Positions 1-64,000 of a stretch of DNA of 64,000 bases are shown piece after piece. The stretch's first letter is position 1; every line of letters begins with the position of its first letter. A program made the position numbers and the translations under genes. Origin of the DNA: a virus. The notes under the pieces were generated by a model, which worked only from the letters and a program-made list of their open reading frames with translations, had not been told where the DNA came from and made no database searches. The DNA lies in the IMG/VR virus record IMGVR_UViG_3300033143_004212, positions 19,405 through 83,404 of that record. One strand, 5' to 3'.

Positions 1-83
1 ATAATGATAACTTTTCACTAAATAAAGGTAGCAGAGATGGCTTCTATTCAATCTGCAAGTGCTGTCGTAAGAAGAAGAAATAA
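1..83 (+). CDS. Zinc-ribbon protein, C-terminal end (5' truncated by window)
   Basis: An open frame enters from the left edge (first whole codon at position 3) and ends at TAA 81-83. The visible tail reads FSLNKGSRDGFYSICKCCRK. This matches the common phage zinc-ribbon pattern in which a 'F..NK.S.DG...CK.C' segment follows an upstream CxxC pair. The downstream gene at 686 starts with a second ribbon of the same type, and open coding sequence continues upstream of that ATG. This fragment may therefore be the first half of one gene interrupted by the HNH endonuclease between them. The function of the complete protein is not known; a role in packaging is inferred only from its position before TerL. 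Confidence 0.5.
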   Translation, partial: NDNFSLNKGSRDGFYSICKCCRKKKK

Positions 84-98
84 GGAAGAGTAAATATT

Positions 99-626
99 AT
101 GGAAGAAGTATGGAAAGATATAGAAGGTTATGATGGTGATTATCAAATTAGCAATAAAGGAAATATAAAAAGTTTTAAAAGAATTAAAGATGGTAAGTTA
201 TTAAAAGCAACTGTAGGTAATACAGGATACTGCACAGTGAAACTATCTAATAAAGATAAAGAAAGAAAGACTTTTAGAGTTCATCGCTTAGTCGCTTTAC
301 ATTTTTTAGAATTAGTAGAAGGGAAAGATAATGTAAACCATAAGAATGGAGATAAAACAGATAATGATGTAAATAATCTTGAATGGTGTACTTATAAAGA
401 AAATAATATTCATGCTCGAAAAACTGGACTTAATAAAGCAAATGGAGAAAAACATTATTGCGCTAAGTTAACAGAAGAAAACGTAAAATATATTAGAGAA
501 AATTATATTAAAGGAAGTAGAACATTTGGACAAGGTGCTCTTTCAAGAAAATTTGGAGTGTCTCAATCGCAAATCTTTAATGTAGTTCATAATATAACCT
601 GAAAAAAGAAAAATAAAAAACAATAA
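99..626 (+). CDS. HNH homing endonuclease (NUMOD4 + HNH)
   Basis: A free-standing HNH endonuclease of 175 aa. Residues 1-45 are a NUMOD4 DNA-binding module (VWKDIEGYDGDYQISNKG). An HNH_3 catalytic core follows, with HRLVALHF and NHKNGDKTDNDVNNLEW carrying the His/Asn/His residues. The C-terminus is a helix-turn-helix of the NUMOD type ending NVVHNITWK. The Trp of ITWK is encoded by TGA at 600-602; related enzymes usually have Trp there, and the frame then runs to TAA 624-626. Such enzymes nick DNA to spread their own gene. It lies between two zinc-ribbon coding segments, with too little non-coding sequence around it for a self-splicing intron. Confidence 0.9.
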
Positions 627-685
627 GAGTTCCAAGTGATGTTATTTTCTCTTGGGACTATGAGTCGTTAAGGAGAGAACCAGAA

Positions 686-1786
686 ATGGCAGAAAAGAAA
701 AAATGTTCCAATTGTCAAAGAGAACGTCCTTTAAAAGAGTTCTGAAAATCAAATAATCTTGAAATGTATCCCGGAGATGGTAAAGTTGACCTTTGCCGCT
801 TATGTCTTACTAAAGGTGTCAAAGATTTGAATGACTGAGCAGGAGTACGTGAAATATGTAAAGTGCTAGATTATCCTTTTATTCAAAGTAAATGGGATGA
901 CGTAGTTAAGAAAATGCGTGAGAATGCGGAAAGATACGATATTTCAACAGAGAAGAAAAAAAGAGAAACTATTCGTAAGACTATTGGTGACTATGCGCGA
1001 ATAATGAAATTAGGAAAATATATGAAAATGACTTACGAAGATTCCGATGAGATAGTGACTCTTGTCGCGGATGCGACTGACATAGCCGTTGAGCAGAAAC
1101 GAAAAGAAAAAGAACAAGAATTAGAAGAAGTAAGAGAAGCTAGTATGGGAAGTTTTTCTATAGAGGAAAGAGCCTTTCTTATGGCGAAATGGAGAACTAC
1201 AGATTTAGAAGATATGTTATGGTTAGAGAATTATTATTTAAGTATGATGGAAGATTTTGAAATAACTACTACTTCACATAAAGATTATTTAAGAAAAATT
1301 TGTAAAATATCTTTAAACTTAGATAAAGCAATTGAAGCGAATGATGGAGACAATATTAAAATATTACGTGCTACTTATAGTGCTTTTATGAAAGAAGGAA
1401 ATTTTACAGAGCAACAAGCTAATAAAGATAAATCTAATTTTGTTTCTTCTTTTGGAGAACTTGCGGCATTCCTTGAAGTAGAAGGTTTTGTAGAAATGAT
1501 AGATTTAACTTTCCCAAGAGATATGGTAGATAGAACGATAGGTAACTTAAATTCTTATATAAGAGACCTTGTTTTAAATGAGAGTGGACTTGCGGATTTA
1601 CTTGAATCTACAATCCAACTAATGAATGCTCCTGATGAAGATGAAGATGCTGATTATGAATACGGTTCTGATTATATGTGAGAAGATGATTTAGAAATAG
1701 ATTGGTCAAAAATAGATGAAGAGGAAGAAGATGAAGTTGACGAAGAAGTAAAAGAAAAAGTTGAAGGTGAAAAGAAAGATGAATAA
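686..1786 (+). CDS. Zinc-ribbon protein, putative small terminase subunit
   Basis: A 366-residue protein that starts at ATG 686 after AGGAGAG. The N-terminus has a zinc ribbon: CSNCQRERPLKEFW, then CRLC. A mostly helical charged region follows, and the tail is very acidic (DEDEDADYEYG and EEEEDEVDEE). Three TGA codons (743, 836, 1679) are read as Trp; the first gives LKEFWKS, where such ribbons have an aromatic residue. It overlaps the terL start by a few bases (ATGAATAA), so the two are translationally coupled. Size and position fit a DNA-recognition subunit of the packaging motor, but I cannot identify the family, so the name is an inference. In-frame open sequence runs back to about 617, hinting at a longer ancestral gene. 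Confidence 0.55.
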
Positions 1787-3572
1787 TCTTACAGATAAAA
1801 GAAGACAACAAATTTTTCTTAGTGTAAAACAGCAAATAGATGAAGCAAAATTAAGAAATAGTAAAAGCAATAAAAAAGAAGATATTACTGAAGCAAGAGT
1901 AGTTGGTATAAAAGACGAATTGCGCAAACAATTTAGTTTTTGGAAAGCTTATCCCGATTTATTTTTGGATACTATCTTACCTAAAAGTTCTAGTTTTAAT
2001 TTTTATTTTTATCAAAGATTATTTCTTAGAATAGCAATTCGATATAAACTTGTTTATGCGACTTTTACTCGTGCGTTTTCAAAATCTTTTTTATCTATTA
2101 TTATAGAATATTTAAAATGTATCTTTTACCCCGGAGCGAAGCAATTTATTACAACAGGTGGTAAAGGACAAGCCGCGCAAATTGCGGAAGAAAAAATAAA
2201 AGAGATATGAGGAATTTGACCAGTATTAAAAGACGAACTTGTAAAATGGAGTTTCCAAAAAGATGGCGTTAAATTAGAATTCAAAAATGGTTCTATTCTT
2301 GATGTTGTTGGTATGAGAGATTCTACTCGTGGAGGACGTAGACATGGAGGTCTTATTGAAGAAGCTATACTTATTGATGGTAATCGTTTAAATGAAGTAA
2401 TTATTCCACTTATGAATATTAGTAGAACAGGTATGGATGGAGTTAAAGACCCAAGAGATGTAAATAATAAAAGTCAAATTTATGTTACGACTGCAGGTTA
2501 TAAGGGCAGTTTTGCATATGAGAAATTAATACAAGTTTTATTATGGCAAATAATTAAACCTAAAGAAGCTTTTGTACTTGGTGGCGATTATCGTATACCA
2601 GTTATGCATGGACTCTTGGATAAAAACTTTATTAAAGAATTAAAAGCAGATGGAACGTATAATGAAATGTCATTTTCTAGAGAATATGGATCCAGATGGT
2701 CAGGAACAAAAGATGGCGCTTTCTTTGATGCTGAAATCATATCAAAATATAGAGTTTTAGGTAATTCAGAGATTCAACCTGATGGAAGAAGTAGTAAAGA
2801 TACTTTTTATGTTTTTGGTATTGATGTTGGTAGACATAGAGCTCAAACAATAGTAGTTATTATTAAAGTTACTTTAAATCGTACAACTGGTGCTTGGGAT
2901 AAAAAAATAGTAAATTTACATGTATTTGAAGACATGCATTTTGAAGACCAAGCCGGAGAAATTAAATATCTATTTAATATATTCCGTCCTAGAGCAATTG
3001 CGATAGATGGTACTGGTTTAGGTACTGGATTAATAGACTTCTTAGTAAAAGAAACAGATTATAATGGAGTCTTATATGAACCTTTTGGTGTGCTCGGAGA
3101 AGATTATAAAGAGGATTATGAAGCTTATATTGTTCATAATACTATTCCAATTCTTTATATAGTTAAAGCAACTCCTGCTATTAATAGTGCAATGCATTCA
3201 AATATATATTCACAATTAACAGGAGGTCGAATTAAATTCTTAGCAAATGAACGTATTGCTAAAACTAAGTTTGCTTCTAAAAAAGGTTGGTCTAAATTGG
3301 CATCTGATAGTAGGGCAGAAAAGTTAAAACCATTTACTTTAACTTCTATATTAAAAGAAGAAATGCTGAACCTTAAAAGAGATGGGGAAGGAGCCGATAT
3401 TAGGTTAAAACGAGTTCATTCTAAAATTGGAAAGGATAAATTTTCTGCTCTTGAAATTGGATTATATTATATTTATCTTAAAGAAAGAGAAAAGAAAACT
3501 AGACGTGTTGGAATTGAAAGCATAATAAAAACGAAAAAGAAAAAGAAAAAAACTTGGAAGAGATGGGGATAA
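1779..3572 (+). CDS. terL: Terminase large subunit
   Basis: The packaging motor ATPase/nuclease, 597 aa. A Walker A-like segment lies near residues 95-104 (FTRAFSKSF, with the RxxxSKS form seen in phage terminases). A Walker B-type GLIEE lies near 190, preceded by RDSTRGGRRHGG. The C-terminal RNase H-fold nuclease begins at YVFGIDVGRHRAQT (about 346), with a second acidic block at AIAIDGTGLGTG. Two TGA codons (2208, 2217; residues 144 and 147) give IWGIWPVL and join what would otherwise look like two fragments. ATG 1779 overlaps the end of the upstream gene and has GAAGGTGA before it. Small terminase candidate, TerL and portal are in the usual order. Confidence 0.92.
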
Positions 3573-3584
3573 TAACTAAATCCC

Positions 3585-3613
3585 TTCTCTTTTTTATGAA
3601 AATGTGGTATAAT
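3585..3613 (+). promoter_or_regulatory. Promoter, extended -10 type, before the portal gene
   Basis: TATAAT at 3608-3613 is preceded by TGG, giving a full extended -10 (TGNTATAAT). The -35 region 17 nt upstream is poor, which is typical of extended -10 promoters. It sits in the short gap between TerL and the portal gene and would drive the head genes. Confidence 0.5.
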
Positions 3614-3645
3614 TATATAAACGGTAGGAGGTGTAAAAAGATAAA

Positions 3646-5121
3646 ATGCTTAATAAAAGAAATGGAAATAAAAGCAGATATGCACAAGGAAATGGAGAAA
3701 ATGATTTAGAACCTTTAAAAAATATGAAGGCTATATATGATGCTCCAGAAATTCCTAAATATAATTTTACAGAAGATGCGATTAGAACAGCAATAAATAA
3801 TTTAGATGTGCCAAAAATGAGGGACATTTCTTTGTATTTCTATTATGCAAGTAAGAGTTATGGTAGATTAGTAGATTATTTCGCTAATATGTTAACTTTT
3901 GATTATTTAATTGTCCCAAAAAAACAATATAATCAAAAGAAAACAACTCCTGAAAAAATAGAAGAAGAATTAGCTGTAGTTTTAGATGTGTTTAAAAAAA
4001 GTAGAGTAAAACAAGAATTTAGAGAAATAGCTAGAAAAGTTATGATAGAAGGAGTATTTTTTGGATATTTAGTTTTTGCTTCTGATACTTGGGAAGTTCA
4101 AGAATTACCTTATAAATATTGTGAAACGAATTTCCAATATATGGGAATTCCAATTATAGAATTCAATCTAGAGTACTTTGATAGAGAGTTTAGAGATGAA
4201 AAATTAAGACTTGTAGTTTTAGAAACATATCCAGATGAAATAGCATCTGCTTATGATGTTTATAAAAATAATGGTGGCGATAAAATTTTTTATGTAGAAC
4301 CTAAACATTCTATGGTATTTTCTCAAAATGATAATCTCATTCCTTATTTGATCAGTATTATTTTAGATGTTATTAGATTTAATAATTATAAAGCTATTGA
4401 TGAAATTAGAAATGAACAAGAAATATTAAAACTTATAATTCAAAAGCTTCCAGTTGCAAAAGATGGAACTTTATTATTCTCTCCAGATGAAATGGAATAT
4501 TTACACAATATAGTTGCAGATATGATAGATGAAATGCCATCAATTGACTTGATTACTTCATATGCTGATGTAACAACTGAGAATCTTCAAGACCAAAAGA
4601 ATACAGCGCAGAACTCAATGAATAATGCGAAAGATAATATTTATGCTGAAGCAGGTGTTAGTTCTCAATTAATGGATGCTCAAGGGAATATTGCATTGGA
4701 CAAATCTATTAAAATAGATGAAGGTGAAATGTTTAATTTATTAGAGGCGCTAAAAAATTATTTCCAATTTGTTTTAGATGTAGAATATACATCTGCTAAA
4801 TTGTCTTATAATTTAATAATGCCTGAATTAACTATTTTTAACAGACAAGAATGGTTTGACAGATATCTAAAAGGTGGTCAATTTGGCTATCCTAAACTTT
4901 TAGCTTCTTTAGCTATGGGAATTGATCAATTAAGTTTTTATGATTTGTTAGAATACGAAGATGGTATTCTAAAATTAACAGAAAAAATGATTCCATTAAA
5001 ATCTAGTCATACTGAATCTTCAAATGGTTCAGATGCCGGAAATGACGATAAAGGTGGTAGCCCTGGTACTAAAGATGACAAAAAAGATGACAAAACAATA
5101 GACAATCTGAATAATGATTAA
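3646..5121 (+). CDS. Portal protein
   Basis: A 491-residue protein directly after TerL and before the protease/scaffold, which is the usual portal position. It would form the dodecameric ring at one capsid vertex through which DNA enters and leaves. The middle region contains YAEAGVSSQLMDAQGNIALD followed by a long helical segment, a pattern seen in portal proteins of Bacillota phages. The C-terminus is an Asp/Gly/Lys-rich linker (DAGNDDKGGSPGTKDDKKDD), probably disordered. The ATG has AGGAGGTG 12 nt upstream, slightly long spacing. No TGA codon is used. The family is inferred from position and general resemblance. Confidence 0.8.
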   Translation: MLNKRNGNKSRYAQGNGENDLEPLKNMKAIYDAPEIPKYNFTEDAIRTAINNLDVPKMRDISLYFYYASKSYGRLVDYFANMLTFDYLIVPKKQYNQKKTTPEKIEEELAVVLDVFKKSRVKQEFREIARKVMIEGVFFGYLVFASDTWEVQELPYKYCETNFQYMGIPIIEFNLEYFDREFRDEKLRLVVLETYPDEIASAYDVYKNNGGDKIFYVEPKHSMVFSQNDNLIPYLISIILDVIRFNNYKAIDEIRNEQEILKLIIQKLPVAKDGTLLFSPDEMEYLHNIVADMIDEMPSIDLITSYADVTTENLQDQKNTAQNSMNNAKDNIYAEAGVSSQLMDAQGNIALDKSIKIDEGEMFNLLEALKNYFQFVLDVEYTSAKLSYNLIMPELTIFNRQEWFDRYLKGGQFGYPKLLASLAMGIDQLSFYDLLEYEDGILKLTEKMIPLKSSHTESSNGSDAGNDDKGGSPGTKDDKKDDKTIDNLNND

Positions 5122-5131
5122 GGAGGTAAAT

Positions 5132-6574
5132 ATGGGAAAAAGAGATACAACAAAATTCTCTAATTGCTCTGTTAAAGTAACTTTTGTAGAAACAAAATAT
5201 GATTCAGATACGAATCCTCTTTTTTCAAAAGTTAAAATTAATTTCCTTTATAAGGGAATGAATAGGAATGGAAGTTATATTTCTAAACGAGTTGCGGAAA
5301 AAATGGGAGCGGCTATTAGTTACACTCCAATCATTGGAGAATTTTTAAAAGAAAAAGAAGATTTTGGAACACATGGTGGAAAATTAACTATTACAAGCGA
5401 AGATGTAATTTATGAAGAAACAACTGTTCCATACGGAGTTGTTGGCGCGGCTGACAATCTTTGGTGGGAAGACGTAGAAGATGATGATGGGAATGTACAA
5501 TCATATCTAACTACTTGAGGTTATTTATGGACTAAAAGATATCCTGATGCTGAAGTAGTTTTATCTGATAATAACTGGCAATCAATGGAGCTAGATAATG
5601 ACAGTGTGAAAGGGAGATGGATTCAAAAAAAAGATAGTGAAGATTTCTATTTTAAAATTGATGAAGCTCTTATTAGTGCTTTCTGCATCTTAGGACCTGA
5701 TGTTCGTCCTGCTTTTGAAAGATCGCAAGTTAAAAGTTTTTCACTAGCAGAAAATATGGGTAGCAGTTTTAAAGAAGAGTTTGAAGAAATGAAAGAAGAT
5801 TTTAAAACTTTCTTATTTACTTTGGGCGAAAAAGAACAAACTGATACTGATAATCTTAATAATGATTTAGAGGGAGGAACAGATTCTATGTTATTTAAAT
5901 TAAATATCGAAAATCCAAGTTCATTATTCTCTAGTTTAAATCCAGAAGATATTGCAACTAAGATCATCGTTAATGAAACAGATAACACTGTTACTTACTT
6001 TGATTTAGAAGACGGTAAATTCTATGCTAGACAATTTACTATGAATGAGGAAGAAGAGATAGTTTGGGCAGAAGAAGAACCTGTAGTTTATGAATATGGT
6101 CAACTTCCAAATGCTGAATTAGAGCAATCTAATGCAGAATTAACAGAAGATGTCGCTATTTTAAAAAATGCAGAAATCGATTTTGAAGCTCAAATAGAAA
6201 CAAAAGATGGCTCTATAGTAGAACTTAATAAAACTGTTGAAACATTAAATGGAACAATAGAAACATTAAATACTTCTATTGGAGAATATGAAGAATATAA
6301 AAAAGAAAAAGTAGCAGAAGAGAAAGAAAGTTTAATTGCAGGATTTGCAGAAAAACTATCTGAAGAAGTTATCGAATCAATCGAAAAAGAAATTAATAAT
6401 TTCACATTAGAAGAAATCGAAGCTAAACTTATTCGTGCTTTTTATGAAGAAAACAAGGGTGATGATATAGACAACTCTAAATTCACTCATAATAATAAAC
6501 CACATAAATCAAGTAATACACCTGATTGGTTTAAAGCTGTTAAAACAGTGGTTAATAAGAACGAAGAAAAATAA
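5132..6574 (+). CDS. Fused capsid maturation protease / scaffold candidate
   Basis: A 480-residue protein between portal and capsid genes. Residues 1-240 resemble a prohead-protease-like domain (NRNGSYISKRVAEKMG, PIIGEFLKEKEDFGTHGG, VPYGVVGAADNLWWED). From about 310 it becomes acidic and coiled-coil (NAELEQSNAELTED, VETLNGTIETLNTS, EKESLIAGFAEKL), as expected of an internal scaffold. One TGA (5516, Trp in LTTWGYLW) joins the halves. The start is ATG 5132 with AAGGAGG upstream, not the earlier in-frame ATG that overlaps the portal end. A single polypeptide that both templates and processes the head is a known arrangement. Catalytic residues are not certain, so the protease role is tentative. 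Confidence 0.6.
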
Positions 6575-6595
6575 TTTAAGGGAGGAAATCACATT

Positions 6596-7183
6596 ATGGC
6601 TAGATTAGCAATGAGTACGACTTATGGCGTATTAGAAATGAACAGAGTTGCGGCTGTAGATACTAAGCAAGTATTTTCTCAACTTCCATTAGATGCAACA
6701 GACTTTGCAAGCATCGCTTGTGAAAATGGTATGGTATGCGTTTACGATGAAGTTGCAGGAGCAGTTAGATTACCTGATGAGGACACAGGTGTAGTTATTG
6801 AAGAAGTACAACTTGTTGGAACTCATGAATTCTATTACGAAAATGCCGAATTAGGAGAATTTGCAGTATCAATCGAAACAACTGCAGTTAAATACTCTAC
6901 TATCGGACATGCGGGAACTGCCGCAGATCAATACACTTACCCAGATCTATACAACTTAACTGTTGGAGATACTTTTACTACAAATACTGTAGATTTAGAT
7001 TCTACTGCTTTCGCTGATACTTCAGTTGGAGAATATTTTACAGCTAGAGCTACAGGATTACTATTTTATGATGGAGCTACTGCTAATGCAGGTTCAGGAC
7101 TAATTTGTGTAATTATCAAAAAGTATACAGTACCAAATGGAGACGAAGCTTTCAAACTAAAAGTAGTACAAGTAAGAGTGTAA
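6596..7183 (+). CDS. Capsid decoration / head protein candidate
   Basis: A small 195-residue protein rich in beta-forming residues and Ala/Thr/Val. It lies immediately before the major capsid gene and has a strong GGGAGG ribosome site. The N-terminus ARLAMSTTYGVLEMNRVAAV is followed by short beta-rich segments with no signal peptide or membrane segment. Proteins of this size placed between scaffold and major capsid are usually decoration or head-stabilising proteins, some trimeric. I do not recognise the family, and the role is inferred from position and composition. Codon use is like the capsid gene (few rare codons), consistent with high expression. Confidence 0.5.
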   Translation: MARLAMSTTYGVLEMNRVAAVDTKQVFSQLPLDATDFASIACENGMVCVYDEVAGAVRLPDEDTGVVIEEVQLVGTHEFYYENAELGEFAVSIETTAVKYSTIGHAGTAADQYTYPDLYNLTVGDTFTTNTVDLDSTAFADTSVGEYFTARATGLLFYDGATANAGSGLICVIIKKYTVPNGDEAFKLKVVQVRV

Positions 7184-7220
7184 TCAAAAAATAATTAATT
7201 AATTGGGAGGTTAAGAACTT

Positions 7221-8219
7221 ATGAAATTTGAAGAAGTTAGAGCGTTAGCGAAAAAAGTAGTTGTTGCTAAGCCTAATATGACGTTTACTTTCGATGGTGA
7301 GACTGTTAATACAGATCAAATGATGGAAGCATTGAAAGATGGACTGAATGAATTAGCAGGCGACTATAAAGCGTATAGACGTAATAAAGTAGATGTCTTC
7401 GAGTTAATCGAAGAAACTGCAGATCTTTATCTACCTGCGAAAGTAGAAGCTTCTATTGGTAGATTTGCAGAAATTAAAAATACAGAACATGGACAAAAAC
7501 CAAAGTTCTCTTTAAAAGTTGGTAAAGGAAGAGGTAAACAATTTGTAACAAAAGTTGGTACTTCAGGAATTTACGAAGTATTCAGACTTGACAAAGTTGA
7601 ATTTACTGTTGAAACTGACAGAGTTGGTGGCGCAGGAGTCATCTCTTTAGAGAGATTATTAACTGGTGCTGAAAACTTAATTGACATCTTAGATGTTATT
7701 TTAGAAGGTATCGAAGATACTATCTATGGTCAAGTACAAACAGCTTTACAAGCATCTTTAACAGCAGGTCCTGCTAGTAACTACGGTTCTAATGCTGGAT
7801 TCTCAGCAACAATCATGCAAGGATTATTAAATACAGTTTCTGCTTACGGAAAACCTGTTATTTATTGTACTCCTGAATTTGCGGCAACTATCGTTCCAGA
7901 TGATGGATGGATAGGAGCAGTAGATATGACAGAAAAAAGAGAATATGGATATATCGGAAAATGGAATGGTGCTCCAGTTAACGTTATGCCACAATCTTTT
8001 GTTGATGAAACTAACCTAGTTAAAGTTTTCAATCCTAAATTTGCTTACATTATCCCTGCAGGAAAAGAAAAAATCGTTAAGGTTTTATTCGAAGGTCCAA
8101 CAGTGGTAGCAGAATTAGAAAACAGAAACAGAACTAGAGAAATTTCAGCTACTAAAAAAATCGGTGTTGCAGTACTTTATAACAACCAATTCGCTCTTTT
8201 CCAAAATACTAGTCTATAA
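7221..8219 (+). CDS. Major capsid protein
   Basis: A 332-residue protein with the length and plan of HK97-fold major capsid proteins. A helical N-terminal arm comes first (residues 1-60), then a basic E-loop-like region (KFSLKVGKGRGKQFVTKVG). The A-domain-like half contains GKPVIYCTPEFAATIVP and AYIIPAGKEKIVKVLFEGP. It comes after scaffold and decoration genes, has a strong GGGAGG site and codon use biased as for abundant proteins. A promoter and a hairpin follow it, separating its transcript from the neck genes. There is no TGA codon. Assignment rests on position, size and general fold features. Confidence 0.8.
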   Translation: MKFEEVRALAKKVVVAKPNMTFTFDGETVNTDQMMEALKDGLNELAGDYKAYRRNKVDVFELIEETADLYLPAKVEASIGRFAEIKNTEHGQKPKFSLKVGKGRGKQFVTKVGTSGIYEVFRLDKVEFTVETDRVGGAGVISLERLLTGAENLIDILDVILEGIEDTIYGQVQTALQASLTAGPASNYGSNAGFSATIMQGLLNTVSAYGKPVIYCTPEFAATIVPDDGWIGAVDMTEKREYGYIGKWNGAPVNVMPQSFVDETNLVKVFNPKFAYIIPAGKEKIVKVLFEGPTVVAELENRNRTREISATKKIGVAVLYNNQFALFQNTSL

Positions 8220-8222
8220 GAT

Positions 8223-8251
8223 TTGTGTTTTTAGAGAAAGTGTAGTATAAT
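8223..8251 (+). promoter_or_regulatory. Promoter after the capsid gene
   Basis: TTGTGT (8223-8228) and TATAAT (8246-8251) are separated by 17 nt. It begins just after the capsid stop codon and would start a transcript for the neck genes. A hairpin lies 25 nt downstream, in the leader of that transcript. Confidence 0.6.
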
Positions 8252-8276
8252 ATAAGTACAAGGAATAAAAAAATAT

Positions 8277-8298
8277 GGGGATAATTAATTTTATCCCC
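8277..8298 (+). terminator. Hairpin with TTAATT loop (terminator or attenuator)
   Basis: An 8-bp perfect stem GGGGATAA/TTATCCCC encloses the loop TTAATT. The following sequence (GTAATTTTAC) is only weakly T-rich. It may therefore be a leaky terminator for the capsid transcript or an attenuator in the leader made from the promoter just upstream. Confidence 0.55.
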
Positions 8299-8331
8299 GT
8301 AATTTTACTATAGAGAAATAAGGAGGAAACA

Positions 8332-8940
8332 ATGGCTAAAAAAGATATTTTACCAACTACTTTATGTAAGGTTATTAGTATAACACCTGGATTGAATGGA
8401 TTAACTGCTCCATCTTTTCATTATCATATCGTTTTTAAACGTCCTGGACAAGTAATGCGAGTTAGATTTGAGATTTTACAAGATGCACTCCATGCTGATG
8501 ATTCTTATATGTTAAATCACTGTTTAAGAGTTATGGATGGAGATGTGCGAAGAGAACTTGGATTAAATGATGATATCGAGTATAGTTTAAGTTTAGCAGA
8601 TGTAGAAAAAATTATTTTATCAGGAACGCTTGAAGAATTAAGAGATTTATTCACTTATGGACCAGAAGGATATGCAAGATTAGCGGCAGATTTAGCTGTT
8701 AGAAAAGGTATGGATAGTACTGCTAAACTTGAATTAATTCAAGAATATAGTGGAATAAATGTTATTTTCCAAATTAAAGAAGGAATAGGACTTGATGAAA
8801 TAGAGGCAGAAGTAGAAAGAAAAACTGAAAGAAGTTATGATACAGTTAAAAAAGATGAACCAGAGGAAGTAGATGAGATTGAAGAAGAAGATAATAAAGA
8901 AGCTGCTTTACCTAAGTACACTAGAGTAGATAAGAAATAA
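8332..8940 (+). CDS. Neck-region protein of unknown function
   Basis: An unrecognised 202-residue protein following the major capsid gene. The start ATG has AGGAGG. The first 150 residues look globular (mixed alpha/beta, with SLADVEKIILSGTLEELRDLF). The last 45 are strongly acidic and probably disordered (EEVDEIEEEDNKEAALP). The position between capsid and other head-tail genes suggests a head-completion or connector-associated role, but nothing in the sequence proves it. It is followed by an intrinsic terminator. No TGA codon occurs. Confidence 0.6.
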   Translation: MAKKDILPTTLCKVISITPGLNGLTAPSFHYHIVFKRPGQVMRVRFEILQDALHADDSYMLNHCLRVMDGDVRRELGLNDDIEYSLSLADVEKIILSGTLEELRDLFTYGPEGYARLAADLAVRKGMDSTAKLELIQEYSGINVIFQIKEGIGLDEIEAEVERKTERSYDTVKKDEPEEVDEIEEEDNKEAALPKYTRVDKK

Positions 8941-8944
8941 TTTT

Positions 8945-8966
8945 AACTGGCGTACGCCAGTTTTTT
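8945..8966 (+). terminator. Intrinsic terminator
   Basis: A perfect palindrome of 18 nt (AACTGGCGT/ACGCCAGTT) is followed by a run of T. It sits directly after the preceding stop codon. The next gene begins 18 nt later, so it must be partly read through or backed by another promoter. Confidence 0.8.
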
Positions 8967-8983
8967 ATTGAGGAGGTTAAGAG

Positions 8984-9433
8984 ATGGTAACAAAATTTCA
9001 AGATGTTTATGATTTATTCTTTGGTACTATTACAGATGATCTTTATATAAGCATGACGATAGAAGATACAAAAGCTGATGCACAAACCTTCTTATTACTA
9101 TCAATGGGAGAATTTAAATATTGTAAATTAGATCTTTTAGATTATAATTTATCTTTAAAATCTTGGAATATAGAATTAACGCTTGATGAAATGACTCATT
9201 TAGTATTTTTAATGAAAAAGTTTTGGTTAAAAAGACAAATTGATGATACTAATATAACTGATCAAAAAATTTATTCAGATAAAGATATAAAGGTATATTC
9301 TCAAGCAAATCATTTAGATGTTTTATTAAAAGCTTATAAAGAATCTAAATTAGATGTGAGAAAAGATAAAGATAGTTATAATAGAATTGATGGAAGTAGG
9401 AATGCTCGTTTAGGAGCAACAGCAGGCAAGTAA
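8984..9433 (+). CDS. Neck-region protein of unknown function
   Basis: An unrecognised 149-residue protein with a strong AGGAGG site. It is mostly helical with aromatic-rich stretches (TFLLLSMGEFKYCKL, HLVFLMKKFWLKRQI) and a charged C-terminus. It has no signal peptide and the hydrophobic patches are too short for membrane spans. Its place between capsid and tail genes suggests a connector or head-completion protein, by inference from synteny only. Confidence 0.55.
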   Translation: MVTKFQDVYDLFFGTITDDLYISMTIEDTKADAQTFLLLSMGEFKYCKLDLLDYNLSLKSWNIELTLDEMTHLVFLMKKFWLKRQIDDTNITDQKIYSDKDIKVYSQANHLDVLLKAYKESKLDVRKDKDSYNRIDGSRNARLGATAGK

Positions 9434-9450
9434 GGAAGTAGGTAAGAGAT

Positions 9451-9747
9451 ATGAATAATGTTACTTTTATAAAATCAGATTGAGAAGTCTACCTACGTTG
9501 GTTAAAAAATCAGATATATAAATTACTTCCTTTAAGAGAGGAAAAAGGAGAATGGAAAAAATTTGCTGAATCTCTTATATGAGAATTAAAAGGAGCAGAC
9601 AATATTCAAAACAAAGTACCATTAATGAGTTTGATATTTAAATTATCTGCATTAACCAAAATGGAAGATTTTAGAATTTATAGAAAGACTATATTTGAAT
9701 GTATAAATTTAATTAATAAATTCGAATTAAAGCTAGGTGAAGAATAG
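9451..9747 (+). CDS. Small neck-region protein, two UGA-Trp codons
   Basis: A 98-residue protein visible only when TGA is read as Trp. Two in-frame TGA codons occur, at 9481 (IKSDWEVYLRW) and about 9580 (SLIWELKG). It starts at ATG 9451 with an AGGTAAGAG upstream, ends at TAG 9745-9747, and the next ATG follows immediately (TAGATG), so the two are coupled. It is helical, with many Lys and Leu residues. No family recognised. With standard code it would look like non-coding sequence, so it is easily missed. Confidence 0.7.
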
Positions 9748-10962
9748 ATGGCAAACTTTTTTGATTTATACAAACGAAGAATGGCGATTAAAGGTAATTC
9801 TTTTTCAGAGAAAATGGAAAAAAATGCTAAAAAGGTATATGATACGTATATGAAAGATGCAAAAATAGAAACTGCTTATATTAATTTAAATACGTATGAA
9901 GTTGCAATGATTATAGATAAATCTGATGAAACTTTAAAACAATATATAGTTCTTGCAGATAAAGATTCTGTATTTGCAACTGGAGTAGTTTTTGAAATAG
10001 ATTATGTATTTTATATTATTTTACATGAAGAAGAAACTGCTCATGACCAGTATTTTAAAGGTTATGCAAAGAAATGTACTGACAATATAAATATAAAAAC
10101 TGAAACAGGATTATATAATTATTGGGTATATGTTGAAGGTGCAAATAAAATTAATATGAAAAGAACTGAAGAAGGCAATATAATTATAGATGACAACCAA
10201 GAGACTGGTAAAGTTATTATGAATAAAGGAGAAGGTTTTGAAAGTATTAAACCTTTACAAACTAGATTCTTTATAGGACAAGACGTATATAAAGTAACTG
10301 GAAAAAGTACATTAAGAGATTTAGGATATTTAACAGTACAAAGTGATGATATTAATACATTTAGAGATAATTTTGCGATTGGAATTGCAAATTATTATGA
10401 TGAAGTTACTCCTGAATACAATTACTATATCTCCGCAGAACTTGTTCCAGATGTTGTAATAACAAAAGATACAGAATATGCTATATCAGATATATTAGAA
10501 ATTGTAATAAAAGATAATTTAGGTAATCTAGTAAGTAAACCTTATACAATAGATGTAATTGCTACGGAAATTAATATAGATGGAAGTAATATTACTCCTT
10601 TAGAATTGGGAAATCATACTATTTATTTTACTTTAGATGATGATAAAAATTCAAGAGCTACAGTTGTAATTGATGTAGTAAAAGAAGGTACTACTGTTTA
10701 TGATTTCACTGGAGAAGATACTTTAATTTGGTCAGAAGAATCTGATTATATTATAACTAAAACAGTCGGTGGAACTCCTACTCCTGCAGTTTGGGTATTT
10801 ACTATTGAACAGGGAGATAGTTTAGTTGACTTAGTAATTATAGATGACTCTTCTTGCACTATTACCGCGAAAGAAGATATAGAAGTTGGAGATGTTGTTC
10901 TATTGGCAAAAAGCGGTGCTGAAGAAGTTAGAAAGAAAATAAGAATTAAAGCATGGTGGTAA
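9748..10962 (+). CDS. Structural protein with C-terminal Ig-like domains
   Basis: A 404-residue protein coupled to the preceding gene (TAGATG). Residues 1-230 form a globular head-neck type domain of unknown family. Residues from about 230 look like two Ig-like beta-sandwiches: the first around YISAELVPDVVITKDTEYAI and NHTIYFTLDDDKNSRATVVI, the second resembling BIG_2-type folds (TPTPAVWVFTIEQGD, DDSSCTITAKEDIEVGDVVL). Ig-like modules appended to phage virion proteins often face outward and bind weakly to surface sugars. The role is inferred from position among neck genes. Signal peptide and membrane spans are absent. Confidence 0.6.
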   Translation: MANFFDLYKRRMAIKGNSFSEKMEKNAKKVYDTYMKDAKIETAYINLNTYEVAMIIDKSDETLKQYIVLADKDSVFATGVVFEIDYVFYIILHEEETAHDQYFKGYAKKCTDNINIKTETGLYNYWVYVEGANKINMKRTEEGNIIIDDNQETGKVIMNKGEGFESIKPLQTRFFIGQDVYKVTGKSTLRDLGYLTVQSDDINTFRDNFAIGIANYYDEVTPEYNYYISAELVPDVVITKDTEYAISDILEIVIKDNLGNLVSKPYTIDVIATEINIDGSNITPLELGNHTIYFTLDDDKNSRATVVIDVVKEGTTVYDFTGEDTLIWSEESDYIITKTVGGTPTPAVWVFTIEQGDSLVDLVIIDDSSCTITAKEDIEVGDVVLLAKSGAEEVRKKIRIKAWW

Positions 10963-10976
10963 AAGGAGGTTAAAAG

Positions 10977-11471
10977 ATGGAACGCTCAAGAACAAATAGA
11001 GCAGTTTATAAAATGAATGCAAGTTTAAATAAAATAGCAAGAATACTTGCAGATGATGAAGAATTAAGAAAATTATTATTTTATCCATCAGATACTTTAG
11101 ATGATAATTTAGTAGATGTTACTAAAACAGAAGTAATAAATAAATGTACAGATATAGTAGCAAATTATCCTGATAGTATGGAATCTATTGGTGGTTTTTT
11201 AGTTATTGGGATTCCAGAAGGACATAGGAATAAAAATAATCCAAAATATTTTGATATCGTTCTTACTATTGATATAATGGTACATGAGGGCAGTGAAAAA
11301 TTTGGAGTAGGATTAAAAGCTCTTGAAATTTTTAATTTAATTGATTATTTGCTTACTGAAACAGATATACAGGGTATTGGTTTATTAAAATTAAAAGATT
11401 TCTTTTATCAAGTTTATACGCCAACTGTAAAAGGTTATACAATTGTTTTTACTAATAGAGATATGAACTAA
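10977..11471 (+). CDS. Tail-completion / neck protein candidate
   Basis: A 164-residue protein with a strong AAAGGAGG site. The fold looks mixed alpha/beta, with a beta-rich middle (GGFLVIGIPEGHRN, YFDIVLTIDIMVHEG) and a C-terminal beta segment (YTPTVKGYTIVFTNRD). This resembles the size and layout of tail-terminator or tail-completion proteins that cap the tube below the neck. I do not recognise a motif, so the name is by position. It overlaps the next ATG by one base (TAATG), implying translational coupling. Confidence 0.5.
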   Translation: MERSRTNRAVYKMNASLNKIARILADDEELRKLLFYPSDTLDDNLVDVTKTEVINKCTDIVANYPDSMESIGGFLVIGIPEGHRNKNNPKYFDIVLTIDIMVHEGSEKFGVGLKALEIFNLIDYLLTETDIQGIGLLKLKDFFYQVYTPTVKGYTIVFTNRDMN

Positions 11472-13117
11472 TGGGAAGTTTATTTCATAGAGATAAATAT
11501 AATAGAGTTTATAGTTTAATGAGTAAGTATGAAGAAGTAAAAGCTTGATACAGTTATGTAGGTGCTTATGCAAATCATGGATATGATGGAACTAATCCAT
11601 TATATGTTTCTATTTTTTCTTATATAGATGATGGGAATAAAGAAAGATCAACTAATATTAGAGGAACTAGTGCTAGACAATATTATATTTATAATCAAGG
11701 ATTATCTTTAGCAGATATAAATATTCCCAAAAGCAGTAAAGAAAAAGTAACATCAGCTTCTCAATTTAAAACTATGCTTGATTCAGAAGTTGATAAATAT
11801 TTATCTAAAGTAGCAGGTAAATATAAAGGTATGCCTGATGCGGTAGCTCATAAAATTTTAGAAAGAAGAGTAAAAGAACATCAAAAAGATTTAGGTATAC
11901 ATCCAGTAGGTTCAAATGAAGAATTTAATAGAAGATTCATTAAAGCAGTTTTTAGAAATGCTGAAATCGGTCCTCAAAGAGAGATGCATGATGAAATTAA
12001 AAAAGCTTTTAAAGGATTACAAACTTTTATTAATAAGAATATAGAGCAAGGTGCCGCAGAAATAAAAGCAAAAAATGATATTGGTTCTGGAAAAAAAAAT
12101 TATTATGTTTTAGAAATAAAAAATGGTGTAACAAGATTAGAAAGAGAATATTATAAATTATTAAAAAAATTAGCGATTACTATTTCAAAAGCTTCTGAAG
12201 AGGGTGCGTTAGATGCTGGAGCAGAAGCTAAAATAATTACATTATTAAATTCATTGAAAAGTAAAGTACTTGCTTATGAGAAGAAAGCAAATCGCAAACC
12301 TGTTAAAGGAACTACAATTCGTTATATTAATTCTAATGGAGTAAAAATGGATTTAAAAGATTTAACGGTAGGGAAAGATAAAGATCGTAAATTACATTTA
12401 ATAAATTTGGTTTCAAGTATTTTAGGTAATGCGGCAGGTCTTGGTTATGAAATTTCTATTTTGGCGGCGGCATCAGCCTTGATGGATAGAGGTCAAAAAG
12501 ATATAGAAAAATTTAGAGACGTTTCGCATGCTGAAATGAAAGGTAGGATACTTGATTTATTAACAAAAGACTCTCGAACTTTTAAATCAAAAAAAGGAGC
12601 AAAAAAATTCTCAGGAGCGGTTACTGGAGATTTAGTTATAGATGGAGTAACTTCAAAAGCAGACGTAATGTTTAAAATAGAAGACATAGTAAAAGGAACT
12701 CATCAAGAATTTAAAATTTCTGCTAAAAATTATAAGAGTTCTAATTTTAAGCTTCATACTGGAAAAGTACAAAATTTTGCATCAGCTATCGCCGCGAAAG
12801 GGAGAGAAAAAGAAGCTTATATTACACGTTCAATGTTTGATACTATCTCTTGGTATCCTGCTTATTTTAATACTGATGGTAGCGGTAATTATAAAGGGGA
12901 TACTCAAAACAATTCTGTATTTAATGTTTTTAGAACAATGCTATTATTGAATTTAGATTATTTTTATGGGTTTGATATAACTCATTTATTTTCTTCAAGG
13001 GATCAAAATCCTACAGCAATAGCAGATGCAATAATGAAAAGTACTATTAAAAGGATTCAAATTAATGGAGATTCAATTAGTTTAACAGTGAAAGCGGTGA
13101 AGAAGGATGTACAATAG
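11471..13117 (+). CDS. Large protein with possible PD-(D/E)XK nuclease motif
   Basis: A 548-residue protein starting at ATG 11471, which overlaps the previous stop. One TGA (Trp in VKAWYSY, near residue 26) must be read through, so standard calling would lose the first 100 residues. The middle is helical and lysine-rich. From about residue 385 the sequence has SKADVMFKI followed by QEFKISAKNY, an Asp then Glu-x-Lys spacing like the core of PD-(D/E)XK nucleases. The C-terminus continues with aromatic-rich helices. Its location between neck and tail-tube genes suggests a virion or assembly protein; the nuclease idea is tentative. It overlaps the next gene by 11 nt. Confidence 0.55.
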
Positions 13118-13967
13118 ATTAAAATTATTTGGAGCAAGACCTGTTTTTGATAAAGATTTAAAAGTTTATTTATACCCTTTAACACTTAGTTATATAATTG
13201 ATACTTTTGATGAAGAAACTTTATTTTTATTCCCTATGAATATTATTGCAATGGATGAATATGATTTAAAAACACAAGCTAATGAAATAATGGATAGATC
13301 AAGAAGAACTGCTAAACCAATTCGTAATCTTACTTTAACAAGATATGAAATCATTATGATTTATATTATGAATGGGATATCAAGTAATAAACCTGAATTA
13401 TTTGTAGATATGATTAATGGGTTTTTAAGAATATTTGAAGGAATTTTTAAATCAGAATTTGATTTTAATATGAAACTTTTTCAATTTTATTCTAAAGAAC
13501 AGATTACGATTGAAAAAATAACATATGAAGAAGATAAAATGGGCAAAATAGTTAAAAAGTATGTAAAAGATTTTTTAATTATAAATGAGAATAACTTTGA
13601 ACAAATTTGCGATTCAATAAAAGAAGTAAGTGGTTGGAATATGGGTGCTAATGAAAATAAGCCTGTCTACAATCCGGCAAGTGAGAAGGCAAAGCGAATA
13701 GCTGAAAAATTAGAGATGTCTAGAAAAAAGATACAAGCAATTAAAGCTAAATCATCAGACGAAGTAACACTAACAGACTTAATTTCTGCTTATTGTACAC
13801 AGACAAAAATCAATCCGAATGAAGTAGTCGGCACTTATACTTTATTCCAGTTTTTCTTACAAAGTGCGAGAGAATCCCTATTCTTAGAATACAATACGAG
13901 TATTCAAGCTATGCTTCATGGGGCTTCCGAAGTTAAATTAAAAAATTGGAGCAAAAAAATAAATTAA
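13107..13967 (+). CDS. Tail-assembly protein of unknown function
   Basis: A 286-residue, mostly helical protein overlapping the preceding gene by 11 nt. It carries short stretches reminiscent of proteins encoded next to tail tube genes (TLTRYEIIMIYIMNG, QSARESLFLEYNTSIQAMLH). No catalytic motif, signal peptide or membrane segment is visible. It precedes the tail tube gene rather than lying between tube and tape measure, so it is not the standard chaperone position. I can only call it a probable head-tail or tail assembly protein. Confidence 0.5.
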   Translation: MYNRLKLFGARPVFDKDLKVYLYPLTLSYIIDTFDEETLFLFPMNIIAMDEYDLKTQANEIMDRSRRTAKPIRNLTLTRYEIIMIYIMNGISSNKPELFVDMINGFLRIFEGIFKSEFDFNMKLFQFYSKEQITIEKITYEEDKMGKIVKKYVKDFLIINENNFEQICDSIKEVSGWNMGANENKPVYNPASEKAKRIAEKLEMSRKKIQAIKAKSSDEVTLTDLISAYCTQTKINPNEVVGTYTLFQFFLQSARESLFLEYNTSIQAMLHGASEVKLKNWSKKIN

Positions 13968-13980
13968 GGAGGAACAATCC

Positions 13981-14805
13981 ATGAAATTTGGTATTAGAGA
14001 AGTTGCAAACGTAACTTTTAGAACTTTATCATCTATAGTTATTGGTGGTCAAACTTTCGGTATCGGCGAGCCTGTTCTTTATTTTGACTCTTTAAAAGCT
14101 TCTACTTTAGCAGGAAATGCTAATACGGTATTTGCTATGGGTGGAAGAGGAAATAATAAACTTTTAGGTTGGGACGGAGACAAGGAAATAACATTCACTA
14201 TCGAAGACGCTCTTATTTCTCAAGAATCTTTCGCTATCCTTTCAGGTGCGGACTTAGTATCATATGACGGTTCAGCTACAAAAGCTAAACTTCATAAAAG
14301 AGAAATTTTACAATTAGACTCTTCAGAAGAAGTTACAGTTTCACAAATTATTCTTGAAGATAATGCGGATTTCCCAGTTTTTATGTATCTAAGTAATGCA
14401 GATGAAGAAATTCTTGATCTAATTATCGATCCTGTTATAAATGTAGACGGAGTTACAGTTGAATTTACTACAGTAACAGTACCTTCATTAGCAGAAGATG
14501 ACTGGGTTATAGTTGATTACTACTACGAAAGTCTTAAAGTTGTTAAATCTCTTGTTGTTAAAAATGATTCATTCGGTGGATATTACAAAGTCGAAGGAGA
14601 TTCTTTATGGAGAAGAGAAAAAGATGGTGTTGATTTAGCAGCATACTTAACAATTCCTAGAGCAAAAATTAGAACTAACTTTGAATTCTCAATGACACCA
14701 GATGGAGATCCATCTACATTCACATTCGAATTAGATGCTTTCCCTACTAGTATTAGTGGTGTTGGAACTAACGTTCTATTCACAATGGATATTGAAGAAG
14801 ACTAG
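13981..14805 (+). CDS. Major tail (tube) protein
   Basis: A 274-residue beta-rich protein. Its start, MKFGIREVANVTFRTLSS, resembles tail tube proteins of Bacillota siphophages. The interior has the alternating beta pattern of tube monomers (ITFTIEDALISQESFAILSG) and an Ig-like insertion near YYYESLKVVKSLVVKN. The C-terminal region (FEFSMTPDGDPSTFTFELDAFP) matches the usual tube end. It has a strong AAGGAGG site, expression-biased codons and a hairpin after the stop. The long tail tube would be built of stacked hexamers of this protein. The tape measure follows after two short genes, supporting the call. Confidence 0.8.
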   Translation: MKFGIREVANVTFRTLSSIVIGGQTFGIGEPVLYFDSLKASTLAGNANTVFAMGGRGNNKLLGWDGDKEITFTIEDALISQESFAILSGADLVSYDGSATKAKLHKREILQLDSSEEVTVSQIILEDNADFPVFMYLSNADEEILDLIIDPVINVDGVTVEFTTVTVPSLAEDDWVIVDYYYESLKVVKSLVVKNDSFGGYYKVEGDSLWRREKDGVDLAAYLTIPRAKIRTNFEFSMTPDGDPSTFTFELDAFPTSISGVGTNVLFTMDIEED

Positions 14806-14822
14806 TATTAAAAATTAAATAT

Positions 14823-14852
14823 TTGGAGAGATTAATTTCTCTCCAATAATTT
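14823..14852 (+). terminator. Hairpin with TTAATT loop after the tail tube gene
   Basis: A 9-bp stem TTGGAGAGA/TCTCTCCAA encloses the loop TTAATT and is followed by TAATTT. It probably acts as a partial terminator, reducing expression of the chaperone genes relative to the abundant tube protein. Confidence 0.65.
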
Positions 14853-14877
14853 ACTTTAGAGAAGAAAGGATGAATAA

Positions 14878-15156
14878 ATGAAGATAACGTTTAAGGATAT
14901 TATTTGTCAAAGTTTAAGAAATAACCATATACAAAGAATTTTAAATGATTTTGGTATTATTACGCATGATAGAGATCCTCATGATATAATAGAAGATGTT
15001 GCGGTTGTTTGAAAAATTTTAAAGAAAGAAGAACAAGGAATTGCTATAAAGTATTATTTAGCACAAGCATTAGTAGGAATTAGACATAAATATAAATTTG
15101 TATTATTAATGGATATGTATACAAGAGAAAACAAGGAGGAACAAAATGAATATTAA
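14878..15156 (+). CDS. Small protein, tail chaperone candidate (first)
   Basis: A 92-residue protein that exists only with UGA=Trp: the TGA near 15010 gives VAVVWKILKK. The start ATG 14878 follows GAAAGGATG. It is helical with a charged N-terminal half. It overlaps the next gene by 11 nt, and the SD of that gene (AAGGAGGA) lies inside its own last codons. Two short overlapping genes between tail tube and tape measure are the usual place of the tail assembly chaperones. Many phages make these by ribosomal frameshifting, but here the second has its own start and ribosome site. Family not recognised. Confidence 0.6.
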
Positions 15157-15703
15157 AAGAATAAAAGAACTTTCTAAAATTGAAAATAACATCAAAATGA
15201 TTAAAGTAGGAAATGAATTTATTAATGTAATTAAATATTTACCATCTGAAAAGAAAATGCTTTTCGTATATGATGTATTAGGCAGAAGTATTATATCAGG
15301 TAGAGTTAATCCTGTAGCAGTTGATATTTCAGTTTATGTAAATATTGTAATGAATTATTCTGATGTAGAAATAAATTTGGGAGAAGATAACATTTTTGAA
15401 GCATATGATATATTAGTACAAACTGGTATGCTAGATAAAATATTAGAAGCAATTCCTAAAGCAGAAATTGATTTAATGTTTGAGTATGTTAAAGATGCGA
15501 TTGAAACTGAATTAGCATATTTACATTCTGCAAGTGCAGCAATCTCTGATATTGCAAAAACTATAGCAGATAGTGCTATTGGAATGTTAAAGGAAAATCC
15601 TGAAATGTTAAATGTAAATGAAGTATTGTCAGAATCAAGAGAAGGTGTGGGAATACCAGCACCAGTAGAAAAAGAAAAAGAAATAGTATCGTTAGTTGAA
15701 TAA
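15146..15703 (+). CDS. Tail assembly chaperone candidate (second)
   Basis: A 185-residue protein immediately before the tape measure gene. It is helical (VDISVYVNIVMNYSDVEINLG, YDILVQTGMLDKILEAIP), a pattern I associate with tail assembly chaperone-like proteins that coat the tape measure during tube growth. The C-terminus is charged (PVEKEKEIVSLVE). It overlaps the preceding small gene by 11 nt with an internal AAGGAGG. The stop codon lies inside the stem of a strong terminator that separates it from the tape measure. Confidence 0.55.
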   Translation: MNIKRIKELSKIENNIKMIKVGNEFINVIKYLPSEKKMLFVYDVLGRSIISGRVNPVAVDISVYVNIVMNYSDVEINLGEDNIFEAYDILVQTGMLDKILEAIPKAEIDLMFEYVKDAIETELAYLHSASAAISDIAKTIADSAIGMLKENPEMLNVNEVLSESREGVGIPAPVEKEKEIVSLVE

Positions 15704-15729
15704 TCCGTTAATTCGGATTATTTTTTTTT
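15699..15729 (+). terminator. Strong intrinsic terminator, TTAATT loop
   Basis: A 9-bp stem AATAATCCG/CGGATTATT with loop TTAATT is followed by nine T. The TAA of the upstream gene is part of the stem. It should sharply reduce read-through into the tape measure gene, whose product is needed in only a few copies. Confidence 0.88.
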
Positions 15730-15821
15730 GCTCTAAATGGATGGGCAATATTATTTAAATATCCTAATAGATTTTTGATTTTTATATAGGAATACAATAG
15801 ATTTTAAAAGGAGGAATTATA

Positions 15822-18800
15822 ATGGCTGATTTTAGATATACCTATGAATTAGCAATGGCAAAGGTCTCTAAAAAACAATCATTGAAGGAATTAGAACAAT
15901 TTTCGGATGCAGTAAGAAAAATTTCACCAGAAATCTCTCCTTTTAGTCAAAAGGATTTAAAAAGACTAGATAGAGATTTAAGAAAGGCTAAAGCTACAAT
16001 TAGCGATACTTTCTCTGGACAACAATATGTTCAATTTGATGAAATGAATAAATCTTTAAAGAAAGCCGGAGTTAATCTACAAGATGTCAATGCGAAGATA
16101 GTCGCAATTAAAAAAGCAGGCAATGCAGTTACTGGAATTACTGGCAAATATCAACAACTAAGCCAACAAATGTCTAAGACTGCAGTGATTCAAGCAAGAA
16201 TGAATAAATTTGCGGCAACTTTTGTGAAATTAGTAAATTTCAAAGTTTCAATTGCGGCATATCAATTTGTCACACAACAATTAAGAGAAGCATTAGAATA
16301 CACAAAAGAACTAGATAAGACATTAACTGAAATTGCAACAGTTTCAGGTTTTTCTAGAGATCAATTAGAAAAATTTGCGATATCATTCAATAAAATGGCT
16401 TATGAAATGGGTCGTACTACGAATGAAATGGCTCAAGCTTCAGTAATCTTCTTTAGACAAGGTAAAGAGACTGCAGAAGTTATGCATTTAGTTGAAGCTA
16501 CAACTATTGCGGCATCTATTGCGCAAACAGAAATGGCTCAAACGTCAGAATACTTAACAGCTACATTAAATGGTTTTAAATTAGAAGCTACGGATGCAAT
16601 GTCTGTAGTAGATAAATTCTCTGCTATTGCTGCTAATGCCGGTACATCATTTGAAGAACTAGCTATTGGTTTAACAAAAGTTGCATCAGGAGCATCTAAT
16701 GCGGGAATAGACCTTGACCATATGTCATCTTATATTGCTACAGTTTCTGAAGCAACTAGAGAGACTGCAACAAATGTTGGTACATCTTTCAAAACTATTA
16801 TCGCTCGTATGAGAGGTATTACATCAGAAGGACATGAATCAGCAGATAGCTTAAATAGAGTAGACAAAGCTTTACAAGGATTAAGTATTTCTCTTAGAGA
16901 TGATGAAGGTCAATTAAGAGACTTACAAGATGTAATTGCTGAATTAGGAGCAAAATGGCAAGGATTAGACGTAAATACTAAGTCTTATATCGCGACAGTA
17001 ATTGCCGGTACTAGACAACAAAATAGATTCATTGCATTAATGGATAACTATGACAGAAGTTTAGAAATTTTAGAAACTTCTCTTAATAGTGCAGGCGCGG
17101 CTCAAGCACAATTTGGACAATATACAGAAGGTATCGAATATTCAATTAATCAATTAAGAGCTTCTGTAGAAGAGTTATGGCCTACATTACTATCTGGAGA
17201 TGCAGTAAAATTCTTAGTTAAAGGGTTAACTGGATTAGTTAAAATGTTAACTTATGTTTCTAAGAATATAGATCATATAGCATTAGTTATGATAGTCTTT
17301 AATAAAGCAATTTCTAAAATGGTTATGAGTGCGCATTTAGGTGCGACTGAAATGTCAACACTTAGTCAATCATTAGTTGTTCATGGAGGACATGTTAAAA
17401 GATTAACTACAACTTATAGAGTACTTGCAAAACAAAGACAAAAAATGAAAACAGATAAATTTGCTGAAACATTCTTATCTAGTAGCGACTGGGAAAGATA
17501 TTCAACAGGAGTATCTAAAGCAGCAGAAGCTTATAAAGCAATTTCTGCTCCTATAAAAGATATGACTAGCCAAATGGAAATTTACAAAATTAGTGTAAAT
17601 GAAGCAACATTAGCAGTAGAAGAGTTTGGTAGAAAATGGAGTAAAAGTTCAAGAAGAGGAACTAAAGCCGATTTATTCGCAGTAGAAAGAAAAGGCGAAT
17701 TTGAAGGACAAAGAGGACTAGATCCAAAAACTTTAAAAATTGAAAATCAAGAACTTTATAATATAAGACTTAAAGCTATGCATTTGAATGAAAAAGATAC
17801 AATTTTATATGAACAACAATTAGCATCAGCGAGAACTCAAGTAGGATTAAAGCAAGAAGCTTTAACAGCACAACAAGCGATGAACCCATTACTTACAAGT
17901 GCTAGAACAGAACAAGAATTAATGAAAAAAGCAGTCCAAGAGGAAGTTGCTTATAGAAAACAACAAGAAATATTAATAAATAAAGCTAGAAAACAACAAT
18001 TATTAATGAAATCAGCATTAATGCTTTCATTAGTAGTAGTATCTTCTCTTTCTGATGCTATTAAAAATGCAGATGGAAGTATAGAAGATACGAGAGATAG
18101 AATATTAAAACTTACTAACTCTATTGGTAGCATGTTACTTTTATTAGGTCCACCTATTGGCAAAGCTATTGGTGCGGCTATAATGGTTGGAAGTGCTTTA
18201 ATCCAAAAATTATGGAAAACTAATAAAGAAAAATTAGAAGAATTTAGAAATAGTATTAAAGCAGTAAGTGACGAAATAAAAGTATTAGGAGAAATGGGAG
18301 ATGCTTATGAAGAGTTAAGAAAGAAAGCCGCCGCAGGTGGTATTAGTTTCTTATCTGGAGAAGAGCAAGAACGACTATATGATTATATGCTAAGATTATC
18401 AGAATTAGAAGATATTGAAATAGTAGATTACTCTCCTGATGGAAAACCTATTATAGATATGACTAAATCAGTTGAAGAATTAATTGCGGCTAGAAGAGAA
18501 TTACTTCAAATAGATAAAGAAGGAATAAATAGTGCTTCTGAATTTAAGAAAAAATGGGAAGAAGCAAGCGATGTAGAAATGATTCAAATGGAGCATCTAT
18601 GGGAATCTCCTGCAGGTGATAACATTGTAGAAGAATTATCTAAGCAAGCAGTTCAAGCAATAAAACTTGAAAAACAATATGAACTTTTAATGGAAAAATT
18701 TACTTTCTTACTCAATGAAACTGCGGAATTTAAAGGCTCTTTCTTAGAGAATTTCGTAAAATATTTTGATACTGGAGAAATTGGACCAGAATTATTAACT

Positions 18801-18941
18801 AATGTTGAAGAAATATATAATACAATTCAAACTGCTTTTGCAAAAAAAGCAAGAGAAGGATTAATTTCTAAGGATGAAGCAAATGAAATTATTAATGCTA
18901 CAATGGGAATAAAAATATATTGAATTAGCAAAAGAAACTAA
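15822..18941 (+). CDS. Tape measure protein, N-terminal part
   Basis: The first 1039 residues of a very long helical protein with AAAGGAGG before its ATG. Residues 150-420 carry the TP901-type tape measure core (ELDKTLTEIATVSGFSRDQL, FFRQGKETAEVM, SSYIATVSEATRETATNVGT, FKTIIARMRG). Later segments include hydrophobic stretches (LMLSLVVVSSLSDAI; SIGSMLLLLGPPIGKAIGAA) that could insert in the host membrane at DNA ejection. The frame ends soon after position 18911: UGA 18921 is read as Trp, then six codons later TAA. The next frame continues the same kind of protein without its own ribosome site. I treat this as one gene broken by a single-base frameshift at an A5 run. Confidence 0.85.
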
Positions 18942-21549
18942 TACTGTAAATGCTTCAACAACAGCATTAATGCAAACTTATAAAGATTTACAAGATGCTA
19001 CTTCAGATTTACGTAGCGCAAGACAAACTTTAGCAGAAGATGAAGAATTAGAAATTGGACAAGTTTTAGAATTAATAGATTCTCATAGTTCATTAATTAA
19101 ATATCTAGATTTAGAAGCTAAAAATTATGGTATTACTGCAAGAGCATTAGCAGAAGCATCTCAAGTTTTAGTACAAACTAGAATTAATGATAATTTAGCA
19201 ATTATTGCAGGTATTGATGCAGAGATAGCGGATCAAAAAGTTAAACTTTCTCAAATAACTATTGTTTATAATTTAGCAATAGCAATAAAATGGCTTAGTA
19301 GAGCCAGACTTGATTCAATAAAAGCTAATCTTTACGAAACTCAAGCAAGTATAAGAGGTCTTAAAGAACAAAGAAGTAATGTTTTGAAATTAAATACATT
19401 ACTTGAGAATTATACTATAAAAACAGAGAAAGCATCTAGTGCAACTCAAGCATTTACTTATAGTTTAAAAAAATCTGCATTAGAATTTAAAAATATGAAT
19501 GAATTAGTTGAAGAGTCTAATACAGTTGTTTCACAATTACGTGATACAATTAAAGCTTTAGAAAAAGATATGACAGATGCTGATTTAAGTACTATTGCTA
19601 CTTTAGCAGAACATATTAAAGCTTATGATGAAATAAAAGGTGCATTGCTTGGTCAAGCTAGTTTACAAGAAAGTTTAAAACAAGAAGCATTAACAGGATT
19701 AACTCAAATCCTTGCAGGTCTTGATAAAAACATTATTGGAATTAATATTAACGATATTATTATAGACGGAAGAGTCGATAATACTAAATTTAATAATTTA
19801 GCTAATTTTTTAAAAGAAGAAGTTAATAGACTAAATGCGATAATGAATAGAGGAAAAGGAACTAAAGAATTACAAGAACAACTTAAACTTTATCATACTC
19901 TTTATAGTGAAGTTGAAAGCTATAAAGATGCTATAGAAAAAGCTGATTTAGCAATATACAAAACAAATCAAACTCTTACAAAAACTATAGAAGATCAACA
20001 AGCATTCTATGAAAAATTAGTAATTTCTCAACTTGAATACATCCAAGATATATTAGTTGAAAAATATGAAGCCGCTCTTGAATTGATCAAAGAAGGAAAT
20101 GAAGCATCTGTTGAAGCGATAGAAAAAGAAAAAGATGCATGGGAAAAATTATTAGAACAACAAAGAGAAAGATTAAAAATAGATAAAGATTTAAGAGACT
20201 CTGAGAGAGAAAGAAGAGATATCTTAATAGAAATTGGAGACAAACAAGCGCTACTTAATAAATTAGCTCTAGATGAATCACAATTTGCTAAAAAAAGAAA
20301 GAAACAATTAACTGAAGGTATAACTAAAAATAGAGAAAAATTAACAGATATTGAATATGATAGAAGTTATGAAAGTAAATTAGGTTCTTTAGAAAGTTTA
20401 AATAAAATTAGACAAGAAGAATTTATAACAAGATTAACAGAATTAGAACAAAGTTTAGCTTTTGAAGAAGCTCGTTATGAAGTTCTTTTAACTCAACGTA
20501 ATATTGAAAAATCTGCTGAAGCTTTACTATTGGCCAAAGGAACTATTATTAGTTTTACTGGAGAAGTAATGACTTTAGATAGTTTAGTTCAAGAATTTGG
20601 AGAAACACTTTCTAAAACTGGAACTAGAGAACAATTAGAAGGTTTTAATAAGTTTAATGAAGAAATAGTAGCTATAAATGATTTATTAAATGAAATGGGA
20701 GTAGTTTATGAGGATGTAGTAATTGATTGGAGCCAAATTAAAACAGCTAATTTAGCAGATTTTGAAGCCGATCTTATAGGTGCGGCTGAAAAAGTTGGAT
20801 TATCATTTTCAGATTCACTTCTTGAACAATTTAAATTAGGGACTATTAAACTAACAACGCAATTTGGAACTGCAGCGACAGAAATGGAAACAGCAGTTGG
20901 TGAATATGCTAATAGTATATTAAAGATTTATAAATCAATGTTAAATGATATGGTATTTGGAGCAAAAGAAACAGGGAAAAATATTGGAGCTGCTTTGGAA
21001 GATGGAACTGCAGAAGAAATGGATATTGCAGAAGCTGTCTTTGGTAGAGAAGGAGAAGGTAAGGGACTATTAGATGAAGCTTATTGGGAAGGACGAAATA
21101 TTGATTTTGCTGTTATTCAAGGTATTAAAGATTCTCGTAAGAAAGGCGGTACTTCTACATGGGTTATTACTCCTGGAAGCGATGAAAACGATTCTGCTCC
21201 TACTGGTGATGGTGTATGAAGACCTCCAAGAGATTTAGGTATAGTTGGTTATCATAATGGTGGAATGGTTAATTTTGATGGAATAGCGGCTGTACATGGT
21301 GAATCTAGCCCTGAATGGATATTTAATTCTAACCAATTAGAATCTGTTATTAAAATGACTAATGCAAGTATGTTAGGAACTTTATCTAAATTAAACATAC
21401 CATTAGGTGGGACTGGAGTAACGATTGAAAATCTAATTAAGATTGAAGGAAATGCAACAGAAAACACAATAATAGAATTAAAAAAATTAGCTAAACAAAT
21501 CGCACCAATAGTGGGAAAACAATTAGTTAAACAAATTAAAAAGGTATAG
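18913..21549 (+). CDS. Tape measure protein, C-terminal part (frameshifted)
   Basis: The continuation of the tape measure in the +1 frame, open from 18913 (YIELAKETN) with its first ATG at 18970 and no Shine-Dalgarno there. It is long coiled-coil (DKQALLNKLALDESQFAKKR, repeated EKL/KLE segments). One TGA at 21217 (DGVWRPPRDLG) is Trp and joins the C-terminal segment HNGGMVNFDGIAAVHGESSP, which resembles the conserved end of many tape measures. The frame ends at TAG 21547-21549. Joined to the first part, the protein would have about 1909 residues, implying a tail near 280 nm by the usual 1.5 angstrom per residue. The break could be a sequencing error, a +1 frameshift site or a real mutation. 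Confidence 0.8.
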
Positions 21550-21580
21550 GAGAAGGTTTACCTTCTCTTTATCTTTATTT
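21550..21580 (+). terminator. Terminator after the tape measure gene
   Basis: A short GC-containing stem GAGAAGG/CCTTCTC with loop TTTA is followed by T-rich sequence. It lies between the tape measure and the distal tail gene. Confidence 0.65.
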
Positions 21581-21599
21581 GAGAAGAAAGGATAATATA

Positions 21600-22409
21600 A
21601 TGTTTACAGCAACAGATTTTACTTATAATGGTAGATTAGCAAGTGAATTTGGATTAACAGTTGTTAACGTTGGAACAATTAGTTCTACTCAATCATTTGG
21701 ATTAAATAGACAAATATTAGAAACCCAAAGATTAAGTGGAATAAATTCTTTTCATGGCTTTAGCTATGAACCAATAGAATTTCAAGTGACGTTAGCGAGA
21801 GAGTGTGAATGAGATTACTATACTAGAATAGAAGTTGCTAGATGGTTATTTCAAAATAATTATAAAGAATTAATTAATCCTGATCATCCAGAAATAATAT
21901 ATAATGTATTATTTTTTGGAGATAATCCAATAGGATTAGTTGGAAATATTCCACGCTATATTACATTAAATGTAAGAGCGGATGCCCCTTGGGGTTGGTC
22001 AGAAGAATATACTTATGAATACGATTGTGACACTGTTTTAGTAGTAGAATTAGAAAATTTATCTAATTTAAATATGCCAATTTACCCAGAAATAGAAATT
22101 GTTTTAACAACAGGAGAAACGTTATCAATCGATTTTGATACAGATAAAGAATGAAAATTTGTTGATGCAACTTACAGTGGAGATGACTATAATTTAGTAT
22201 CAGGAGAAACTATTTATGTAGATAATAATAAAAAAATAATAATTTCAGATCAAACAGGTTCTGAGGATGCGCGAATAAAAAATTTTATTAAAAGCGACGC
22301 AACAAAAGAAAGAAGTGATTGGTTCTATTTAACAGAAGGAACAAATACATTCACTTTAAATGGGAATGGAGATTTTTCTATAAGAATTAAATTCCCAATG
22401 GTAGCATAG
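21600..22409 (+). CDS. Distal tail protein (Dit-like)
   Basis: A 269-residue beta-rich protein directly after the tape measure, the place of Dit, which forms the hexameric hub at the tail tip. The N-terminal half matches the ring domain of Dit proteins (FTYNGRLASEFGLTVVNVGT; YEPIEFQVTLARECEWDYYT). The C-terminal half has a galectin-like beta-sandwich (SEDARIKNFIKSDATKERSD, FYLTEGTNTFTLNGNGDFSI). Two TGA codons (21810 in CEWDYYTR, about 22152 in DKEWKFVD) are Trp; without them the gene appears as a 77-residue fragment. It starts at ATG 21600 with AAAGGA, not at the upstream alternative start codon. Confidence 0.78.
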
Positions 22410-22427
22410 AGAGAAAGGAGTGAAAAG

Positions 22428-25262
22428 ATGTTAGGAGATATAAATTACCTACTTGGACCTATTGAGTACGTTTTAGAAGTAACGAAACCAAATAAAGAAC
22501 CAATAGTTGCGATCTCCAATGATTATGGAAAGGTATACTCACCTTCTATGAAAGCTATTAATGAATTTAGTTTTATGATTAATAAATTTTATGAAGATGG
22601 CAGTATAAATGCATCTTATGAAGCAGTACAAGAAAAATATTTAATAAGTTTAAATCAACAAGAGTATTTCGTAATTACTGAAATTGAAGAAGATGAAATA
22701 GAAGGTATTAAAGCAGTTATATGTTATTCTCTTGAATACGAACTTGGACAAAAATTTGTACAAGCATATGAAGTTGTTTCCGCAAAATTATATAGTAATA
22801 ATTCAGATTTTGATGGTGTTATGAATATGGTAAACAGTTTGGCTCCCTCTTGGACAGTAGGTACGATAGATGGAGAAATTCTTGAATCTTATAGATCATT
22901 TGATGTGAGTAACGTAGATATTTATACTTTTATTACAAAAGATATTAGTGAAGCTTTTGGTTGTATCGCTCTTTTTAATACAGATGAAAAAACAATAAGC
23001 TTTAAATTTTTAGAACATATAGGAGTAAACAACTCATTATTCTTATCAAGCGATAATTTAATTAAAACTTTAACGAGAACTAGAAAATTAGAAAATATAG
23101 CAACAAGAGTTTATGGTTTTGGTTCAGAAGATTTAACAATGAATACTGTTAATCCTAATGGATTAAGTTATATAGATAATTTTTCATATTTCAAGAATAG
23201 AAATTGGATGTCTCAACGATTAATAGATGCATTAGACGCACATGATGCGATTGTAACTGCAAATATTCCAGAATTCCAAACAGTTCTTTCTGATTATCAA
23301 GATGAATATGAAGATAAATTTGGTTCATCTATTTATAAAACTTTATTAGTAACAGATATTTCAGGAGCAAACATTACTTTTGATGATAACGCATCTGATG
23401 TAGATAATTATTACAATGGTTGGAAATTATTAATTGAATTACCAACTTCTGAGAATCAAAATTGTGCAGGTCAAACTGCAACGATTTTATCATATAACGG
23501 AACAACAAAAATTGCAACACTAAGTTCTGCTTTTTCAGAGGTAAATCATACTTATGAAACTGTAGAAGTTACAGTAAAAACAATCCCTGCTAATCCAGAG
23601 GGAGAAGAAATATATGCAGAAGGTAGCTATTACATTTCTGAGAATATTGGTAATTATCAATATTTACAATTATCTTTAGTTAAACAAGGTAATTGGGAAG
23701 AAATTGAAAAAGCTTTAGTTGCTAGACATGCATCAATAACGCCAACACAAGATGATTTAGATGAACTAGCTGAAGCTAGAACTCATTTAGATTATTGGAA
23801 TGGTCAAGTAGGAGTATGGCAAACTTTAGTAGATGCAAATGATGTAGTACTTGATGCAAAAACAACTAGATTAGAAGAACTTAATGTAATTATGGATATA
23901 GAAACTAATTTAACTTTTGATGAATTGCAAGAATTAGATCCATATATTATTGAAACTACTTATACAAATTCTAATATTATAGATGAAGTAGATTTATATG
24001 ATGAAGTTGTAGAAATTTCTGATAGAGTTGGGTATCCTAGATATGAATTTTCATTAGATGCAGACGATCTTTTAAAAATGGTTGAATATCAACATATTAG
24101 ACATAGATTAAAAATTGCAGATATAATAAATATTAAAATATCTGAAACAGAAGAAATTGAAGTTAGAATAACTGGATATTCTCATGAATACGATGAGAAT
24201 ATAATAAATATAAGTTTTTCATCTGTAAATTCTATTTTTGATTCAAGTTATGAATTAGCAGAGTTATTGAAGAACAATACTAGTGCAGCATCATCATTAA
24301 ACGTAGAACGTTTTAAATTTAAAACTTATGTAAAAGAAGACCAAAATACAATTTTAACTTTCTTAGATAGTGCTTTAGATGCGGCTAAAAATGCGGTTAT
24401 AGCAGGAAATAATCAAGAAGTATTGATAGATAGAACAGGTATTACATTACGAGAATATGATGCAATAACTGGTGGTTTTACAGATTCACAAATGAGATTA
24501 ATTAATAATACAATTGCAATAACAGATAATAATTGGAATACAGTTAAAACCGCAATAAGTCCTGACGGAGTATTTGCCGATGTATTAATTGGTAGAGCAA
24601 TCCTTGGTGCCGAACTTCAAATTGAAGCGGCAGATGGAACTTTTGAGGTTGATGAAACTGGTACAACTCTTAAAAATATGTCGTTAACAGCGGTTAAAGA
24701 TGAAGGATTAGGAACAGAAAGAAAAATAGTATTAAATGATACAGATGTGTTTAGAGTTTCTATTGGTGGAGTAGATAAATTATGGATAGATGTCTCTGGA
24801 GACATGAATATAGCAGGTAATATATTTATGAGTGCAAGTTCTAGAATTACTTGGACGAATGTCACAGATGCAGATTCTGAAGCAGTATCAGCATGGGACG
24901 ATAATTATATGACTACTATTGGTCCTGATTATGTTTTTACTGGAAAAATTCAAGCCAATAAAATCACAGGTAATACTTTGACAGCATTAGATGAAATAAA
25001 TATAGGAGATGTATCTATGAGTACTAATGGTATATTAAGAATGCATTCTGCGGGTACTTGGTGGATAGGAATGCAAACTTATGAATCACCGGGACCATCT
25101 TGAGAAATCGGATATCTTAGTTCTATAACAGATACGACAATATCTGAACTTAATAGAATTATGTTAGCAGCTAACATGGTGTATACAAGTAGTAATTTAT
25201 CAGTACTTGGGAATCTTTCAGTAAGCGGAACTGTAACAGGTGTTACTGCAGTATTTGGATAA
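22428..25262 (+). CDS. Tail-associated protein (Tal / tail hub)
   Basis: A 944-residue protein after Dit. The first 380 residues resemble the conserved hub domain of phage minor tail proteins (prophage endopeptidase tail family): YFVITEIEEDEIEGIKAVIC, ENIATRVYGFGSEDL, YIDNFSYFKNRNW. The middle is helical (LDELAEARTHLDYWNGQVGV). The C-terminus is beta-rich with short collagen-free repeats and a shaft-like end (GDVSMSTNGILRMHSAGTWW). TGA 25101 (SPGPSWEIGYL) is Trp and adds 52 residues. It would close the tail tube and carry the fibres. No protease motif stands out, so I do not claim endopeptidase activity. Confidence 0.75.
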
Positions 25263-25295
25263 AATATAGATAAAATGAGAAGGAAGGAGTAAAAT

Positions 25296-25646
25296 ATGGC
25301 TAGACCTAGTGATTGGGCTTGGACAACAACAATCGCTTCTGGACAACCTTGTTATAGCACTTATAACTCTGGTGGGAAAGCATATATAGCAGTGATAACA
25401 GCTGTAGAATGGAATGATTTTACTACTAGAATAAATGATTTTAGAGTTTATAAAGAACTTAGTACTTATTCTTTTACTACAGCATCATCAGGAGGAGCTT
25501 TTTATGCTTCGATAATTAATGAAGCTAGAACTGCTATTAATGACATGTCACCACCAACTTCAGTGCCAGGACCAGCATCTTCAGGAGGAATAGTTACAGC
25601 TTATATATTAAATAGATTAAAGGATGCTTTAAATTCGATAACATAA
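25296..25646 (+). CDS. Small tail-tip protein of unknown function
   Basis: A 116-residue protein between the tail hub and the fibre genes, with AAGGAGT upstream. The N-terminal third is rich in aromatic and Gly/Ser residues (SDWAWTTTIASGQPCYSTYN). It then turns helical (TAVEWNDFTTRINDFRVYKE), and ends with PPTSVPGPASSGGIVTAYIL. No TGA codons. It probably belongs to the tail tip by position. I do not recognise the family. Confidence 0.55.
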   Translation: MARPSDWAWTTTIASGQPCYSTYNSGGKAYIAVITAVEWNDFTTRINDFRVYKELSTYSFTTASSGGAFYASIINEARTAINDMSPPTSVPGPASSGGIVTAYILNRLKDALNSIT

Positions 25647-25655
25647 TAAATATAG

Positions 25656-25679
25656 TCCTAGAATTTAATACTTCTAGGA
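25656..25679 (+). terminator. Terminator directly abutting the next promoter
   Basis: An 8-bp stem TCCTAGAA/TTCTAGGA with loop TTTAATAC. The -35 box of the next promoter begins at the very next base, so termination and re-initiation are packed together. T-rich sequence follows. Confidence 0.65.
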
Positions 25680-25708
25680 TTGACTTATTTTTAAAAATAT
25701 GTTATACT
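25680..25708 (+). promoter_or_regulatory. Promoter for the tail-fibre gene cluster
   Basis: TTGACT (25680-25685) and TATACT (25703-25708) are 17 nt apart, with TGT before the -10 giving an extended -10. It is a near-consensus vegetative promoter that would drive the fibre and adhesin genes from 25755 on. Confidence 0.8.
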
Positions 25709-25754
25709 AAGATAAGAAGTAAAAAAGGATGTATTATGAATAAGGAGGAGCAAA

Positions 25755-25931
25755 ATGGTAGTTAAAATGACAAGAGAACAAATAGGAAATTTAATGAATT
25801 TATTAGATAGAGTTGGAATTAAAGGTTTTAAAGAAATACAAGCTATGACAGATATAGTTAAATCACTTCAAGAAGCTCAAGAAGAAGTTGTAAAGCCAGT
25901 TCAACCAATTAAAAAACCTGATAAGGAGTAA
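25755..25931 (+). CDS. Small helical protein
   Basis: A 58-residue protein with an AAGGAGG site, first gene after the promoter. It is helical and amphipathic at the N-terminus (MTREQIGNLMNLLDRVG) with a Pro/Lys-rich tail (KPVQPIKKPDKE). The stop overlaps an ATG (TAATG), and the next gene uses its last codons as ribosome site. The function is unknown; perhaps a chaperone or linker for fibre assembly, which is only a guess. Confidence 0.5.
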   Translation: MVVKMTREQIGNLMNLLDRVGIKGFKEIQAMTDIVKSLQEAQEEVVKPVQPIKKPDKE

Positions 25932-25936
25932 TGTTT

Positions 25937-26275
25937 ATGATATGTAAAGATATAATTACATTTACTGCAGGAGATACTGTTTGGCTTGAAGTGGAAGTTA
26001 GAGATAGAGATGGGACATTAATGGATTTGTCAACGGCAACTCCAATTAATTTTGCTATACAAGTATTTGGAAGAATAGATGAAGATCCTGTAGTTACAAA
26101 AGAGAAAGCAGATATGACAATATTATCTTTAGGTAATATTAGAATAGTTTTAGACCCCGTAGATACAGCTGATTTACATGGCAAATTTAAAGTAGAATTA
26201 GAAGTGACAGATTCTGTAGGAGCAGTATCTACTGTATTGAGTCAAGAACTTATAATTGAAAGAACAATAATTTAA
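25937..26275 (+). CDS. BppU-like baseplate/fibre N-terminal domain protein
   Basis: A 112-residue beta-sandwich protein. The pattern ITFTAGDTVWLEVEVRDRDG, followed by MDLSTATPINFAIQ, is the one seen in BppU-type and related Ig-like domains of Bacillota phages. These attach receptor-binding parts to the baseplate. I chose ATG 25937, which has AAGGAG at ideal spacing, rather than the ATG 6 nt earlier. A second protein with the same plan is at 37083. No catalytic motif; the role in fibre anchoring is inferred. Confidence 0.6.
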   Translation: MICKDIITFTAGDTVWLEVEVRDRDGTLMDLSTATPINFAIQVFGRIDEDPVVTKEKADMTILSLGNIRIVLDPVDTADLHGKFKVELEVTDSVGAVSTVLSQELIIERTII

Positions 26276-26288
26276 GGAGGAAATATTT

Positions 26289-26690
26289 ATGAGTATGACT
26301 AATTATTTAGAAGATAAAATATTAGACCATATTTTTGGTGATACTGCTTATGTTGCTCCAACAACTTTATATATAGGAGTTTCTACAACTCATGTGACTG
26401 AGCTTGGATTAGGGATTACAGAACCAACAGACGCAGTTTATGCAAGAATAGCAATAACAAATAATACTACTAATTTTTTAGATGCGGTATTAGGAGAAAA
26501 AAAGAATGCAACATTCCAAGAGTATGAAGTAGCAACAGAATCTTGAGGAGAGATTTTAGACTATTTTATTTCAGATGCTGCTTCAGGTGGAAATATACTT
26601 GTGTATGGACCTTTAAGTGTATCTAAAACGATAAGTATTAATGATCAATTAGTGCTACCAATAAATGGGTGGGTCTTAACATTAGATTAA
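26289..26690 (+). CDS. Phage tail/fibre accessory protein
   Basis: A 133-residue protein that begins MTNYLEDKILDHIFGDTAYV and continues TTLYIGVSTT, a recognisable family of short phage proteins encoded near tail fibres. The family has a conserved Trp before a beta hairpin. Here TGA 26544 supplies it (ATESWGEILDYFISDAASGG), and the frame then runs to TAA 26688-26690. Without UGA=Trp the gene would lose a third of its length. A strong AAGGAGG precedes it. Its biochemical role is unknown. Confidence 0.7.
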
Positions 26691-26712
26691 AAGATTAGAG
26701 GTGTAAAAATAA

Positions 26713-27042
26713 ATGCCTACAATTATAAAAATTAAAACATCTGTTGAAACAATTCGTTTCGAGGACGTTTTTTTTTACGGTAATAGGACTGTAATTAAAA
26801 CGTATGGACAATTTATATTAGAGATTATTACAAAATATCTCCAAATTGAAGGATTGATTCAATCAACAGAAACTATAAGTTTAGGAGCAATAAGCTCTAT
26901 AAATAATATTACAGTTCTAACCTCAGAAGGCACTGTTGCTTTTGAATCATGAGTTCTTCTTACAATAGGAGATCATAATGAAGAAACACTTGGTGATTTG
27001 GGAGATTTAGAATTGATAGATATGATACGTACAGTAAATTAA
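26713..27042 (+). CDS. Small unknown protein, one UGA-Trp codon
   Basis: A 109-residue protein with the start context GAGGTGTAAAAATAA. It is beta-rich (TIIKIKTSVETIRFEDVFFY, ISSINNITVLTSEGTVAFES), then TGA at 26950 gives ESWVLLTIGDH, and it ends at TAA 27040-27042. It lies between two virion genes, so it is likely part of the fibre cluster. No family recognised. Confidence 0.55.
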
Positions 27043-27059
27043 TGAAAGGAGGAAATTAA

Positions 27060-30000
27060 ATGGTTATTTCAACGAATTATGGATTTGTTATTTATGATTC
27101 AACAGTTGATACACTTGAATTATTTAAAGATTATATAGATGATATTGCTAGTAACTTTGAAACTATAGATGCAGTAATACCAGAAAAAATAGAAATAGCA
27201 GATATTATGAGCGATTGGGTTGTTTCAGGATTATTACCTGCAGAGCATGGATCGTCTTTAACATCAAGTATATCTGCCGGTTATATCTATATTGATGGAG
27301 TTCGTATATACAAAAATGGAACACCACATACTTATACTGCAAGTAAAGATACCTATGTAGATATAGATCCTACTGGAACATATGTATTTTCAGAGGTGCC
27401 ATTAGATGACCCTGAACCTACATTAACAGAAGGTAATATGAGACTTGCCAAGGTAGTAACTGATGCAACAACAATCCCAACAGTTGTAGATATGAGAACT
27501 TTAGAATATAGTTTATCTAAAAATGATAAATTAAATCAAATAACATGGGACGATCCTAATCTTTGGATTGGAGCCGGTTCAGGAGGAGAATTATTCCTAC
27601 AAGCAGGTGGCTCAACAAAACTTACAATGGGTGCTCATACAACAGTTTCTAATGGTTATTTTTATGTTAATGACAATATATATTTAAATACTGGATCAGC
27701 TATCCTTAAAGGTAGAGATTCTGGTGCGGCAAGTGTAAATTTATTACAAATGGATGCTAGTGTTGATAAAGTTAAAGTAGGAACTACTTCTTATCCATTA
27801 ATGTTTAATTCAAGTGTTGAACCAATTTGGTATAATGGAACAACAGAAAAATCAATAATATTTGAAGCACCAAATGACGGAGAAGAATACGTTCGTAAAA
27901 ATGAAGCTTGGGCAATCGTATCTGAGCATGCTATAAATGATATAACTGATATAGTTATTACAAGTGTAGCAGATAATGAAATACTTCAATATGATAATGG
28001 TAGTGGAGATTGGATAAATCAAACTTTAGCCGAAGCAGGAATATCAGCAACAGGTCACAGTCATGTAGCGACAGATGTTACAGACTTCGATACTGAGGTA
28101 TCAAATAATACGTCAGTTTCTGCAAATACTGACAAGATTTCATTTGATGCAACTGCATCAGCTAAAGTAGCTTGGTTAACAGTAACTCAAGCAGTAGACT
28201 TAGATACGATAGAAACTGATACAAGCTCAAATAATTCTCACAGAACTACGACTACTGGAAATCCTCATAGCCTTGAATTGGCAGATTTAGATGATGTCGA
28301 CTCAACAGTTGGCTCACCTACTGATGGCAAAATTATGGTATATAGAACTGCCGGTGGAGACTGGATTCTAGAAGATAAACCTGCATCAGGTTCAACACCT
28401 TCATTAGATGAATTAACTGATGTTACAATTACTGGGACACCTGCAGATGATGAAGTTTTAGCATATAATACTGGTACGAACCAATGGATTAATCAGACTG
28501 CGGCAGAAGCAGGACTAGCTATATCAGGACACAGTCATACAGCAACAGATGTTACAGATTTTGACACAGAGGTATCAAATAATACGTCAGTTTCTGCGAA
28601 TACTAGCAAAATATCTTTCCCCGAAGCACCAAACGATGGAGAAGAATACGTTCGTAAGAATTTAGCTTGGGCAATTGCAACTGGTGGTGGAGCATCAGCT
28701 ATAAATGATTTAACTGATGTTGTAATATCTGGAACACCTGCTGATAATGAAGTTTTAGCATACGATACTAGCAGTGGAGACTGGATAAATCAAACTCCTG
28801 GCGAAGCAGGATTGTCTGCATCAGGACATGGACATACAGCAAGTAATATTTCAGACTTCGATACTGAAGTTGGGAATCATACAGACGTTACAGATAATAC
28901 AACTCATAGTGGAACTACAACAGGAAATCCACATTCATTAGAATTAGCTGATTTAAGTAATGTAGTAATTACATCAGTAGGAGATAATGATATAATCGGT
29001 TACGATTCAGGTGGGAACTTTATTAATCAAACAGCTTCTGAATTAGGATTATCTGTAACAGGTCATAGCCATGTAGCAATAGACGTTACAGATTTCGATA
29101 CTGAAGTTGCGAATAATACTGCTGTTGCAGCTAACACTGATAAAATAAGTTTTGATGCAACTGCATCAGCTAAAGTAGCTTGGTTAACAGTAACACAAGC
29201 GGTTGACCTTGATACTATGGAAAGTAATATAAGTACAAATAATGGGAAAGTTACGAATGCGGATCACACTGGAGAAGTAACTGGCTCAGGAGCTTTAACA
29301 ATCGCAGATAATGTTGTTGATGAAGCTAATTTAAAATTAGAAACTGGACCAACAAACGACTATGTACTAACAGCTGATAGTACTAAGTCTGGTGGTATGA
29401 AATGGGCAGCAGCTCCTGGTGGAGGCGGAGCTATAGGCGATTTATCAGATGTAACGATAAGTTCTATAGGAAACGATGAAATTTTAGTTTGGGAAACAGA
29501 TGAATTTGTTAATCAAACTTTTGCCGAAGCTGGAATAGGAACAGCAACAGATGTAGCTACTAACAGAGATGACGTTGATGCATTATTTAAAATAAAAGAT
29601 GGAGTTACAACTGGTAGTGCTATTGCAATAACTACGGATGGAACATTTGATTACGTAGATGGTAGATGGATTATGTTTAAGGCAGATGCAAATATTACTG
29701 CTCCCGCAACTATTGCCATAGACGGTGGGTCTGCATTGACTGCAAAGGATAAAGATGGGAATAATATTGATATCGTAATAAATATTACTTATCTATGTCG
29801 ATTTGTTGACGATACTACGGATTTTTTCGAGTTAGCCCCTAAAGAAACAATCTTAGCCGGGGGCTATCAAAAGACTTATGAGGCGAGTGGAACTGTTAAT
29901 TCTGGAGATATGGTCGATATCGATTATATCAATGAAACAGCAACAGCAGTTTCTGAAAGAGAGCGTTTAGCTCTTATTTCTCAAAATCTATTGTCAGCAA

Positions 30001-31118
30001 CTGACTATGATTATCCTGCTATTGCAAAATTAACAAGCACAACATTTTTATTTATAGGACAAGATGATGTAACTGGAGATTTAGATGCTTTTGTATGTAC
30101 TCATGATGGAGAAAGAGTTACTTCAACTGGTACTGTTCTTGAAGTATCTGGAGATAGTACAGCTTTCCCTAGAATTAAAGAAGTTACTTCTACAACTTTC
30201 CTTGTAACTTTTATAAATTTAACTGGAACTGATTTTTTAAGTGCTATAATGCTTAGTGTAAGTGGAACTACAGTTACAAAAGGTACTGCTGTTTCAATTG
30301 ATACTTTTACTCTACATCCTAGTAATTATCATGAAAGTACAATACTAGAATCAACTAAAGCTTTAGTAACATACGCAGATAAAGATGATACAAATGCATT
30401 AAATTCTGTTGTTCTTACAATCTCTGGTTTAGCATTAACAGTTAATACAATATACACTCATTCTACTAATAGTTGTTTAGAAATGTCATTAGTAACTCTA
30501 AGTTCTACTAGAGCTTTCTTAGCATCACCATATGATGCTAGTGGAGACGATATGTGGGGTTATATTATTGATGTATCTGGAACTGTTGTAACTTATACCG
30601 ATGATGCACAAATTGATACTGATGATACTGGCGATTGTAGTGCAATTGCTCTTTCATCTACTTCTATAGCTTTACTTTATAGAAGTAATACTACAGATGT
30701 TGTTTATTTTGTATTAGTTGGAATTACTACAGATACAATAGATACTGTTTCAACTTGGAATGATGTTTTTGAAGGAGATTTATCTCATGTTCATTTATTA
30801 TCTATGAGTTCAACAGAATTTATTGCACTAGCGGCAGATGATGTTTCCAATGTTTGTAAAGGTGTAAGATTTACGATTTCTGGTGATACTATTAACTCTT
30901 ATGGAGAAGTTGAAGAACTTAGTGAATATAGTGCTTTTAATACAGACTGGATTACTGGCTATATAAATGATACCGGTGCAACTCAACCGTTATTAGTAAT
31001 TGGAGTAGAATCAGATAACTCTTCTTATAGTTCATTAGCTAGGTTAATTAAAAGAGGAGATGGAGTAGCTATTACTAGTGCTTCTGATGGAAATAATACT
31101 GAAATAGTAGTATTCTAA
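27060..31118 (+). CDS. Long tail fibre / receptor-binding protein
   Basis: A 1352-residue protein with AAGGAGG at the start. The N-terminal 160 residues form an attachment domain (AEHGSSLTSSISAGYIYIDG; YVFSEVPLDDPEPTLTEGNM). Residues 270-760 are built from repeated modules of about 70 residues: LTDVVISGTPADNEVLAYD, INQT.GEAGLSASGHGHTA, SNISDFDTEV, and GNPHSLELADL. From 850 to the end there are repeated STTFLFI/SSTRAFL-type strands that look like a beta-propeller. It is by far the largest product after the tape measure and is the main candidate for host recognition. The protein's C-terminal part contains only UGG Trp codons. Confidence 0.78.
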   Translation: MVISTNYGFVIYDSTVDTLELFKDYIDDIASNFETIDAVIPEKIEIADIMSDWVVSGLLPAEHGSSLTSSISAGYIYIDGVRIYKNGTPHTYTASKDTYVDIDPTGTYVFSEVPLDDPEPTLTEGNMRLAKVVTDATTIPTVVDMRTLEYSLSKNDKLNQITWDDPNLWIGAGSGGELFLQAGGSTKLTMGAHTTVSNGYFYVNDNIYLNTGSAILKGRDSGAASVNLLQMDASVDKVKVGTTSYPLMFNSSVEPIWYNGTTEKSIIFEAPNDGEEYVRKNEAWAIVSEHAINDITDIVITSVADNEILQYDNGSGDWINQTLAEAGISATGHSHVATDVTDFDTEVSNNTSVSANTDKISFDATASAKVAWLTVTQAVDLDTIETDTSSNNSHRTTTTGNPHSLELADLDDVDSTVGSPTDGKIMVYRTAGGDWILEDKPASGSTPSLDELTDVTITGTPADDEVLAYNTGTNQWINQTAAEAGLAISGHSHTATDVTDFDTEVSNNTSVSANTSKISFPEAPNDGEEYVRKNLAWAIATGGGASAINDLTDVVISGTPADNEVLAYDTSSGDWINQTPGEAGLSASGHGHTASNISDFDTEVGNHTDVTDNTTHSGTTTGNPHSLELADLSNVVITSVGDNDIIGYDSGGNFINQTASELGLSVTGHSHVAIDVTDFDTEVANNTAVAANTDKISFDATASAKVAWLTVTQAVDLDTMESNISTNNGKVTNADHTGEVTGSGALTIADNVVDEANLKLETGPTNDYVLTADSTKSGGMKWAAAPGGGGAIGDLSDVTISSIGNDEILVWETDEFVNQTFAEAGIGTATDVATNRDDVDALFKIKDGVTTGSAIAITTDGTFDYVDGRWIMFKADANITAPATIAIDGGSALTAKDKDGNNIDIVINITYLCRFVDDTTDFFELAPKETILAGGYQKTYEASGTVNSGDMVDIDYINETATAVSERERLALISQNLLSATDYDYPAIAKLTSTTFLFIGQDDVTGDLDAFVCTHDGERVTSTGTVLEVSGDSTAFPRIKEVTSTTFLVTFINLTGTDFLSAIMLSVSGTTVTKGTAVSIDTFTLHPSNYHESTILESTKALVTYADKDDTNALNSVVLTISGLALTVNTIYTHSTNSCLEMSLVTLSSTRAFLASPYDASGDDMWGYIIDVSGTVVTYTDDAQIDTDDTGDCSAIALSSTSIALLYRSNTTDVVYFVLVGITTDTIDTVSTWNDVFEGDLSHVHLLSMSSTEFIALAADDVSNVCKGVRFTISGDTINSYGEVEELSEYSAFNTDWITGYINDTGATQPLLVIGVESDNSSYSSLARLIKRGDGVAITSASDGNNTEIVVF

Positions 31119-31128
31119 TATATAAAAA

Positions 31129-31159
31129 AACACCCTTTAATTAGGGTGTTATTTTTTTT
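31129..31159. terminator. Bidirectional terminator, TTAATT loop
   Basis: An 8-bp stem AACACCCT/AGGGTGTT with loop TTAATT is flanked by a T run on the right and an A run on the left. It can end transcription of the fibre gene (+) and of the amidase gene (-), whose stop codon lies in its T run. Confidence 0.88.
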
Positions 31160-31988
31160 ATTCTTTTTTTAGAATGCCGTATAGATCAGATAGTAAAATA
31201 CTTATTTCATTTGCTATTGCTAAGGAATCATTTATTTTTTTATCTTGTTTTTTAATTGTTTCTTCGTATTTTTTGATTTTTTTATCTTTTATATCTTCTT
31301 CATCATTTTCAAATAATGGCATATAATCAATTCCGAAGTATTTACAAATTCCAACTGCGTGCGCTAAAGCAATTTTTTCTCGGTAACCATCATCTAATAA
31401 TTTTTTTGCATCTTCTTTATTAGTCATAAATCCGCTTTCAGTAAGTATTGCAGGTGCATCTGTATTTTTTATTACATAAAATCTTGCATTCTTAACTTTT
31501 CTATCAACCATTCCAGTCGCATCTATTAATTCTTTGTGAACTGTTTTTGCTAATCTAGGTCCTATTCTACTACCAGTAGAGTAATAAGTTTCAATTCCTG
31601 TAACAGTATTCCATCCACCCATTCCATAAGCATTCGCATGTATTGAAATAAAGATGTCTACTTTTGCATCGTTAGCAATTTTGACTCTAGATTTAAGAGG
31701 TAGATCTATACCTTCTTTATAAGTTCTTACTACTTTAAAACCTCGTTTTATTAATTTACGTTCTAATTTCTTTGCGACCGCGAGATTAAATTCATATTCG
31801 TGCATGAATTTACCATTTTCCCATCTAGGCGTGCGTTTTCCCCGAGTTAATGGACCGTGACCTACATCTATTCCTACTGTAATATCTTTTGATGTTTCTA
31901 ATATGATTCTTTGTGTTCGTACTGCGATATACTTTCTCATATTTATTGCAGTAGTATTTTTTATTCCTATTATAATATTTCTTTTCAT
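31158..31988 (-). CDS. N-acetylmuramoyl-L-alanine amidase (endolysin)
   Basis: A 276-residue Amidase_3 zinc hydrolase that cuts the bond between MurNAc and L-Ala in peptidoglycan. All four catalytic/zinc positions are present: His44 (GIDVGHGP), Glu66 in HEYEFN, His117 (FISIHANA) and Glu184 (ILTESGFM). The C-terminal 45 residues are a charged coiled coil, not a known wall-binding domain. The start chosen is ATG 31988 behind AGGAGG; the in-frame codons upstream lack a site. It is the only minus-strand gene in the left 37 kb and has its own consensus promoter. An active wall hydrolase implies a host with peptidoglycan, which is unexpected with UGA=Trp. Confidence 0.9.
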   Translation of the reverse strand: MKRNIIIGIKNTTAINMRKYIAVRTQRIILETSKDITVGIDVGHGPLTRGKRTPRWENGKFMHEYEFNLAVAKKLERKLIKRGFKVVRTYKEGIDLPLKSRVKIANDAKVDIFISIHANAYGMGGWNTVTGIETYYSTGSRIGPRLAKTVHKELIDATGMVDRKVKNARFYVIKNTDAPAILTESGFMTNKEDAKKLLDDGYREKIALAHAVGICKYFGIDYMPLFENDEEDIKDKKIKKYEETIKKQDKKINDSLAIANEISILLSDLYGILKKE

Positions 31989-32016
31989 TTCTATCCTCCT
32001 TATCCTATATATAATA

Positions 32017-32045
32017 ATTATAACATATTTTCTCCTATTTGTCAA
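32017..32045 (-). promoter_or_regulatory. Perfect consensus promoter for the amidase gene
   Basis: On the minus strand TTGACA and TATAAT are separated by exactly 17 nt, with TGT in front of the -10. This is the best vegetative promoter in the window and points to recognition by an ordinary sigma-70/sigma-A factor of the host. Confidence 0.92.
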
Positions 32046-32179
32046 ACCTCTTGGATAAAAGTTTTATAAGACTAAAAATAGATTACGATTTGGGCAGAAT
32101 TATTTAATTACTTTTAATTACTTTAAATATTATTAGACATAAAGAGGTTATTTATGAATAGAGTAGAAAGGATGGTAAT

Positions 32180-32464
32180 ATGCTTAAAAAATTTTTAAAA
32201 CTACAAACCTCTAAAAAACTTATTACAATAGTTGTATTGGTATGGGTATTGTCAATCATAATTGGATATATAGGAACATTCTTTGGAATTTCTTTTATTG
32301 ACATTATTCAAATTGTAAATTTAGATTTTTTAGTTATTTTAGGATTCTATTTTACAAAAGCAGGTTCAGAAAATATTGTTAAAATTACCAAAGATTTTAC
32401 TATGAAGAAAAAAGAACCTGAATATGATGAACTCAATGAATATGACGAAGTGCCTTACAAATAA
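32180..32464 (+). CDS. Small membrane protein, holin candidate
   Basis: A 94-residue protein with two predicted membrane spans (LITIVVLVWVLSIIIGYIG and IIQIVNLDFLVILGFYF) and a charged C-terminal tail (KKKEPEYDELNEYDE). The segment GFYFTKAGSENIVKI recalls small membrane proteins encoded in lysis or tail regions of Bacillota phages. Placed just beyond the amidase and next to a second holin-like protein, it may form part of the lysis system. Holin, antiholin or an unrelated membrane protein are all possible. ATG 32180 has AAAGGA upstream. Confidence 0.55.
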   Translation: MLKKFLKLQTSKKLITIVVLVWVLSIIIGYIGTFFGISFIDIIQIVNLDFLVILGFYFTKAGSENIVKITKDFTMKKKEPEYDELNEYDEVPYK

Positions 32465-32476
32465 GGAGGAGAAAGG

Positions 32477-33148
32477 ATGGGAGCTTGAGTAGAAATAACT
32501 CTTGCAATTATTGCTTTAATTTCAAGCGTGAGTACGGCATTAATTAATAGGAGATATAGAAAAGTTAAGAAACAAGAAAAAAGAAATAAACTTATAAATC
32601 ATCCTGTCCACAGTAGAATGAAAAGCTATAAAAGAAGATTTTTAATAGATTTTCAACTTAATAACAAAGGGAAGGAAGCAGTTCTTAGAGATTTATTTGT
32701 AAAAAAATTTGAATTATGAACTGATGCATTATACGATTTAGCAAAAGAGATTGATGAATATATTAAAATTTATTCTGAAAATGATGATAAGAATTATGAA
32801 ACTATTAAAGAAAAAAATTTATTATGTTTTAATGAAACTTTAGAAAAATTTAATGCATATCACTATGGTCCTGAATACACGCCAGAAGAAAAAATATTAA
32901 TTGAGATTGTTATTGGAAAATTTAATATATGGCAAAGTCATCGTTCCAGATTTATCGAAGAACAAATTATGGATATTTGTAATAATTCGATGATGTATCC
33001 AACATGTGAAAGAAAACAAATTGCAATTTTTGACATATACATGGCAGTTTTTGCAATGACTCTAAATGATGCAATGAAAACAGTAGAGTCAATTAATGGT
33101 CAATTGGAAGGTAAATATTTCAGAGGTATAAAAATAAGTAAGGAGTAG
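32477..33148 (+). CDS. Membrane-anchored protein of unknown function
   Basis: A 223-residue protein recovered only with UGA=Trp: TGA at 32486 (MGAWVEI) and 32717 (KFELWTDALYDL). Residues 4-22 form one N-terminal membrane span (VEITLAIIALISSVSTALI), followed by a basic stretch (RRYRKVKKQEKR), so the rest is probably cytoplasmic. The remaining 190 residues are helical and charged with no recognised motif. It begins after AAGGAGGAG and sits inside the lysis region. A spanin or holin partner function is possible but unsupported. Confidence 0.6.
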
Positions 33149-33151
33149 AGA

Positions 33152-33844
33152 ATGTCAGATATTAAATTAATAATATTAGATATTGGTTACAAAGAAGATG
33201 CCTTTGGATTAAAAAAAGGAACTAAAGTATGAACTAAAGAATTCAAATTCAATAGTAAAGTTGCAAAACTTATAAAGAAAATTTTAGAATTAAATGGAGT
33301 AAAAGTAATTTTAACGCAACCATTAAACACATCTAAGATTTCTTTAAATGAAAGAATTATTTTAGAAAAAGAATTAAATCCAAAAGCAGACGGATTAGTT
33401 TCCATGCAAGCTGATTGGAATTCAGAAGAAGCTACTGAAGGTAGTTGGATTTTTTATTGGCACACTTCTCAAGAAAGTGGGAAATTAGCCGCTCTTATAG
33501 ATAGAGCATTAGTTGATTGTTCGAACAATGAGCACCGAGATATAACGGCATCTATGCCAGACTCTTGGAACGATTTCCAAATTTTAAGAGAAACAAATTG
33601 TCCTTCTGTATTAATTGAGTATGGTTATATCGATAATAAAGATAGAATGAGAATATTTAGAAATAGATATTTTGCTTTAGATTGTGCGAAATCAACTTCT
33701 GAGGGGATTTTACAATTTTTAGGAATAAAGAATTATACTTTAAAAACAAAAGGAAAAAGAATTATAAAAGTAATCAAAGGTTTAATAAAACTTTTGAATA
33801 AAATATTAAACAAAATAGAAAAAGGAGGAAACAAATGAATCTAG
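33152..33844 (+). CDS. Degenerate Amidase_3-fold protein, zinc ligands lost
   Basis: A 230-residue protein with the overall plan of N-acetylmuramoyl-L-alanine amidase. At the first zinc site the usual DxGH is DIGY (Tyr13). At the third, SIHAN is SMQADWN (Gln86). The two glutamates (Glu30 in TKEFKFN, Glu156 in LIEYGY) remain. A zinc hydrolase lacking both His ligands should be inactive, so it may now bind rather than cut. TGA at 33230 (TKVWTKEF) is Trp. A second TGA at 33836 overlaps the next gene's ATG, and the frame ends at TAG 33842-33844. The basic C-terminus (KKIIKVIKGLIKLLNK-type) could touch membranes. Confidence 0.75.
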
Positions 33845-34194
33845 CTATTGTTTTTGCTTTTTTAATGGTTATAGCTATTGTAGCTTATTTACGATATTTA
33901 TCACCTTATTTAAGAGTTAAAGGATTAGACTACTACAGTGAAGTTAGATTAGCTTTAATGCTTACTGGCTATGTTTTTAGAGAGAAAAAGGTAAAAGATA
34001 TTGCAAGAGTAGCTTTATTAGTAGTAACAGAATTAGAGGAACTATCAATATCCCCTGAAGAGAAACATGTAGAGGGCGTTGAAAGACTAAGTATTAAATT
34101 ATTAGAAGAATTCAACTTAGAATTAGAAGAAGGTGCATTAGATCTATTGATACAAGTAGCAGTAGCAATGCTACCAAAAACTAACATAGAATAA
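33835..34194 (+). CDS. Holin candidate (LL-H-like)
   Basis: A 119-residue protein with one N-terminal membrane span (LAIVFAFLMVIAIVAYL). The helical body matches the pattern of LL-H type phage holins: DIARVALLVVTELEELSISP, then EEK, and near the end LDLLIQVAVAMLPK. It overlaps the amidase-like gene and uses AAAGGAGGA within it. This coupling suggests both belong to one lysis module. The role as pore former that lets the endolysin out is inferred from family resemblance and context. Confidence 0.6.
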   Translation: MNLAIVFAFLMVIAIVAYLRYLSPYLRVKGLDYYSEVRLALMLTGYVFREKKVKDIARVALLVVTELEELSISPEEKHVEGVERLSIKLLEEFNLELEEGALDLLIQVAVAMLPKTNIE

Positions 34195-34212
34195 TAAAAG
34201 GAGGAACCCTAT

Positions 34213-34653
34213 ATGGCAGTAACTGCTAAAATGATGGGACAATGTTTAATAAAAGCTTTAAATAAAGAACTTGACTGGGATACAGATACTATTAAAGTTA
34301 TGCTTTATGAAGACGATCTTGTTATAGATCAAGACACTATGATATATCTAGACGATATAGTAACTGGAACAGAAGCTTCTGGAACAGGCTACACAGCAGG
34401 TGGAGACACTTTAGCTTCAAAGACTATAGATTATACTGCAGGAACTAATACAATCAAATTAGATGCGGCAGATACAACTTGGACAGCTTCAACAATAACT
34501 GCTATGTATGCAGTTATCTATCAAGATACAACAGTAGCATCAACAAGTGTATTAATAGCTTATGTTGACTTTGGTCAAAATGAGTCATCAAGCAATGGTG
34601 ACTTTAAAATAACATGGCATACAGATGGAATTGCAACTATAGTAGCATCATAA
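34213..34653 (+). CDS. Conserved phage structural protein of unknown role
   Basis: A 146-residue beta-rich protein belonging to a recurrent family of short phage proteins: MAVTAKMMGQCLIKALNKEL, then DTIKVMLYEDD, GTGYTAGGDTLASKTIDYT, and ITAMYAVIYQDT. Such proteins are encoded near tails or adhesins, but their exact role is not known to me. AAAGGAGGA precedes the ATG and a terminator follows. It uses only UGG for Trp. Confidence 0.65.
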   Translation: MAVTAKMMGQCLIKALNKELDWDTDTIKVMLYEDDLVIDQDTMIYLDDIVTGTEASGTGYTAGGDTLASKTIDYTAGTNTIKLDAADTTWTASTITAMYAVIYQDTTVASTSVLIAYVDFGQNESSSNGDFKITWHTDGIATIVAS

Positions 34654-34658
34654 TATAA

Positions 34659-34682
34659 AAGGACTATAATAGTCCTTTTTTT
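34659..34682 (+). terminator. Intrinsic terminator
   Basis: A stem AAGGACTA/TAGTCCTT with a 3-nt loop is followed by seven or more T. It separates the preceding gene from the repeat-protein gene. Confidence 0.85.
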
Positions 34683-34710
34683 ATTTTATAACCCAAAGGA
34701 GGGAAAGTAG

Positions 34711-37068
34711 ATGGCAGAAGTAATTAAAACCTTTACATTTACTAGTACCTTAGAAGGTTGGACAGGAACTGATGAAGGTAAGGCATATGCTGTCAATACG
34801 TCAACAGATATTGGATTTGATGCGATTGGTCGTAACCAAGCAGGAACTCCAGATTGGACTTGGACAGGAGATTGGGAAGATTTAGGAGTAACGCCTGGTC
34901 ATACAGTAACAGAAGTATTATTATCATTTGATGTTAATTGTGATTTATATAATATTGTAGATGTTGCTAGTTTTACTTACACACTGACTGCAGGAGGAGA
35001 AACATCTCAAATTATTTGAGATCCAACAGCGACAGAGTCTTATAACACGAAAACAGGTATTTTAAAAGTATTTTCAACTGCGAAAGATAGTACTGGTACC
35101 CTTAGTTTAGTTATTTTAGGTGATATGGATACAGGTAATAATAGTGCCGCAGAGCTATCTGTAAATTTTGATAATGTTAAAATAACTATTACAACAGAAG
35201 CAGCATCAACGCCAGTAACAGTTAATGCAGTGACAAGTACAAATACTTCGAGTGCTCTGATTCCAACAATTCTTGCAATTAAGAATGTGGATATCACAGG
35301 AGTAACATCAACTAATACTTCAGATGCAGAAGTACCAATTATTGTTGCAGAAACTTCTACTAATATTTTAGCAGAGACATCAACTAATAATACAGTTGCT
35401 AAAGAACCTAGTATAAATACTATTAGAGCTCCTACCATTGATGCAGAAGTATCAACTTCTACTTCAGATGCGCAAGAACCTTCTATAAGTGCAAGTTTAA
35501 ATATAAATGGAGAAGTATCAACTTCAACAAGTGATACAAATATTCCTACATTAAGTACCGGAGCAGGTATAAGTGGAGAAGCATCTATTTCAAATACCGA
35601 TGCTAAAATTCCTACATTAAGTGTAGGAATAAACATTCCAGGAGAAACATCAACTTCAACAAGTGATGCTAAAATTCCTACATTAAGTTTTGATACAAGT
35701 GTTATTATTACAGGTGAAGTATCTATTTCAAATACTGATGCTAAAATTCCTACATTGAGCATAGAAATAAATGTAAATGGAGAAACATCTACTTCAACAA
35801 GTAATGCTAATGAACCTACTATAATTGTAGATACAAGTACAGATATTGCAGGCGAGGTAGCAATTTCAAATACGAATGCTCAAATTCCTTTATTAAGTTT
35901 AGGATTGAACATAAATGGAGAAACATCTACTTCAACAAGTAATACTAATATTCCTACACTAAGTGTAGAAATAAATATTTTAGGAGAAACATCTATTTCA
36001 ACAAGTGATGCTAACGAACCTGTATTGAGTTTAGGATTAAATATAGATGGAGAAACATCTACTTCAACAAGTAATGTTAACGTTCCTACATTAAGTTTAG
36101 GATTAAATATAGATAGTGAAGTAGCAACTTTAACGAATGATGCGAATATTCCTATATTAAGTACTGGAATAGGTATAAATGGTGAAATAGCAACTTCAAC
36201 AAGCAGTATTAATGAACCTGTTATTACAACAGTTAGAAATATTAATATTTCTAATGAGGTATCTACTTCAACGAGTAGTGCTAATATTCCTACATTAAGC
36301 TTTGGAGGAAGTGTTAATATTGCAGGAGAAACATCAATTTCGAATACGAATATTGAAACTCCTTCATTAAATATAGAAATAAATATAAGCAGTGAGGTAG
36401 CAACTTCAACAAATAATGCTAATGAGCCTACATTAAGTTTAGGATTAAATATAATTGGAGAAATATCAACTTCAACAAGTGATGCTTATGAAGCAATTAT
36501 AGATACAAAATCAAATGTCGATATTAGCGCGGAAACATCTATTACTAATACAACTGCAGAAGAACCTTTACTTAGTTTATCTACAGTAATAAATAATGAA
36601 ACATCAATTTCAAATACAAATATTGAAATCCCTGTAATATTTACAGAAACTAATATAAATATTAATAGTACAGTATCAAATTCAAATACAAATATTAATA
36701 TACCTATAATAGATGCTATAATAAATTCTTATATAAATTCTGTTTTAGTGACATCAAATACTGATGCTTTAGAACCAACTATTGAAACTATTATGAATGC
36801 ATTAATAAGTGCGGAAATAGCAGAATCCAATATAGAAATTCCTCTTCCTTTCTTTGGAGAGCCAATAAATATAGAAGTGAATGCAGAAATAGCAACTTCT
36901 AATAGTTTTGCTTTTGGAGATGCAGTCTATACAAGTATAGATGGAAGATTAAAGTATATTTCAGAAGTTATCGTATACGAATCTGTTAGAGATATATTAT
37001 TAGAAAGTAAAATTAGAAATATTCTTATTAAAGGATTAATAAGAAATATTAAAATACAATCAAAATAG
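34711..37068 (+). CDS. Tandem-repeat Ser/Thr-rich surface/adhesin protein
   Basis: A 785-residue protein. Residues 1-165 look like a jelly-roll carbohydrate-binding domain (LEGWTGTDEGKAYAVNT; WTWTGDWEDLGVTPGHT). TGA 35017 (TSQIIWDPT) is Trp inside this domain and joins it to the rest. From about residue 170 to 700 there are more than twenty degenerate repeats of about 22-24 residues with the consensus GETSTSTSNANEPTLS, then a short alternating hydrophobic spacer. The last 70 residues are helical and basic. Beta-solenoid-like stalk repeats of this sort usually project a binding tip. No signal peptide occurs, so it is most likely a virion adhesin, not a secreted protein. Confidence 0.7.
35200..36840 (+). 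repeat. Degenerate tandem coding repeat, about 66-72 bp unit
   Basis: Inside the adhesin gene a unit encoding GE(T/V)STSTS-x-A-x-x-P-T-L-S recurs over about 1.6 kb. At DNA level the phrase 'acttcaacaagtgatgct' and 'attcctacattaagt' appear many times with small changes. Such an array can gain or lose units by slippage or recombination. Confidence 0.8.
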
Positions 37069-37082
37069 TTAGGAGGATGAGA

Positions 37083-37406
37083 ATGACTAGAGTCACAGTA
37101 GGAGATACAGTAAGACTTATTGTAGAATTCTATGATTTTAATGGAGACCCAATAGATCCAACATCTATAACTATAACAGTAGAAAATAAGCAACGAGAAA
37201 TTTTATTACAAGAATCAATTACTGGAGCAGATCATGTATTAAATGATAAAGGTCTTGCAATCCCTGGACAGTATTATTATGATTTTGAAACAACAGAAGT
37301 AGGAATCCAATACTACTATTTTAAGGGTACAATAAATGGAACTCCAGGATTAAGGAATGGAAGTTTTTCAGTTATGGATATAGACGGAACAGGAGGAAGA
37401 ATATAA
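37083..37406 (+). CDS. Ig-like fibre-anchoring protein (BppU-like)
   Basis: A 107-residue beta-sandwich protein of the same kind as the one at 25937. It opens RVTVGDTVRLIVEFYDFNGD, then PIDPTSITITVENK, and ends with GLRNGSFSVMD. I placed the start at ATG 37083, six bases after AGGAGG. The earlier ATG 37077 follows the ribosome site with no spacing. It follows the repeat adhesin and may attach it to the virion, by analogy to baseplate adaptor domains. Confidence 0.55.
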   Translation: MTRVTVGDTVRLIVEFYDFNGDPIDPTSITITVENKQREILLQESITGADHVLNDKGLAIPGQYYYDFETTEVGIQYYYFKGTINGTPGLRNGSFSVMDIDGTGGRI

Positions 37407-37631
37407 ATGGATATTCAAATAAATTATACGGATTACCCAGATGTAATTGAAACTATAGTTATCAATACAGGAACTAATCAAAAAATTACGATAAGCTTCC
37501 CGGCCGCGGATACAATTGAATTGCTATCTGAAGATACTTCAACTTTAGAAACAGTTACGCATACAATAACTAAAGAAGAATTAGCAGACATGATAGCGGT
37601 GCTTATTGAAGCATCAGGTCAAATAGAATAA
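37407..37631 (+). CDS. Small beta-rich protein, last rightward gene
   Basis: A 74-residue protein starting one base after the previous stop (TAAATG). It is beta-rich with an acidic character (YPDVIETIVINTGTNQKITI, FPAADTIELLSEDTSTL) and a helical end. No motif recognised. It closes the rightward transcription unit, just before a bidirectional terminator. Confidence 0.5.
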   Translation: MDIQINYTDYPDVIETIVINTGTNQKITISFPAADTIELLSEDTSTLETVTHTITKEELADMIAVLIEASGQIE

Positions 37632-37638
37632 AAAAAAT

Positions 37639-37668
37639 AAAGAGTGATTAATTTCACTCTTTTTTTTA
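37639..37668. terminator. Bidirectional terminator between convergent gene blocks, TTAATT loop
   Basis: A stem AGAGTGA/TCACTCT (extended by A-T pairs) with loop TTAATT has T runs on both strands. It ends the rightward late genes and the leftward dUTPase/resolvase operon. Confidence 0.88.
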
Positions 37669-37671
37669 CGT

Positions 37672-38397
37672 CTAATCTCAGTCTAAATATGTTTTTTCAT
37701 TTATTTTACTTGATCCGTATTTCCCAATACAGATTGCTTCGGCTTCATCATCTGTAACTTTTATTCCAAATTCTTTAAGTACGTATTGTTGGGCACTTCT
37801 TTTTAATTGCTGTCTATTTTGTCCTTTAATACCGCAGAATTTACGTCATTCAGAACTATAAACAGATTCATAAGAAATATCTAATGAATGTGCTACCAAT
37901 TTACATACTCCTAAAACCATTGAAAGAGTTTTAAACAATCCCACATTATGCTCTAGTTGTATATCTTCAAAATATATTATATCCGCATTTCTTTCTTCAA
38001 TAAAATTTTTTAATCATTTACTTATCATGTGTAATCTGTGTATTACATTTTTACTGCCTGCAAAATCCACTACTCCATAATCTGTTAAACTACCTGCCTC
38101 TCAAACAGAATATCCAATAAGTCTAGAAGATTGGTCAAAAGCCAATACTGTTTTAGCATTTTTTGGTTTTTCTATAATACCTCCAGTTGTTTTAATCTTC
38201 TCTCTTCGAGTATCTTGAACAGAAGAAATTTCTTTAACGGTAATTCTACCATTCCTATTAAATTGTTCTCGATACCTTTTAATAGTTTGTAATGAAGCTC
38301 CCATTTTTTCTGCTATCTCTTGATCGAATAAAAAGTCTTTAAATAATGATTCCATCTTTTCTAAATTCTCCATAGTTGGATTAAATCGTTCTTTCAT
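37672..38397 (-). CDS. RuvC-like Holliday junction resolvase with N-terminal HTH
   Basis: A 241-residue protein. Residues 1-80 contain a helix-turn-helix (DQEIAEKMGASLQTIKRYRE). The rest is an RNase H-fold resolvase with acidic residues at LAFDQSS, IIYFEDIQLE and TDDEAEAICIG, the spacing of RuvC-type active sites. All four Trp codons are TGA (GYSVWEAG, ISKWLKN, SSEWRKF, YLDWD), so standard calling would keep only the N-terminal 98 residues. It would cut branched DNA before packaging. It is the last gene of a leftward operon beginning at 40300. Confidence 0.8.
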
Positions 38398-38404
38398 TAT
38401 TTAC

Positions 38405-38854
38405 CTACTCTCCGGTAGAGCCGAATCCTCCTGCTCCTCTTTCTGTCTCTCCTAAATCTTCTAATTCTTCTACTACTTCCCATTCTTCTACAACCGCATA
38501 AGAGTTAAGAACCATTTGTGCAATCCTGTCTCCAATATTAATTGTATAAGGTTCATTACTTAAATTTACTAAAGGTACTCCAAGTTCACCTCTATAATCA
38601 CAATCAAGTGTACCAACACAATTAATTAAAGTGATACCATATTTAATTGCCAATCCACTTCTAGGTCTAATTTGCATTTCGATACCAAAAGGTAATTCAA
38701 CATAGAGCCCAGTTGAAATAATTGCTCTTTCCATTGGTTGTAAAGTAATATTCATAGTTGAATATAAATCTGCTCCAGAACTTCCTACAGTTTTATAGCG
38801 AGGTAATTTAGAATTTTTATCTTTCATATATACTTTTACTTTAACTCTATCCAT
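38405..38854 (-). CDS. dut: dUTP diphosphatase (dUTPase)
   Basis: A 149-residue trimeric-type dUTPase that converts dUTP to dUMP plus pyrophosphate, keeping uracil out of DNA and feeding thymidylate synthase. The five motifs are visible: GSSGADLYS (I), RPRSGLA (II), NCVGTLDCDYRGEL (III), GDRIAQMVL (IV) and the C-terminal RGAGGFGSTGE (V). The length is typical. GAGAGGAGTAA precedes the ATG. It works together with the ribonucleotide reductase, thymidylate synthase and DHFR in this window. Confidence 0.95.
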   Translation of the reverse strand: MDRVKVKVYMKDKNSKLPRYKTVGSSGADLYSTMNITLQPMERAIISTGLYVELPFGIEMQIRPRSGLAIKYGITLINCVGTLDCDYRGELGVPLVNLSNEPYTINIGDRIAQMVLNSYAVVEEWEVVEELEDLGETERGAGGFGSTGE

Positions 38855-38857
38855 AGA

Positions 38858-39079
38858 TTACTCCTCTCCATTGAATATTTTCTTTAATTTAACGATATAA
38901 AAATCATCATAGACTTCGCCTTTCTTAGTTTTAGTTTTATGTTGACTAGTATAATCTTTTAATTCATATTGATCTTCATATTGGTTATCTTTTGCTGATT
39001 GGATTAAAGCTTCTGCTTCAGGTTCACTTTCGCATCTGTAAGTTTCTAATACTTCTTTTAAAATTCCCATTCTTTCCAT
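38858..39079 (-). CDS. Small protein of unknown function
   Basis: A 73-residue charged helical protein (VLETYRCESEPEAEALIQSA) in the dUTPase operon, 3 nt upstream of dut. The pattern EPEAEALIQSAKDNQ is reminiscent of a short alpha-beta motif in conserved small phage proteins, but I cannot name the family. AAGGAGATA precedes the start. Confidence 0.55.
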   Translation of the reverse strand: MERMGILKEVLETYRCESEPEAEALIQSAKDNQYEDQYELKDYTSQHKTKTKKGEVYDDFYIVKLKKIFNGEE

Positions 39080-39097
39080 TTGTATCTCCTTTTTTCT

Positions 39098-39352
39098 CTA
39101 GTAAGTTTTTATTTCAATTCTTGATTCTGAATAAACAGAATTCATAAATTCTTTATTAAGTCGTTCTATTGATCTTACAAAAATTTGAATCTTTTTATTT
39201 TTATCTTTTTTTAATTCTTTTTCAATAAATTCTTTAACTGCTGAATCATTATTATGAACTGTTTCAGTATAAGGTTCTGGTTTATTATCTTCTTTTATAA
39301 ATAGAACTACATCACGTGCAAAATTTGTTGAATTATTATAATAAATAATCAT
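39098..39352 (-). CDS. Small protein of unknown function
   Basis: An 84-residue mixed alpha/beta protein (MIIYYNNSTNFARDVVLFIK, KKIQIFVRSIERLN). It overlaps the upstream gene by one base (TAATG), so it is translated from the same message. No recognised motif. Confidence 0.55.
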   Translation of the reverse strand: MIIYYNNSTNFARDVVLFIKEDNKPEPYTETVHNNDSAVKEFIEKELKKDKNKKIQIFVRSIERLNKEFMNSVYSESRIEIKTY

Positions 39353-39720
39353 TATATACCTTCTTTCACATCTACGGTAAAGAAATCTGCAGATACAAGG
39401 CTATAGCAAATCCCTCCTATCCAAAAATCTACTTTATTCTCGTCATCAAAAGAAGTATCTATTAATTGAATTTTTCCTACATACTTTTCTAAAAATTTGA
39501 ATACATCACTTGATTTTTCTAAATTAAGAAATAAAGTAATATAAAATGAATCTGATTCTCTATCATAAGGTTTTAAAATAAGGAATCTGTCAGATTCATA
39601 TTTAGATAAAAATTCTTTATCAATTATTTTGATTCTTTTTAATTTATCTTCAACAGAGATTTCATCAGGTAAGTTAGCTTCAATTAAATTATTAACTGTA
39701 AATCTTTCGTCATTATTCAT
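39352..39720 (-). CDS. Protein of unknown function
   Basis: A 122-residue alpha/beta protein. The start is ATG 39720, with AAAGGT 8 nt upstream, not the TTG 24 nt earlier. The start lies within the last codons of the preceding gene (8-nt overlap). Segments such as DRFLILKPYDRESDSFYITL and VDFWIGGICYSLVSADFFTV suggest a globular cytoplasmic protein. No family recognised. Confidence 0.55.
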   Translation of the reverse strand: MNNDERFTVNNLIEANLPDEISVEDKLKRIKIIDKEFLSKYESDRFLILKPYDRESDSFYITLFLNLEKSSDVFKFLEKYVGKIQLIDTSFDDENKVDFWIGGICYSLVSADFFTVDVKEGI

Positions 39721-40300
39721 TGTCTTTACCTTTCTCTTCTTCAAGTTTTTTAGCTCTTTCTGCCTTTTCTGCTTTTTCTTTTTCTCTTTCTTCTTGTCTG
39801 CGCTTAATTCTTAATTCCTTACTTATTTTCTTTAGAGCAGACTCTGCAAGTAAGAAAGTTCTATAAACTGCACCATTCTTTTGTATCGCTCCAATTAAAA
39901 ATTGATCAAATGAAACTGGAGTATAAATTAGTTCATAAAGATCATTATCATAAATTCTTTCATCTTCTGCATAAGCAATAATTTGAATCTTACTTTCTTT
40001 ATCTCTAGTGATATTAATTCGATCAATTGCCGCAATAATCATAGCTGTTGTAGTATCTGCATTATGAATATCTAAAAGTATATAATCTGCTAATGCTATT
40101 GAAAGCATTAATCTATCTAATATTTCTTCACAATGTTTTAATTCTACTGTGTAATAAAAATCGCTTATCTCATGAAGACTTTGGAAATTTATGTGTCTCA
40201 TTCTGTTATTTTCTTTCAAATCTTTTAACTCTTTTCTTCTCATTTCTTTATTCGTTCTGCCATAAAAAGGACTAGCAATTAAACAAAGTTTGTCTTCCAT
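39713..40300 (-). CDS. Protein with nucleoside-deoxyribosyltransferase-like features
   Basis: A 195-residue protein, first in its operon. The N-terminus CLIASPFYGRTNKEMRRKEL and the later segment ALADYILLDIHNADTTTAMI recall the Rossmann-like fold of nucleoside 2-deoxyribosyltransferases and related phage proteins. A similar acidic residue pattern would sit at the active site. Function is not proven. The last 40 residues are a charged helix (RRQEEREKEKAEKAERAKKL). A TTGACT-N17-TATAAT promoter lies 41 nt upstream. Confidence 0.45.
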   Translation of the reverse strand: MEDKLCLIASPFYGRTNKEMRRKELKDLKENNRMRHINFQSLHEISDFYYTVELKHCEEILDRLMLSIALADYILLDIHNADTTTAMIIAAIDRINITRDKESKIQIIAYAEDERIYDNDLYELIYTPVSFDQFLIGAIQKNGAVYRTFLLAESALKKISKELRIKRRQEEREKEKAEKAERAKKLEEEKGKDNE

Positions 40301-40340
40301 ACAATTCTCTCCTTTATTCTCATATTTTCCTTATATATAT

Positions 40341-40369
40341 ATTATAACATTTTTTTTTCAAAAAGTCAA
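40341..40369 (-). promoter_or_regulatory. Early-type promoter with TAACT box
   Basis: On the minus strand TTGACT and TATAAT are 17 nt apart with TGT before the -10. Eleven nt before the -35 starts AACTGAATTAC, shared with other minus-strand promoters of this phage. It drives the operon 40300-37672. Confidence 0.88.
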
Positions 40370-40383
40370 GTAATTCAGTTAAA

Positions 40384-40406
40384 AAAGAGAGAATTTATCT
40401 CTCTTT
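40384..40406 (-). terminator. Terminator at the end of the ribonucleotide reductase gene
   Basis: A 9-bp stem AAAGAGAGA/TCTCTCTTT with loop ATTTA overlaps the reductase stop codon; on the minus strand it is followed by TTTTTTAACTG. It lies between the reductase gene and the next operon's promoter. Confidence 0.75.
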
Positions 40407-42735
40407 ATTTTATTGGACATGCACCAGTATCACACGAACTACCAATGATTTCAAAATCTTCTCCTGTTTCGTATTTTGCGATTAGATGAGGTTTAAAATC
40501 TGACATTTCTTTTTTCATCTTTAAGTATGTTTCTTCATCTATTTCCTCGTAAGGTAATAATTCGAATGCATTATCATCTAATGATAAGAACGAAATTGCT
40601 ACAATGTCATCCCAATTGTTTCATACCCATTGTTCTACTTCTTCCCATTCATGATTTCTAACATGAACAGTAATTGAAGCATTATGATCTACATAATGTG
40701 TCATGAACATTTTGTATACTTCTAATTGTTCAATCGCGCTAACATCCATTTTTGTTTTTCCTTTTGGTGCTTTAACCGGAAATTCAACTACGTATGTTTT
40801 AACATTTGGTTCTGATTGTCCTACTTCTGGAACCATATTCCAACCTAAATCTCTTACAACTTTAGCCATTGGATCATTAGCACTAATTCTAACTCTTCTA
40901 ATATAGTAAGGAGAATGTGCAAAATGTAACCCACTTGATACTGTAGGTAATTGTGATAATGTACCTTCTGGTTTTACAGTTGTTGCTAATATAGGTTCAT
41001 TTCCTCCCATTACTTGTGCTATATCTTTTGCAGTCTTTTTAACTATTTTTTTCATATGAGCGAGTAATATCGCTTGTTTATCTTTATTTAATCCTGATAA
41101 ATTAACCATGTCTTGATATCCTGTCATAGATACACCAATTAATCTATCTCGTTTATTAACGCTATTCCATCTTGGAAGTTCCATTTCTATATTCGTCATT
41201 CTATATGCTGCTCTAGTTAATAATTCTAATGCACGGTCCATTCCTTTTCGATCTATGCTACCATCTTCATTAACAAACATTCTGATAACAAGAGTAACTA
41301 AATTACACATTCCTTTATTATCTAATAGTATTTCAGCGCACGGATTGAGTCCTACAAAATTATCTCTTCGTTTTTTAGCAGCTTCTTCATTTGAGAGTCC
41401 TGGTTCTCCTGTATATCTCATTTGTTGTATGTGCCAATGTAGCTGTTCTCTTTTAGGCTTATTTTTATAAATGATTGTATTGTTACTCATTTGTCTATGG
41501 ATGATTTCTTTATCAACTATCCATTGACCATCAATTTGTTTATATATATTGTTTTTAGCAGTCAATATATCTTGGTCATCATAATCAAATAGAATCATTT
41601 CGCTAGTTCTTCTAACTCCACCACTTACTACATTTTCTCCTATAATATTTGCTATATCCATGAGTTCATAAGTTTCTAAATATCTAATTGGATCAATTCC
41701 ATTTTTTAGAACTTTATCTATTTTTTCATACATATTCGTCAATGCAGTATGACCGCTTGCGTATCCACCGAAAGTTTTTAATCTTTCTCCTTTTGGTCGG
41801 ACACTATCATAATCGAATATAATTGTTTCAACAACTTTAAAATCATTTGCTGTTAAAATTTCAAAAAAGTATCTAATACTTCTTGCTCAACCTTTTTTAC
41901 TATCTCCAACTATAATTTTAACTACTGTATTATCATTATTAAATTTTAAAGTAGTATGTTCATCACGCTCGCTTCTAATTTTTTTTGGATTATAATTTTT
42001 ATTAATAATCTCAACATCTGTTCTGATTAAAGGTAGCATATCTTTTTGTTCTTTTGTAATCTTTAATCCCATTCCTGAACCAAGCATTAACAAATAAAAT
42101 AATTCATAAAAACATTCATAATCATTAACACTATCAAAAGCACAATTAAAATTACTTTGTGGACTAATTTCCGCAACTGGAGTTCCACCTATCCAGAATG
42201 TACGTCCTGATAAGAAACCTTTTAAATTATATATTAAATCGAATAATTCTTCTGCTTCACGCTTGCTACAATTACCAAGTGAACAATTATAATCTACCGC
42301 TCTCGCTACAGTTTCCCACCAACGTTCTCTTCTTTTCTCTCCTGGTAAATATCTAGAATATGTTCTGTAATAAACAAAGCTACCTATTTGATGCTCAAAT
42401 GGGTCTGGTAAATGTTTATATTTACTTATAAAATCTTCACTTAAAAATTGATATATTCTTTTAATTCTATTTTTCTTTTCATTCTTATAATTAATGTAAT
42501 CACTAGCAACTTCAAAAAAACCTTGCTCCATTAAAGAAATTTGTACAAATTTTTGAATTTCTTCGACGTGTACTTCATCTTTTGTAATCTTATCTATAAT
42601 TCCTGCTGAAATTAATTTAATTTCACTTAATTTTAGCAACGTATCAGATTCTTTAGCCGCACTTTTAATATTTCTTTCTATGACAGAAATATCGAAAGGG
42701 ACTTTTTTACCATTTCTTTTTATAACTATTGCCAT
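40405..42735 (-). CDS. nrdJ: Adenosylcobalamin-dependent ribonucleoside-triphosphate reductase (class II)
   Basis: A 776-residue class II reductase making dNTPs from NTPs using B12. Visible features are the N-terminal ATP-cone-like segment, the catalytic region LSGRTFWIGGTPVAEISPQ, SNFNCAFDSVNDYE, GSGMGLKI, GGVRRTSEMILFD, the active-site NPCAEILLDNKGMCN, and a C-terminal redox pair CDTGACPIK. Two TGA codons are Trp: 41887 (DSKKGWARSIR, where reductases have a conserved GW) and 40619 (EQWVWNNWDD). Joining them merges three apparent fragments. The monomeric Lactobacillus-type enzyme has a similar length. It needs no oxygen or second subunit, which suits an anaerobic host with access to B12. Confidence 0.92.
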
Positions 42736-42745
42736 ATGTTCTCTC

Positions 42746-43207
42746 CTAATCGATTGCTTTAAAGAATTCTATTTCTTCTCCATCTGCTAGCCCTTCCTTT
42801 AATGCTACTAAAGTTTCTTCTAAATTCTCTATCTCATAGATTTCATCTGGTTCACTTTCTATAGAGAATGCAAATTTAACATCTTCATTTCTAACAATAA
42901 AAAGCATCATTTCATATACATCTATTTCTTTCCAACCGCATATTTTTAAATCGAATCTATCATACAAGATATCTTGTAATCCTATGCCTTCAAGATAATT
43001 ATTATAATTATATGGTTCTTCTGCGAATCCTAAATTTCCTGTTGGTTCCATAACTACTAAGTCTATAACTTTACCATTCATATTATAAGATGTTTGAATT
43101 TCATTTCCATTTAAAGTTATTTCTAAAACTTTACTTTTATTTTCCAAATTATTTAAATATTCAATTAATTCTAAGAGATTAAATCTTTTATCTTCATACA
43201 ATACCAT
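42746..43207 (-). CDS. Protein of unknown function upstream of nrdJ
   Basis: A 153-residue acidic protein (LVALKEGLADGEEIEFFKAI at the C-terminus) translated before nrdJ, ending 10 nt before it. The N-terminal segment FNLLELIEYLNNLENKSKVL is helical; the rest looks alpha/beta. No motif or membrane span. AAGGAGGTA precedes the start. A role next to the reductase is suggested only by location. Confidence 0.55.
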   Translation of the reverse strand: MVLYEDKRFNLLELIEYLNNLENKSKVLEITLNGNEIQTSYNMNGKVIDLVVMEPTGNLGFAEEPYNYNNYLEGIGLQDILYDRFDLKICGWKEIDVYEMMLFIVRNEDVKFAFSIESEPDEIYEIENLEETLVALKEGLADGEEIEFFKAID

Positions 43208-43253
43208 TTGTATACCTCCTTTTATTATATACTATATTTTGTGCCCTTAAATA

Positions 43254-43262
43254 ATTATAGCA
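43254..43262 (-). promoter_or_regulatory. Extended -10 promoter before the nrdJ operon
   Basis: On the minus strand TGCTATAAT forms an extended -10 with no good -35. It lies 47 nt upstream of the start codon at 43207. Confidence 0.45.
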
Positions 43263-43292
43263 TATTTTTGAATAAAGCGGAATATGAGGAGT

Positions 43293-46200
43293 CTATGACT
43301 CCCCATTATTTCTTTCCCAAATGAGAGAAATGCTTCCATCTTCATGTATATCTGTAATTTTATAAATAGTATGACGACCACTATTTTTATAAGTTTTAGC
43401 AACGAATTGGGTCTCTCTTCTAAAACCAGTAATTAATAATTTGTTTCCACGCTTAAACCAAGAACGTTCAACAATTTTCTTTTTGTTTGAACCAGGTATT
43501 CTTTCTGATATTTGTTTATCGAAAGCAGCGAATTGGTCTCTATACATTTTTACTACTGCAATTCCGTTAGTAGTTAATATAGTTACAGTATGTCTTTGTT
43601 TATCTTTATCTAATACTGTACCTGCTATAGTATCTAATTTATATATAGGTCTATCAATTCCTTTTATTCTATAATATCTGACAATTGTTGGTTCTGTAGG
43701 TAAGTTATTGAACTCTATAACACCATATGATTCATTATCCATACCAATTAATTCATGTTCATGATGGTAGTAGCAAATAGATTCCATTTCCCAATGAGAG
43801 ATTGTTCCACTTGCATATTTTTCTCATAGCTCATTGAATAAAGAATTATTATAATCTATTAACATTTGATTATGATTTTTTTTAATGAATGCTTTGATTG
43901 GAGCCATTATAGGTTGATATACTTTATCCCATAGTTTCTTTGAGACGTATAGCGCTCCTTCTATCTCTTCTACGAATGCTTCGGGGAATTCAAAAATATT
44001 ATAGTATCCTTCTTTAATAGTATCATCAAATAAGTAATACTCAACTTTATTTTCTCCTATTAAATATTTATTTCCTCTTCTTCTTAAATATTTATTAAAT
44101 TTAAAAACTCTTTTTTCCTTAGCAAATTCATCTGGAATAAATCCACCATCTATTAATGCATTCGCATTTTGCATAGTTAACTTTAATTTTGGTGCGCTTG
44201 CATATCGTAAATAATCTTCTAGAATCTCTTCTCTAGGTTTTTGTTCTAGTTCATCAAATGATCCACCTTTAATTAGTGAAATGATTTGTGTTTTATTAAC
44301 TTTTACTTTGTCATAAAAATCTCACATAGATTCATAAGGTCTATTTTCAATAATTTCAGCAACTAAATCTTGACCAATTCCATTCATACTTTTTAATCCA
44401 AATAAAATAGAATCAGTTTCTGCATCAGGACTAAAATCGAAATTGGCTCTATTAATGTCAGGATAAACAAGCACAATACCATTCTCTTTCATTTTACTGA
44501 TCGCGGAAGCAATAGCACCATAATCTGTAGGTTTAGGTTTTAAAGCTTCAGAATCTTCTAAAGAACCGGCATTAACAGATAAGCAAGCAGTATTCCAATA
44601 AACTGCAGGATATAAGAATGCAAGATTCAATTGCGCTACTGCAATTACTGTATAAGGTAAAGTATGATTTTTAGAGAATGAATAACCTGCTTGAGGTAGA
44701 ATACATTCTTTTCATATATACTTCAATAAATTTATAGATGTTCCTAATTCCAAACCTTTCTCTTTAAATAACTCTTTAACTTTATCCATTAAAACTTTTT
44801 TCTTCTTAGCCACTGCTTTTCTTAATTTATTCGCTTGTACAACATTGAATCCAGATATTCTTTTATCCATTACTATTTCCATAATAACTTCTTGAGTATC
44901 TGCTACTCCATAGTTTTCTCCTAAATGCTCTAACATTATTTTCATTTCATCTTTAGTTAATCCATAACTATCCATTACTCTATACCAAAGATTAATATCA
45001 GCTTTAAATCGCACATATTTATCTATAGGTTGTTCTTTTCCTTGCTCTGCCATTAATCTCATTAAGTTATTACCGATTGCGCCCTCTTTAAGAGAGAAAG
45101 GTCTAATCTTCATAGCCGCTTGTAGTCCAACAGAAGTACAGTATTGGAATAAATCTAATACTTTATTTTCGTGCATTAGTTTCCACATTTCTCTATTATC
45201 ATAAATTAACTTGTCAGGATGTAGATAGAATTCATATGTTTCTTTTAAAGAATTCTTCCATTCAATATATCCATCTTGAGATAGTAATTCTAAAGTAACT
45301 CTTATTTTATCCATAGCTTTAACTGTAAGGAAATCATATTTTAATCCACCTAAATAATCGCTATCTGCCATATTGAATTGTGTAACTGGTAATCCACTTG
45401 GAGCTCTCATCATTGCATTCCAATCAGTAAAATCAGAAGAGAAGATATAAACTCCACTTGCATGACTAGAACGTTTATTAATAAGTCCTTCGATTCCAAG
45501 CGCAACTTCTTTAAGTCTTGGATATCTTTCTACTTCTTTAATTATTTTTTCTAATGGTTTCCTTTCTTTTTCTTCGTCACCAAAGAAGCATTCTTTAAGA
45601 GACCAGTTGAAACCTCTTTCAACAGGAATTAAACTAGAAAGATATTCTGCTGTATCAATATCAATTTTTAATCCTCTACATGCAGTAAGCATTGCAGATT
45701 TTGATTTCTCAGTACCAAAAGTAGCGATATTAAGAATCTTTTTGTAACCAAGTTTTTCCTTAATAATTCTAAGTATTCTTGACCTCTTGGAAGCTTCAGT
45801 ATCAAAATCGATATCAGGAATCTCTGGTCTCTCAGCTGATAAATGTCTCCAATGTGGTAATTCATGTTTTATAGAATCAATTTGAGTAATATCCATTAAA
45901 TATGCAGTTAAGAATCCGTTTACAGAACCACGTCCTGGACCAACTAAACTATTACCACCATCGTCTGCCCATACCAAATTCATAATGTATTCCATTGTAT
46001 TATAATACTGACTTAAGTTTTCATCCATGTTAATACCTGCACCGATAATTTCTCCTATTTCTGTATCTATTCTTTTTAAATATGAATCACTCCATAAATC
46101 TTTTTCATATAATCCATAAAGATTTCTAATTCCAAAATACATTTCTTGTTCATCTTTAGAATTTACATATGCTTCTATATTAGAATAATTATCTACTGCA

Positions 46201-47231
46201 TAAATTATTGATTCTCGAAATTTTTTATCTTGAAGCATTTTATTCTCTATTTCATTCAATTTTAATTTTTCACGTATATTTATACTAGGTACTACTTGTT
46301 TATGGAATAAATCATAGTTCTCGCACATATCAGAAATCTTGATAGTATTATTAATTATATCTTCTATTTGATCATCTTCTAATGAAAATTGTAAGTATTC
46401 TATTATTTCATCTACATCCATCATATAAGTAGTAGAATAGAAATCATCTACTTCTCTATCTCCTTGTTTAGAATTTAAATACGCTTTATGGACTTCTCTA
46501 TCTTCTTTAGTTAGATAATGAGAATCTGTAGTTACAATAACTTTTACTCCATAAGCATTAGCGATTTGATATGCCAATTTATTAAAAATATTTTGGTCAT
46601 CTTGCGCAGATGGTTGAACTTCAACAAAGAAGTCTTCTTTTCCGAACACTTCAATACAGAAAGTCATAAAATTATCTATCCATTGTTTAGATTCTAAGCT
46701 TCCTTCACTTCTATAATAGTTTAGAATGGCTTGTGGAAATTCTCCTCCTAAACAAGCAGTCGATCCTATTATATCGCCTTTATATTTTTTCATAATTTCA
46801 ACTAAATGAGCTTTTTCAGTTGGTACTCTTGTCATTGGTCCTCTTGTAACAAAAGAATTTATCCAAGCTTCACTAGAAAGAAGTCTTAATGCTTCATGAC
46901 CTCTTTTATTTTTTGCTAATAGAATAAAGTGATAAAACATTGCTTTACCGCCATCTTCATATAATTGTTTCATTGCATCTACATTATCTATTAGGTATAT
47001 TTCATTTCCTAAAATTAATTTAAATTCTCTATCTAATTCCATTTCTTTTAAATGTTCGATTGCTTGGACATGTGCTGATAAGACTTCATGGTCTGTAATC
47101 GCTACTCCGTTGCTTCCTAACCCATATGCTCTATCCATTAAATTAGAAACTTTATTAATACTATCTAGTAATCTTATATTTGAATATTCTGTATGATTAT
47201 GTAGGAAGGGCAATTGATTTTTATTTTTCAT
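43293..47231 (-). CDS. dnaE: DNA polymerase III alpha subunit (DnaE-like)
   Basis: A 1312-residue replicative polymerase. The N-terminal PHP domain starts FLHNHTEYSNIRLLDS. The palm follows, with GPGRGSVNGFL and the catalytic PDIDFD, then fingers and the segment ILPQAGYSFSKNHTLPYT. The C-terminal OB-fold region ends around RGNKLLITGFRRETQFVAKT. Three TGA codons are Trp: 44712 (LKYIWKECILPQ), 44322 (PYESMWDFYDK) and 43824 (FNELWEKYASG). They join four apparent fragments into one gene. It is driven by its own promoter inside the end of the RNase HI gene. Most other Trp codons here are UGG. Confidence 0.93.
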
Positions 47232-47255
47232 ATTTTCTCCTTTATCGTTTTATTA

Positions 47256-47284
47256 ATTATATCAAATTTTTAATTATAATACAA
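47256..47284 (-). promoter_or_regulatory. Promoter of the polymerase gene
   Basis: On the minus strand TTGTAT and TATAAT are 17 nt apart, with TGA before the -10. A weaker AACAAAA sequence occurs at the position of the AACT box of other promoters. It overlaps the last codons of the RNase HI gene. Confidence 0.7.
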
Positions 47285-47768
47285 CCGATTTTGTTTCAAA
47301 AATACGTCTTTCTGTTTTTTTGATTTTATTTTTCATAGCAGTTGTTGCTAATTTGTCTGCGCGTTCGTTTCCTAAAATACCTGAATGACCTTTAACTTTT
47401 ACAAATTCTACTTTATCAAAAAAAGTAACTAAAGCATCTAATATTATTCATAAATCTTTATTTTTAACTTCTTCTTTTTTAGAATTTTTTCAACCATTTC
47501 TTTTTCAGTTATTTATCCATTTTTTATTATACGCATTAGCTACATAAGAAGAATCTGTATAAATAATAACTCTTGTTTCTATCATTTGCGTTCATGTAGA
47601 AATTTCTTCTAATGCTTTTATTACTGCGGTTAATTCCATTCTATTATTTGTTGTTTTTTCTGAGTATCCCATGTGACCCATATTACCGATACAATATCCT
47701 CAACCGCCTTCTCAAGTTCCATTCTGTGAACAAGCACCGTCTGTATAAATTTCTATTAAATTTGTCAT
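47274..47768 (-). CDS. rnhA: Ribonuclease HI, six UGA-Trp codons
   Basis: A 164-residue RNase HI, invisible with the standard code because six TGA codons interrupt it (residues 19, 23, 59, 88, 93, 107); one further Trp is UGG (84). Catalytic residues are all present: Asp10 (IYTDGAC), Glu45 (NRMELTAV), Asp72 (YTDSSYV), Asp138 (NERADKLA), plus His128 (VKGHSG). The segment KWINNWKRNGWK lines up with E. coli WIHNWKKRGWK, and KDLW with VDLW, so UGA falls exactly at conserved tryptophans. It removes RNA primers from RNA-DNA hybrids, next to polymerase and helicase genes. This is the strongest single proof of UGA=Trp here. Confidence 0.95.
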
Positions 47769-47769
47769 T

Positions 47770-48915
47770 TTAATCCTCCATTACAATTATCACATTTTGT
47801 GTTGCTCTTGTTATAGCAGTATATAATTGTCTTAAATAAGTTTTTCTATCTATTTTTTCATCCATTATAATTATATTAGGGAATTCGCTACCTTGAGCTT
47901 TATGAACTGTTATAGCATATCCATAATCGAAATGATTAATTCCTTGTCTATCATGTTTAAATCCTTTATCATTAAAAGGATTCGCACTAACTCTTAATTC
48001 AGAATACGTATCTGATAAATTATGAGTTGGAGCAAAGTATAAATCAAATAAATTGTCAAATCCTACCATTGCGCTATTATTAGCGTAACCTATCATTCCA
48101 TTAATTAATGGAATATCTTCTAATCTACTTCCTATTTGCCAATCATTTTTTAGACAAACCATTTTATCGCCTTTTATTGGTAATAAACTTTCTCTTCCTA
48201 AAATTTCTTCTCTAAAATATTTATTTATTCTTTGTCTAGTATTATTTCTTCCACAAATTATTTGATCAGCCGCTTGCATTGATTCAACTCTTAAAATACT
48301 TTTTTTAATTATTGCAACATTACTTCCTTTATGGAGTGTTAATCTTTCTCCATTTCTCACTCTCATGCTTAAATCAATAATTTCATTATCTTTTGCTTGT
48401 CTATGAATTTCATCTAAGAATACATGAGGATTATCTAAAATTCCATTATCACTTCCATCTACTGGTGGTAATTGGAATGGGTCTCCTAATGCAACTACTG
48501 GTATTTTATAAGATGCTAAGTCTGCTAAAAGGTGTAGTGGAACCATTGATATTTCATCAACAATAATTAATTTTATATGTTCACTAAGTCTTATTTTTTT
48601 AACAAATTCAATTTGATCTAGTCTTCTATTTCTATTTCTTTTTTTATTTTTACTTTTTTTAACTTCATAAATTAATCTATGAATGGTAGTAGCAGGCAAG
48701 CCCTTGCTCCTAAGAACAAGACTTGCTCTACCTGTATATGAAACGAATACAGTATTTTTCATAAGATTCATTTCTTCAATAATATATCTAATTAAAGTAG
48801 TTTTTCCAGTTCCCGCATATCCAGCTATAGTACTAATGCGTTCGTGCTGTTCTAAACGTTTTATAACTTTATACATACCATTCTTTTGTTGAAGTGTCAA
48901 TAGTATATCATCCAT
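47770..48915 (-). CDS. RecD/Dda-like superfamily 1 DNA helicase
   Basis: A 381-residue SF1B helicase. Walker A is at GYAGTGKTTL; motif Ia includes VSYTGRASLVLRSKG; Walker B is IIVDEISMV; motif III is ALGDPFQLPPV; and the C-terminal motifs are TVHKAQGSEF and LYTAITRA. The size and single-domain layout match phage Dda/RecD-type helicases that unwind DNA ahead of the fork. It ends one base before the RNase HI start and shares its operon with the other fork genes. No TGA codon is used. Confidence 0.9.
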   Translation of the reverse strand: MDDILLTLQQKNGMYKVIKRLEQHERISTIAGYAGTGKTTLIRYIIEEMNLMKNTVFVSYTGRASLVLRSKGLPATTIHRLIYEVKKSKNKKRNRNRRLDQIEFVKKIRLSEHIKLIIVDEISMVPLHLLADLASYKIPVVALGDPFQLPPVDGSDNGILDNPHVFLDEIHRQAKDNEIIDLSMRVRNGERLTLHKGSNVAIIKKSILRVESMQAADQIICGRNNTRQRINKYFREEILGRESLLPIKGDKMVCLKNDWQIGSRLEDIPLINGMIGYANNSAMVGFDNLFDLYFAPTHNLSDTYSELRVSANPFNDKGFKHDRQGINHFDYGYAITVHKAQGSEFPNIIIMDEKIDRKTYLRQLYTAITRATQNVIIVMED

Positions 48916-48928
48916 TATTAGCGTCCTC

Positions 48929-49105
48929 CTATTTTACTTCTTTTTCGTATCCATAAGCCTTAGTTAAAGCTTCATTTAAAGTTTTTCCATAAAAAGTTCC
49001 TAGATTCGTTACAACTTTACAAATTCCTTTTCCTACAGAATAGTATATTAAACTTTCTGCCAATATATCAAGTAATATAAGTTCTCTATTAGTTAATTCT
49101 TTCAT
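48929..49105 (-). CDS. Small protein of unknown function
   Basis: A 58-residue protein (MKELTNRELILLDILAESLI) ending at TAG, with AAGGAGAAA before its ATG. The N-terminus is an amphipathic helix; the rest has GKGICKVVTNLGTFYGK. It lies between recJ and the helicase gene in the same direction with short spacing, so it is probably real. No function can be assigned. Confidence 0.55.
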   Translation of the reverse strand: MKELTNRELILLDILAESLIYYSVGKGICKVVTNLGTFYGKTLNEALTKAYGYEKEVK

Positions 49106-49116
49106 AATATTTCTCC

Positions 49117-50853
49117 TTAAAATAGGTCTCTCGCATTTAGAGTGCTCTTTTCATAATCTTCAATAAAAATTTGGTAACTTATTTCGCCATTCCATTCATT
49201 TTCATTCGCTCTGCCAATAATATCTATAAATTTCATTTCTCTTATTTTTTCAACTTCTTCAATTGTAGAAGAGAACATAACAAAGTTAATATCTCCTACC
49301 ATAATTTTTATACTTGGTTTCTCAGGGTTCTTGCCCATTACAATTAAACTATCTTTAGTGATAGGAACACTTTTAATAAGAATAAAAGGTTCTTCAAATC
49401 CTTTAGCATAATGATTTTTAAATACTGTAATTTCTGCTAATAAATTAGAATTGATTTCTCTTGCAGAATATTTTAAATCAATTTTATAAGCTTTACTAAA
49501 TTCATATTCTTTTAAATCTTCATTAGATTGGTCGATGAAAGCTTGTAGATTCTCATCTTTAATTGCCGCACCAAAAGCTGATTGGTGACCTTCTGCAAAA
49601 ATAAATAATCCAGTACTATTAAGGTAATCTTTAAAATTTTTAAAATCTGATTGATTAATACCTCTTCCACTACCTGACCATTCTTTTGTTTTTGAATCCT
49701 TTGCTAATACTAAAGTTGGCTTTTTAAAAGCCGCCGCTAGTTGCATAGCAATTAAACCTCTTAATGGAGAAGGAATTCCAAAAGCATTACCAATAATGAT
49801 TTTATTCTTGTCCATTCCTTTTCTTGTAATTTTTAAATGTAACTTAACTAATCCTTCATCTCTATCTCTATCTTGTTTTCTTTTTACTGTTCCACAAATT
49901 TTTACCGCGGCATCTGCTAATGTTATCGTTCCACCAAAACCGCCGTTAGGACCGTCTTCTATTTCGTCTCCTCTAATCATTGCATTAAACATTGCTAATT
50001 TCTCCTCTTGGCTACCTGTTCTAACCATAGCATTAATTAATGGTGCGATATAGAAAGAAATTTTCATAGGAGATAAGTCTCCCGCTAATTTAAAGTTATT
50101 TCCTTTAATAATCGCTTTAAGAAAAGGATTATTTATATTCTTCATACCTTTCTGGATATAGTACATTGTTTCTAGATTTATAACATCCATCATATCTGCA
50201 ACCATTCCAACTGCTACTAAATCTAAAAAGAAAGGTGCTATCGGACCAGCATTAACTCTATAGTCTTCTTCTACCATAGGAATTATATCTTCAAGAGCTT
50301 GGAATACTTTATATACTACTCCAACTCCACTTAAACTTTTATTAGGATAATCGAATTGATTATTAACAACTATTGCATCTTTACTAAGATGAGAAGTCTC
50401 ATGGTGATCAATAACGATTACTGTTTTACCTAAATCTTTTAATTCTTTATGTTCCTTAAACTGATTAGATCCTGCATCAGGAATTAAAACTAAAGTGCAG
50501 TCTTCAGGTACATCACTTACAATAACACCATGTTCTTTTTCTTTATGGATGTTAATAACTATATTTTCTTCTTTTACTCCAAAGTGCACTAACATCATCC
50601 AACTTACTGCCGCACTTGTATAACCATCTGCATCTGAGTCAACTTGTAAGAATATCTTTTCATTATCTTTGATAGCTTCAATGATTCTCTCTGCACATAG
50701 TTCAATATTTGGTAATAATTTATAACTAAGTTCTCCTTTATATGTTGGATTCAACATATCTTCCATTATTTCAAATGGGATATTCCTATTTTCAAAAACA
50801 GTTTGTAATGGTTTCATAAAATTTGCTTTATCATTTATTATTTCATATAACAT
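49117..50853 (-). CDS. recJ: RecJ-like single-strand DNA exonuclease
   Basis: A 578-residue DHH-family exonuclease. Metal-binding motifs are visible: FLQVDSDADGYTSA, LVLIPDAGSNQ, VIVIDHHETS (the DHH signature), and a later DHHA1-type segment near FAEGHQSAFGAAI. It would trim 5' ends of single strands in recombination or repair alongside the Sak4-like and SSB-like proteins in this operon. Its start touches the end of the primase gene. All Trp codons are UGG. Confidence 0.9.
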   Translation of the reverse strand: MLYEIINDKANFMKPLQTVFENRNIPFEIMEDMLNPTYKGELSYKLLPNIELCAERIIEAIKDNEKIFLQVDSDADGYTSAAVSWMMLVHFGVKEENIVINIHKEKEHGVIVSDVPEDCTLVLIPDAGSNQFKEHKELKDLGKTVIVIDHHETSHLSKDAIVVNNQFDYPNKSLSGVGVVYKVFQALEDIIPMVEEDYRVNAGPIAPFFLDLVAVGMVADMMDVINLETMYYIQKGMKNINNPFLKAIIKGNNFKLAGDLSPMKISFYIAPLINAMVRTGSQEEKLAMFNAMIRGDEIEDGPNGGFGGTITLADAAVKICGTVKRKQDRDRDEGLVKLHLKITRKGMDKNKIIIGNAFGIPSPLRGLIAMQLAAAFKKPTLVLAKDSKTKEWSGSGRGINQSDFKNFKDYLNSTGLFIFAEGHQSAFGAAIKDENLQAFIDQSNEDLKEYEFSKAYKIDLKYSAREINSNLLAEITVFKNHYAKGFEEPFILIKSVPITKDSLIVMGKNPEKPSIKIMVGDINFVMFSSTIEEVEKIREMKFIDIIGRANENEWNGEISYQIFIEDYEKSTLNARDLF

Positions 50854-51981
50854 TTATTTTCCTCTTTCTTTAGCTTCTTTAACCAATTTTGAAAAAACAG
50901 CTTCGCCTTTATCTGTAGGACTGTCTTTAAAATCTAGTATTTTACCTCTATCCTCTACAATAAAAACATTAAAGAAATTTTCTAATTTTTCTATCATTCC
51001 TTGTATCTTTAAAGTATATTCTGTTAAGTATTTATCATCTTCATATTCTTCATAATCTCTATCTAGTGCTAGATATATATCTTCAACACCTAAATCTAAT
51101 AGGATATTAATATGTTCTTCAAATAAATTACTTCCACCTAATCCTAAACCTATATTTTGATCGGGATAGAATGTTTCTAGTTGAAGCACAGATTTTTCTG
51201 CTTCAAAGAGTATTGCTTTTTTTAACTTCCTTATCATATCTTGATTTTGATATAATCCATACATTACTGCACTCATTGGAAATGTTAAGTATTGTCCTCT
51301 ATGTTTCATTGGTAAATATTTTACTTTATTTAATAAATCTATTTCTCTTAGAGTTCTACCTCTAACTCCAACTAAGTTTCCTTTTATATCAAAGAAAGGA
51401 ATCGTAATTCTTTCAGTTGGGATATGCAATCCAATTTGAAACTTCTCCATAGTTTTAATAGAGATTCCTTCTTGTATCCATCCACTATAATACAAAGATC
51501 TATAAACTTTTAAAATCATTTTAGAGTAATGCACAAGTTCCTGCTTTTCTGGAGTTTGCTCTTTCTTTAATATCTTTAATTGCTTATTTATAAATTCCCA
51601 ATCTTCTCTTAAAGTATCTTCGCCATCTACTAAAAAGTTATCATCAGAGAAATCAAAAGCCTTACCTAATTTATCTACTACGTAATTAACAGCATCATCT
51701 AAACTATACTCGCAACCTTTTTGTATGTACATTGCTTTGCAAATGAGTTCAAATATATCAAAATAATCTCCACAACCAGTATAACATTTGAACAATTTAG
51801 TATTATCATAATAATATAATTTAAAACTAATTTTAGGATTTGGTCTATTATGACAAATTGTTTGAAATTTTGGATTACCATGTTTATCAGGATAAGGAGG
51901 TGCACTACCAAGTCCAATCATTAATTCAGTTATTTCTTCAACTGTTAGATTTTGTTTTATAAAATCTTTATCTATATACAC
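50854..51981 (-). CDS. DnaG-type primase
   Basis: A 375-residue primase. A reduced zinc-binding segment occurs near residues 40-75 (CHNRPNP, then LFKCYTGCGDYFDIF). The RNA polymerase/TOPRIM domain shows FEAEKSVLQLE (Glu of TOPRIM) and YLALDRDYEE (the DxD pair). It makes RNA primers for the polymerase, with the DnaB-like helicase encoded directly upstream. The start is a GTG at 51981 with AGGAGG at suitable spacing. It abuts recJ (TAAATG). Confidence 0.87.
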   Translation of the reverse strand: MYIDKDFIKQNLTVEEITELMIGLGSAPPYPDKHGNPKFQTICHNRPNPKISFKLYYYDNTKLFKCYTGCGDYFDIFELICKAMYIQKGCEYSLDDAVNYVVDKLGKAFDFSDDNFLVDGEDTLREDWEFINKQLKILKKEQTPEKQELVHYSKMILKVYRSLYYSGWIQEGISIKTMEKFQIGLHIPTERITIPFFDIKGNLVGVRGRTLREIDLLNKVKYLPMKHRGQYLTFPMSAVMYGLYQNQDMIRKLKKAILFEAEKSVLQLETFYPDQNIGLGLGGSNLFEEHINILLDLGVEDIYLALDRDYEEYEDDKYLTEYTLKIQGMIEKLENFFNVFIVEDRGKILDFKDSPTDKGEAVFSKLVKEAKERGK

Positions 51982-52001
51982 TAATGCACCCCTCCTTTCT
52001 T

Positions 52002-53567
52002 TTAGAAGTCGTCAGCAGAAGCTTCTTCACTTACATCAAATGCTTTAAGTTTAGGTACTTTTATTTTGAAATTCTCAATAGGAATTGAACGAGTATCTGT
52101 TACTAATACATCATGGATTCTACAAGTTCCTAAATCTACAACAGACCAGATTTTAACTGATTTATATTTACTTCCTCTATTTTTATATATTGTAGTAACC
52201 ATATTAGGTTTAATTATATCAAATTGTGTAACAAATATATCTGCAAAATCTTCTTCTTCTTCATTTAATGGTAAAGAAATTGCGCCCATATCTAATTTAT
52301 CTCCCATTGCTTTCGCACCTCTAAGCACATTAACACTTTGTACTTTTCTATCTTCCCAAGTACCATTAAGTTGACTTGCAGTTTCTATATAAATACATAA
52401 TTCATTTGCTAAATCTTTTAACATTACAGTAAATAGGAATAAGATTGTATCTTCTCTTAATTTAATTCCTGATTTAGATGCTGATTCAAAAAGTAGTTTT
52501 GGAGTAGAATGTATATAATCAAAGAATATATATTCTAATTTCTTTTTATCTCCTTTGCCATCATACATTGAATGAAGTTTTCTTATCATCATTTCTATAT
52601 CGTCAGAATCGAAATTTGAAATGTATCCTATTTCAAGACTACTCTCATCCATTATTTCTGCCGCTCTAGCCAATAATTCATCTTGAAAATCATTTGTTGT
52701 TCCATCTTTAATATCATCTTCATTAATACCAGTAATCCATGCCAGTACCATTGTTTGGATTTCTTCTAATTCCATTTCAGTTGTAATAAATCCTGCACCA
52801 ACTGTATTCTCATTCTTCATCCATTTACCAAGTTTATGATCATACCATTCTTTAATAGATAAATTACAAGCATTACCAACAGCAAGTCTAGTTTTACCAA
52901 CTCCTGATGCAGCACTTCTCATGTACAATTTTCGTAATCTTGCACCACGAACAGCACTATTATACATAGCTCCTTGAAGAGGTAATCCTATATCAGGACT
53001 TTCTTTTAATCTCTTTAATAGCGCACTAACGCCTTTTGAGATTGAATTTATTTCATAGCTATTATTTATTTGAAATTCTGTCTTCGCATCAATAACTATT
53101 TTATCTAAGCGTTCTGTTAATTCTCTTAATGTTAAAGAATCAAATTCTTCTTGTCTTTTTTTATTAGTTTCTAATCCATTTATTCCTAAAAATAGCGAAC
53201 TATTTGTCATTCCTAATGATTTCAAATACTCAATGAACGCATATTTTTTTATTCTTTCATAATAATAATTAAAGTTCTTTTCTTCTTTTTTTGCAAGTTG
53301 CATTGCACTATTAATATAAGGAACTCCATCTTTACCATTAAATATATCGTATTGCTCTTGGTATTTAGATAAAAAGTTATCTATTGTTATCCCATCTATT
53401 GTATCAATTCCACTTACATGTAAATTATTAATAGCAGAGAATATAATCCCATAGAATCTATTCCCAAAGTCTTCTTCTCTAAAAGAAAATTTCTTGTCAT
53501 TTAGAATATTTGGATTATTTGCTAGTCCACCTAGCACTTGTAATATTGCTCGTTTGTCTAATAACAT
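52002..53567 (-). CDS. dnaB: Replicative DNA helicase (DnaB-like)
   Basis: A 521-residue hexameric helicase. The N-terminal helical domain resembles DnaB (LLDKRAILQVLGGLANNP). The RecA core has Walker A SAASGVGKTRLAVG, a Walker B-like YIFFDYIHS, and GFITTEMELEE, the DnaB-type 'TTEM' motif. The C-terminus carries arginine-finger region NRGSKYKS. It would unwind the fork and recruit primase. It overlaps the upstream zinc protein gene (TAATG-like). Five Trp codons are all UGG. Confidence 0.92.
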   Translation of the reverse strand: MLLDKRAILQVLGGLANNPNILNDKKFSFREEDFGNRFYGIIFSAINNLHVSGIDTIDGITIDNFLSKYQEQYDIFNGKDGVPYINSAMQLAKKEEKNFNYYYERIKKYAFIEYLKSLGMTNSSLFLGINGLETNKKRQEEFDSLTLRELTERLDKIVIDAKTEFQINNSYEINSISKGVSALLKRLKESPDIGLPLQGAMYNSAVRGARLRKLYMRSAASGVGKTRLAVGNACNLSIKEWYDHKLGKWMKNENTVGAGFITTEMELEEIQTMVLAWITGINEDDIKDGTTNDFQDELLARAAEIMDESSLEIGYISNFDSDDIEMMIRKLHSMYDGKGDKKKLEYIFFDYIHSTPKLLFESASKSGIKLREDTILFLFTVMLKDLANELCIYIETASQLNGTWEDRKVQSVNVLRGAKAMGDKLDMGAISLPLNEEEEDFADIFVTQFDIIKPNMVTTIYKNRGSKYKSVKIWSVVDLGTCRIHDVLVTDTRSIPIENFKIKVPKLKAFDVSEEASADDF

Positions 53568-54049
53568 TATAATTCTCCTATATTAATTAATTTTCCTTTT
53601 GTTCTTTTACGTTCTTTTCCTATTATTACTGTTAATTCAACAGTTTCATAATTTAATGATTTCGATTCCTGTATTTCCATTTTTCTTATGTAAAGGTCTT
53701 TAGCCTTATTATAGAAACGAGGAACTAATGCGACTCCACCATTTGCTTTTTCTTTATTCATTTTTTCTATTCGATACATATAATCTAAAGTTAATTCAAT
53801 ACCTTTAAAAGTAAAGTTATATTCCTCTATCATTTCATTAATTTGTTTTTTTATATATGGCATTACATATTCATATCCAAACAACTTGCACATATAAGTA
53901 TATAAACTTTCTCTGTCTGAACTTATATTTGAGACACTCTCATAGCATTCTTTATGGAAGTATCGTTTCTTCTTTTCGTCAAATATATATTCAGTTTCTT
54001 CTCGTATGAACCACTCATTACAACCGGGACATTTTACTTTTCTTGACAA
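53567..54049 (-). CDS. Zinc-finger protein, helicase-loader candidate
   Basis: A 160-residue protein with an N-terminal zinc site (KCPGCNEWF plus HKEC), followed by helices (YMCKLFGYEYVMPYIKKQIN; KGIELTLDYMYRIEKMNKEK). It directly precedes and overlaps the DnaB-like gene. Small zinc-binding proteins encoded next to phage replicative helicases sometimes act in loading, so this is a candidate role only. The start is a TTG at 54049 with GAAGGGAG upstream. Confidence 0.6.
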   Translation of the reverse strand: MSRKVKCPGCNEWFIREETEYIFDEKKKRYFHKECYESVSNISSDRESLYTYMCKLFGYEYVMPYIKKQINEMIEEYNFTFKGIELTLDYMYRIEKMNKEKANGGVALVPRFYNKAKDLYIRKMEIQESKSLNYETVELTVIIGKERKRTKGKLINIGEL

Positions 54050-54073
54050 ATTGTACTCCCTTCAATTTAAAAT

Positions 54074-54100
54074 AAGAGGTATTTTATTTAAACACCTCTT
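54074..54100 (-). terminator. Hairpin between Sak4-like and zinc-protein genes
   Basis: An 11-bp stem (one G-U pair) with a 5-nt loop lies just after the Sak4-like stop codon on the minus strand, followed by ATTTTAAATT. Likely a partial terminator lowering expression of downstream helicase/primase genes relative to the SSB-like and Sak4-like proteins. Confidence 0.65.
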
Positions 54101-54106
54101 ACTATA

Positions 54107-55069
54107 CTATAATTTTTTTACATCTTCTGTTACTAAGTGAATAACATCAGCTTGTTTACAATTTTTAATATTTCTTTCCATTCCAATATGACATTCAATT
54201 ATTGCCGCGATATCTTCTTGGTCTATTCCCGCATCTAATTTTTCATTAGCTACTTGGTAGAATATTTCAAGTTCTTCTTCTAGGTCATATTCATCTTGGT
54301 CTAAAATATAATGGTTTTCTTTTTCTTCTATTAAAGTAGCACCATTATCTCCTAATTTTTTAATAGCATTTTCTATATCTTCAACAAGATTCTCATAAGA
54401 AAATTCTATATAATCAGAAGTATATTTAAATCTTGAACCGGCTTCAAAACGAGTAGTTCCTCTCATAAATAAGAAAGTTTTTTCTTCGCCAGTATCTAAA
54501 TCTTTTGCAACTCTTGCATATCCAACAATGTCACTCATTCTATTTATAACTTTTCTTCCTCTTTTTTCAAGAGTAGGAATAATTCTATTATATTCTTCCC
54601 CATTTTGATCTTCCATTGTTTTATCTTGTGCATGTGAAATAAATATTAATCCATATCCCAATTGAACAATTTTTCTCATACATTTATCGAATTCTTTCTC
54701 AACCATTCCATAACCTGCACCATAACCAATATCGCCATATCCTTGAACTCCTTCTCTATTAAAGATAAATTGCTCAGCGAATAAGAAAGCTAAGTCTGCT
54801 GTATCTATTATAACATATTTATACATTGCTTTTGCTTCATCTGATTCTAATTGTAATAAAAGTTCTTTAAATTCTGTCCATTTATTTAAGTCTTGCGCTT
54901 TAATACCTGGGATAGCATTATATCCTTTTTCAAAAGCTAATAATAAAGGCTTATTAAACTGACAAGATATAGTTGTTTTTCCTGTTTTAATATCTCCATA
55001 AAAAGTTACTATATAACCTGCTAAATTAATAGAGACTTGATGTGGTTGTATATCTAAAATATTTATCAT
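54107..55069 (-). CDS. Sak4-like RecA-fold ATPase (recombination)
   Basis: A 320-residue AAA_24/Sak4-type protein. Walker A lies at FYGDIKTGKTTIS, Walker B at YVIIDTADLAF, and the sensor-like segment is GLIFISHAQDKTME. Sak4 proteins are single-strand annealing partners related to the RecA core; they work with a phage SSB. The gene directly upstream encodes an SSB-like protein, which supports this. A charged C-terminal third (DQDEYDLEEELEIFYQVANE) follows the core. Confidence 0.87.
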   Translation of the reverse strand: MINILDIQPHQVSINLAGYIVTFYGDIKTGKTTISCQFNKPLLLAFEKGYNAIPGIKAQDLNKWTEFKELLLQLESDEAKAMYKYVIIDTADLAFLFAEQFIFNREGVQGYGDIGYGAGYGMVEKEFDKCMRKIVQLGYGLIFISHAQDKTMEDQNGEEYNRIIPTLEKRGRKVINRMSDIVGYARVAKDLDTGEEKTFLFMRGTTRFEAGSRFKYTSDYIEFSYENLVEDIENAIKKLGDNGATLIEEKENHYILDQDEYDLEEELEIFYQVANEKLDAGIDQEDIAAIIECHIGMERNIKNCKQADVIHLVTEDVKKL

Positions 55070-55109
55070 CTATTTCCCCTTTCCTTAACGACAAGCATGG
55101 TGCCCATTC

Positions 55110-56033
55110 TTAGAATGGGAACCCAGCTTTCTTATTAGTATTAGGAGTAGCATTATCTGATTTAGGTGCTGCTTTTTGAGCTCCACCTTTCATTTTTGCT
55201 TCTTTTTTAGCTTTCTTTTCAGCAAGCATTTTATTTCTATTTTGAACAGCTTCTTGTGCATCTTCTTGAGAGAATGCATTTTCATCATATGGAGGAGTTC
55301 CTGAAGTAACAACAAATTCTTTTGTTACTTTATCGTATTCTTTAGTGATATCTTCTCCAAAAGCAGATTCAATTGTTTTACTTGTTTTTTCAGCAATATA
55401 TCTAATGTCTCCAAAAACTTTAACTGTACGACCAGGTTGGTAGTAAGTTCTAATGTATTGGATTGCCTTTGGTTTTTCAATAACAAATTTAACAGGAGTC
55501 GCGTTACCTGCATAGTTAATTCCTACGATTTCAACAATTAATCTTCCAGTTTCTCTATCATCTTTAATTTCATCAAAAGCATTTCTTACAATACCTTCAT
55601 ACTCAAAAGTTGCTTTTGGTTTGTAATTTTTTGTAACTTTTTTAATAAAATTACTTTTAAGTTCTGGATAAGTTATAAGTTCCATTTCATCAGTATAGAA
55701 ATCATTAACAAAAATTTCTCCACCTGAGATAGTAATTTTAGTTCCTACACCATTCTCTGCTACAGAAAGTAATCCTGAGCCATCAGGCTTAATTCTAATT
55801 ACTTGTAAAGACTTATAGATTTTATTTAATCCACCATCATTTTTTAATTCTTTAGCAAAGAAATTAACAGGAATACTATCTATGTGTTCTGTTTCTTTAC
55901 CTTCATCTATTGTTACTTCTATTACTAAGTCACCACTAATGAATTTTCCTAATATATCATTTTCTAAAGCTTCTAAATTATTTTCTATTAAAAGTCCTTC
56001 AATGTTTGTATTGTTTAATGTTTGTCTAGCCAT
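55110..56033 (-). CDS. Single-stranded DNA-binding protein candidate
   Basis: A 307-residue protein with two beta-rich OB-like regions (residues 30-130 and 145-230: YEGIVRNAFDEIKDD, LIVEIVGINYAGN, PGRTVKVFGDIRY). A disordered Lys/Ala-rich linker follows (KKAKKEAKMKGGAQKAAPK), and the very C-terminus is GFPF. Bacterial SSBs end in a short hydrophobic tip (DDDIPF) used to dock partners, and this tip may do the same. It pairs with the Sak4-like gene downstream. Strong AGGAGG-like site; no TGA. The SSB role is an inference from layout. Confidence 0.65.
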   Translation of the reverse strand: MARQTLNNTNIEGLLIENNLEALENDILGKFISGDLVIEVTIDEGKETEHIDSIPVNFFAKELKNDGGLNKIYKSLQVIRIKPDGSGLLSVAENGVGTKITISGGEIFVNDFYTDEMELITYPELKSNFIKKVTKNYKPKATFEYEGIVRNAFDEIKDDRETGRLIVEIVGINYAGNATPVKFVIEKPKAIQYIRTYYQPGRTVKVFGDIRYIAEKTSKTIESAFGEDITKEYDKVTKEFVVTSGTPPYDENAFSQEDAQEAVQNRNKMLAEKKAKKEAKMKGGAQKAAPKSDNATPNTNKKAGFPF

Positions 56034-56394
56034 TTTTTTCCTCCAGTTTTTTTATTTTTAATTTTTTTCCTTCTTCTGTTATTAAGTATTTATTACCATT
56101 ATTTGAAGAAATTTTTATTACTAACCCATCGTTGATCAATTTTCTCATTGACCCCGCCACAGATTTACTAGTATATCCAATCTTCGCTGCAATTTCCCTA
56201 GCGGCAAGTGGGGTCGGATTCAATTTTAAAAATCCAAGTATTAATGTTCCATTCTCTGTAAGAGTAATGGTATCATTCTCCGCTTCAAATTTGTTGATTA
56301 ATTTTTTGATATATTCGATATCATCGCTAGTCTCGAATTCAAAGCTATCCGTTATTTTTTTTAATATTTTTATTAGTTTTCTATCTATTTTCAT
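56026..56394 (-). CDS. Winged-helix (MarR-like) DNA-binding protein
   Basis: A 122-residue protein, first in the replication operon. Residues 40-110 form a winged helix (ILGFLKLNPTPLAAREIAAK, IGYTSKSVAGSMRKLINDGL, then YLITEEGKKL). The N-terminus is a helical extension. As first gene behind a consensus promoter it may regulate its own operon, and a related winged-helix gene heads the thyA/folA operon at 57928. A role is inferred from fold and place. Confidence 0.7.
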   Translation of the reverse strand: MKIDRKLIKILKKITDSFEFETSDDIEYIKKLINKFEAENDTITLTENGTLILGFLKLNPTPLAAREIAAKIGYTSKSVAGSMRKLINDGLVIKISSNNGNKYLITEEGKKLKIKKLEEKNG

Positions 56395-56432
56395 AATCAG
56401 CTCCTTTCATTTTTTTTCCAACGTCTATCTAT

Positions 56433-56461
56433 ATTATATCAAATTTTCTCAAAAAAGTCAA
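56433..56461 (-). promoter_or_regulatory. Promoter of the replication operon, TAACT box
   Basis: On the minus strand TTGACT and TATAAT are 17 nt apart with TGA before the -10. AACTATATTGG starts 11 nt before the -35. It drives the 9-kb operon from the winged-helix gene to RNase HI. Confidence 0.88.
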
Positions 56462-56470
56462 CCAATATAG

Positions 56471-56989
56471 TTACTTTCTTCGAACAAATGTTATAAAGCG
56501 TAAATCGAAATCCCTGTCTTCGTTTTTCTCCTGGACGTGAGAGTTTTGATCTATAAAATCTTCTGCTTTTATTTTAGGAAAAAAAACGTCTACTTCTTTA
56601 TACTCTTTCATAAAAACAGTTAATTCTATTACATCTGCATATTGATAAAATTGTTTATAAATACTTCCTCCACCAATAATAAAGATGTCTTCAGTCTTAG
56701 CTAATTCTAATATAGTTTCGATATCACGAGCAATCATATCTGCACCTGTAAACATGCATTTGGCACGTGATATTATTATATTTTTTCTTCCTTTTAATCC
56801 TCTAGTTGGTAATTCACCTTCTTCTTCTAATCTCATTGGAAGAGATTGTCATGTTTTTCTGCCCATTACAACAGTTTTGCCCATTGTTATTTTTTTAAAA
56901 TGAGCCATGTCCTCAGGAACCATTGCTAGAAGTTCTCCTTTATTGCCTAACCCCCAATTTTTATCTACTGCCGCGATCATTGTAATCAT
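56471..56989 (-). CDS. folA: Dihydrofolate reductase
   Basis: A 172-residue DHFR that reduces dihydrofolate to tetrahydrofolate, completing the cycle of thymidylate synthase. Family features: [20 protein letters not shown] at the N-terminus, acidic/aromatic substrate contacts (PEDMAHF), cofactor segments MGRKTW and IIISR, and the GG motif IFIIGGGSIYKQF. TGA at residue 47 gives GRKTWQSLP; DHFRs have Trp, Phe or Tyr-type aromatics exactly here. Without UGA=Trp the first 51 residues would be lost. The ATG overlaps the thyA stop by one base. Confidence 0.93.
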
Positions 56990-57852
56990 TATATCGCCAA
57001 CTCAAATTTAGGTAGTTTCTTCATCGGTTTGTAATCAACCATTTCAAAATCATCTATTGTGAAATCATAGAAATTATCTGATTTTGGATTGAACACTAAT
57101 ATAGGATGAAGTTCTTTTTCATCTAATAGAGCTTCTTTTAATTCTATTTCAAAACCTCTATCTCTTAATATACGTGCGGCTTTAATATGTCTGTCATATA
57201 TGTGAAGATTGTCTACAACATGTACAAATTTTCCTGGCTTTAAGCCAACTGCTTTTGCTATCATCATCATTAATGCAACGTATTGAATTTTATTTATATG
57301 ACCTGCAACTAAATAATCATTTGAGCGTTGTGTTAATTTCATATCTAAATATCCATCTGCTCTTACCATCCAAGTAGTTGAATAGGCACATGGATGTAAT
57401 CCTTTTGTTTCCTCTAAATCTGCATATTGATACATATTCATAATATGTCTACGTCCCATAGGAGATTCTTTTAATCCTTTAATTAACTTATCAATTAATC
57501 CATATTTCCTAATAGTCGCACCATATCTTTGACCTATTGTTCCGTCTCCAATATCTCATTCATCCCACCAACGAATATTATATTTTTCTTTTAATAAAGC
57601 CAAATCATTCGACTGGTCTTGATAAATCCAAAGAATCTCTTTAATTCCTGCTTTTCAAGCTACAGGTCTAAGAGTCGTGATTGGAAATTCGCCTTTTGAA
57701 ATATCATACTCTTCTGTAACGAATGTAGTATAAATAGTATGTGCAGGAGATCCATCATGCCAAACAGGTCTAACTTCAAAATCTTCACTAGTGTATCCAT
57801 TTTCTAATAAATGTATTATATTATCAATGAACATTTTATCTGTTTTTAACAT
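56989..57852 (-). CDS. thyA: Thymidylate synthase (ThyA type)
   Basis: A 287-residue ThyA that methylates dUMP to dTMP using methylene-tetrahydrofolate. The active-site Cys lies in [10 protein letters not shown]; other motifs are [53 protein letters not shown] and [12 protein letters not shown]. Two TGA codons are Trp: 57655 (PVAWKAG) and near 57558 (WWDEWDIG); both are conserved Trp positions in the family. The two open pieces therefore form one complete enzyme. It sits directly before DHFR and completes the phage's dTTP supply with dUTPase. Confidence 0.95.
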
Positions 57853-57879
57853 AGAATTTTTAATCCTCCTTTAATGCAA

Positions 57880-57911
57880 AGAAAGAAGATTATTTTAAAA
57901 ATCTTCTTTCT
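57880..57911 (-). terminator. Hairpin between winged-helix gene and thyA
   Basis: An 11-bp stem AGAAAGAAGAT/ATCTTCTTTCT with a 10-nt loop. On the minus strand it follows the stop of the winged-helix gene, with a short T-rich end. Likely a partial terminator or an mRNA-stabilising structure. Confidence 0.6.
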
Positions 57912-57927
57912 AATTTACATTTTATTA

Positions 57928-58179
57928 TTACGCTTCGTCTGCAACTACAGCTAATCCTTCTTCAGAAAGTTTTAAAAACTTAATAGTTTTTTCTTTTCCT
58001 TCAATCTCAACAGTAGCTTCCTCTCTGTAAGCCCAACCTTTTTTAACGAAAGAGTTGAAAGAGCCTATAACTGATCTAGGTCCGATGTTTAAAGCTTTTG
58101 CAACATCATTATGAGTCATGTCTTCTCCGTTATTGTCTTGTAAAAATACTAAAATTTTCTTTGTGCTTTCTTTCATCAT
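57928..58179 (-). CDS. Small winged-helix DNA-binding protein
   Basis: An 83-residue winged helix: TKKILVFLQDNNGEDMTHND, then VAKALNIGPRSVIGSFNSF, and a wing with KTIKFLKLSEEGLAVV. It heads the thyA/folA operon and follows a long leader with two inverted repeats. This is the usual setting of an autoregulator, though it could also be a host-takeover or replication-initiation protein. AAGGAGAAAC precedes the start. Confidence 0.7.
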   Translation of the reverse strand: MMKESTKKILVFLQDNNGEDMTHNDVAKALNIGPRSVIGSFNSFVKKGWAYREEATVEIEGKEKTIKFLKLSEEGLAVVADEA

Positions 58180-58216
58180 AGTGTTTGTTTCTCCTTTTTA
58201 ATTTAATTTGTTTGTG

Positions 58217-58242
58217 AATAATCATTTATTTTTATGATTATT
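58217..58242. repeat. Inverted repeat in the winged-helix gene leader
   Basis: A perfect 9-bp inverted repeat AATAATCAT/ATGATTATT spaced by 8 nt. It lies between the promoter and the start codon. It may be an operator for the winged-helix protein or a leader hairpin. Confidence 0.6.
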
Positions 58243-58266
58243 ATTACTTATTATTTATTATATTAA

Positions 58267-58286
58267 AAGTAAATATTTATTTACTT
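58267..58286. repeat. Inverted repeat at the predicted transcript 5' end
   Basis: A perfect 8-bp inverted repeat AAGTAAAT/ATTTACTT with a 4-nt loop lies immediately downstream of the expected transcription start. It could protect the mRNA 5' end or bind a regulator. Confidence 0.6.
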
Positions 58287-58295
58287 CTTATATAT

Positions 58296-58324
58296 ATTAT
58301 AACATTTATTTATTCAAAAGTCAA
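58296..58324 (-). promoter_or_regulatory. Promoter of the winged-helix/thyA/folA operon, TAACT box
   Basis: On the minus strand TTGACT and TATAAT are 17 nt apart with TGT before the -10. AACTGAAATAA begins 11 nt before the -35, nearly identical to the promoter at 40341. Confidence 0.9.
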
Positions 58325-58342
58325 TTATTTCAGTTAAATAAT

Positions 58343-58957
58343 CTAACTATCTATATATTCTCATCTATATCCATAAGCAGTTTTTCGTTGACCGTTACAT
58401 ACCTTACATATATGACTAACTTTTTTTACATCTCCGAGTTGTCTTGCTGCTTCATTTACTGATTCATAAGTTTTTAATACTTTTAAAGTATTCTTATCTA
58501 ATTTAGCTACTTTTCTTTTATGACCATCAATCTTAATATTATTCCCTTTTAAGATTCTTCTTATCATTTCTTTGCAAGTATTAAAATACTCAGCAGTATT
58601 ATTAACATGTTTTAACTCTTTGTATTTTTTAATAACTTCTTTATCAGTATATGGAAAAGTTCTTGTGCCTTCTCCACCAAGCGTTGCATTATAGCCATTA
58701 TTATAAGAATCATATTCTTTAATAAATTCAATTTCCATTAATTCTAATAGACCTTCTTCATACTCTCCAATTAATTCAACTGAAAAATTTTCAATTCCAT
58801 ACTTATTTATTGCTCTATATAGAGGTCTATGCTTATTATTTTCTCTTTTTGAGTTATAAATATGCTGTTTATATCTTTCTTTAATAGTTAGATATGTTTT
58901 TCCTATATAAATCTTGCCATTCATTTTATTTATAATTTTATATATTTTACCAATCAT
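58343..58957 (-). CDS. GIY-YIG homing endonuclease
   Basis: A 204-residue GIY-YIG endonuclease. The catalytic domain starts GKIYKIINKMNGKIYIGKTY and carries RYKQH (Arg) and IKEY with the metal-binding Glu. The middle helices and a C-terminal NUMOD/HTH segment (LKTYESVNEAARQLGDVKKV; HICKVCNGQRKTAYGYRW) bind DNA. TGA at 58361 gives YGYRWEYID, matching the W usually found in that C-terminal NUMOD tail; the frame then ends at TAG 58343-58345. Start chosen at ATG 58957 with AAGGAG upstream. A mobile element-like gene inserted among replication genes, with its own promoter. Confidence 0.9.
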
Positions 58958-58986
58958 CTTTTTTATTCTCCTTATCACCTCTATAT

Positions 58987-59014
58987 ATTATATCATTTTT
59001 CTTAGAAAGGTAAA
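58987..59014 (-). promoter_or_regulatory. Promoter of the GIY-YIG gene, degenerate TAACT box type
   Basis: On the minus strand TTTACC and TATAAT are 16 nt apart with TGA before the -10; AACTAAAATAG begins 11 nt before the -35. It lies at the end of the ligase gene. Confidence 0.7.
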
Positions 59015-59019
59015 CTATT

Positions 59020-60147
59020 TTAGTTAAATATTTTTGCAAGTGTGCAATCTTTAGGGTCTATATCATCTCTAAATCCTAGTAATCCAATTTTTGAGTTTAG
59101 ATATAAATGTCTTAATTTATTTATATTAACTCCTGGTTCCATTGCTCCTATAACCATTGGCATACCAATAAATTTTTCTTGGTCATACTTAATTTTCCTA
59201 AGTAATTCCTCTGTTATTCCTGAAGATACAGTTCCTATATATTGTAATACTTCATTTTCATCATATGCACCAACTCGAATAGAGCCTATCCAATTCATAT
59301 ACGCTGCTTTCGTAATTGCATCCCCATAATTATCAAAATAACTCCAAGTTTCTAGTTCTTTACCTTCATAATAATAAGTTGGTTCACAAAATCCCATGCA
59401 TACTACGTCTAAATCTGCTAGTTCTTTTTTAAATTTAATTGTATTCCAAGCCGGACGTTTATTAGGAACTATTAAACCAAGTTTACTTTTTAATACAATT
59501 CCTTCTTCTTCATTAGCAAATGCATCCGAATATACTTGTCCTAAATCTTTTGTATACGTTTCTGCAAATTCGATAAACATTTTATCTCTATCTGAAGCAA
59601 GCTCTTCAAATTGCATTTCTAATGCATGTAAAAGTACTAATCTTTCTTCAGTAGTTACTTTTAAAAGTGAATTGCCATTAAGCATAGATATGTCATGTAT
59701 ATAAAATCGCAACTTTGTGTTGTCATCATTTTGTTGACGCTTACAAGCTTTAGCTGGCAAGCAACCCATAATCTTCGTAACTTCATTAGAGCCTCCCTTG
59801 GCAGATATAATTTCTCCTATTAATATTGTATCATCTGATATATGCTTTTTTAATATTTCCGCAATATGTGGTACGTTAGATAATTTTTCAGATAATAATC
59901 CAGTTTTCTTTGATACGCTTTTACTAAAAAGATAACAATTTTTTTCATGTTTCTCGTATGAATAGTAATAACCATCTTTTTTAATTTGTGCAATATATTT
60001 TCCACCTGAAAGTATATCATCTTTCATATGTTTTTTATTTTTTGGTAAAGTCCAAACTTTCATTGGCATAATCATTATTGCTTCTGGATAAAGAGCATCT
60101 ATTTGTTCCCTTGTAAAATCATTAATCTTAATTCCTTGTAACTCCAT
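59020..60147 (-). CDS. ATP-dependent DNA ligase
   Basis: A 375-residue ATP-type ligase. Motif I is KYIAQIKKDGYYY, with the adenylated Lys in the KxDG signature. Motif III-like TILIGEIIS, motif IV EEEGIVLKSK, and motif V NTIKFKK follow. The OB-fold domain is at the C-terminus. The length is short, as in many phage ligases. It seals nicks left on the lagging strand after RNase HI removes primers. It lies in an operon with the guanylate kinase and ClpP-like genes. Confidence 0.9.
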   Translation of the reverse strand: MELQGIKINDFTREQIDALYPEAIMIMPMKVWTLPKNKKHMKDDILSGGKYIAQIKKDGYYYSYEKHEKNCYLFSKSVSKKTGLLSEKLSNVPHIAEILKKHISDDTILIGEIISAKGGSNEVTKIMGCLPAKACKRQQNDDNTKLRFYIHDISMLNGNSLLKVTTEERLVLLHALEMQFEELASDRDKMFIEFAETYTKDLGQVYSDAFANEEEGIVLKSKLGLIVPNKRPAWNTIKFKKELADLDVVCMGFCEPTYYYEGKELETWSYFDNYGDAITKAAYMNWIGSIRVGAYDENEVLQYIGTVSSGITEELLRKIKYDQEKFIGMPMVIGAMEPGVNINKLRHLYLNSKIGLLGFRDDIDPKDCTLAKIFN

Positions 60148-60157
60148 AGTACCTCCT

Positions 60158-60892
60158 TTATCTCAAAACGAAATATTTCATTATATATTCAACCACTTCA
60201 AAAGGCGTCATGCTTTCTGCTTTTATGACATTTTGCACTGGTATATTCTTTTCTATTTTCTTTAATACATTTTCTCTATCATCTTTTGCTCTTCTCATCC
60301 ATTCTAACTCATTGAAATTAGAACGTTTAAGAGCTCTTTGTCTTCTTGTTTCTTCTGACACTTCTAAATAAATTGGGATAACTATATCTCCCAATTCTTT
60401 TTTTAGTTTATCGTATCCATCATAATCTACTATCGCTATATAATTCTTTTTCCCTAACTCTAAATCTTTAGTTGAGTATCCATAATACCAAATATCAGCT
60501 TCATTATTCTCATTTATAACATTATATGACCTTTCAATATTAAAACCTTTTTCAAATGCCAAGTCAAGATATTCTTGTCTAGTTAAAAAATAATAAGTCT
60601 CACCTTCAATTTCTCCATCTCTTTTAGGACGAGAAGTGAAGCTTTTTATCCTGTTAAAATTATAATGCTCTATTAACAGATCTTCGGTTAAATCTTTCCC
60701 CGCTCCACTAAATCCTATAATAGCAAATACTCTACCACGAGCAGTAAAATTATCATAAAACATGAATCTTGGATATTCAAAATCTATTCCCCTACTTCTT
60801 AAAATTATTGTTTTTTCTGTTTGCTTAACAATAAATCCATTTAAGACAGGTTCAGAATTGTGATTATTATAAAATTTTATATAACCATTCAT
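60158..60892 (-). CDS. gmk: Guanylate kinase-like nucleotide kinase
   Basis: A 244-residue protein. The first 50 residues are an extra N-terminal beta-rich segment (SEPVLNGFIVKQTEKTIILR). The kinase core has Walker A GFSGAGKD, then the guanylate-binding region IKSFTSRPKRDGEIEGETYY and lid arginines (RRQRALKRSN). It should phosphorylate dGMP/GMP, adding to the nucleotide-supply genes. The N-terminal extension is not part of a standard Gmk and may be a regulatory or binding module. AAGGAG precedes ATG 60892. Confidence 0.82.
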   Translation of the reverse strand: MNGYIKFYNNHNSEPVLNGFIVKQTEKTIILRSRGIDFEYPRFMFYDNFTARGRVFAIIGFSGAGKDLTEDLLIEHYNFNRIKSFTSRPKRDGEIEGETYYFLTRQEYLDLAFEKGFNIERSYNVINENNEADIWYYGYSTKDLELGKKNYIAIVDYDGYDKLKKELGDIVIPIYLEVSEETRRQRALKRSNFNELEWMRRAKDDRENVLKKIEKNIPVQNVIKAESMTPFEVVEYIMKYFVLR

Positions 60893-60902
60893 ATACTACT
60901 CC

Positions 60903-61877
60903 TTATTTTTTTCGTTTTTGTTTCCTTTCGGCTCTTCTTTTCTTTCTACAGTCTGAACATTTGCATCCTTTTCCATGTACTGCTATAGGTTCTACATGAA
61001 CTTTTTTGACCTTCTCTGTTGTCTTTTTTTTTAAAGGATAAGTTCTGCATGCTACGCAATCACAATTTTCATTATCTTCATCATGTCCTGTTGTTATAGC
61101 AAGTATTCCTTTTTTATCTTCTATTTCTTTAGGTTCTTCTTTAGGTTCTTCTTTAGGTTCTTCAACTTTTTTTACTTTTTCTTGTGCTTTTTTTTGTACT
61201 TCTTTAATAGCTTTCATAATTTCTGTAACAGTATCTGTTTTTTTATCGCTATTAGGAGTAGTTCCTTTATCGTCAGGAGTAGTTGATGATTGTTTACTTG
61301 CTAATACTTCATTTGCTCTATATGTTTCTAAATCATATACCATATCAATAATTCCATTCTCAAATGCTTCATCATTGTCCATATAGTATTGAAAATCTTC
61401 TTTTCTAACTCTTTCCATTATATCTTCTGGTATTCTACATTCTTTTCTAGTAATTGCTACTAATTTTTCATACATTTTTAAATACATTTCAGAAAACTCA
61501 CTCACTTGATTAGGAGAAGAATTTAAAATTCCCCATTTAGCAGAATGATATAAGAAAGTTGTATGAATATGTGCAACTCTTTTAGCTCCTCCTAGGAAGG
61601 CAAGCAAAGCCGCACTTCCCACTAAACCACTTGCTATTGTAATTACAGGCGTTTCACTATTCTTAATAATAGCATACAGAGACATTCCCGCGTGTAATGA
61701 ACCTCCTCCAGAATTAATATGTAGACTAATAGGATGTGATTTATAACTTCTTGGTCCATTATTAACCATCTCTGTATCATATCTATTAATAGCATTAATT
61801 TTTTCTATTACTTGTCTTGCTGATTTTAAATTAATTTCTCCAAATAAGTAAATATCTCTTTCAAAGTTAAATTCCAT
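60903..61877 (-). CDS. ClpP-like serine protease with C-terminal Cys-rich tail
   Basis: A 324-residue protein. The ClpP fold covers residues 1-190: oxyanion-type loop INSGGGSLHAG, nucleophile Ser88 in GLVGSAALLAFLGG, and catalytic His111 in LYHSAKWG. The rest is unlike cellular ClpP: a Thr/Asp-rich linker, a charged coil with EEPKEEPKE repeats, then two Cys pairs (CDCVAC and CKCSDC) likely to bind zinc, and a very basic end (RKKRRAERKQKRKK). Phage ClpP homologues can act as head maturation proteases, but this one lies far from the head genes, among nucleotide and ligase genes. The target is unknown. Confidence 0.8.
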   Translation of the reverse strand: MEFNFERDIYLFGEINLKSARQVIEKINAINRYDTEMVNNGPRSYKSHPISLHINSGGGSLHAGMSLYAIIKNSETPVITIASGLVGSAALLAFLGGAKRVAHIHTTFLYHSAKWGILNSSPNQVSEFSEMYLKMYEKLVAITRKECRIPEDIMERVRKEDFQYYMDNDEAFENGIIDMVYDLETYRANEVLASKQSSTTPDDKGTTPNSDKKTDTVTEIMKAIKEVQKKAQEKVKKVEEPKEEPKEEPKEIEDKKGILAITTGHDEDNENCDCVACRTYPLKKKTTEKVKKVHVEPIAVHGKGCKCSDCRKKRRAERKQKRKK

Positions 61878-61914
61878 AAGTAAACTCCAATCTTTACTGT
61901 GTATAGTTTGATTA

Positions 61915-61929
61915 TGTATAAATTATACA
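61915..61929. repeat. Palindrome in the ClpP-like gene leader
   Basis: TGTATAA-A-TTATACA is a perfect 7-bp inverted repeat around one central base, between promoter and start codon. It has the form of a small dimeric repressor site or a short hairpin. Confidence 0.5.
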
Positions 61930-61955
61930 TTTTTTTTATATTCTTTATTATCTAT

Positions 61956-61984
61956 ATTATAACAAAAATAAGAAAAAAACACAA
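61956..61984 (-). promoter_or_regulatory. Promoter of the clpP-like/gmk/ligase operon
   Basis: On the minus strand TTGTGT and TATAAT are 17 nt apart with TGT before the -10; AACTATTATCC starts 11 nt before the -35, the same AACT spacing as in other early promoters. The leader to the gene is about 70 nt long. Confidence 0.82.
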
Positions 61985-61996
61985 GGATAATAGTTG

Positions 61997-62197
61997 CTAA
62001 TCTAAGTAATCTCTTGTATTCTTCTTATGTTTCCCTTTTCTGTTGTAATCACGTTTCGATTTATGCGCACCAGTGCCTGATTTTACGACATCTAAGTGTT
62101 TACCTAATTTTCCGGCGGAGTTTTTAACTAAATCTTTCCCAGAAAATACGCCGATTGTTATTTTTTTCTCCTTTTTCTTTCTATATTTTTTACTCAT
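61997..62197 (-). CDS. Small very basic protein
   Basis: A 66-residue protein, about 40 percent Lys/Arg, beginning MSKKYRKKKEKK. I placed the start at ATG 62197, which has AAAGGTG at usable spacing; the earlier start codons sit on top of the ribosome site. Such small basic proteins may bind nucleic acid or host proteins; no family is recognised. It ends at TAG 61997-61999. Confidence 0.55.
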   Translation of the reverse strand: MSKKYRKKKEKKITIGVFSGKDLVKNSAGKLGKHLDVVKSGTGAHKSKRDYNRKGKHKKNTRDYLD

Positions 62198-62219
62198 TTT
62201 TTTCATCACCTTTCATGGT

Positions 62220-62256
62220 AAATACGAGGACTAATCAAATCCTCGTATTTTTTTTA
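62220..62256 (-). terminator. Hairpin overlapping the phosphoesterase stop codon
   Basis: A perfect 11-bp stem AAATACGAGGA/TCCTCGTATTT with a 9-nt loop that contains the stop codon. The T run is strong on the plus strand and weak on the minus strand, so it may act mainly against transcription entering from the other side. Confidence 0.6.
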
Positions 62257-62728
62257 TTTCTTCAAAGCTGATAGGAGTATAATTAATGTTCTCCACAGAT
62301 ACATTAAAATAATACTTTTCTATCATGTTGTTATCATGGATATGTCCATGAATGTTTAGATATGGTGTCCATCCTTTCGTATAAATCGGCTCATGAGATA
62401 TTATAAAGAATTTTTTATAAAGGATAGGATATTTATATACTTCTTTAAATCCTAAATCTTTATAATAGGTTTGACTAGTTCGATCATGGTTTCCTAGTAT
62501 AAGGATTTTTCTTCCTTTAAGTCTGTCTATTATAGCTTTAGTTTGTTTTTTTGTTCCAAAAGAAACATCTCCAACTACAAAGACCGTATCTGCTTTCTTT
62601 ACTACTCTGTTCCAATTATCAATTATAGCTTCATTCATTTCATTAACATCTTTAAAAGGTCTATTACAAAACTTAATAATCCTTTCGTCATAAAAATGCA
62701 TGTCTCCGATAAAAAATATTCTTGACAT
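62231..62728 (-). CDS. Calcineurin-like metallophosphoesterase
   Basis: A 165-residue single-domain phosphoesterase. The metal-binding motifs are in order: FIGDMHFYDERI, VFVVGDVSFG, ILGNHD, HEPIY (His of motif IV), and IHGHIHD. The start is ATG 62728 after AGGTGG; 16 residues upstream in frame overlap the preceding gene and are not counted. Phage enzymes of this type act on nucleotides or terminal phosphates of nucleic acids, but the substrate is not evident here. Confidence 0.9.
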   Translation of the reverse strand: MSRIFFIGDMHFYDERIIKFCNRPFKDVNEMNEAIIDNWNRVVKKADTVFVVGDVSFGTKKQTKAIIDRLKGRKILILGNHDRTSQTYYKDLGFKEVYKYPILYKKFFIISHEPIYTKGWTPYLNIHGHIHDNNMIEKYYFNVSVENINYTPISFEEIKKIRGFD

Positions 62729-62735
62729 AATCCAC

Positions 62736-63281
62736 CTACCATTTACTATATTTATCTGCATATCCTGATGCCGCATATGAATCTGGTTTAATTTTTACAT
62801 CGCAACCCATAGCATTAAACATTCGATATACTTCTTCAATGAATTTTTTTGTTTTTCCATTGTGACCAATGTCTACATGTGGTACAAGTAAGAATGATGC
62901 ATCTTTATATACATAGTCTATTGTAATTTCTAATACTTTTTCTGCAATATTTGATTCAAAAAATTTGTAAGATAACATTTGAGTTAATTGACATTCAGTC
63001 ATAATTTTTTCTTTTAATTCAGAATAACGTCTTTTTTCTACTTGTACATATCTCCATCCCCAAGCACCTTGACCTACTCTGTGTAAATGTACAACACTTA
63101 CAAATTTAGTAGCATTAGCTTTAGGTTTAACTTGTGAATCTGTTCCAACAGAAAGAACATATTTTGCATCTGGTCTTTCTCCTATTATTCTTAATATTTC
63201 TTGTTCCATTTCTGAGAAAGTTACTATTTCTCCAATTCCATTAATAAAAATTCTTCCTTCAAAATTTGACTCCCAATTCAT
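62736..63281 (-). CDS. YkuK-like RNase H-related nuclease
   Basis: A 181-residue protein of the YkuK (DUF458) type. The core shows LSVGTDSQVK, an acidic DxSx motif at the end of a first strand, then FVSVVHLHRVGQGAWGWRYV, a central helix, and LLVPHVDIGHNGKTKK with a second Asp. The C-terminus, KPDSYAASGYADKYSKW, carries the last acidic residue. These proteins are predicted RNase H-fold nucleases of unsettled function, first seen in Bacillus. All Trp codons are UGG. It ends 8 nt before the phosphoesterase gene. Confidence 0.8.
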   Translation of the reverse strand: MNWESNFEGRIFINGIGEIVTFSEMEQEILRIIGERPDAKYVLSVGTDSQVKPKANATKFVSVVHLHRVGQGAWGWRYVQVEKRRYSELKEKIMTECQLTQMLSYKFFESNIAEKVLEITIDYVYKDASFLLVPHVDIGHNGKTKKFIEEVYRMFNAMGCDVKIKPDSYAASGYADKYSKW

Positions 63282-63308
63282 AAAATTCCCCTCACTCCCG
63301 TTGTTCTC

Positions 63309-63698
63309 CTATCCTCTATATAATTTTAAATTACCTGTTATCTTATCTATTTCGTTATTAAATCCTGGTCCAATACCTAGGCAAGTTGCAGTTCCTGGCT
63401 CGACTTCTGTTCTGCCATCATCCACGATTAAAGCGCACGGTAATCCTTTACTCTTGGCTAATTTATATAAAGCTATTAACTCTGCTTCACTATCAACTTG
63501 CAATACTACTTTCGTGAAGTCTTCTGCTAACCACTTATATGCCGCAGATTTTTTCTTTAATTTAAAGACTGTATCTCCTTTTGATTCTCTTATTTCATCC
63601 AAAAGTGCACCTAATGAAGCATGAGCTACTTGCGCCGCTAATTTTCCGGCTGATAAGTTTAAGTCTCTCCGTGCTATAATTACTTGTTTCACTTTCAT
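63309..63698 (-). CDS. pth2: Peptidyl-tRNA hydrolase 2 (archaeal/eukaryotic type)
   Basis: A 129-residue PTH2 that cuts peptide from peptidyl-tRNA and so rescues tRNAs from stalled ribosomes. Family signatures: VKQVIIARRDLNLSAGKLAA, QVAHASLGAL, ALIVDDGRTEVEPGTAT and CLGIGPG. Bacteria normally use the unrelated Pth1, so this is a phage-carried alternative. The start is ATG 63698 behind GGGAGGGA. It may help translation in a cell where the message is being degraded or slowly decoded; that is an inference. Found between YkuK-like and an uncharacterised gene. Confidence 0.92.
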   Translation of the reverse strand: MKVKQVIIARRDLNLSAGKLAAQVAHASLGALLDEIRESKGDTVFKLKKKSAAYKWLAEDFTKVVLQVDSEAELIALYKLAKSKGLPCALIVDDGRTEVEPGTATCLGIGPGFNNEIDKITGNLKLYRG

Positions 63699-63708
63699 GA
63701 TTCCCTCC

Positions 63709-64000
63709 CTAGTTACTTGAATATTGGCTTTCACTCCATACATCCTTAAATAGTTTATCTAATTCTTCCTTTTGCGATTCATCAGTTATAATGAAAGCCG
63801 CGTCTGCAAATCCTGAGATTGCAAGGTTTATTCCTCCTGCTATATATAAGTCACCAATGTTGTATAGCTTTAAATGGGACTTTTGATGATATTTGATATT
63901 ATGAGTTAAATCTAACATATTTTCTGTATCTTCAAAACGTTCCATAACTGCTTGATAACGTTCTTCGCAATGTTTACATCCTTCAATACATTTATTAAAG
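63709..64000 (-). CDS. Cys-containing protein of unknown function, 5' truncated by window
   Basis: An open frame runs from the right edge to TAG at 63709-63711. The last part (MERFEDTENMLDLTHNIKYH) has its own ATG at 63945 but no clear ribosome site, and in-frame codons upstream continue FNKCIEGCKHCEERYQA with a CxxxCxxC arrangement. The gene therefore probably starts beyond the window. The C-terminal part contains GGINLAISGFADAAFIITDE, perhaps alpha/beta. No family recognised. Confidence 0.5.
   Translation of the reverse strand, partial: FNKCIEGCKHCEERYQAVMERFEDTENMLDLTHNIKYHQKSHLKLYNIGDLYIAGGINLAISGFADAAFIITDESQKEELDKLFKDVWSESQYSSN

Follow-up and report, generated by a model that had tools for sequence, protein, structure and literature searches.

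Phages that read UGA as tryptophan (code 4) within hosts of normal code have been described (Borges et al. 2022, via PMC10746230; PMC11210395), and recoding of UGA by the phage itself is already known in kind. Mycoplasma and Spiroplasma phages, by comparison, read UGA as tryptophan by virtue of their hosts, and in one survey, of the 27 INPHARED phages for which table 4 was predicted, 22 had Mycoplasma or Spiroplasma hosts (PMC11210395). Among approximately 46,000 bacterial species screened, UGA was assigned to tryptophan only in Entomoplasmatales, Mycoplasmatales, and a few endosymbionts (PMC8629427). In the gut phage phAss-1 and its relatives, UAG is recoded (PMC10607447). The enzymes against which a phage amidase can be compared include CwlV-type Amidase_3 (1JWQ) and the phage endolysins PlyPSA and CD27L.

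The stretch of DNA analyzed here, referred to as the window (64,000 nucleotides), makes up most of an 83-kb record fragment from a large tailed phage. With the code 4 phages of the accounts cited above, it shares in-frame UGA codons at tryptophan positions, UGA-using virion and lysis genes, a UGA-poor left arm, and, in its nearest relative, a suppressor tRNA-Trp(UCA). It differs from them in that neither an RF1 nor a TrpRS was found here (both are present in some known members only), in having same-clade relatives with a standard or UAG code, and in the binning of the relative with a methane-seep Izimaplasma. phAss-1 and its relatives have a homologous portal (29%), a large genome, and suppressor tRNAs without a synthetase, but recode UAG instead of UGA. 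The amidase of the window resembles CwlV, PlyPSA, and CD27L in its fold and its four zinc and catalytic residues; unlike these enzymes, it carries a C-terminal helix, lacks a recognised wall-binding domain, and lies alongside a paralogue devoid of zinc ligands. The Mycoplasma and Spiroplasma phages have the same assignment of UGA, whereas here the genome binned with the relative encodes RF2 and retains UGA as a stop, and the peptidoglycan amidase is intact.

Reading of UGA in the window phage

The genes of the window on which the comparison of codes is based are as follows.

3646 to 5121, plus strand: portal protein
7221 to 8219, plus strand: probable major capsid protein, the basis of the clade tree
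40405 to 42735, minus strand: B12-type ribonucleotide reductase (2 UGA)
47274 to 47768, minus strand: RNase HI (6 UGA, 1 UGG)

A search with capsid and portal identified IMGVR_UViG_2597490295_000013 (127,832 bp; hereafter G001) as the nearest relative. It is syntenic with the window, its capsid is 73% identical, it likewise uses UGA as tryptophan, and both amidases are kept in the same order and orientation. G001 corresponds to contig JRFF01000053.1 in the genome bin of Candidatus Izimaplasma HR2.

That UGA encodes tryptophan in the window phage had been claimed in the preliminary description, and the sequence comparisons bear this out, so that we regard the assignment as real. The longest-ORF coverage of the record (G000/L003) increased from 0.73 with the standard code to 0.83 under code 4, and ORFs lengthened. 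When 77 genes were aligned with their G001 homologues, with UGA masked, tryptophan was by far the most frequent sense partner of UGA. It stood opposite the UGA codons of G001 in 34 of 46 non-UGA partners and opposite those of G000 in 13 of 29. Within RNase HI, four of the six UGA sites (masked as alanine) align with tryptophan of solved RNase H homologues. A reading of UGA as glycine (code 25) was ruled out, as glycine was opposite UGA in none of these partners in either direction.

Several further observations were made along the genome. The tape-measure region (15822 to 21549, plus strand) holds two ORFs in the window phage and a single 1947-aa ORF in G001. A GIY-YIG homing-endonuclease-like gene (58343 to 58978, minus strand) lies between thymidylate synthase and DNA ligase. 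DNA polymerase III alpha (43293 to 47231, minus strand) has IMG/VR relatives at 35-52%, mostly in records of up to approximately 140 kb; many belong to isolate-type IMG datasets and may be prophage-like, and a few metagenomic ones look UAG-recoded (L141, L162).

The two amidases and their neighbors

The lysis region of the window comprises the following features.

31129 to 31150, no strand assigned: bidirectional terminator-like hairpin between a tail gene and amidase 1
31158 to 31988, minus strand: amidase 1, an Amidase_3 N-acetylmuramoyl-L-alanine amidase and predicted endolysin (276 aa, ATG at 31988)
32017 to 32045, minus strand: amidase 1 promoter, sigma-70-type (TTGACA-17-TATAAT, 12/12, TG before the -10)
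32180 to 32464, plus strand: 94-aa protein with hydrophobic stretches, possibly a holin or lysis accessory
32477 to 33148, plus strand: holin-like gene, with a weak PHROG holin match at the N-terminus
33152 to 33844, plus strand: amidase 2, a pseudo-amidase and Amidase_3 homologue with two UGA codons, adjoining the holin-like gene

Amidase 1 matched Pfam Amidase_3 (PF01520) over positions 1-173 of 174 with 151.6 bits (cut-off 27; E=2.9e-44), a PHROG endolysin group at 9.6e-50, and CwlV (1JWQ) at 8e-27. Residues H44, E64, H117, and E184 align with the zinc ligands His, Glu, and His and with the catalytic Glu of CwlV, and all four are invariant in G001 despite a divergence of approximately 42% between the copies. 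The predicted model reached a moderate pLDDT of 69 and its fold matches solved amidases; the C-terminal helix is long. A single-sequence search of viral contigs returned no relatives of amidase 1, and a search with the alignment of the two phage amidases found only G001 to be close, the others reaching at most 40%, two short fragments excepted. An AGGAGG site lies ahead of the ATG. A perfect consensus promoter pair was also found upstream of the G001 amidase 1, and the window promoter is therefore unlikely to be due to chance. The earlier claims of an endolysin with all four catalytic and zinc residues and of a very strong promoter thus hold.

The window amidase 1 gene contains no UGA codon, while its G001 counterpart has UGA at codon 8, so that a UGA-free enzyme gene is not a conserved trait. 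In the holin-like gene, codons 4 and 81 are UGA, the second of them also in G001. Outside the lysis region, G001 encodes a protein with an SLT transglycosylase domain (L018 3458-4069, minus strand).

In amidase 2 the zinc histidines are lost (GH to GY, SIH to SMQ; the G001 copy has GY and SIQ), and the amidase fold is kept in the predicted structure. As both histidines are missing in both phages, the loss probably predates their split, and the intact amidase 1 is likely the endolysin. From its residues, amidase 2 is probably a non-catalytic paralogue, perhaps with a role in wall binding or regulation. A second amidase beside a holin-like gene, with its zinc histidines lost in both phages, is new here.

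Amidase 1 is probably a working endolysin. It would act as a cytoplasmic zinc amidase expressed from its own sigma-70-type promoter and would cut the MurNAc/L-Ala bond once one or more membrane proteins of the adjacent lysis genes admit the enzyme. Being free of UGA, the enzyme of the window phage could be made from the start; the lysis trigger may depend on UGA decoding, given the UGA codons of the holin-like gene.

The candidate host and its wall

HR2 as a host stems from a single bin, and bins are weak host evidence; one contig of the capsid clade described below sits in a Methanobrevibacter bin. The GC content of G001 is 0.285 and that of HR2 0.292 (PMC6256511). Published tRNA counts are 58 for HR2 and 38 for HR1 (PMC6256511), a difference that fits approximately 20 extra tRNAs from the phage contig. 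An independent host link was found neither by GyrA similarity, which is uninformative at 40-46% to nearly all Bacilli, nor by spacers for window positions 1-20000. When this part was compared with 90 genomes from the same order as HR2, only short imperfect matches appeared, and no repeat arrays were present at five places checked. The capsid gave three distant matches only in the other genomes of the Bacilli and the class that were sampled.

With respect to the murein genes and the tRNA-Trp of the candidate host, which the preliminary description had proposed to check, searches of HR2 detected no MraY or PBP transpeptidase, although PBPs turned up in the other bacterial genomes searched; a tRNA-Trp of HR2 itself was found neither by sequence nor by pattern. 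The Izimaplasma lineage is described as wall-less (PMC8397711). Either G001 is in the wrong bin, or the phage of a wall-less host keeps an apparently active amidase. Of the two things that had been held to speak against the earlier account, a wall-less host and an inactive amidase, the first is true of the lineage of the sole host candidate, whereas nothing shows the second.

A wall-less Izimaplasma-like host, with the amidase serving another use (e.g., attack on walled neighbors) or persisting as an inherited remnant, is conceivable but doubtful; this would concern the host and is compatible with recoding by the phage. The matching GC within the HR2 bin, the missing MraY and PBP transpeptidase in a lineage described as wall-less, and the decay of amidase 2 in both phages are in line with such a host, but the bin is a single one, the capsid matches among other class members sampled are few and distant, the 90 genomes gave no spacer match for the part of the window compared, and other clade members occur in bins of walled bacteria. 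Moreover, amidase 1 keeps every catalytic residue at the stated divergence; its activity thus seems to be under selection, which would imply that at least one of the two phages infects walled cells. That the phage was mis-binned or has switched hosts is more likely than a wall-less host for which the amidase is useful. It is rather improbable that the lineage infects free-living, wall-less, Izimaplasma-type bacteria of normal code, with UGA recoded and a catalytically intact, strongly promoted amidase used for something other than host lysis.

It also appears unlikely that amidase 1 is a virion or early-acting hydrolase while other genes lyse the cell. Its isolated position and opposite orientation to the late genes, together with a promoter of its own, would suit such a role, as would the SLT-domain protein that G001 has in addition; the copy that adjoins the holin-like gene is amidase 2, but without zinc ligands this copy could hardly hydrolyze anything. 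Furthermore, PHROG groups amidase 1 with endolysins, and in both phages it adjoins the lysis genes, which argues for amidase 1 as the endolysin.

Phage or host as the source of the code

G001 carries 24 tRNAs for most amino acids (L017 2150-15175, equal to G001 102-115 kb), and one of them is a tRNA-Trp(UCA). This is of the 74-nt form, unlike tRNA-Sec, and its model contains two U-U mismatches in the acceptor stem. Searches of G001 returned no Trp/Tyr-type synthetase and no release factor, so that the suppressor tRNA would compete with the RF2 of the host. Neither the window nor the remainder of its 83-kb record yielded a tRNA, which is weakly informative, as the fragment lacks the region that matches the tRNA region of G001.

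The HR2 genome encodes both RF2 (471.8 bits, SPF motif) and RF1 (PAT motif). UGA ends 11 of its 75 long chromosomal ORFs, and code 4 gives no real gain in coverage. Examined in the sole host candidate, a host-level assignment of UGA to tryptophan is thus contradicted by the presence of RF2 and UGA stops. As G001 encodes a tRNA that decodes UGA, and as the bacterium in whose bin it was placed has the ordinary code, the odd code is most likely the phage's own.

The capsid clade points in the same direction. It consists of 14 capsid homologues on phage contigs from various bins, including the window phage. UGA is recoded in the window phage, G001, G003:C37, L020, and G008:C5; UAG is recoded in G005:C329, G007:C1, G007:C19, and G009:C72; and G004:C1, G006:C4, L009, L010, and G009:C13 use a standard or near-standard code. 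These three states interleave on the capsid tree and need at least four changes, compared to a theoretical least of two. A matching suppressor tRNA was present in three contigs (TCA in G001; CTA in G005:C329 and G007:C1), and none was found in the standard-code G004:C1; several contigs of the clade are fragments, for which the absence of a tRNA is uninformative. Such lability of the code within a clade is expected if phages recode and is hard to reconcile with a host-determined code.

UGA is used by virion, lysis, and replication genes. When the count is limited to those portions of conserved genes that were aligned, G001 has 0 UGA and 20 UGG codons in its left arm vs 61 and 117 elsewhere (p=0.0006). 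The corresponding counts in G000 are 2 and 26 vs 39 and 145 (p=0.12), which alone is not significant, and both of its left-arm UGA codons fall at a junction where a frameshift splits one gene. Other apparent UGA codons of the left arm, checked singly, lie mostly inside false 5' extensions from mis-extended starts. The split gene is located at 13922-14856 of L003 (window -5482 to -4548) and is frameshifted relative to G001 22820-23452. A sigma-factor-like protein (PHROG; L003 18474-19487, plus strand), located where the virion block starts, has 5 UGA and 3 UGG codons. Judging by its position and by what has been reported of phages of this type (PMC10746230), the left arm would be expressed first. 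The earlier argument that UGA occurs in early genes such as RNase HI and the reductase fails at this point: both belong to the replication module, and the left-arm genes of G001 avoid UGA.

Very probably, the window phage itself recodes UGA to tryptophan in a host of ordinary code by means of a phage tRNA-Trp(UCA), which was found in G001 and is to be expected in the region that the window fragment lacks. Since UGA is avoided in the left arm but used in virion, lysis, and replication genes, some phage proteins can probably be translated only once the suppressor tRNA is available. This option had been ranked second in the preliminary description and is now supported by the G001 tRNA, by the RF2 and UGA stops of HR2, and by the code flips within the clade. 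The reading preferred there, in which the host, walled or not, reads UGA as tryptophan and the phage follows, is highly improbable: the lack of a tRNA in the window record, the use of UGA in replication as well as virion genes, the failure to find a phage RF1 or TrpRS, and the prevalence of Mycoplasma and Spiroplasma hosts in the INPHARED survey would accord with it, but it is at odds with a tRNA-Trp(UCA) in a phage binned with an RF2-bearing, UGA-terminating genome, with the flips inside the clade, with the avoidance of UGA in the G001 left arm, and with the narrow bacterial distribution of UGA as tryptophan in the screen cited at the outset.

With the code assigned to the phage, UGA as tryptophan and a cell wall are no longer in apparent conflict. 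What is left is the sharp question of whether a peptidoglycan amidase is really needed by a phage that shares a bin with a wall-less bacterium. In addition, our analysis adds a phage clade whose members switch between standard, UGA, and UAG codes and in which the suppressor tRNAs found match the code of the respective phage.
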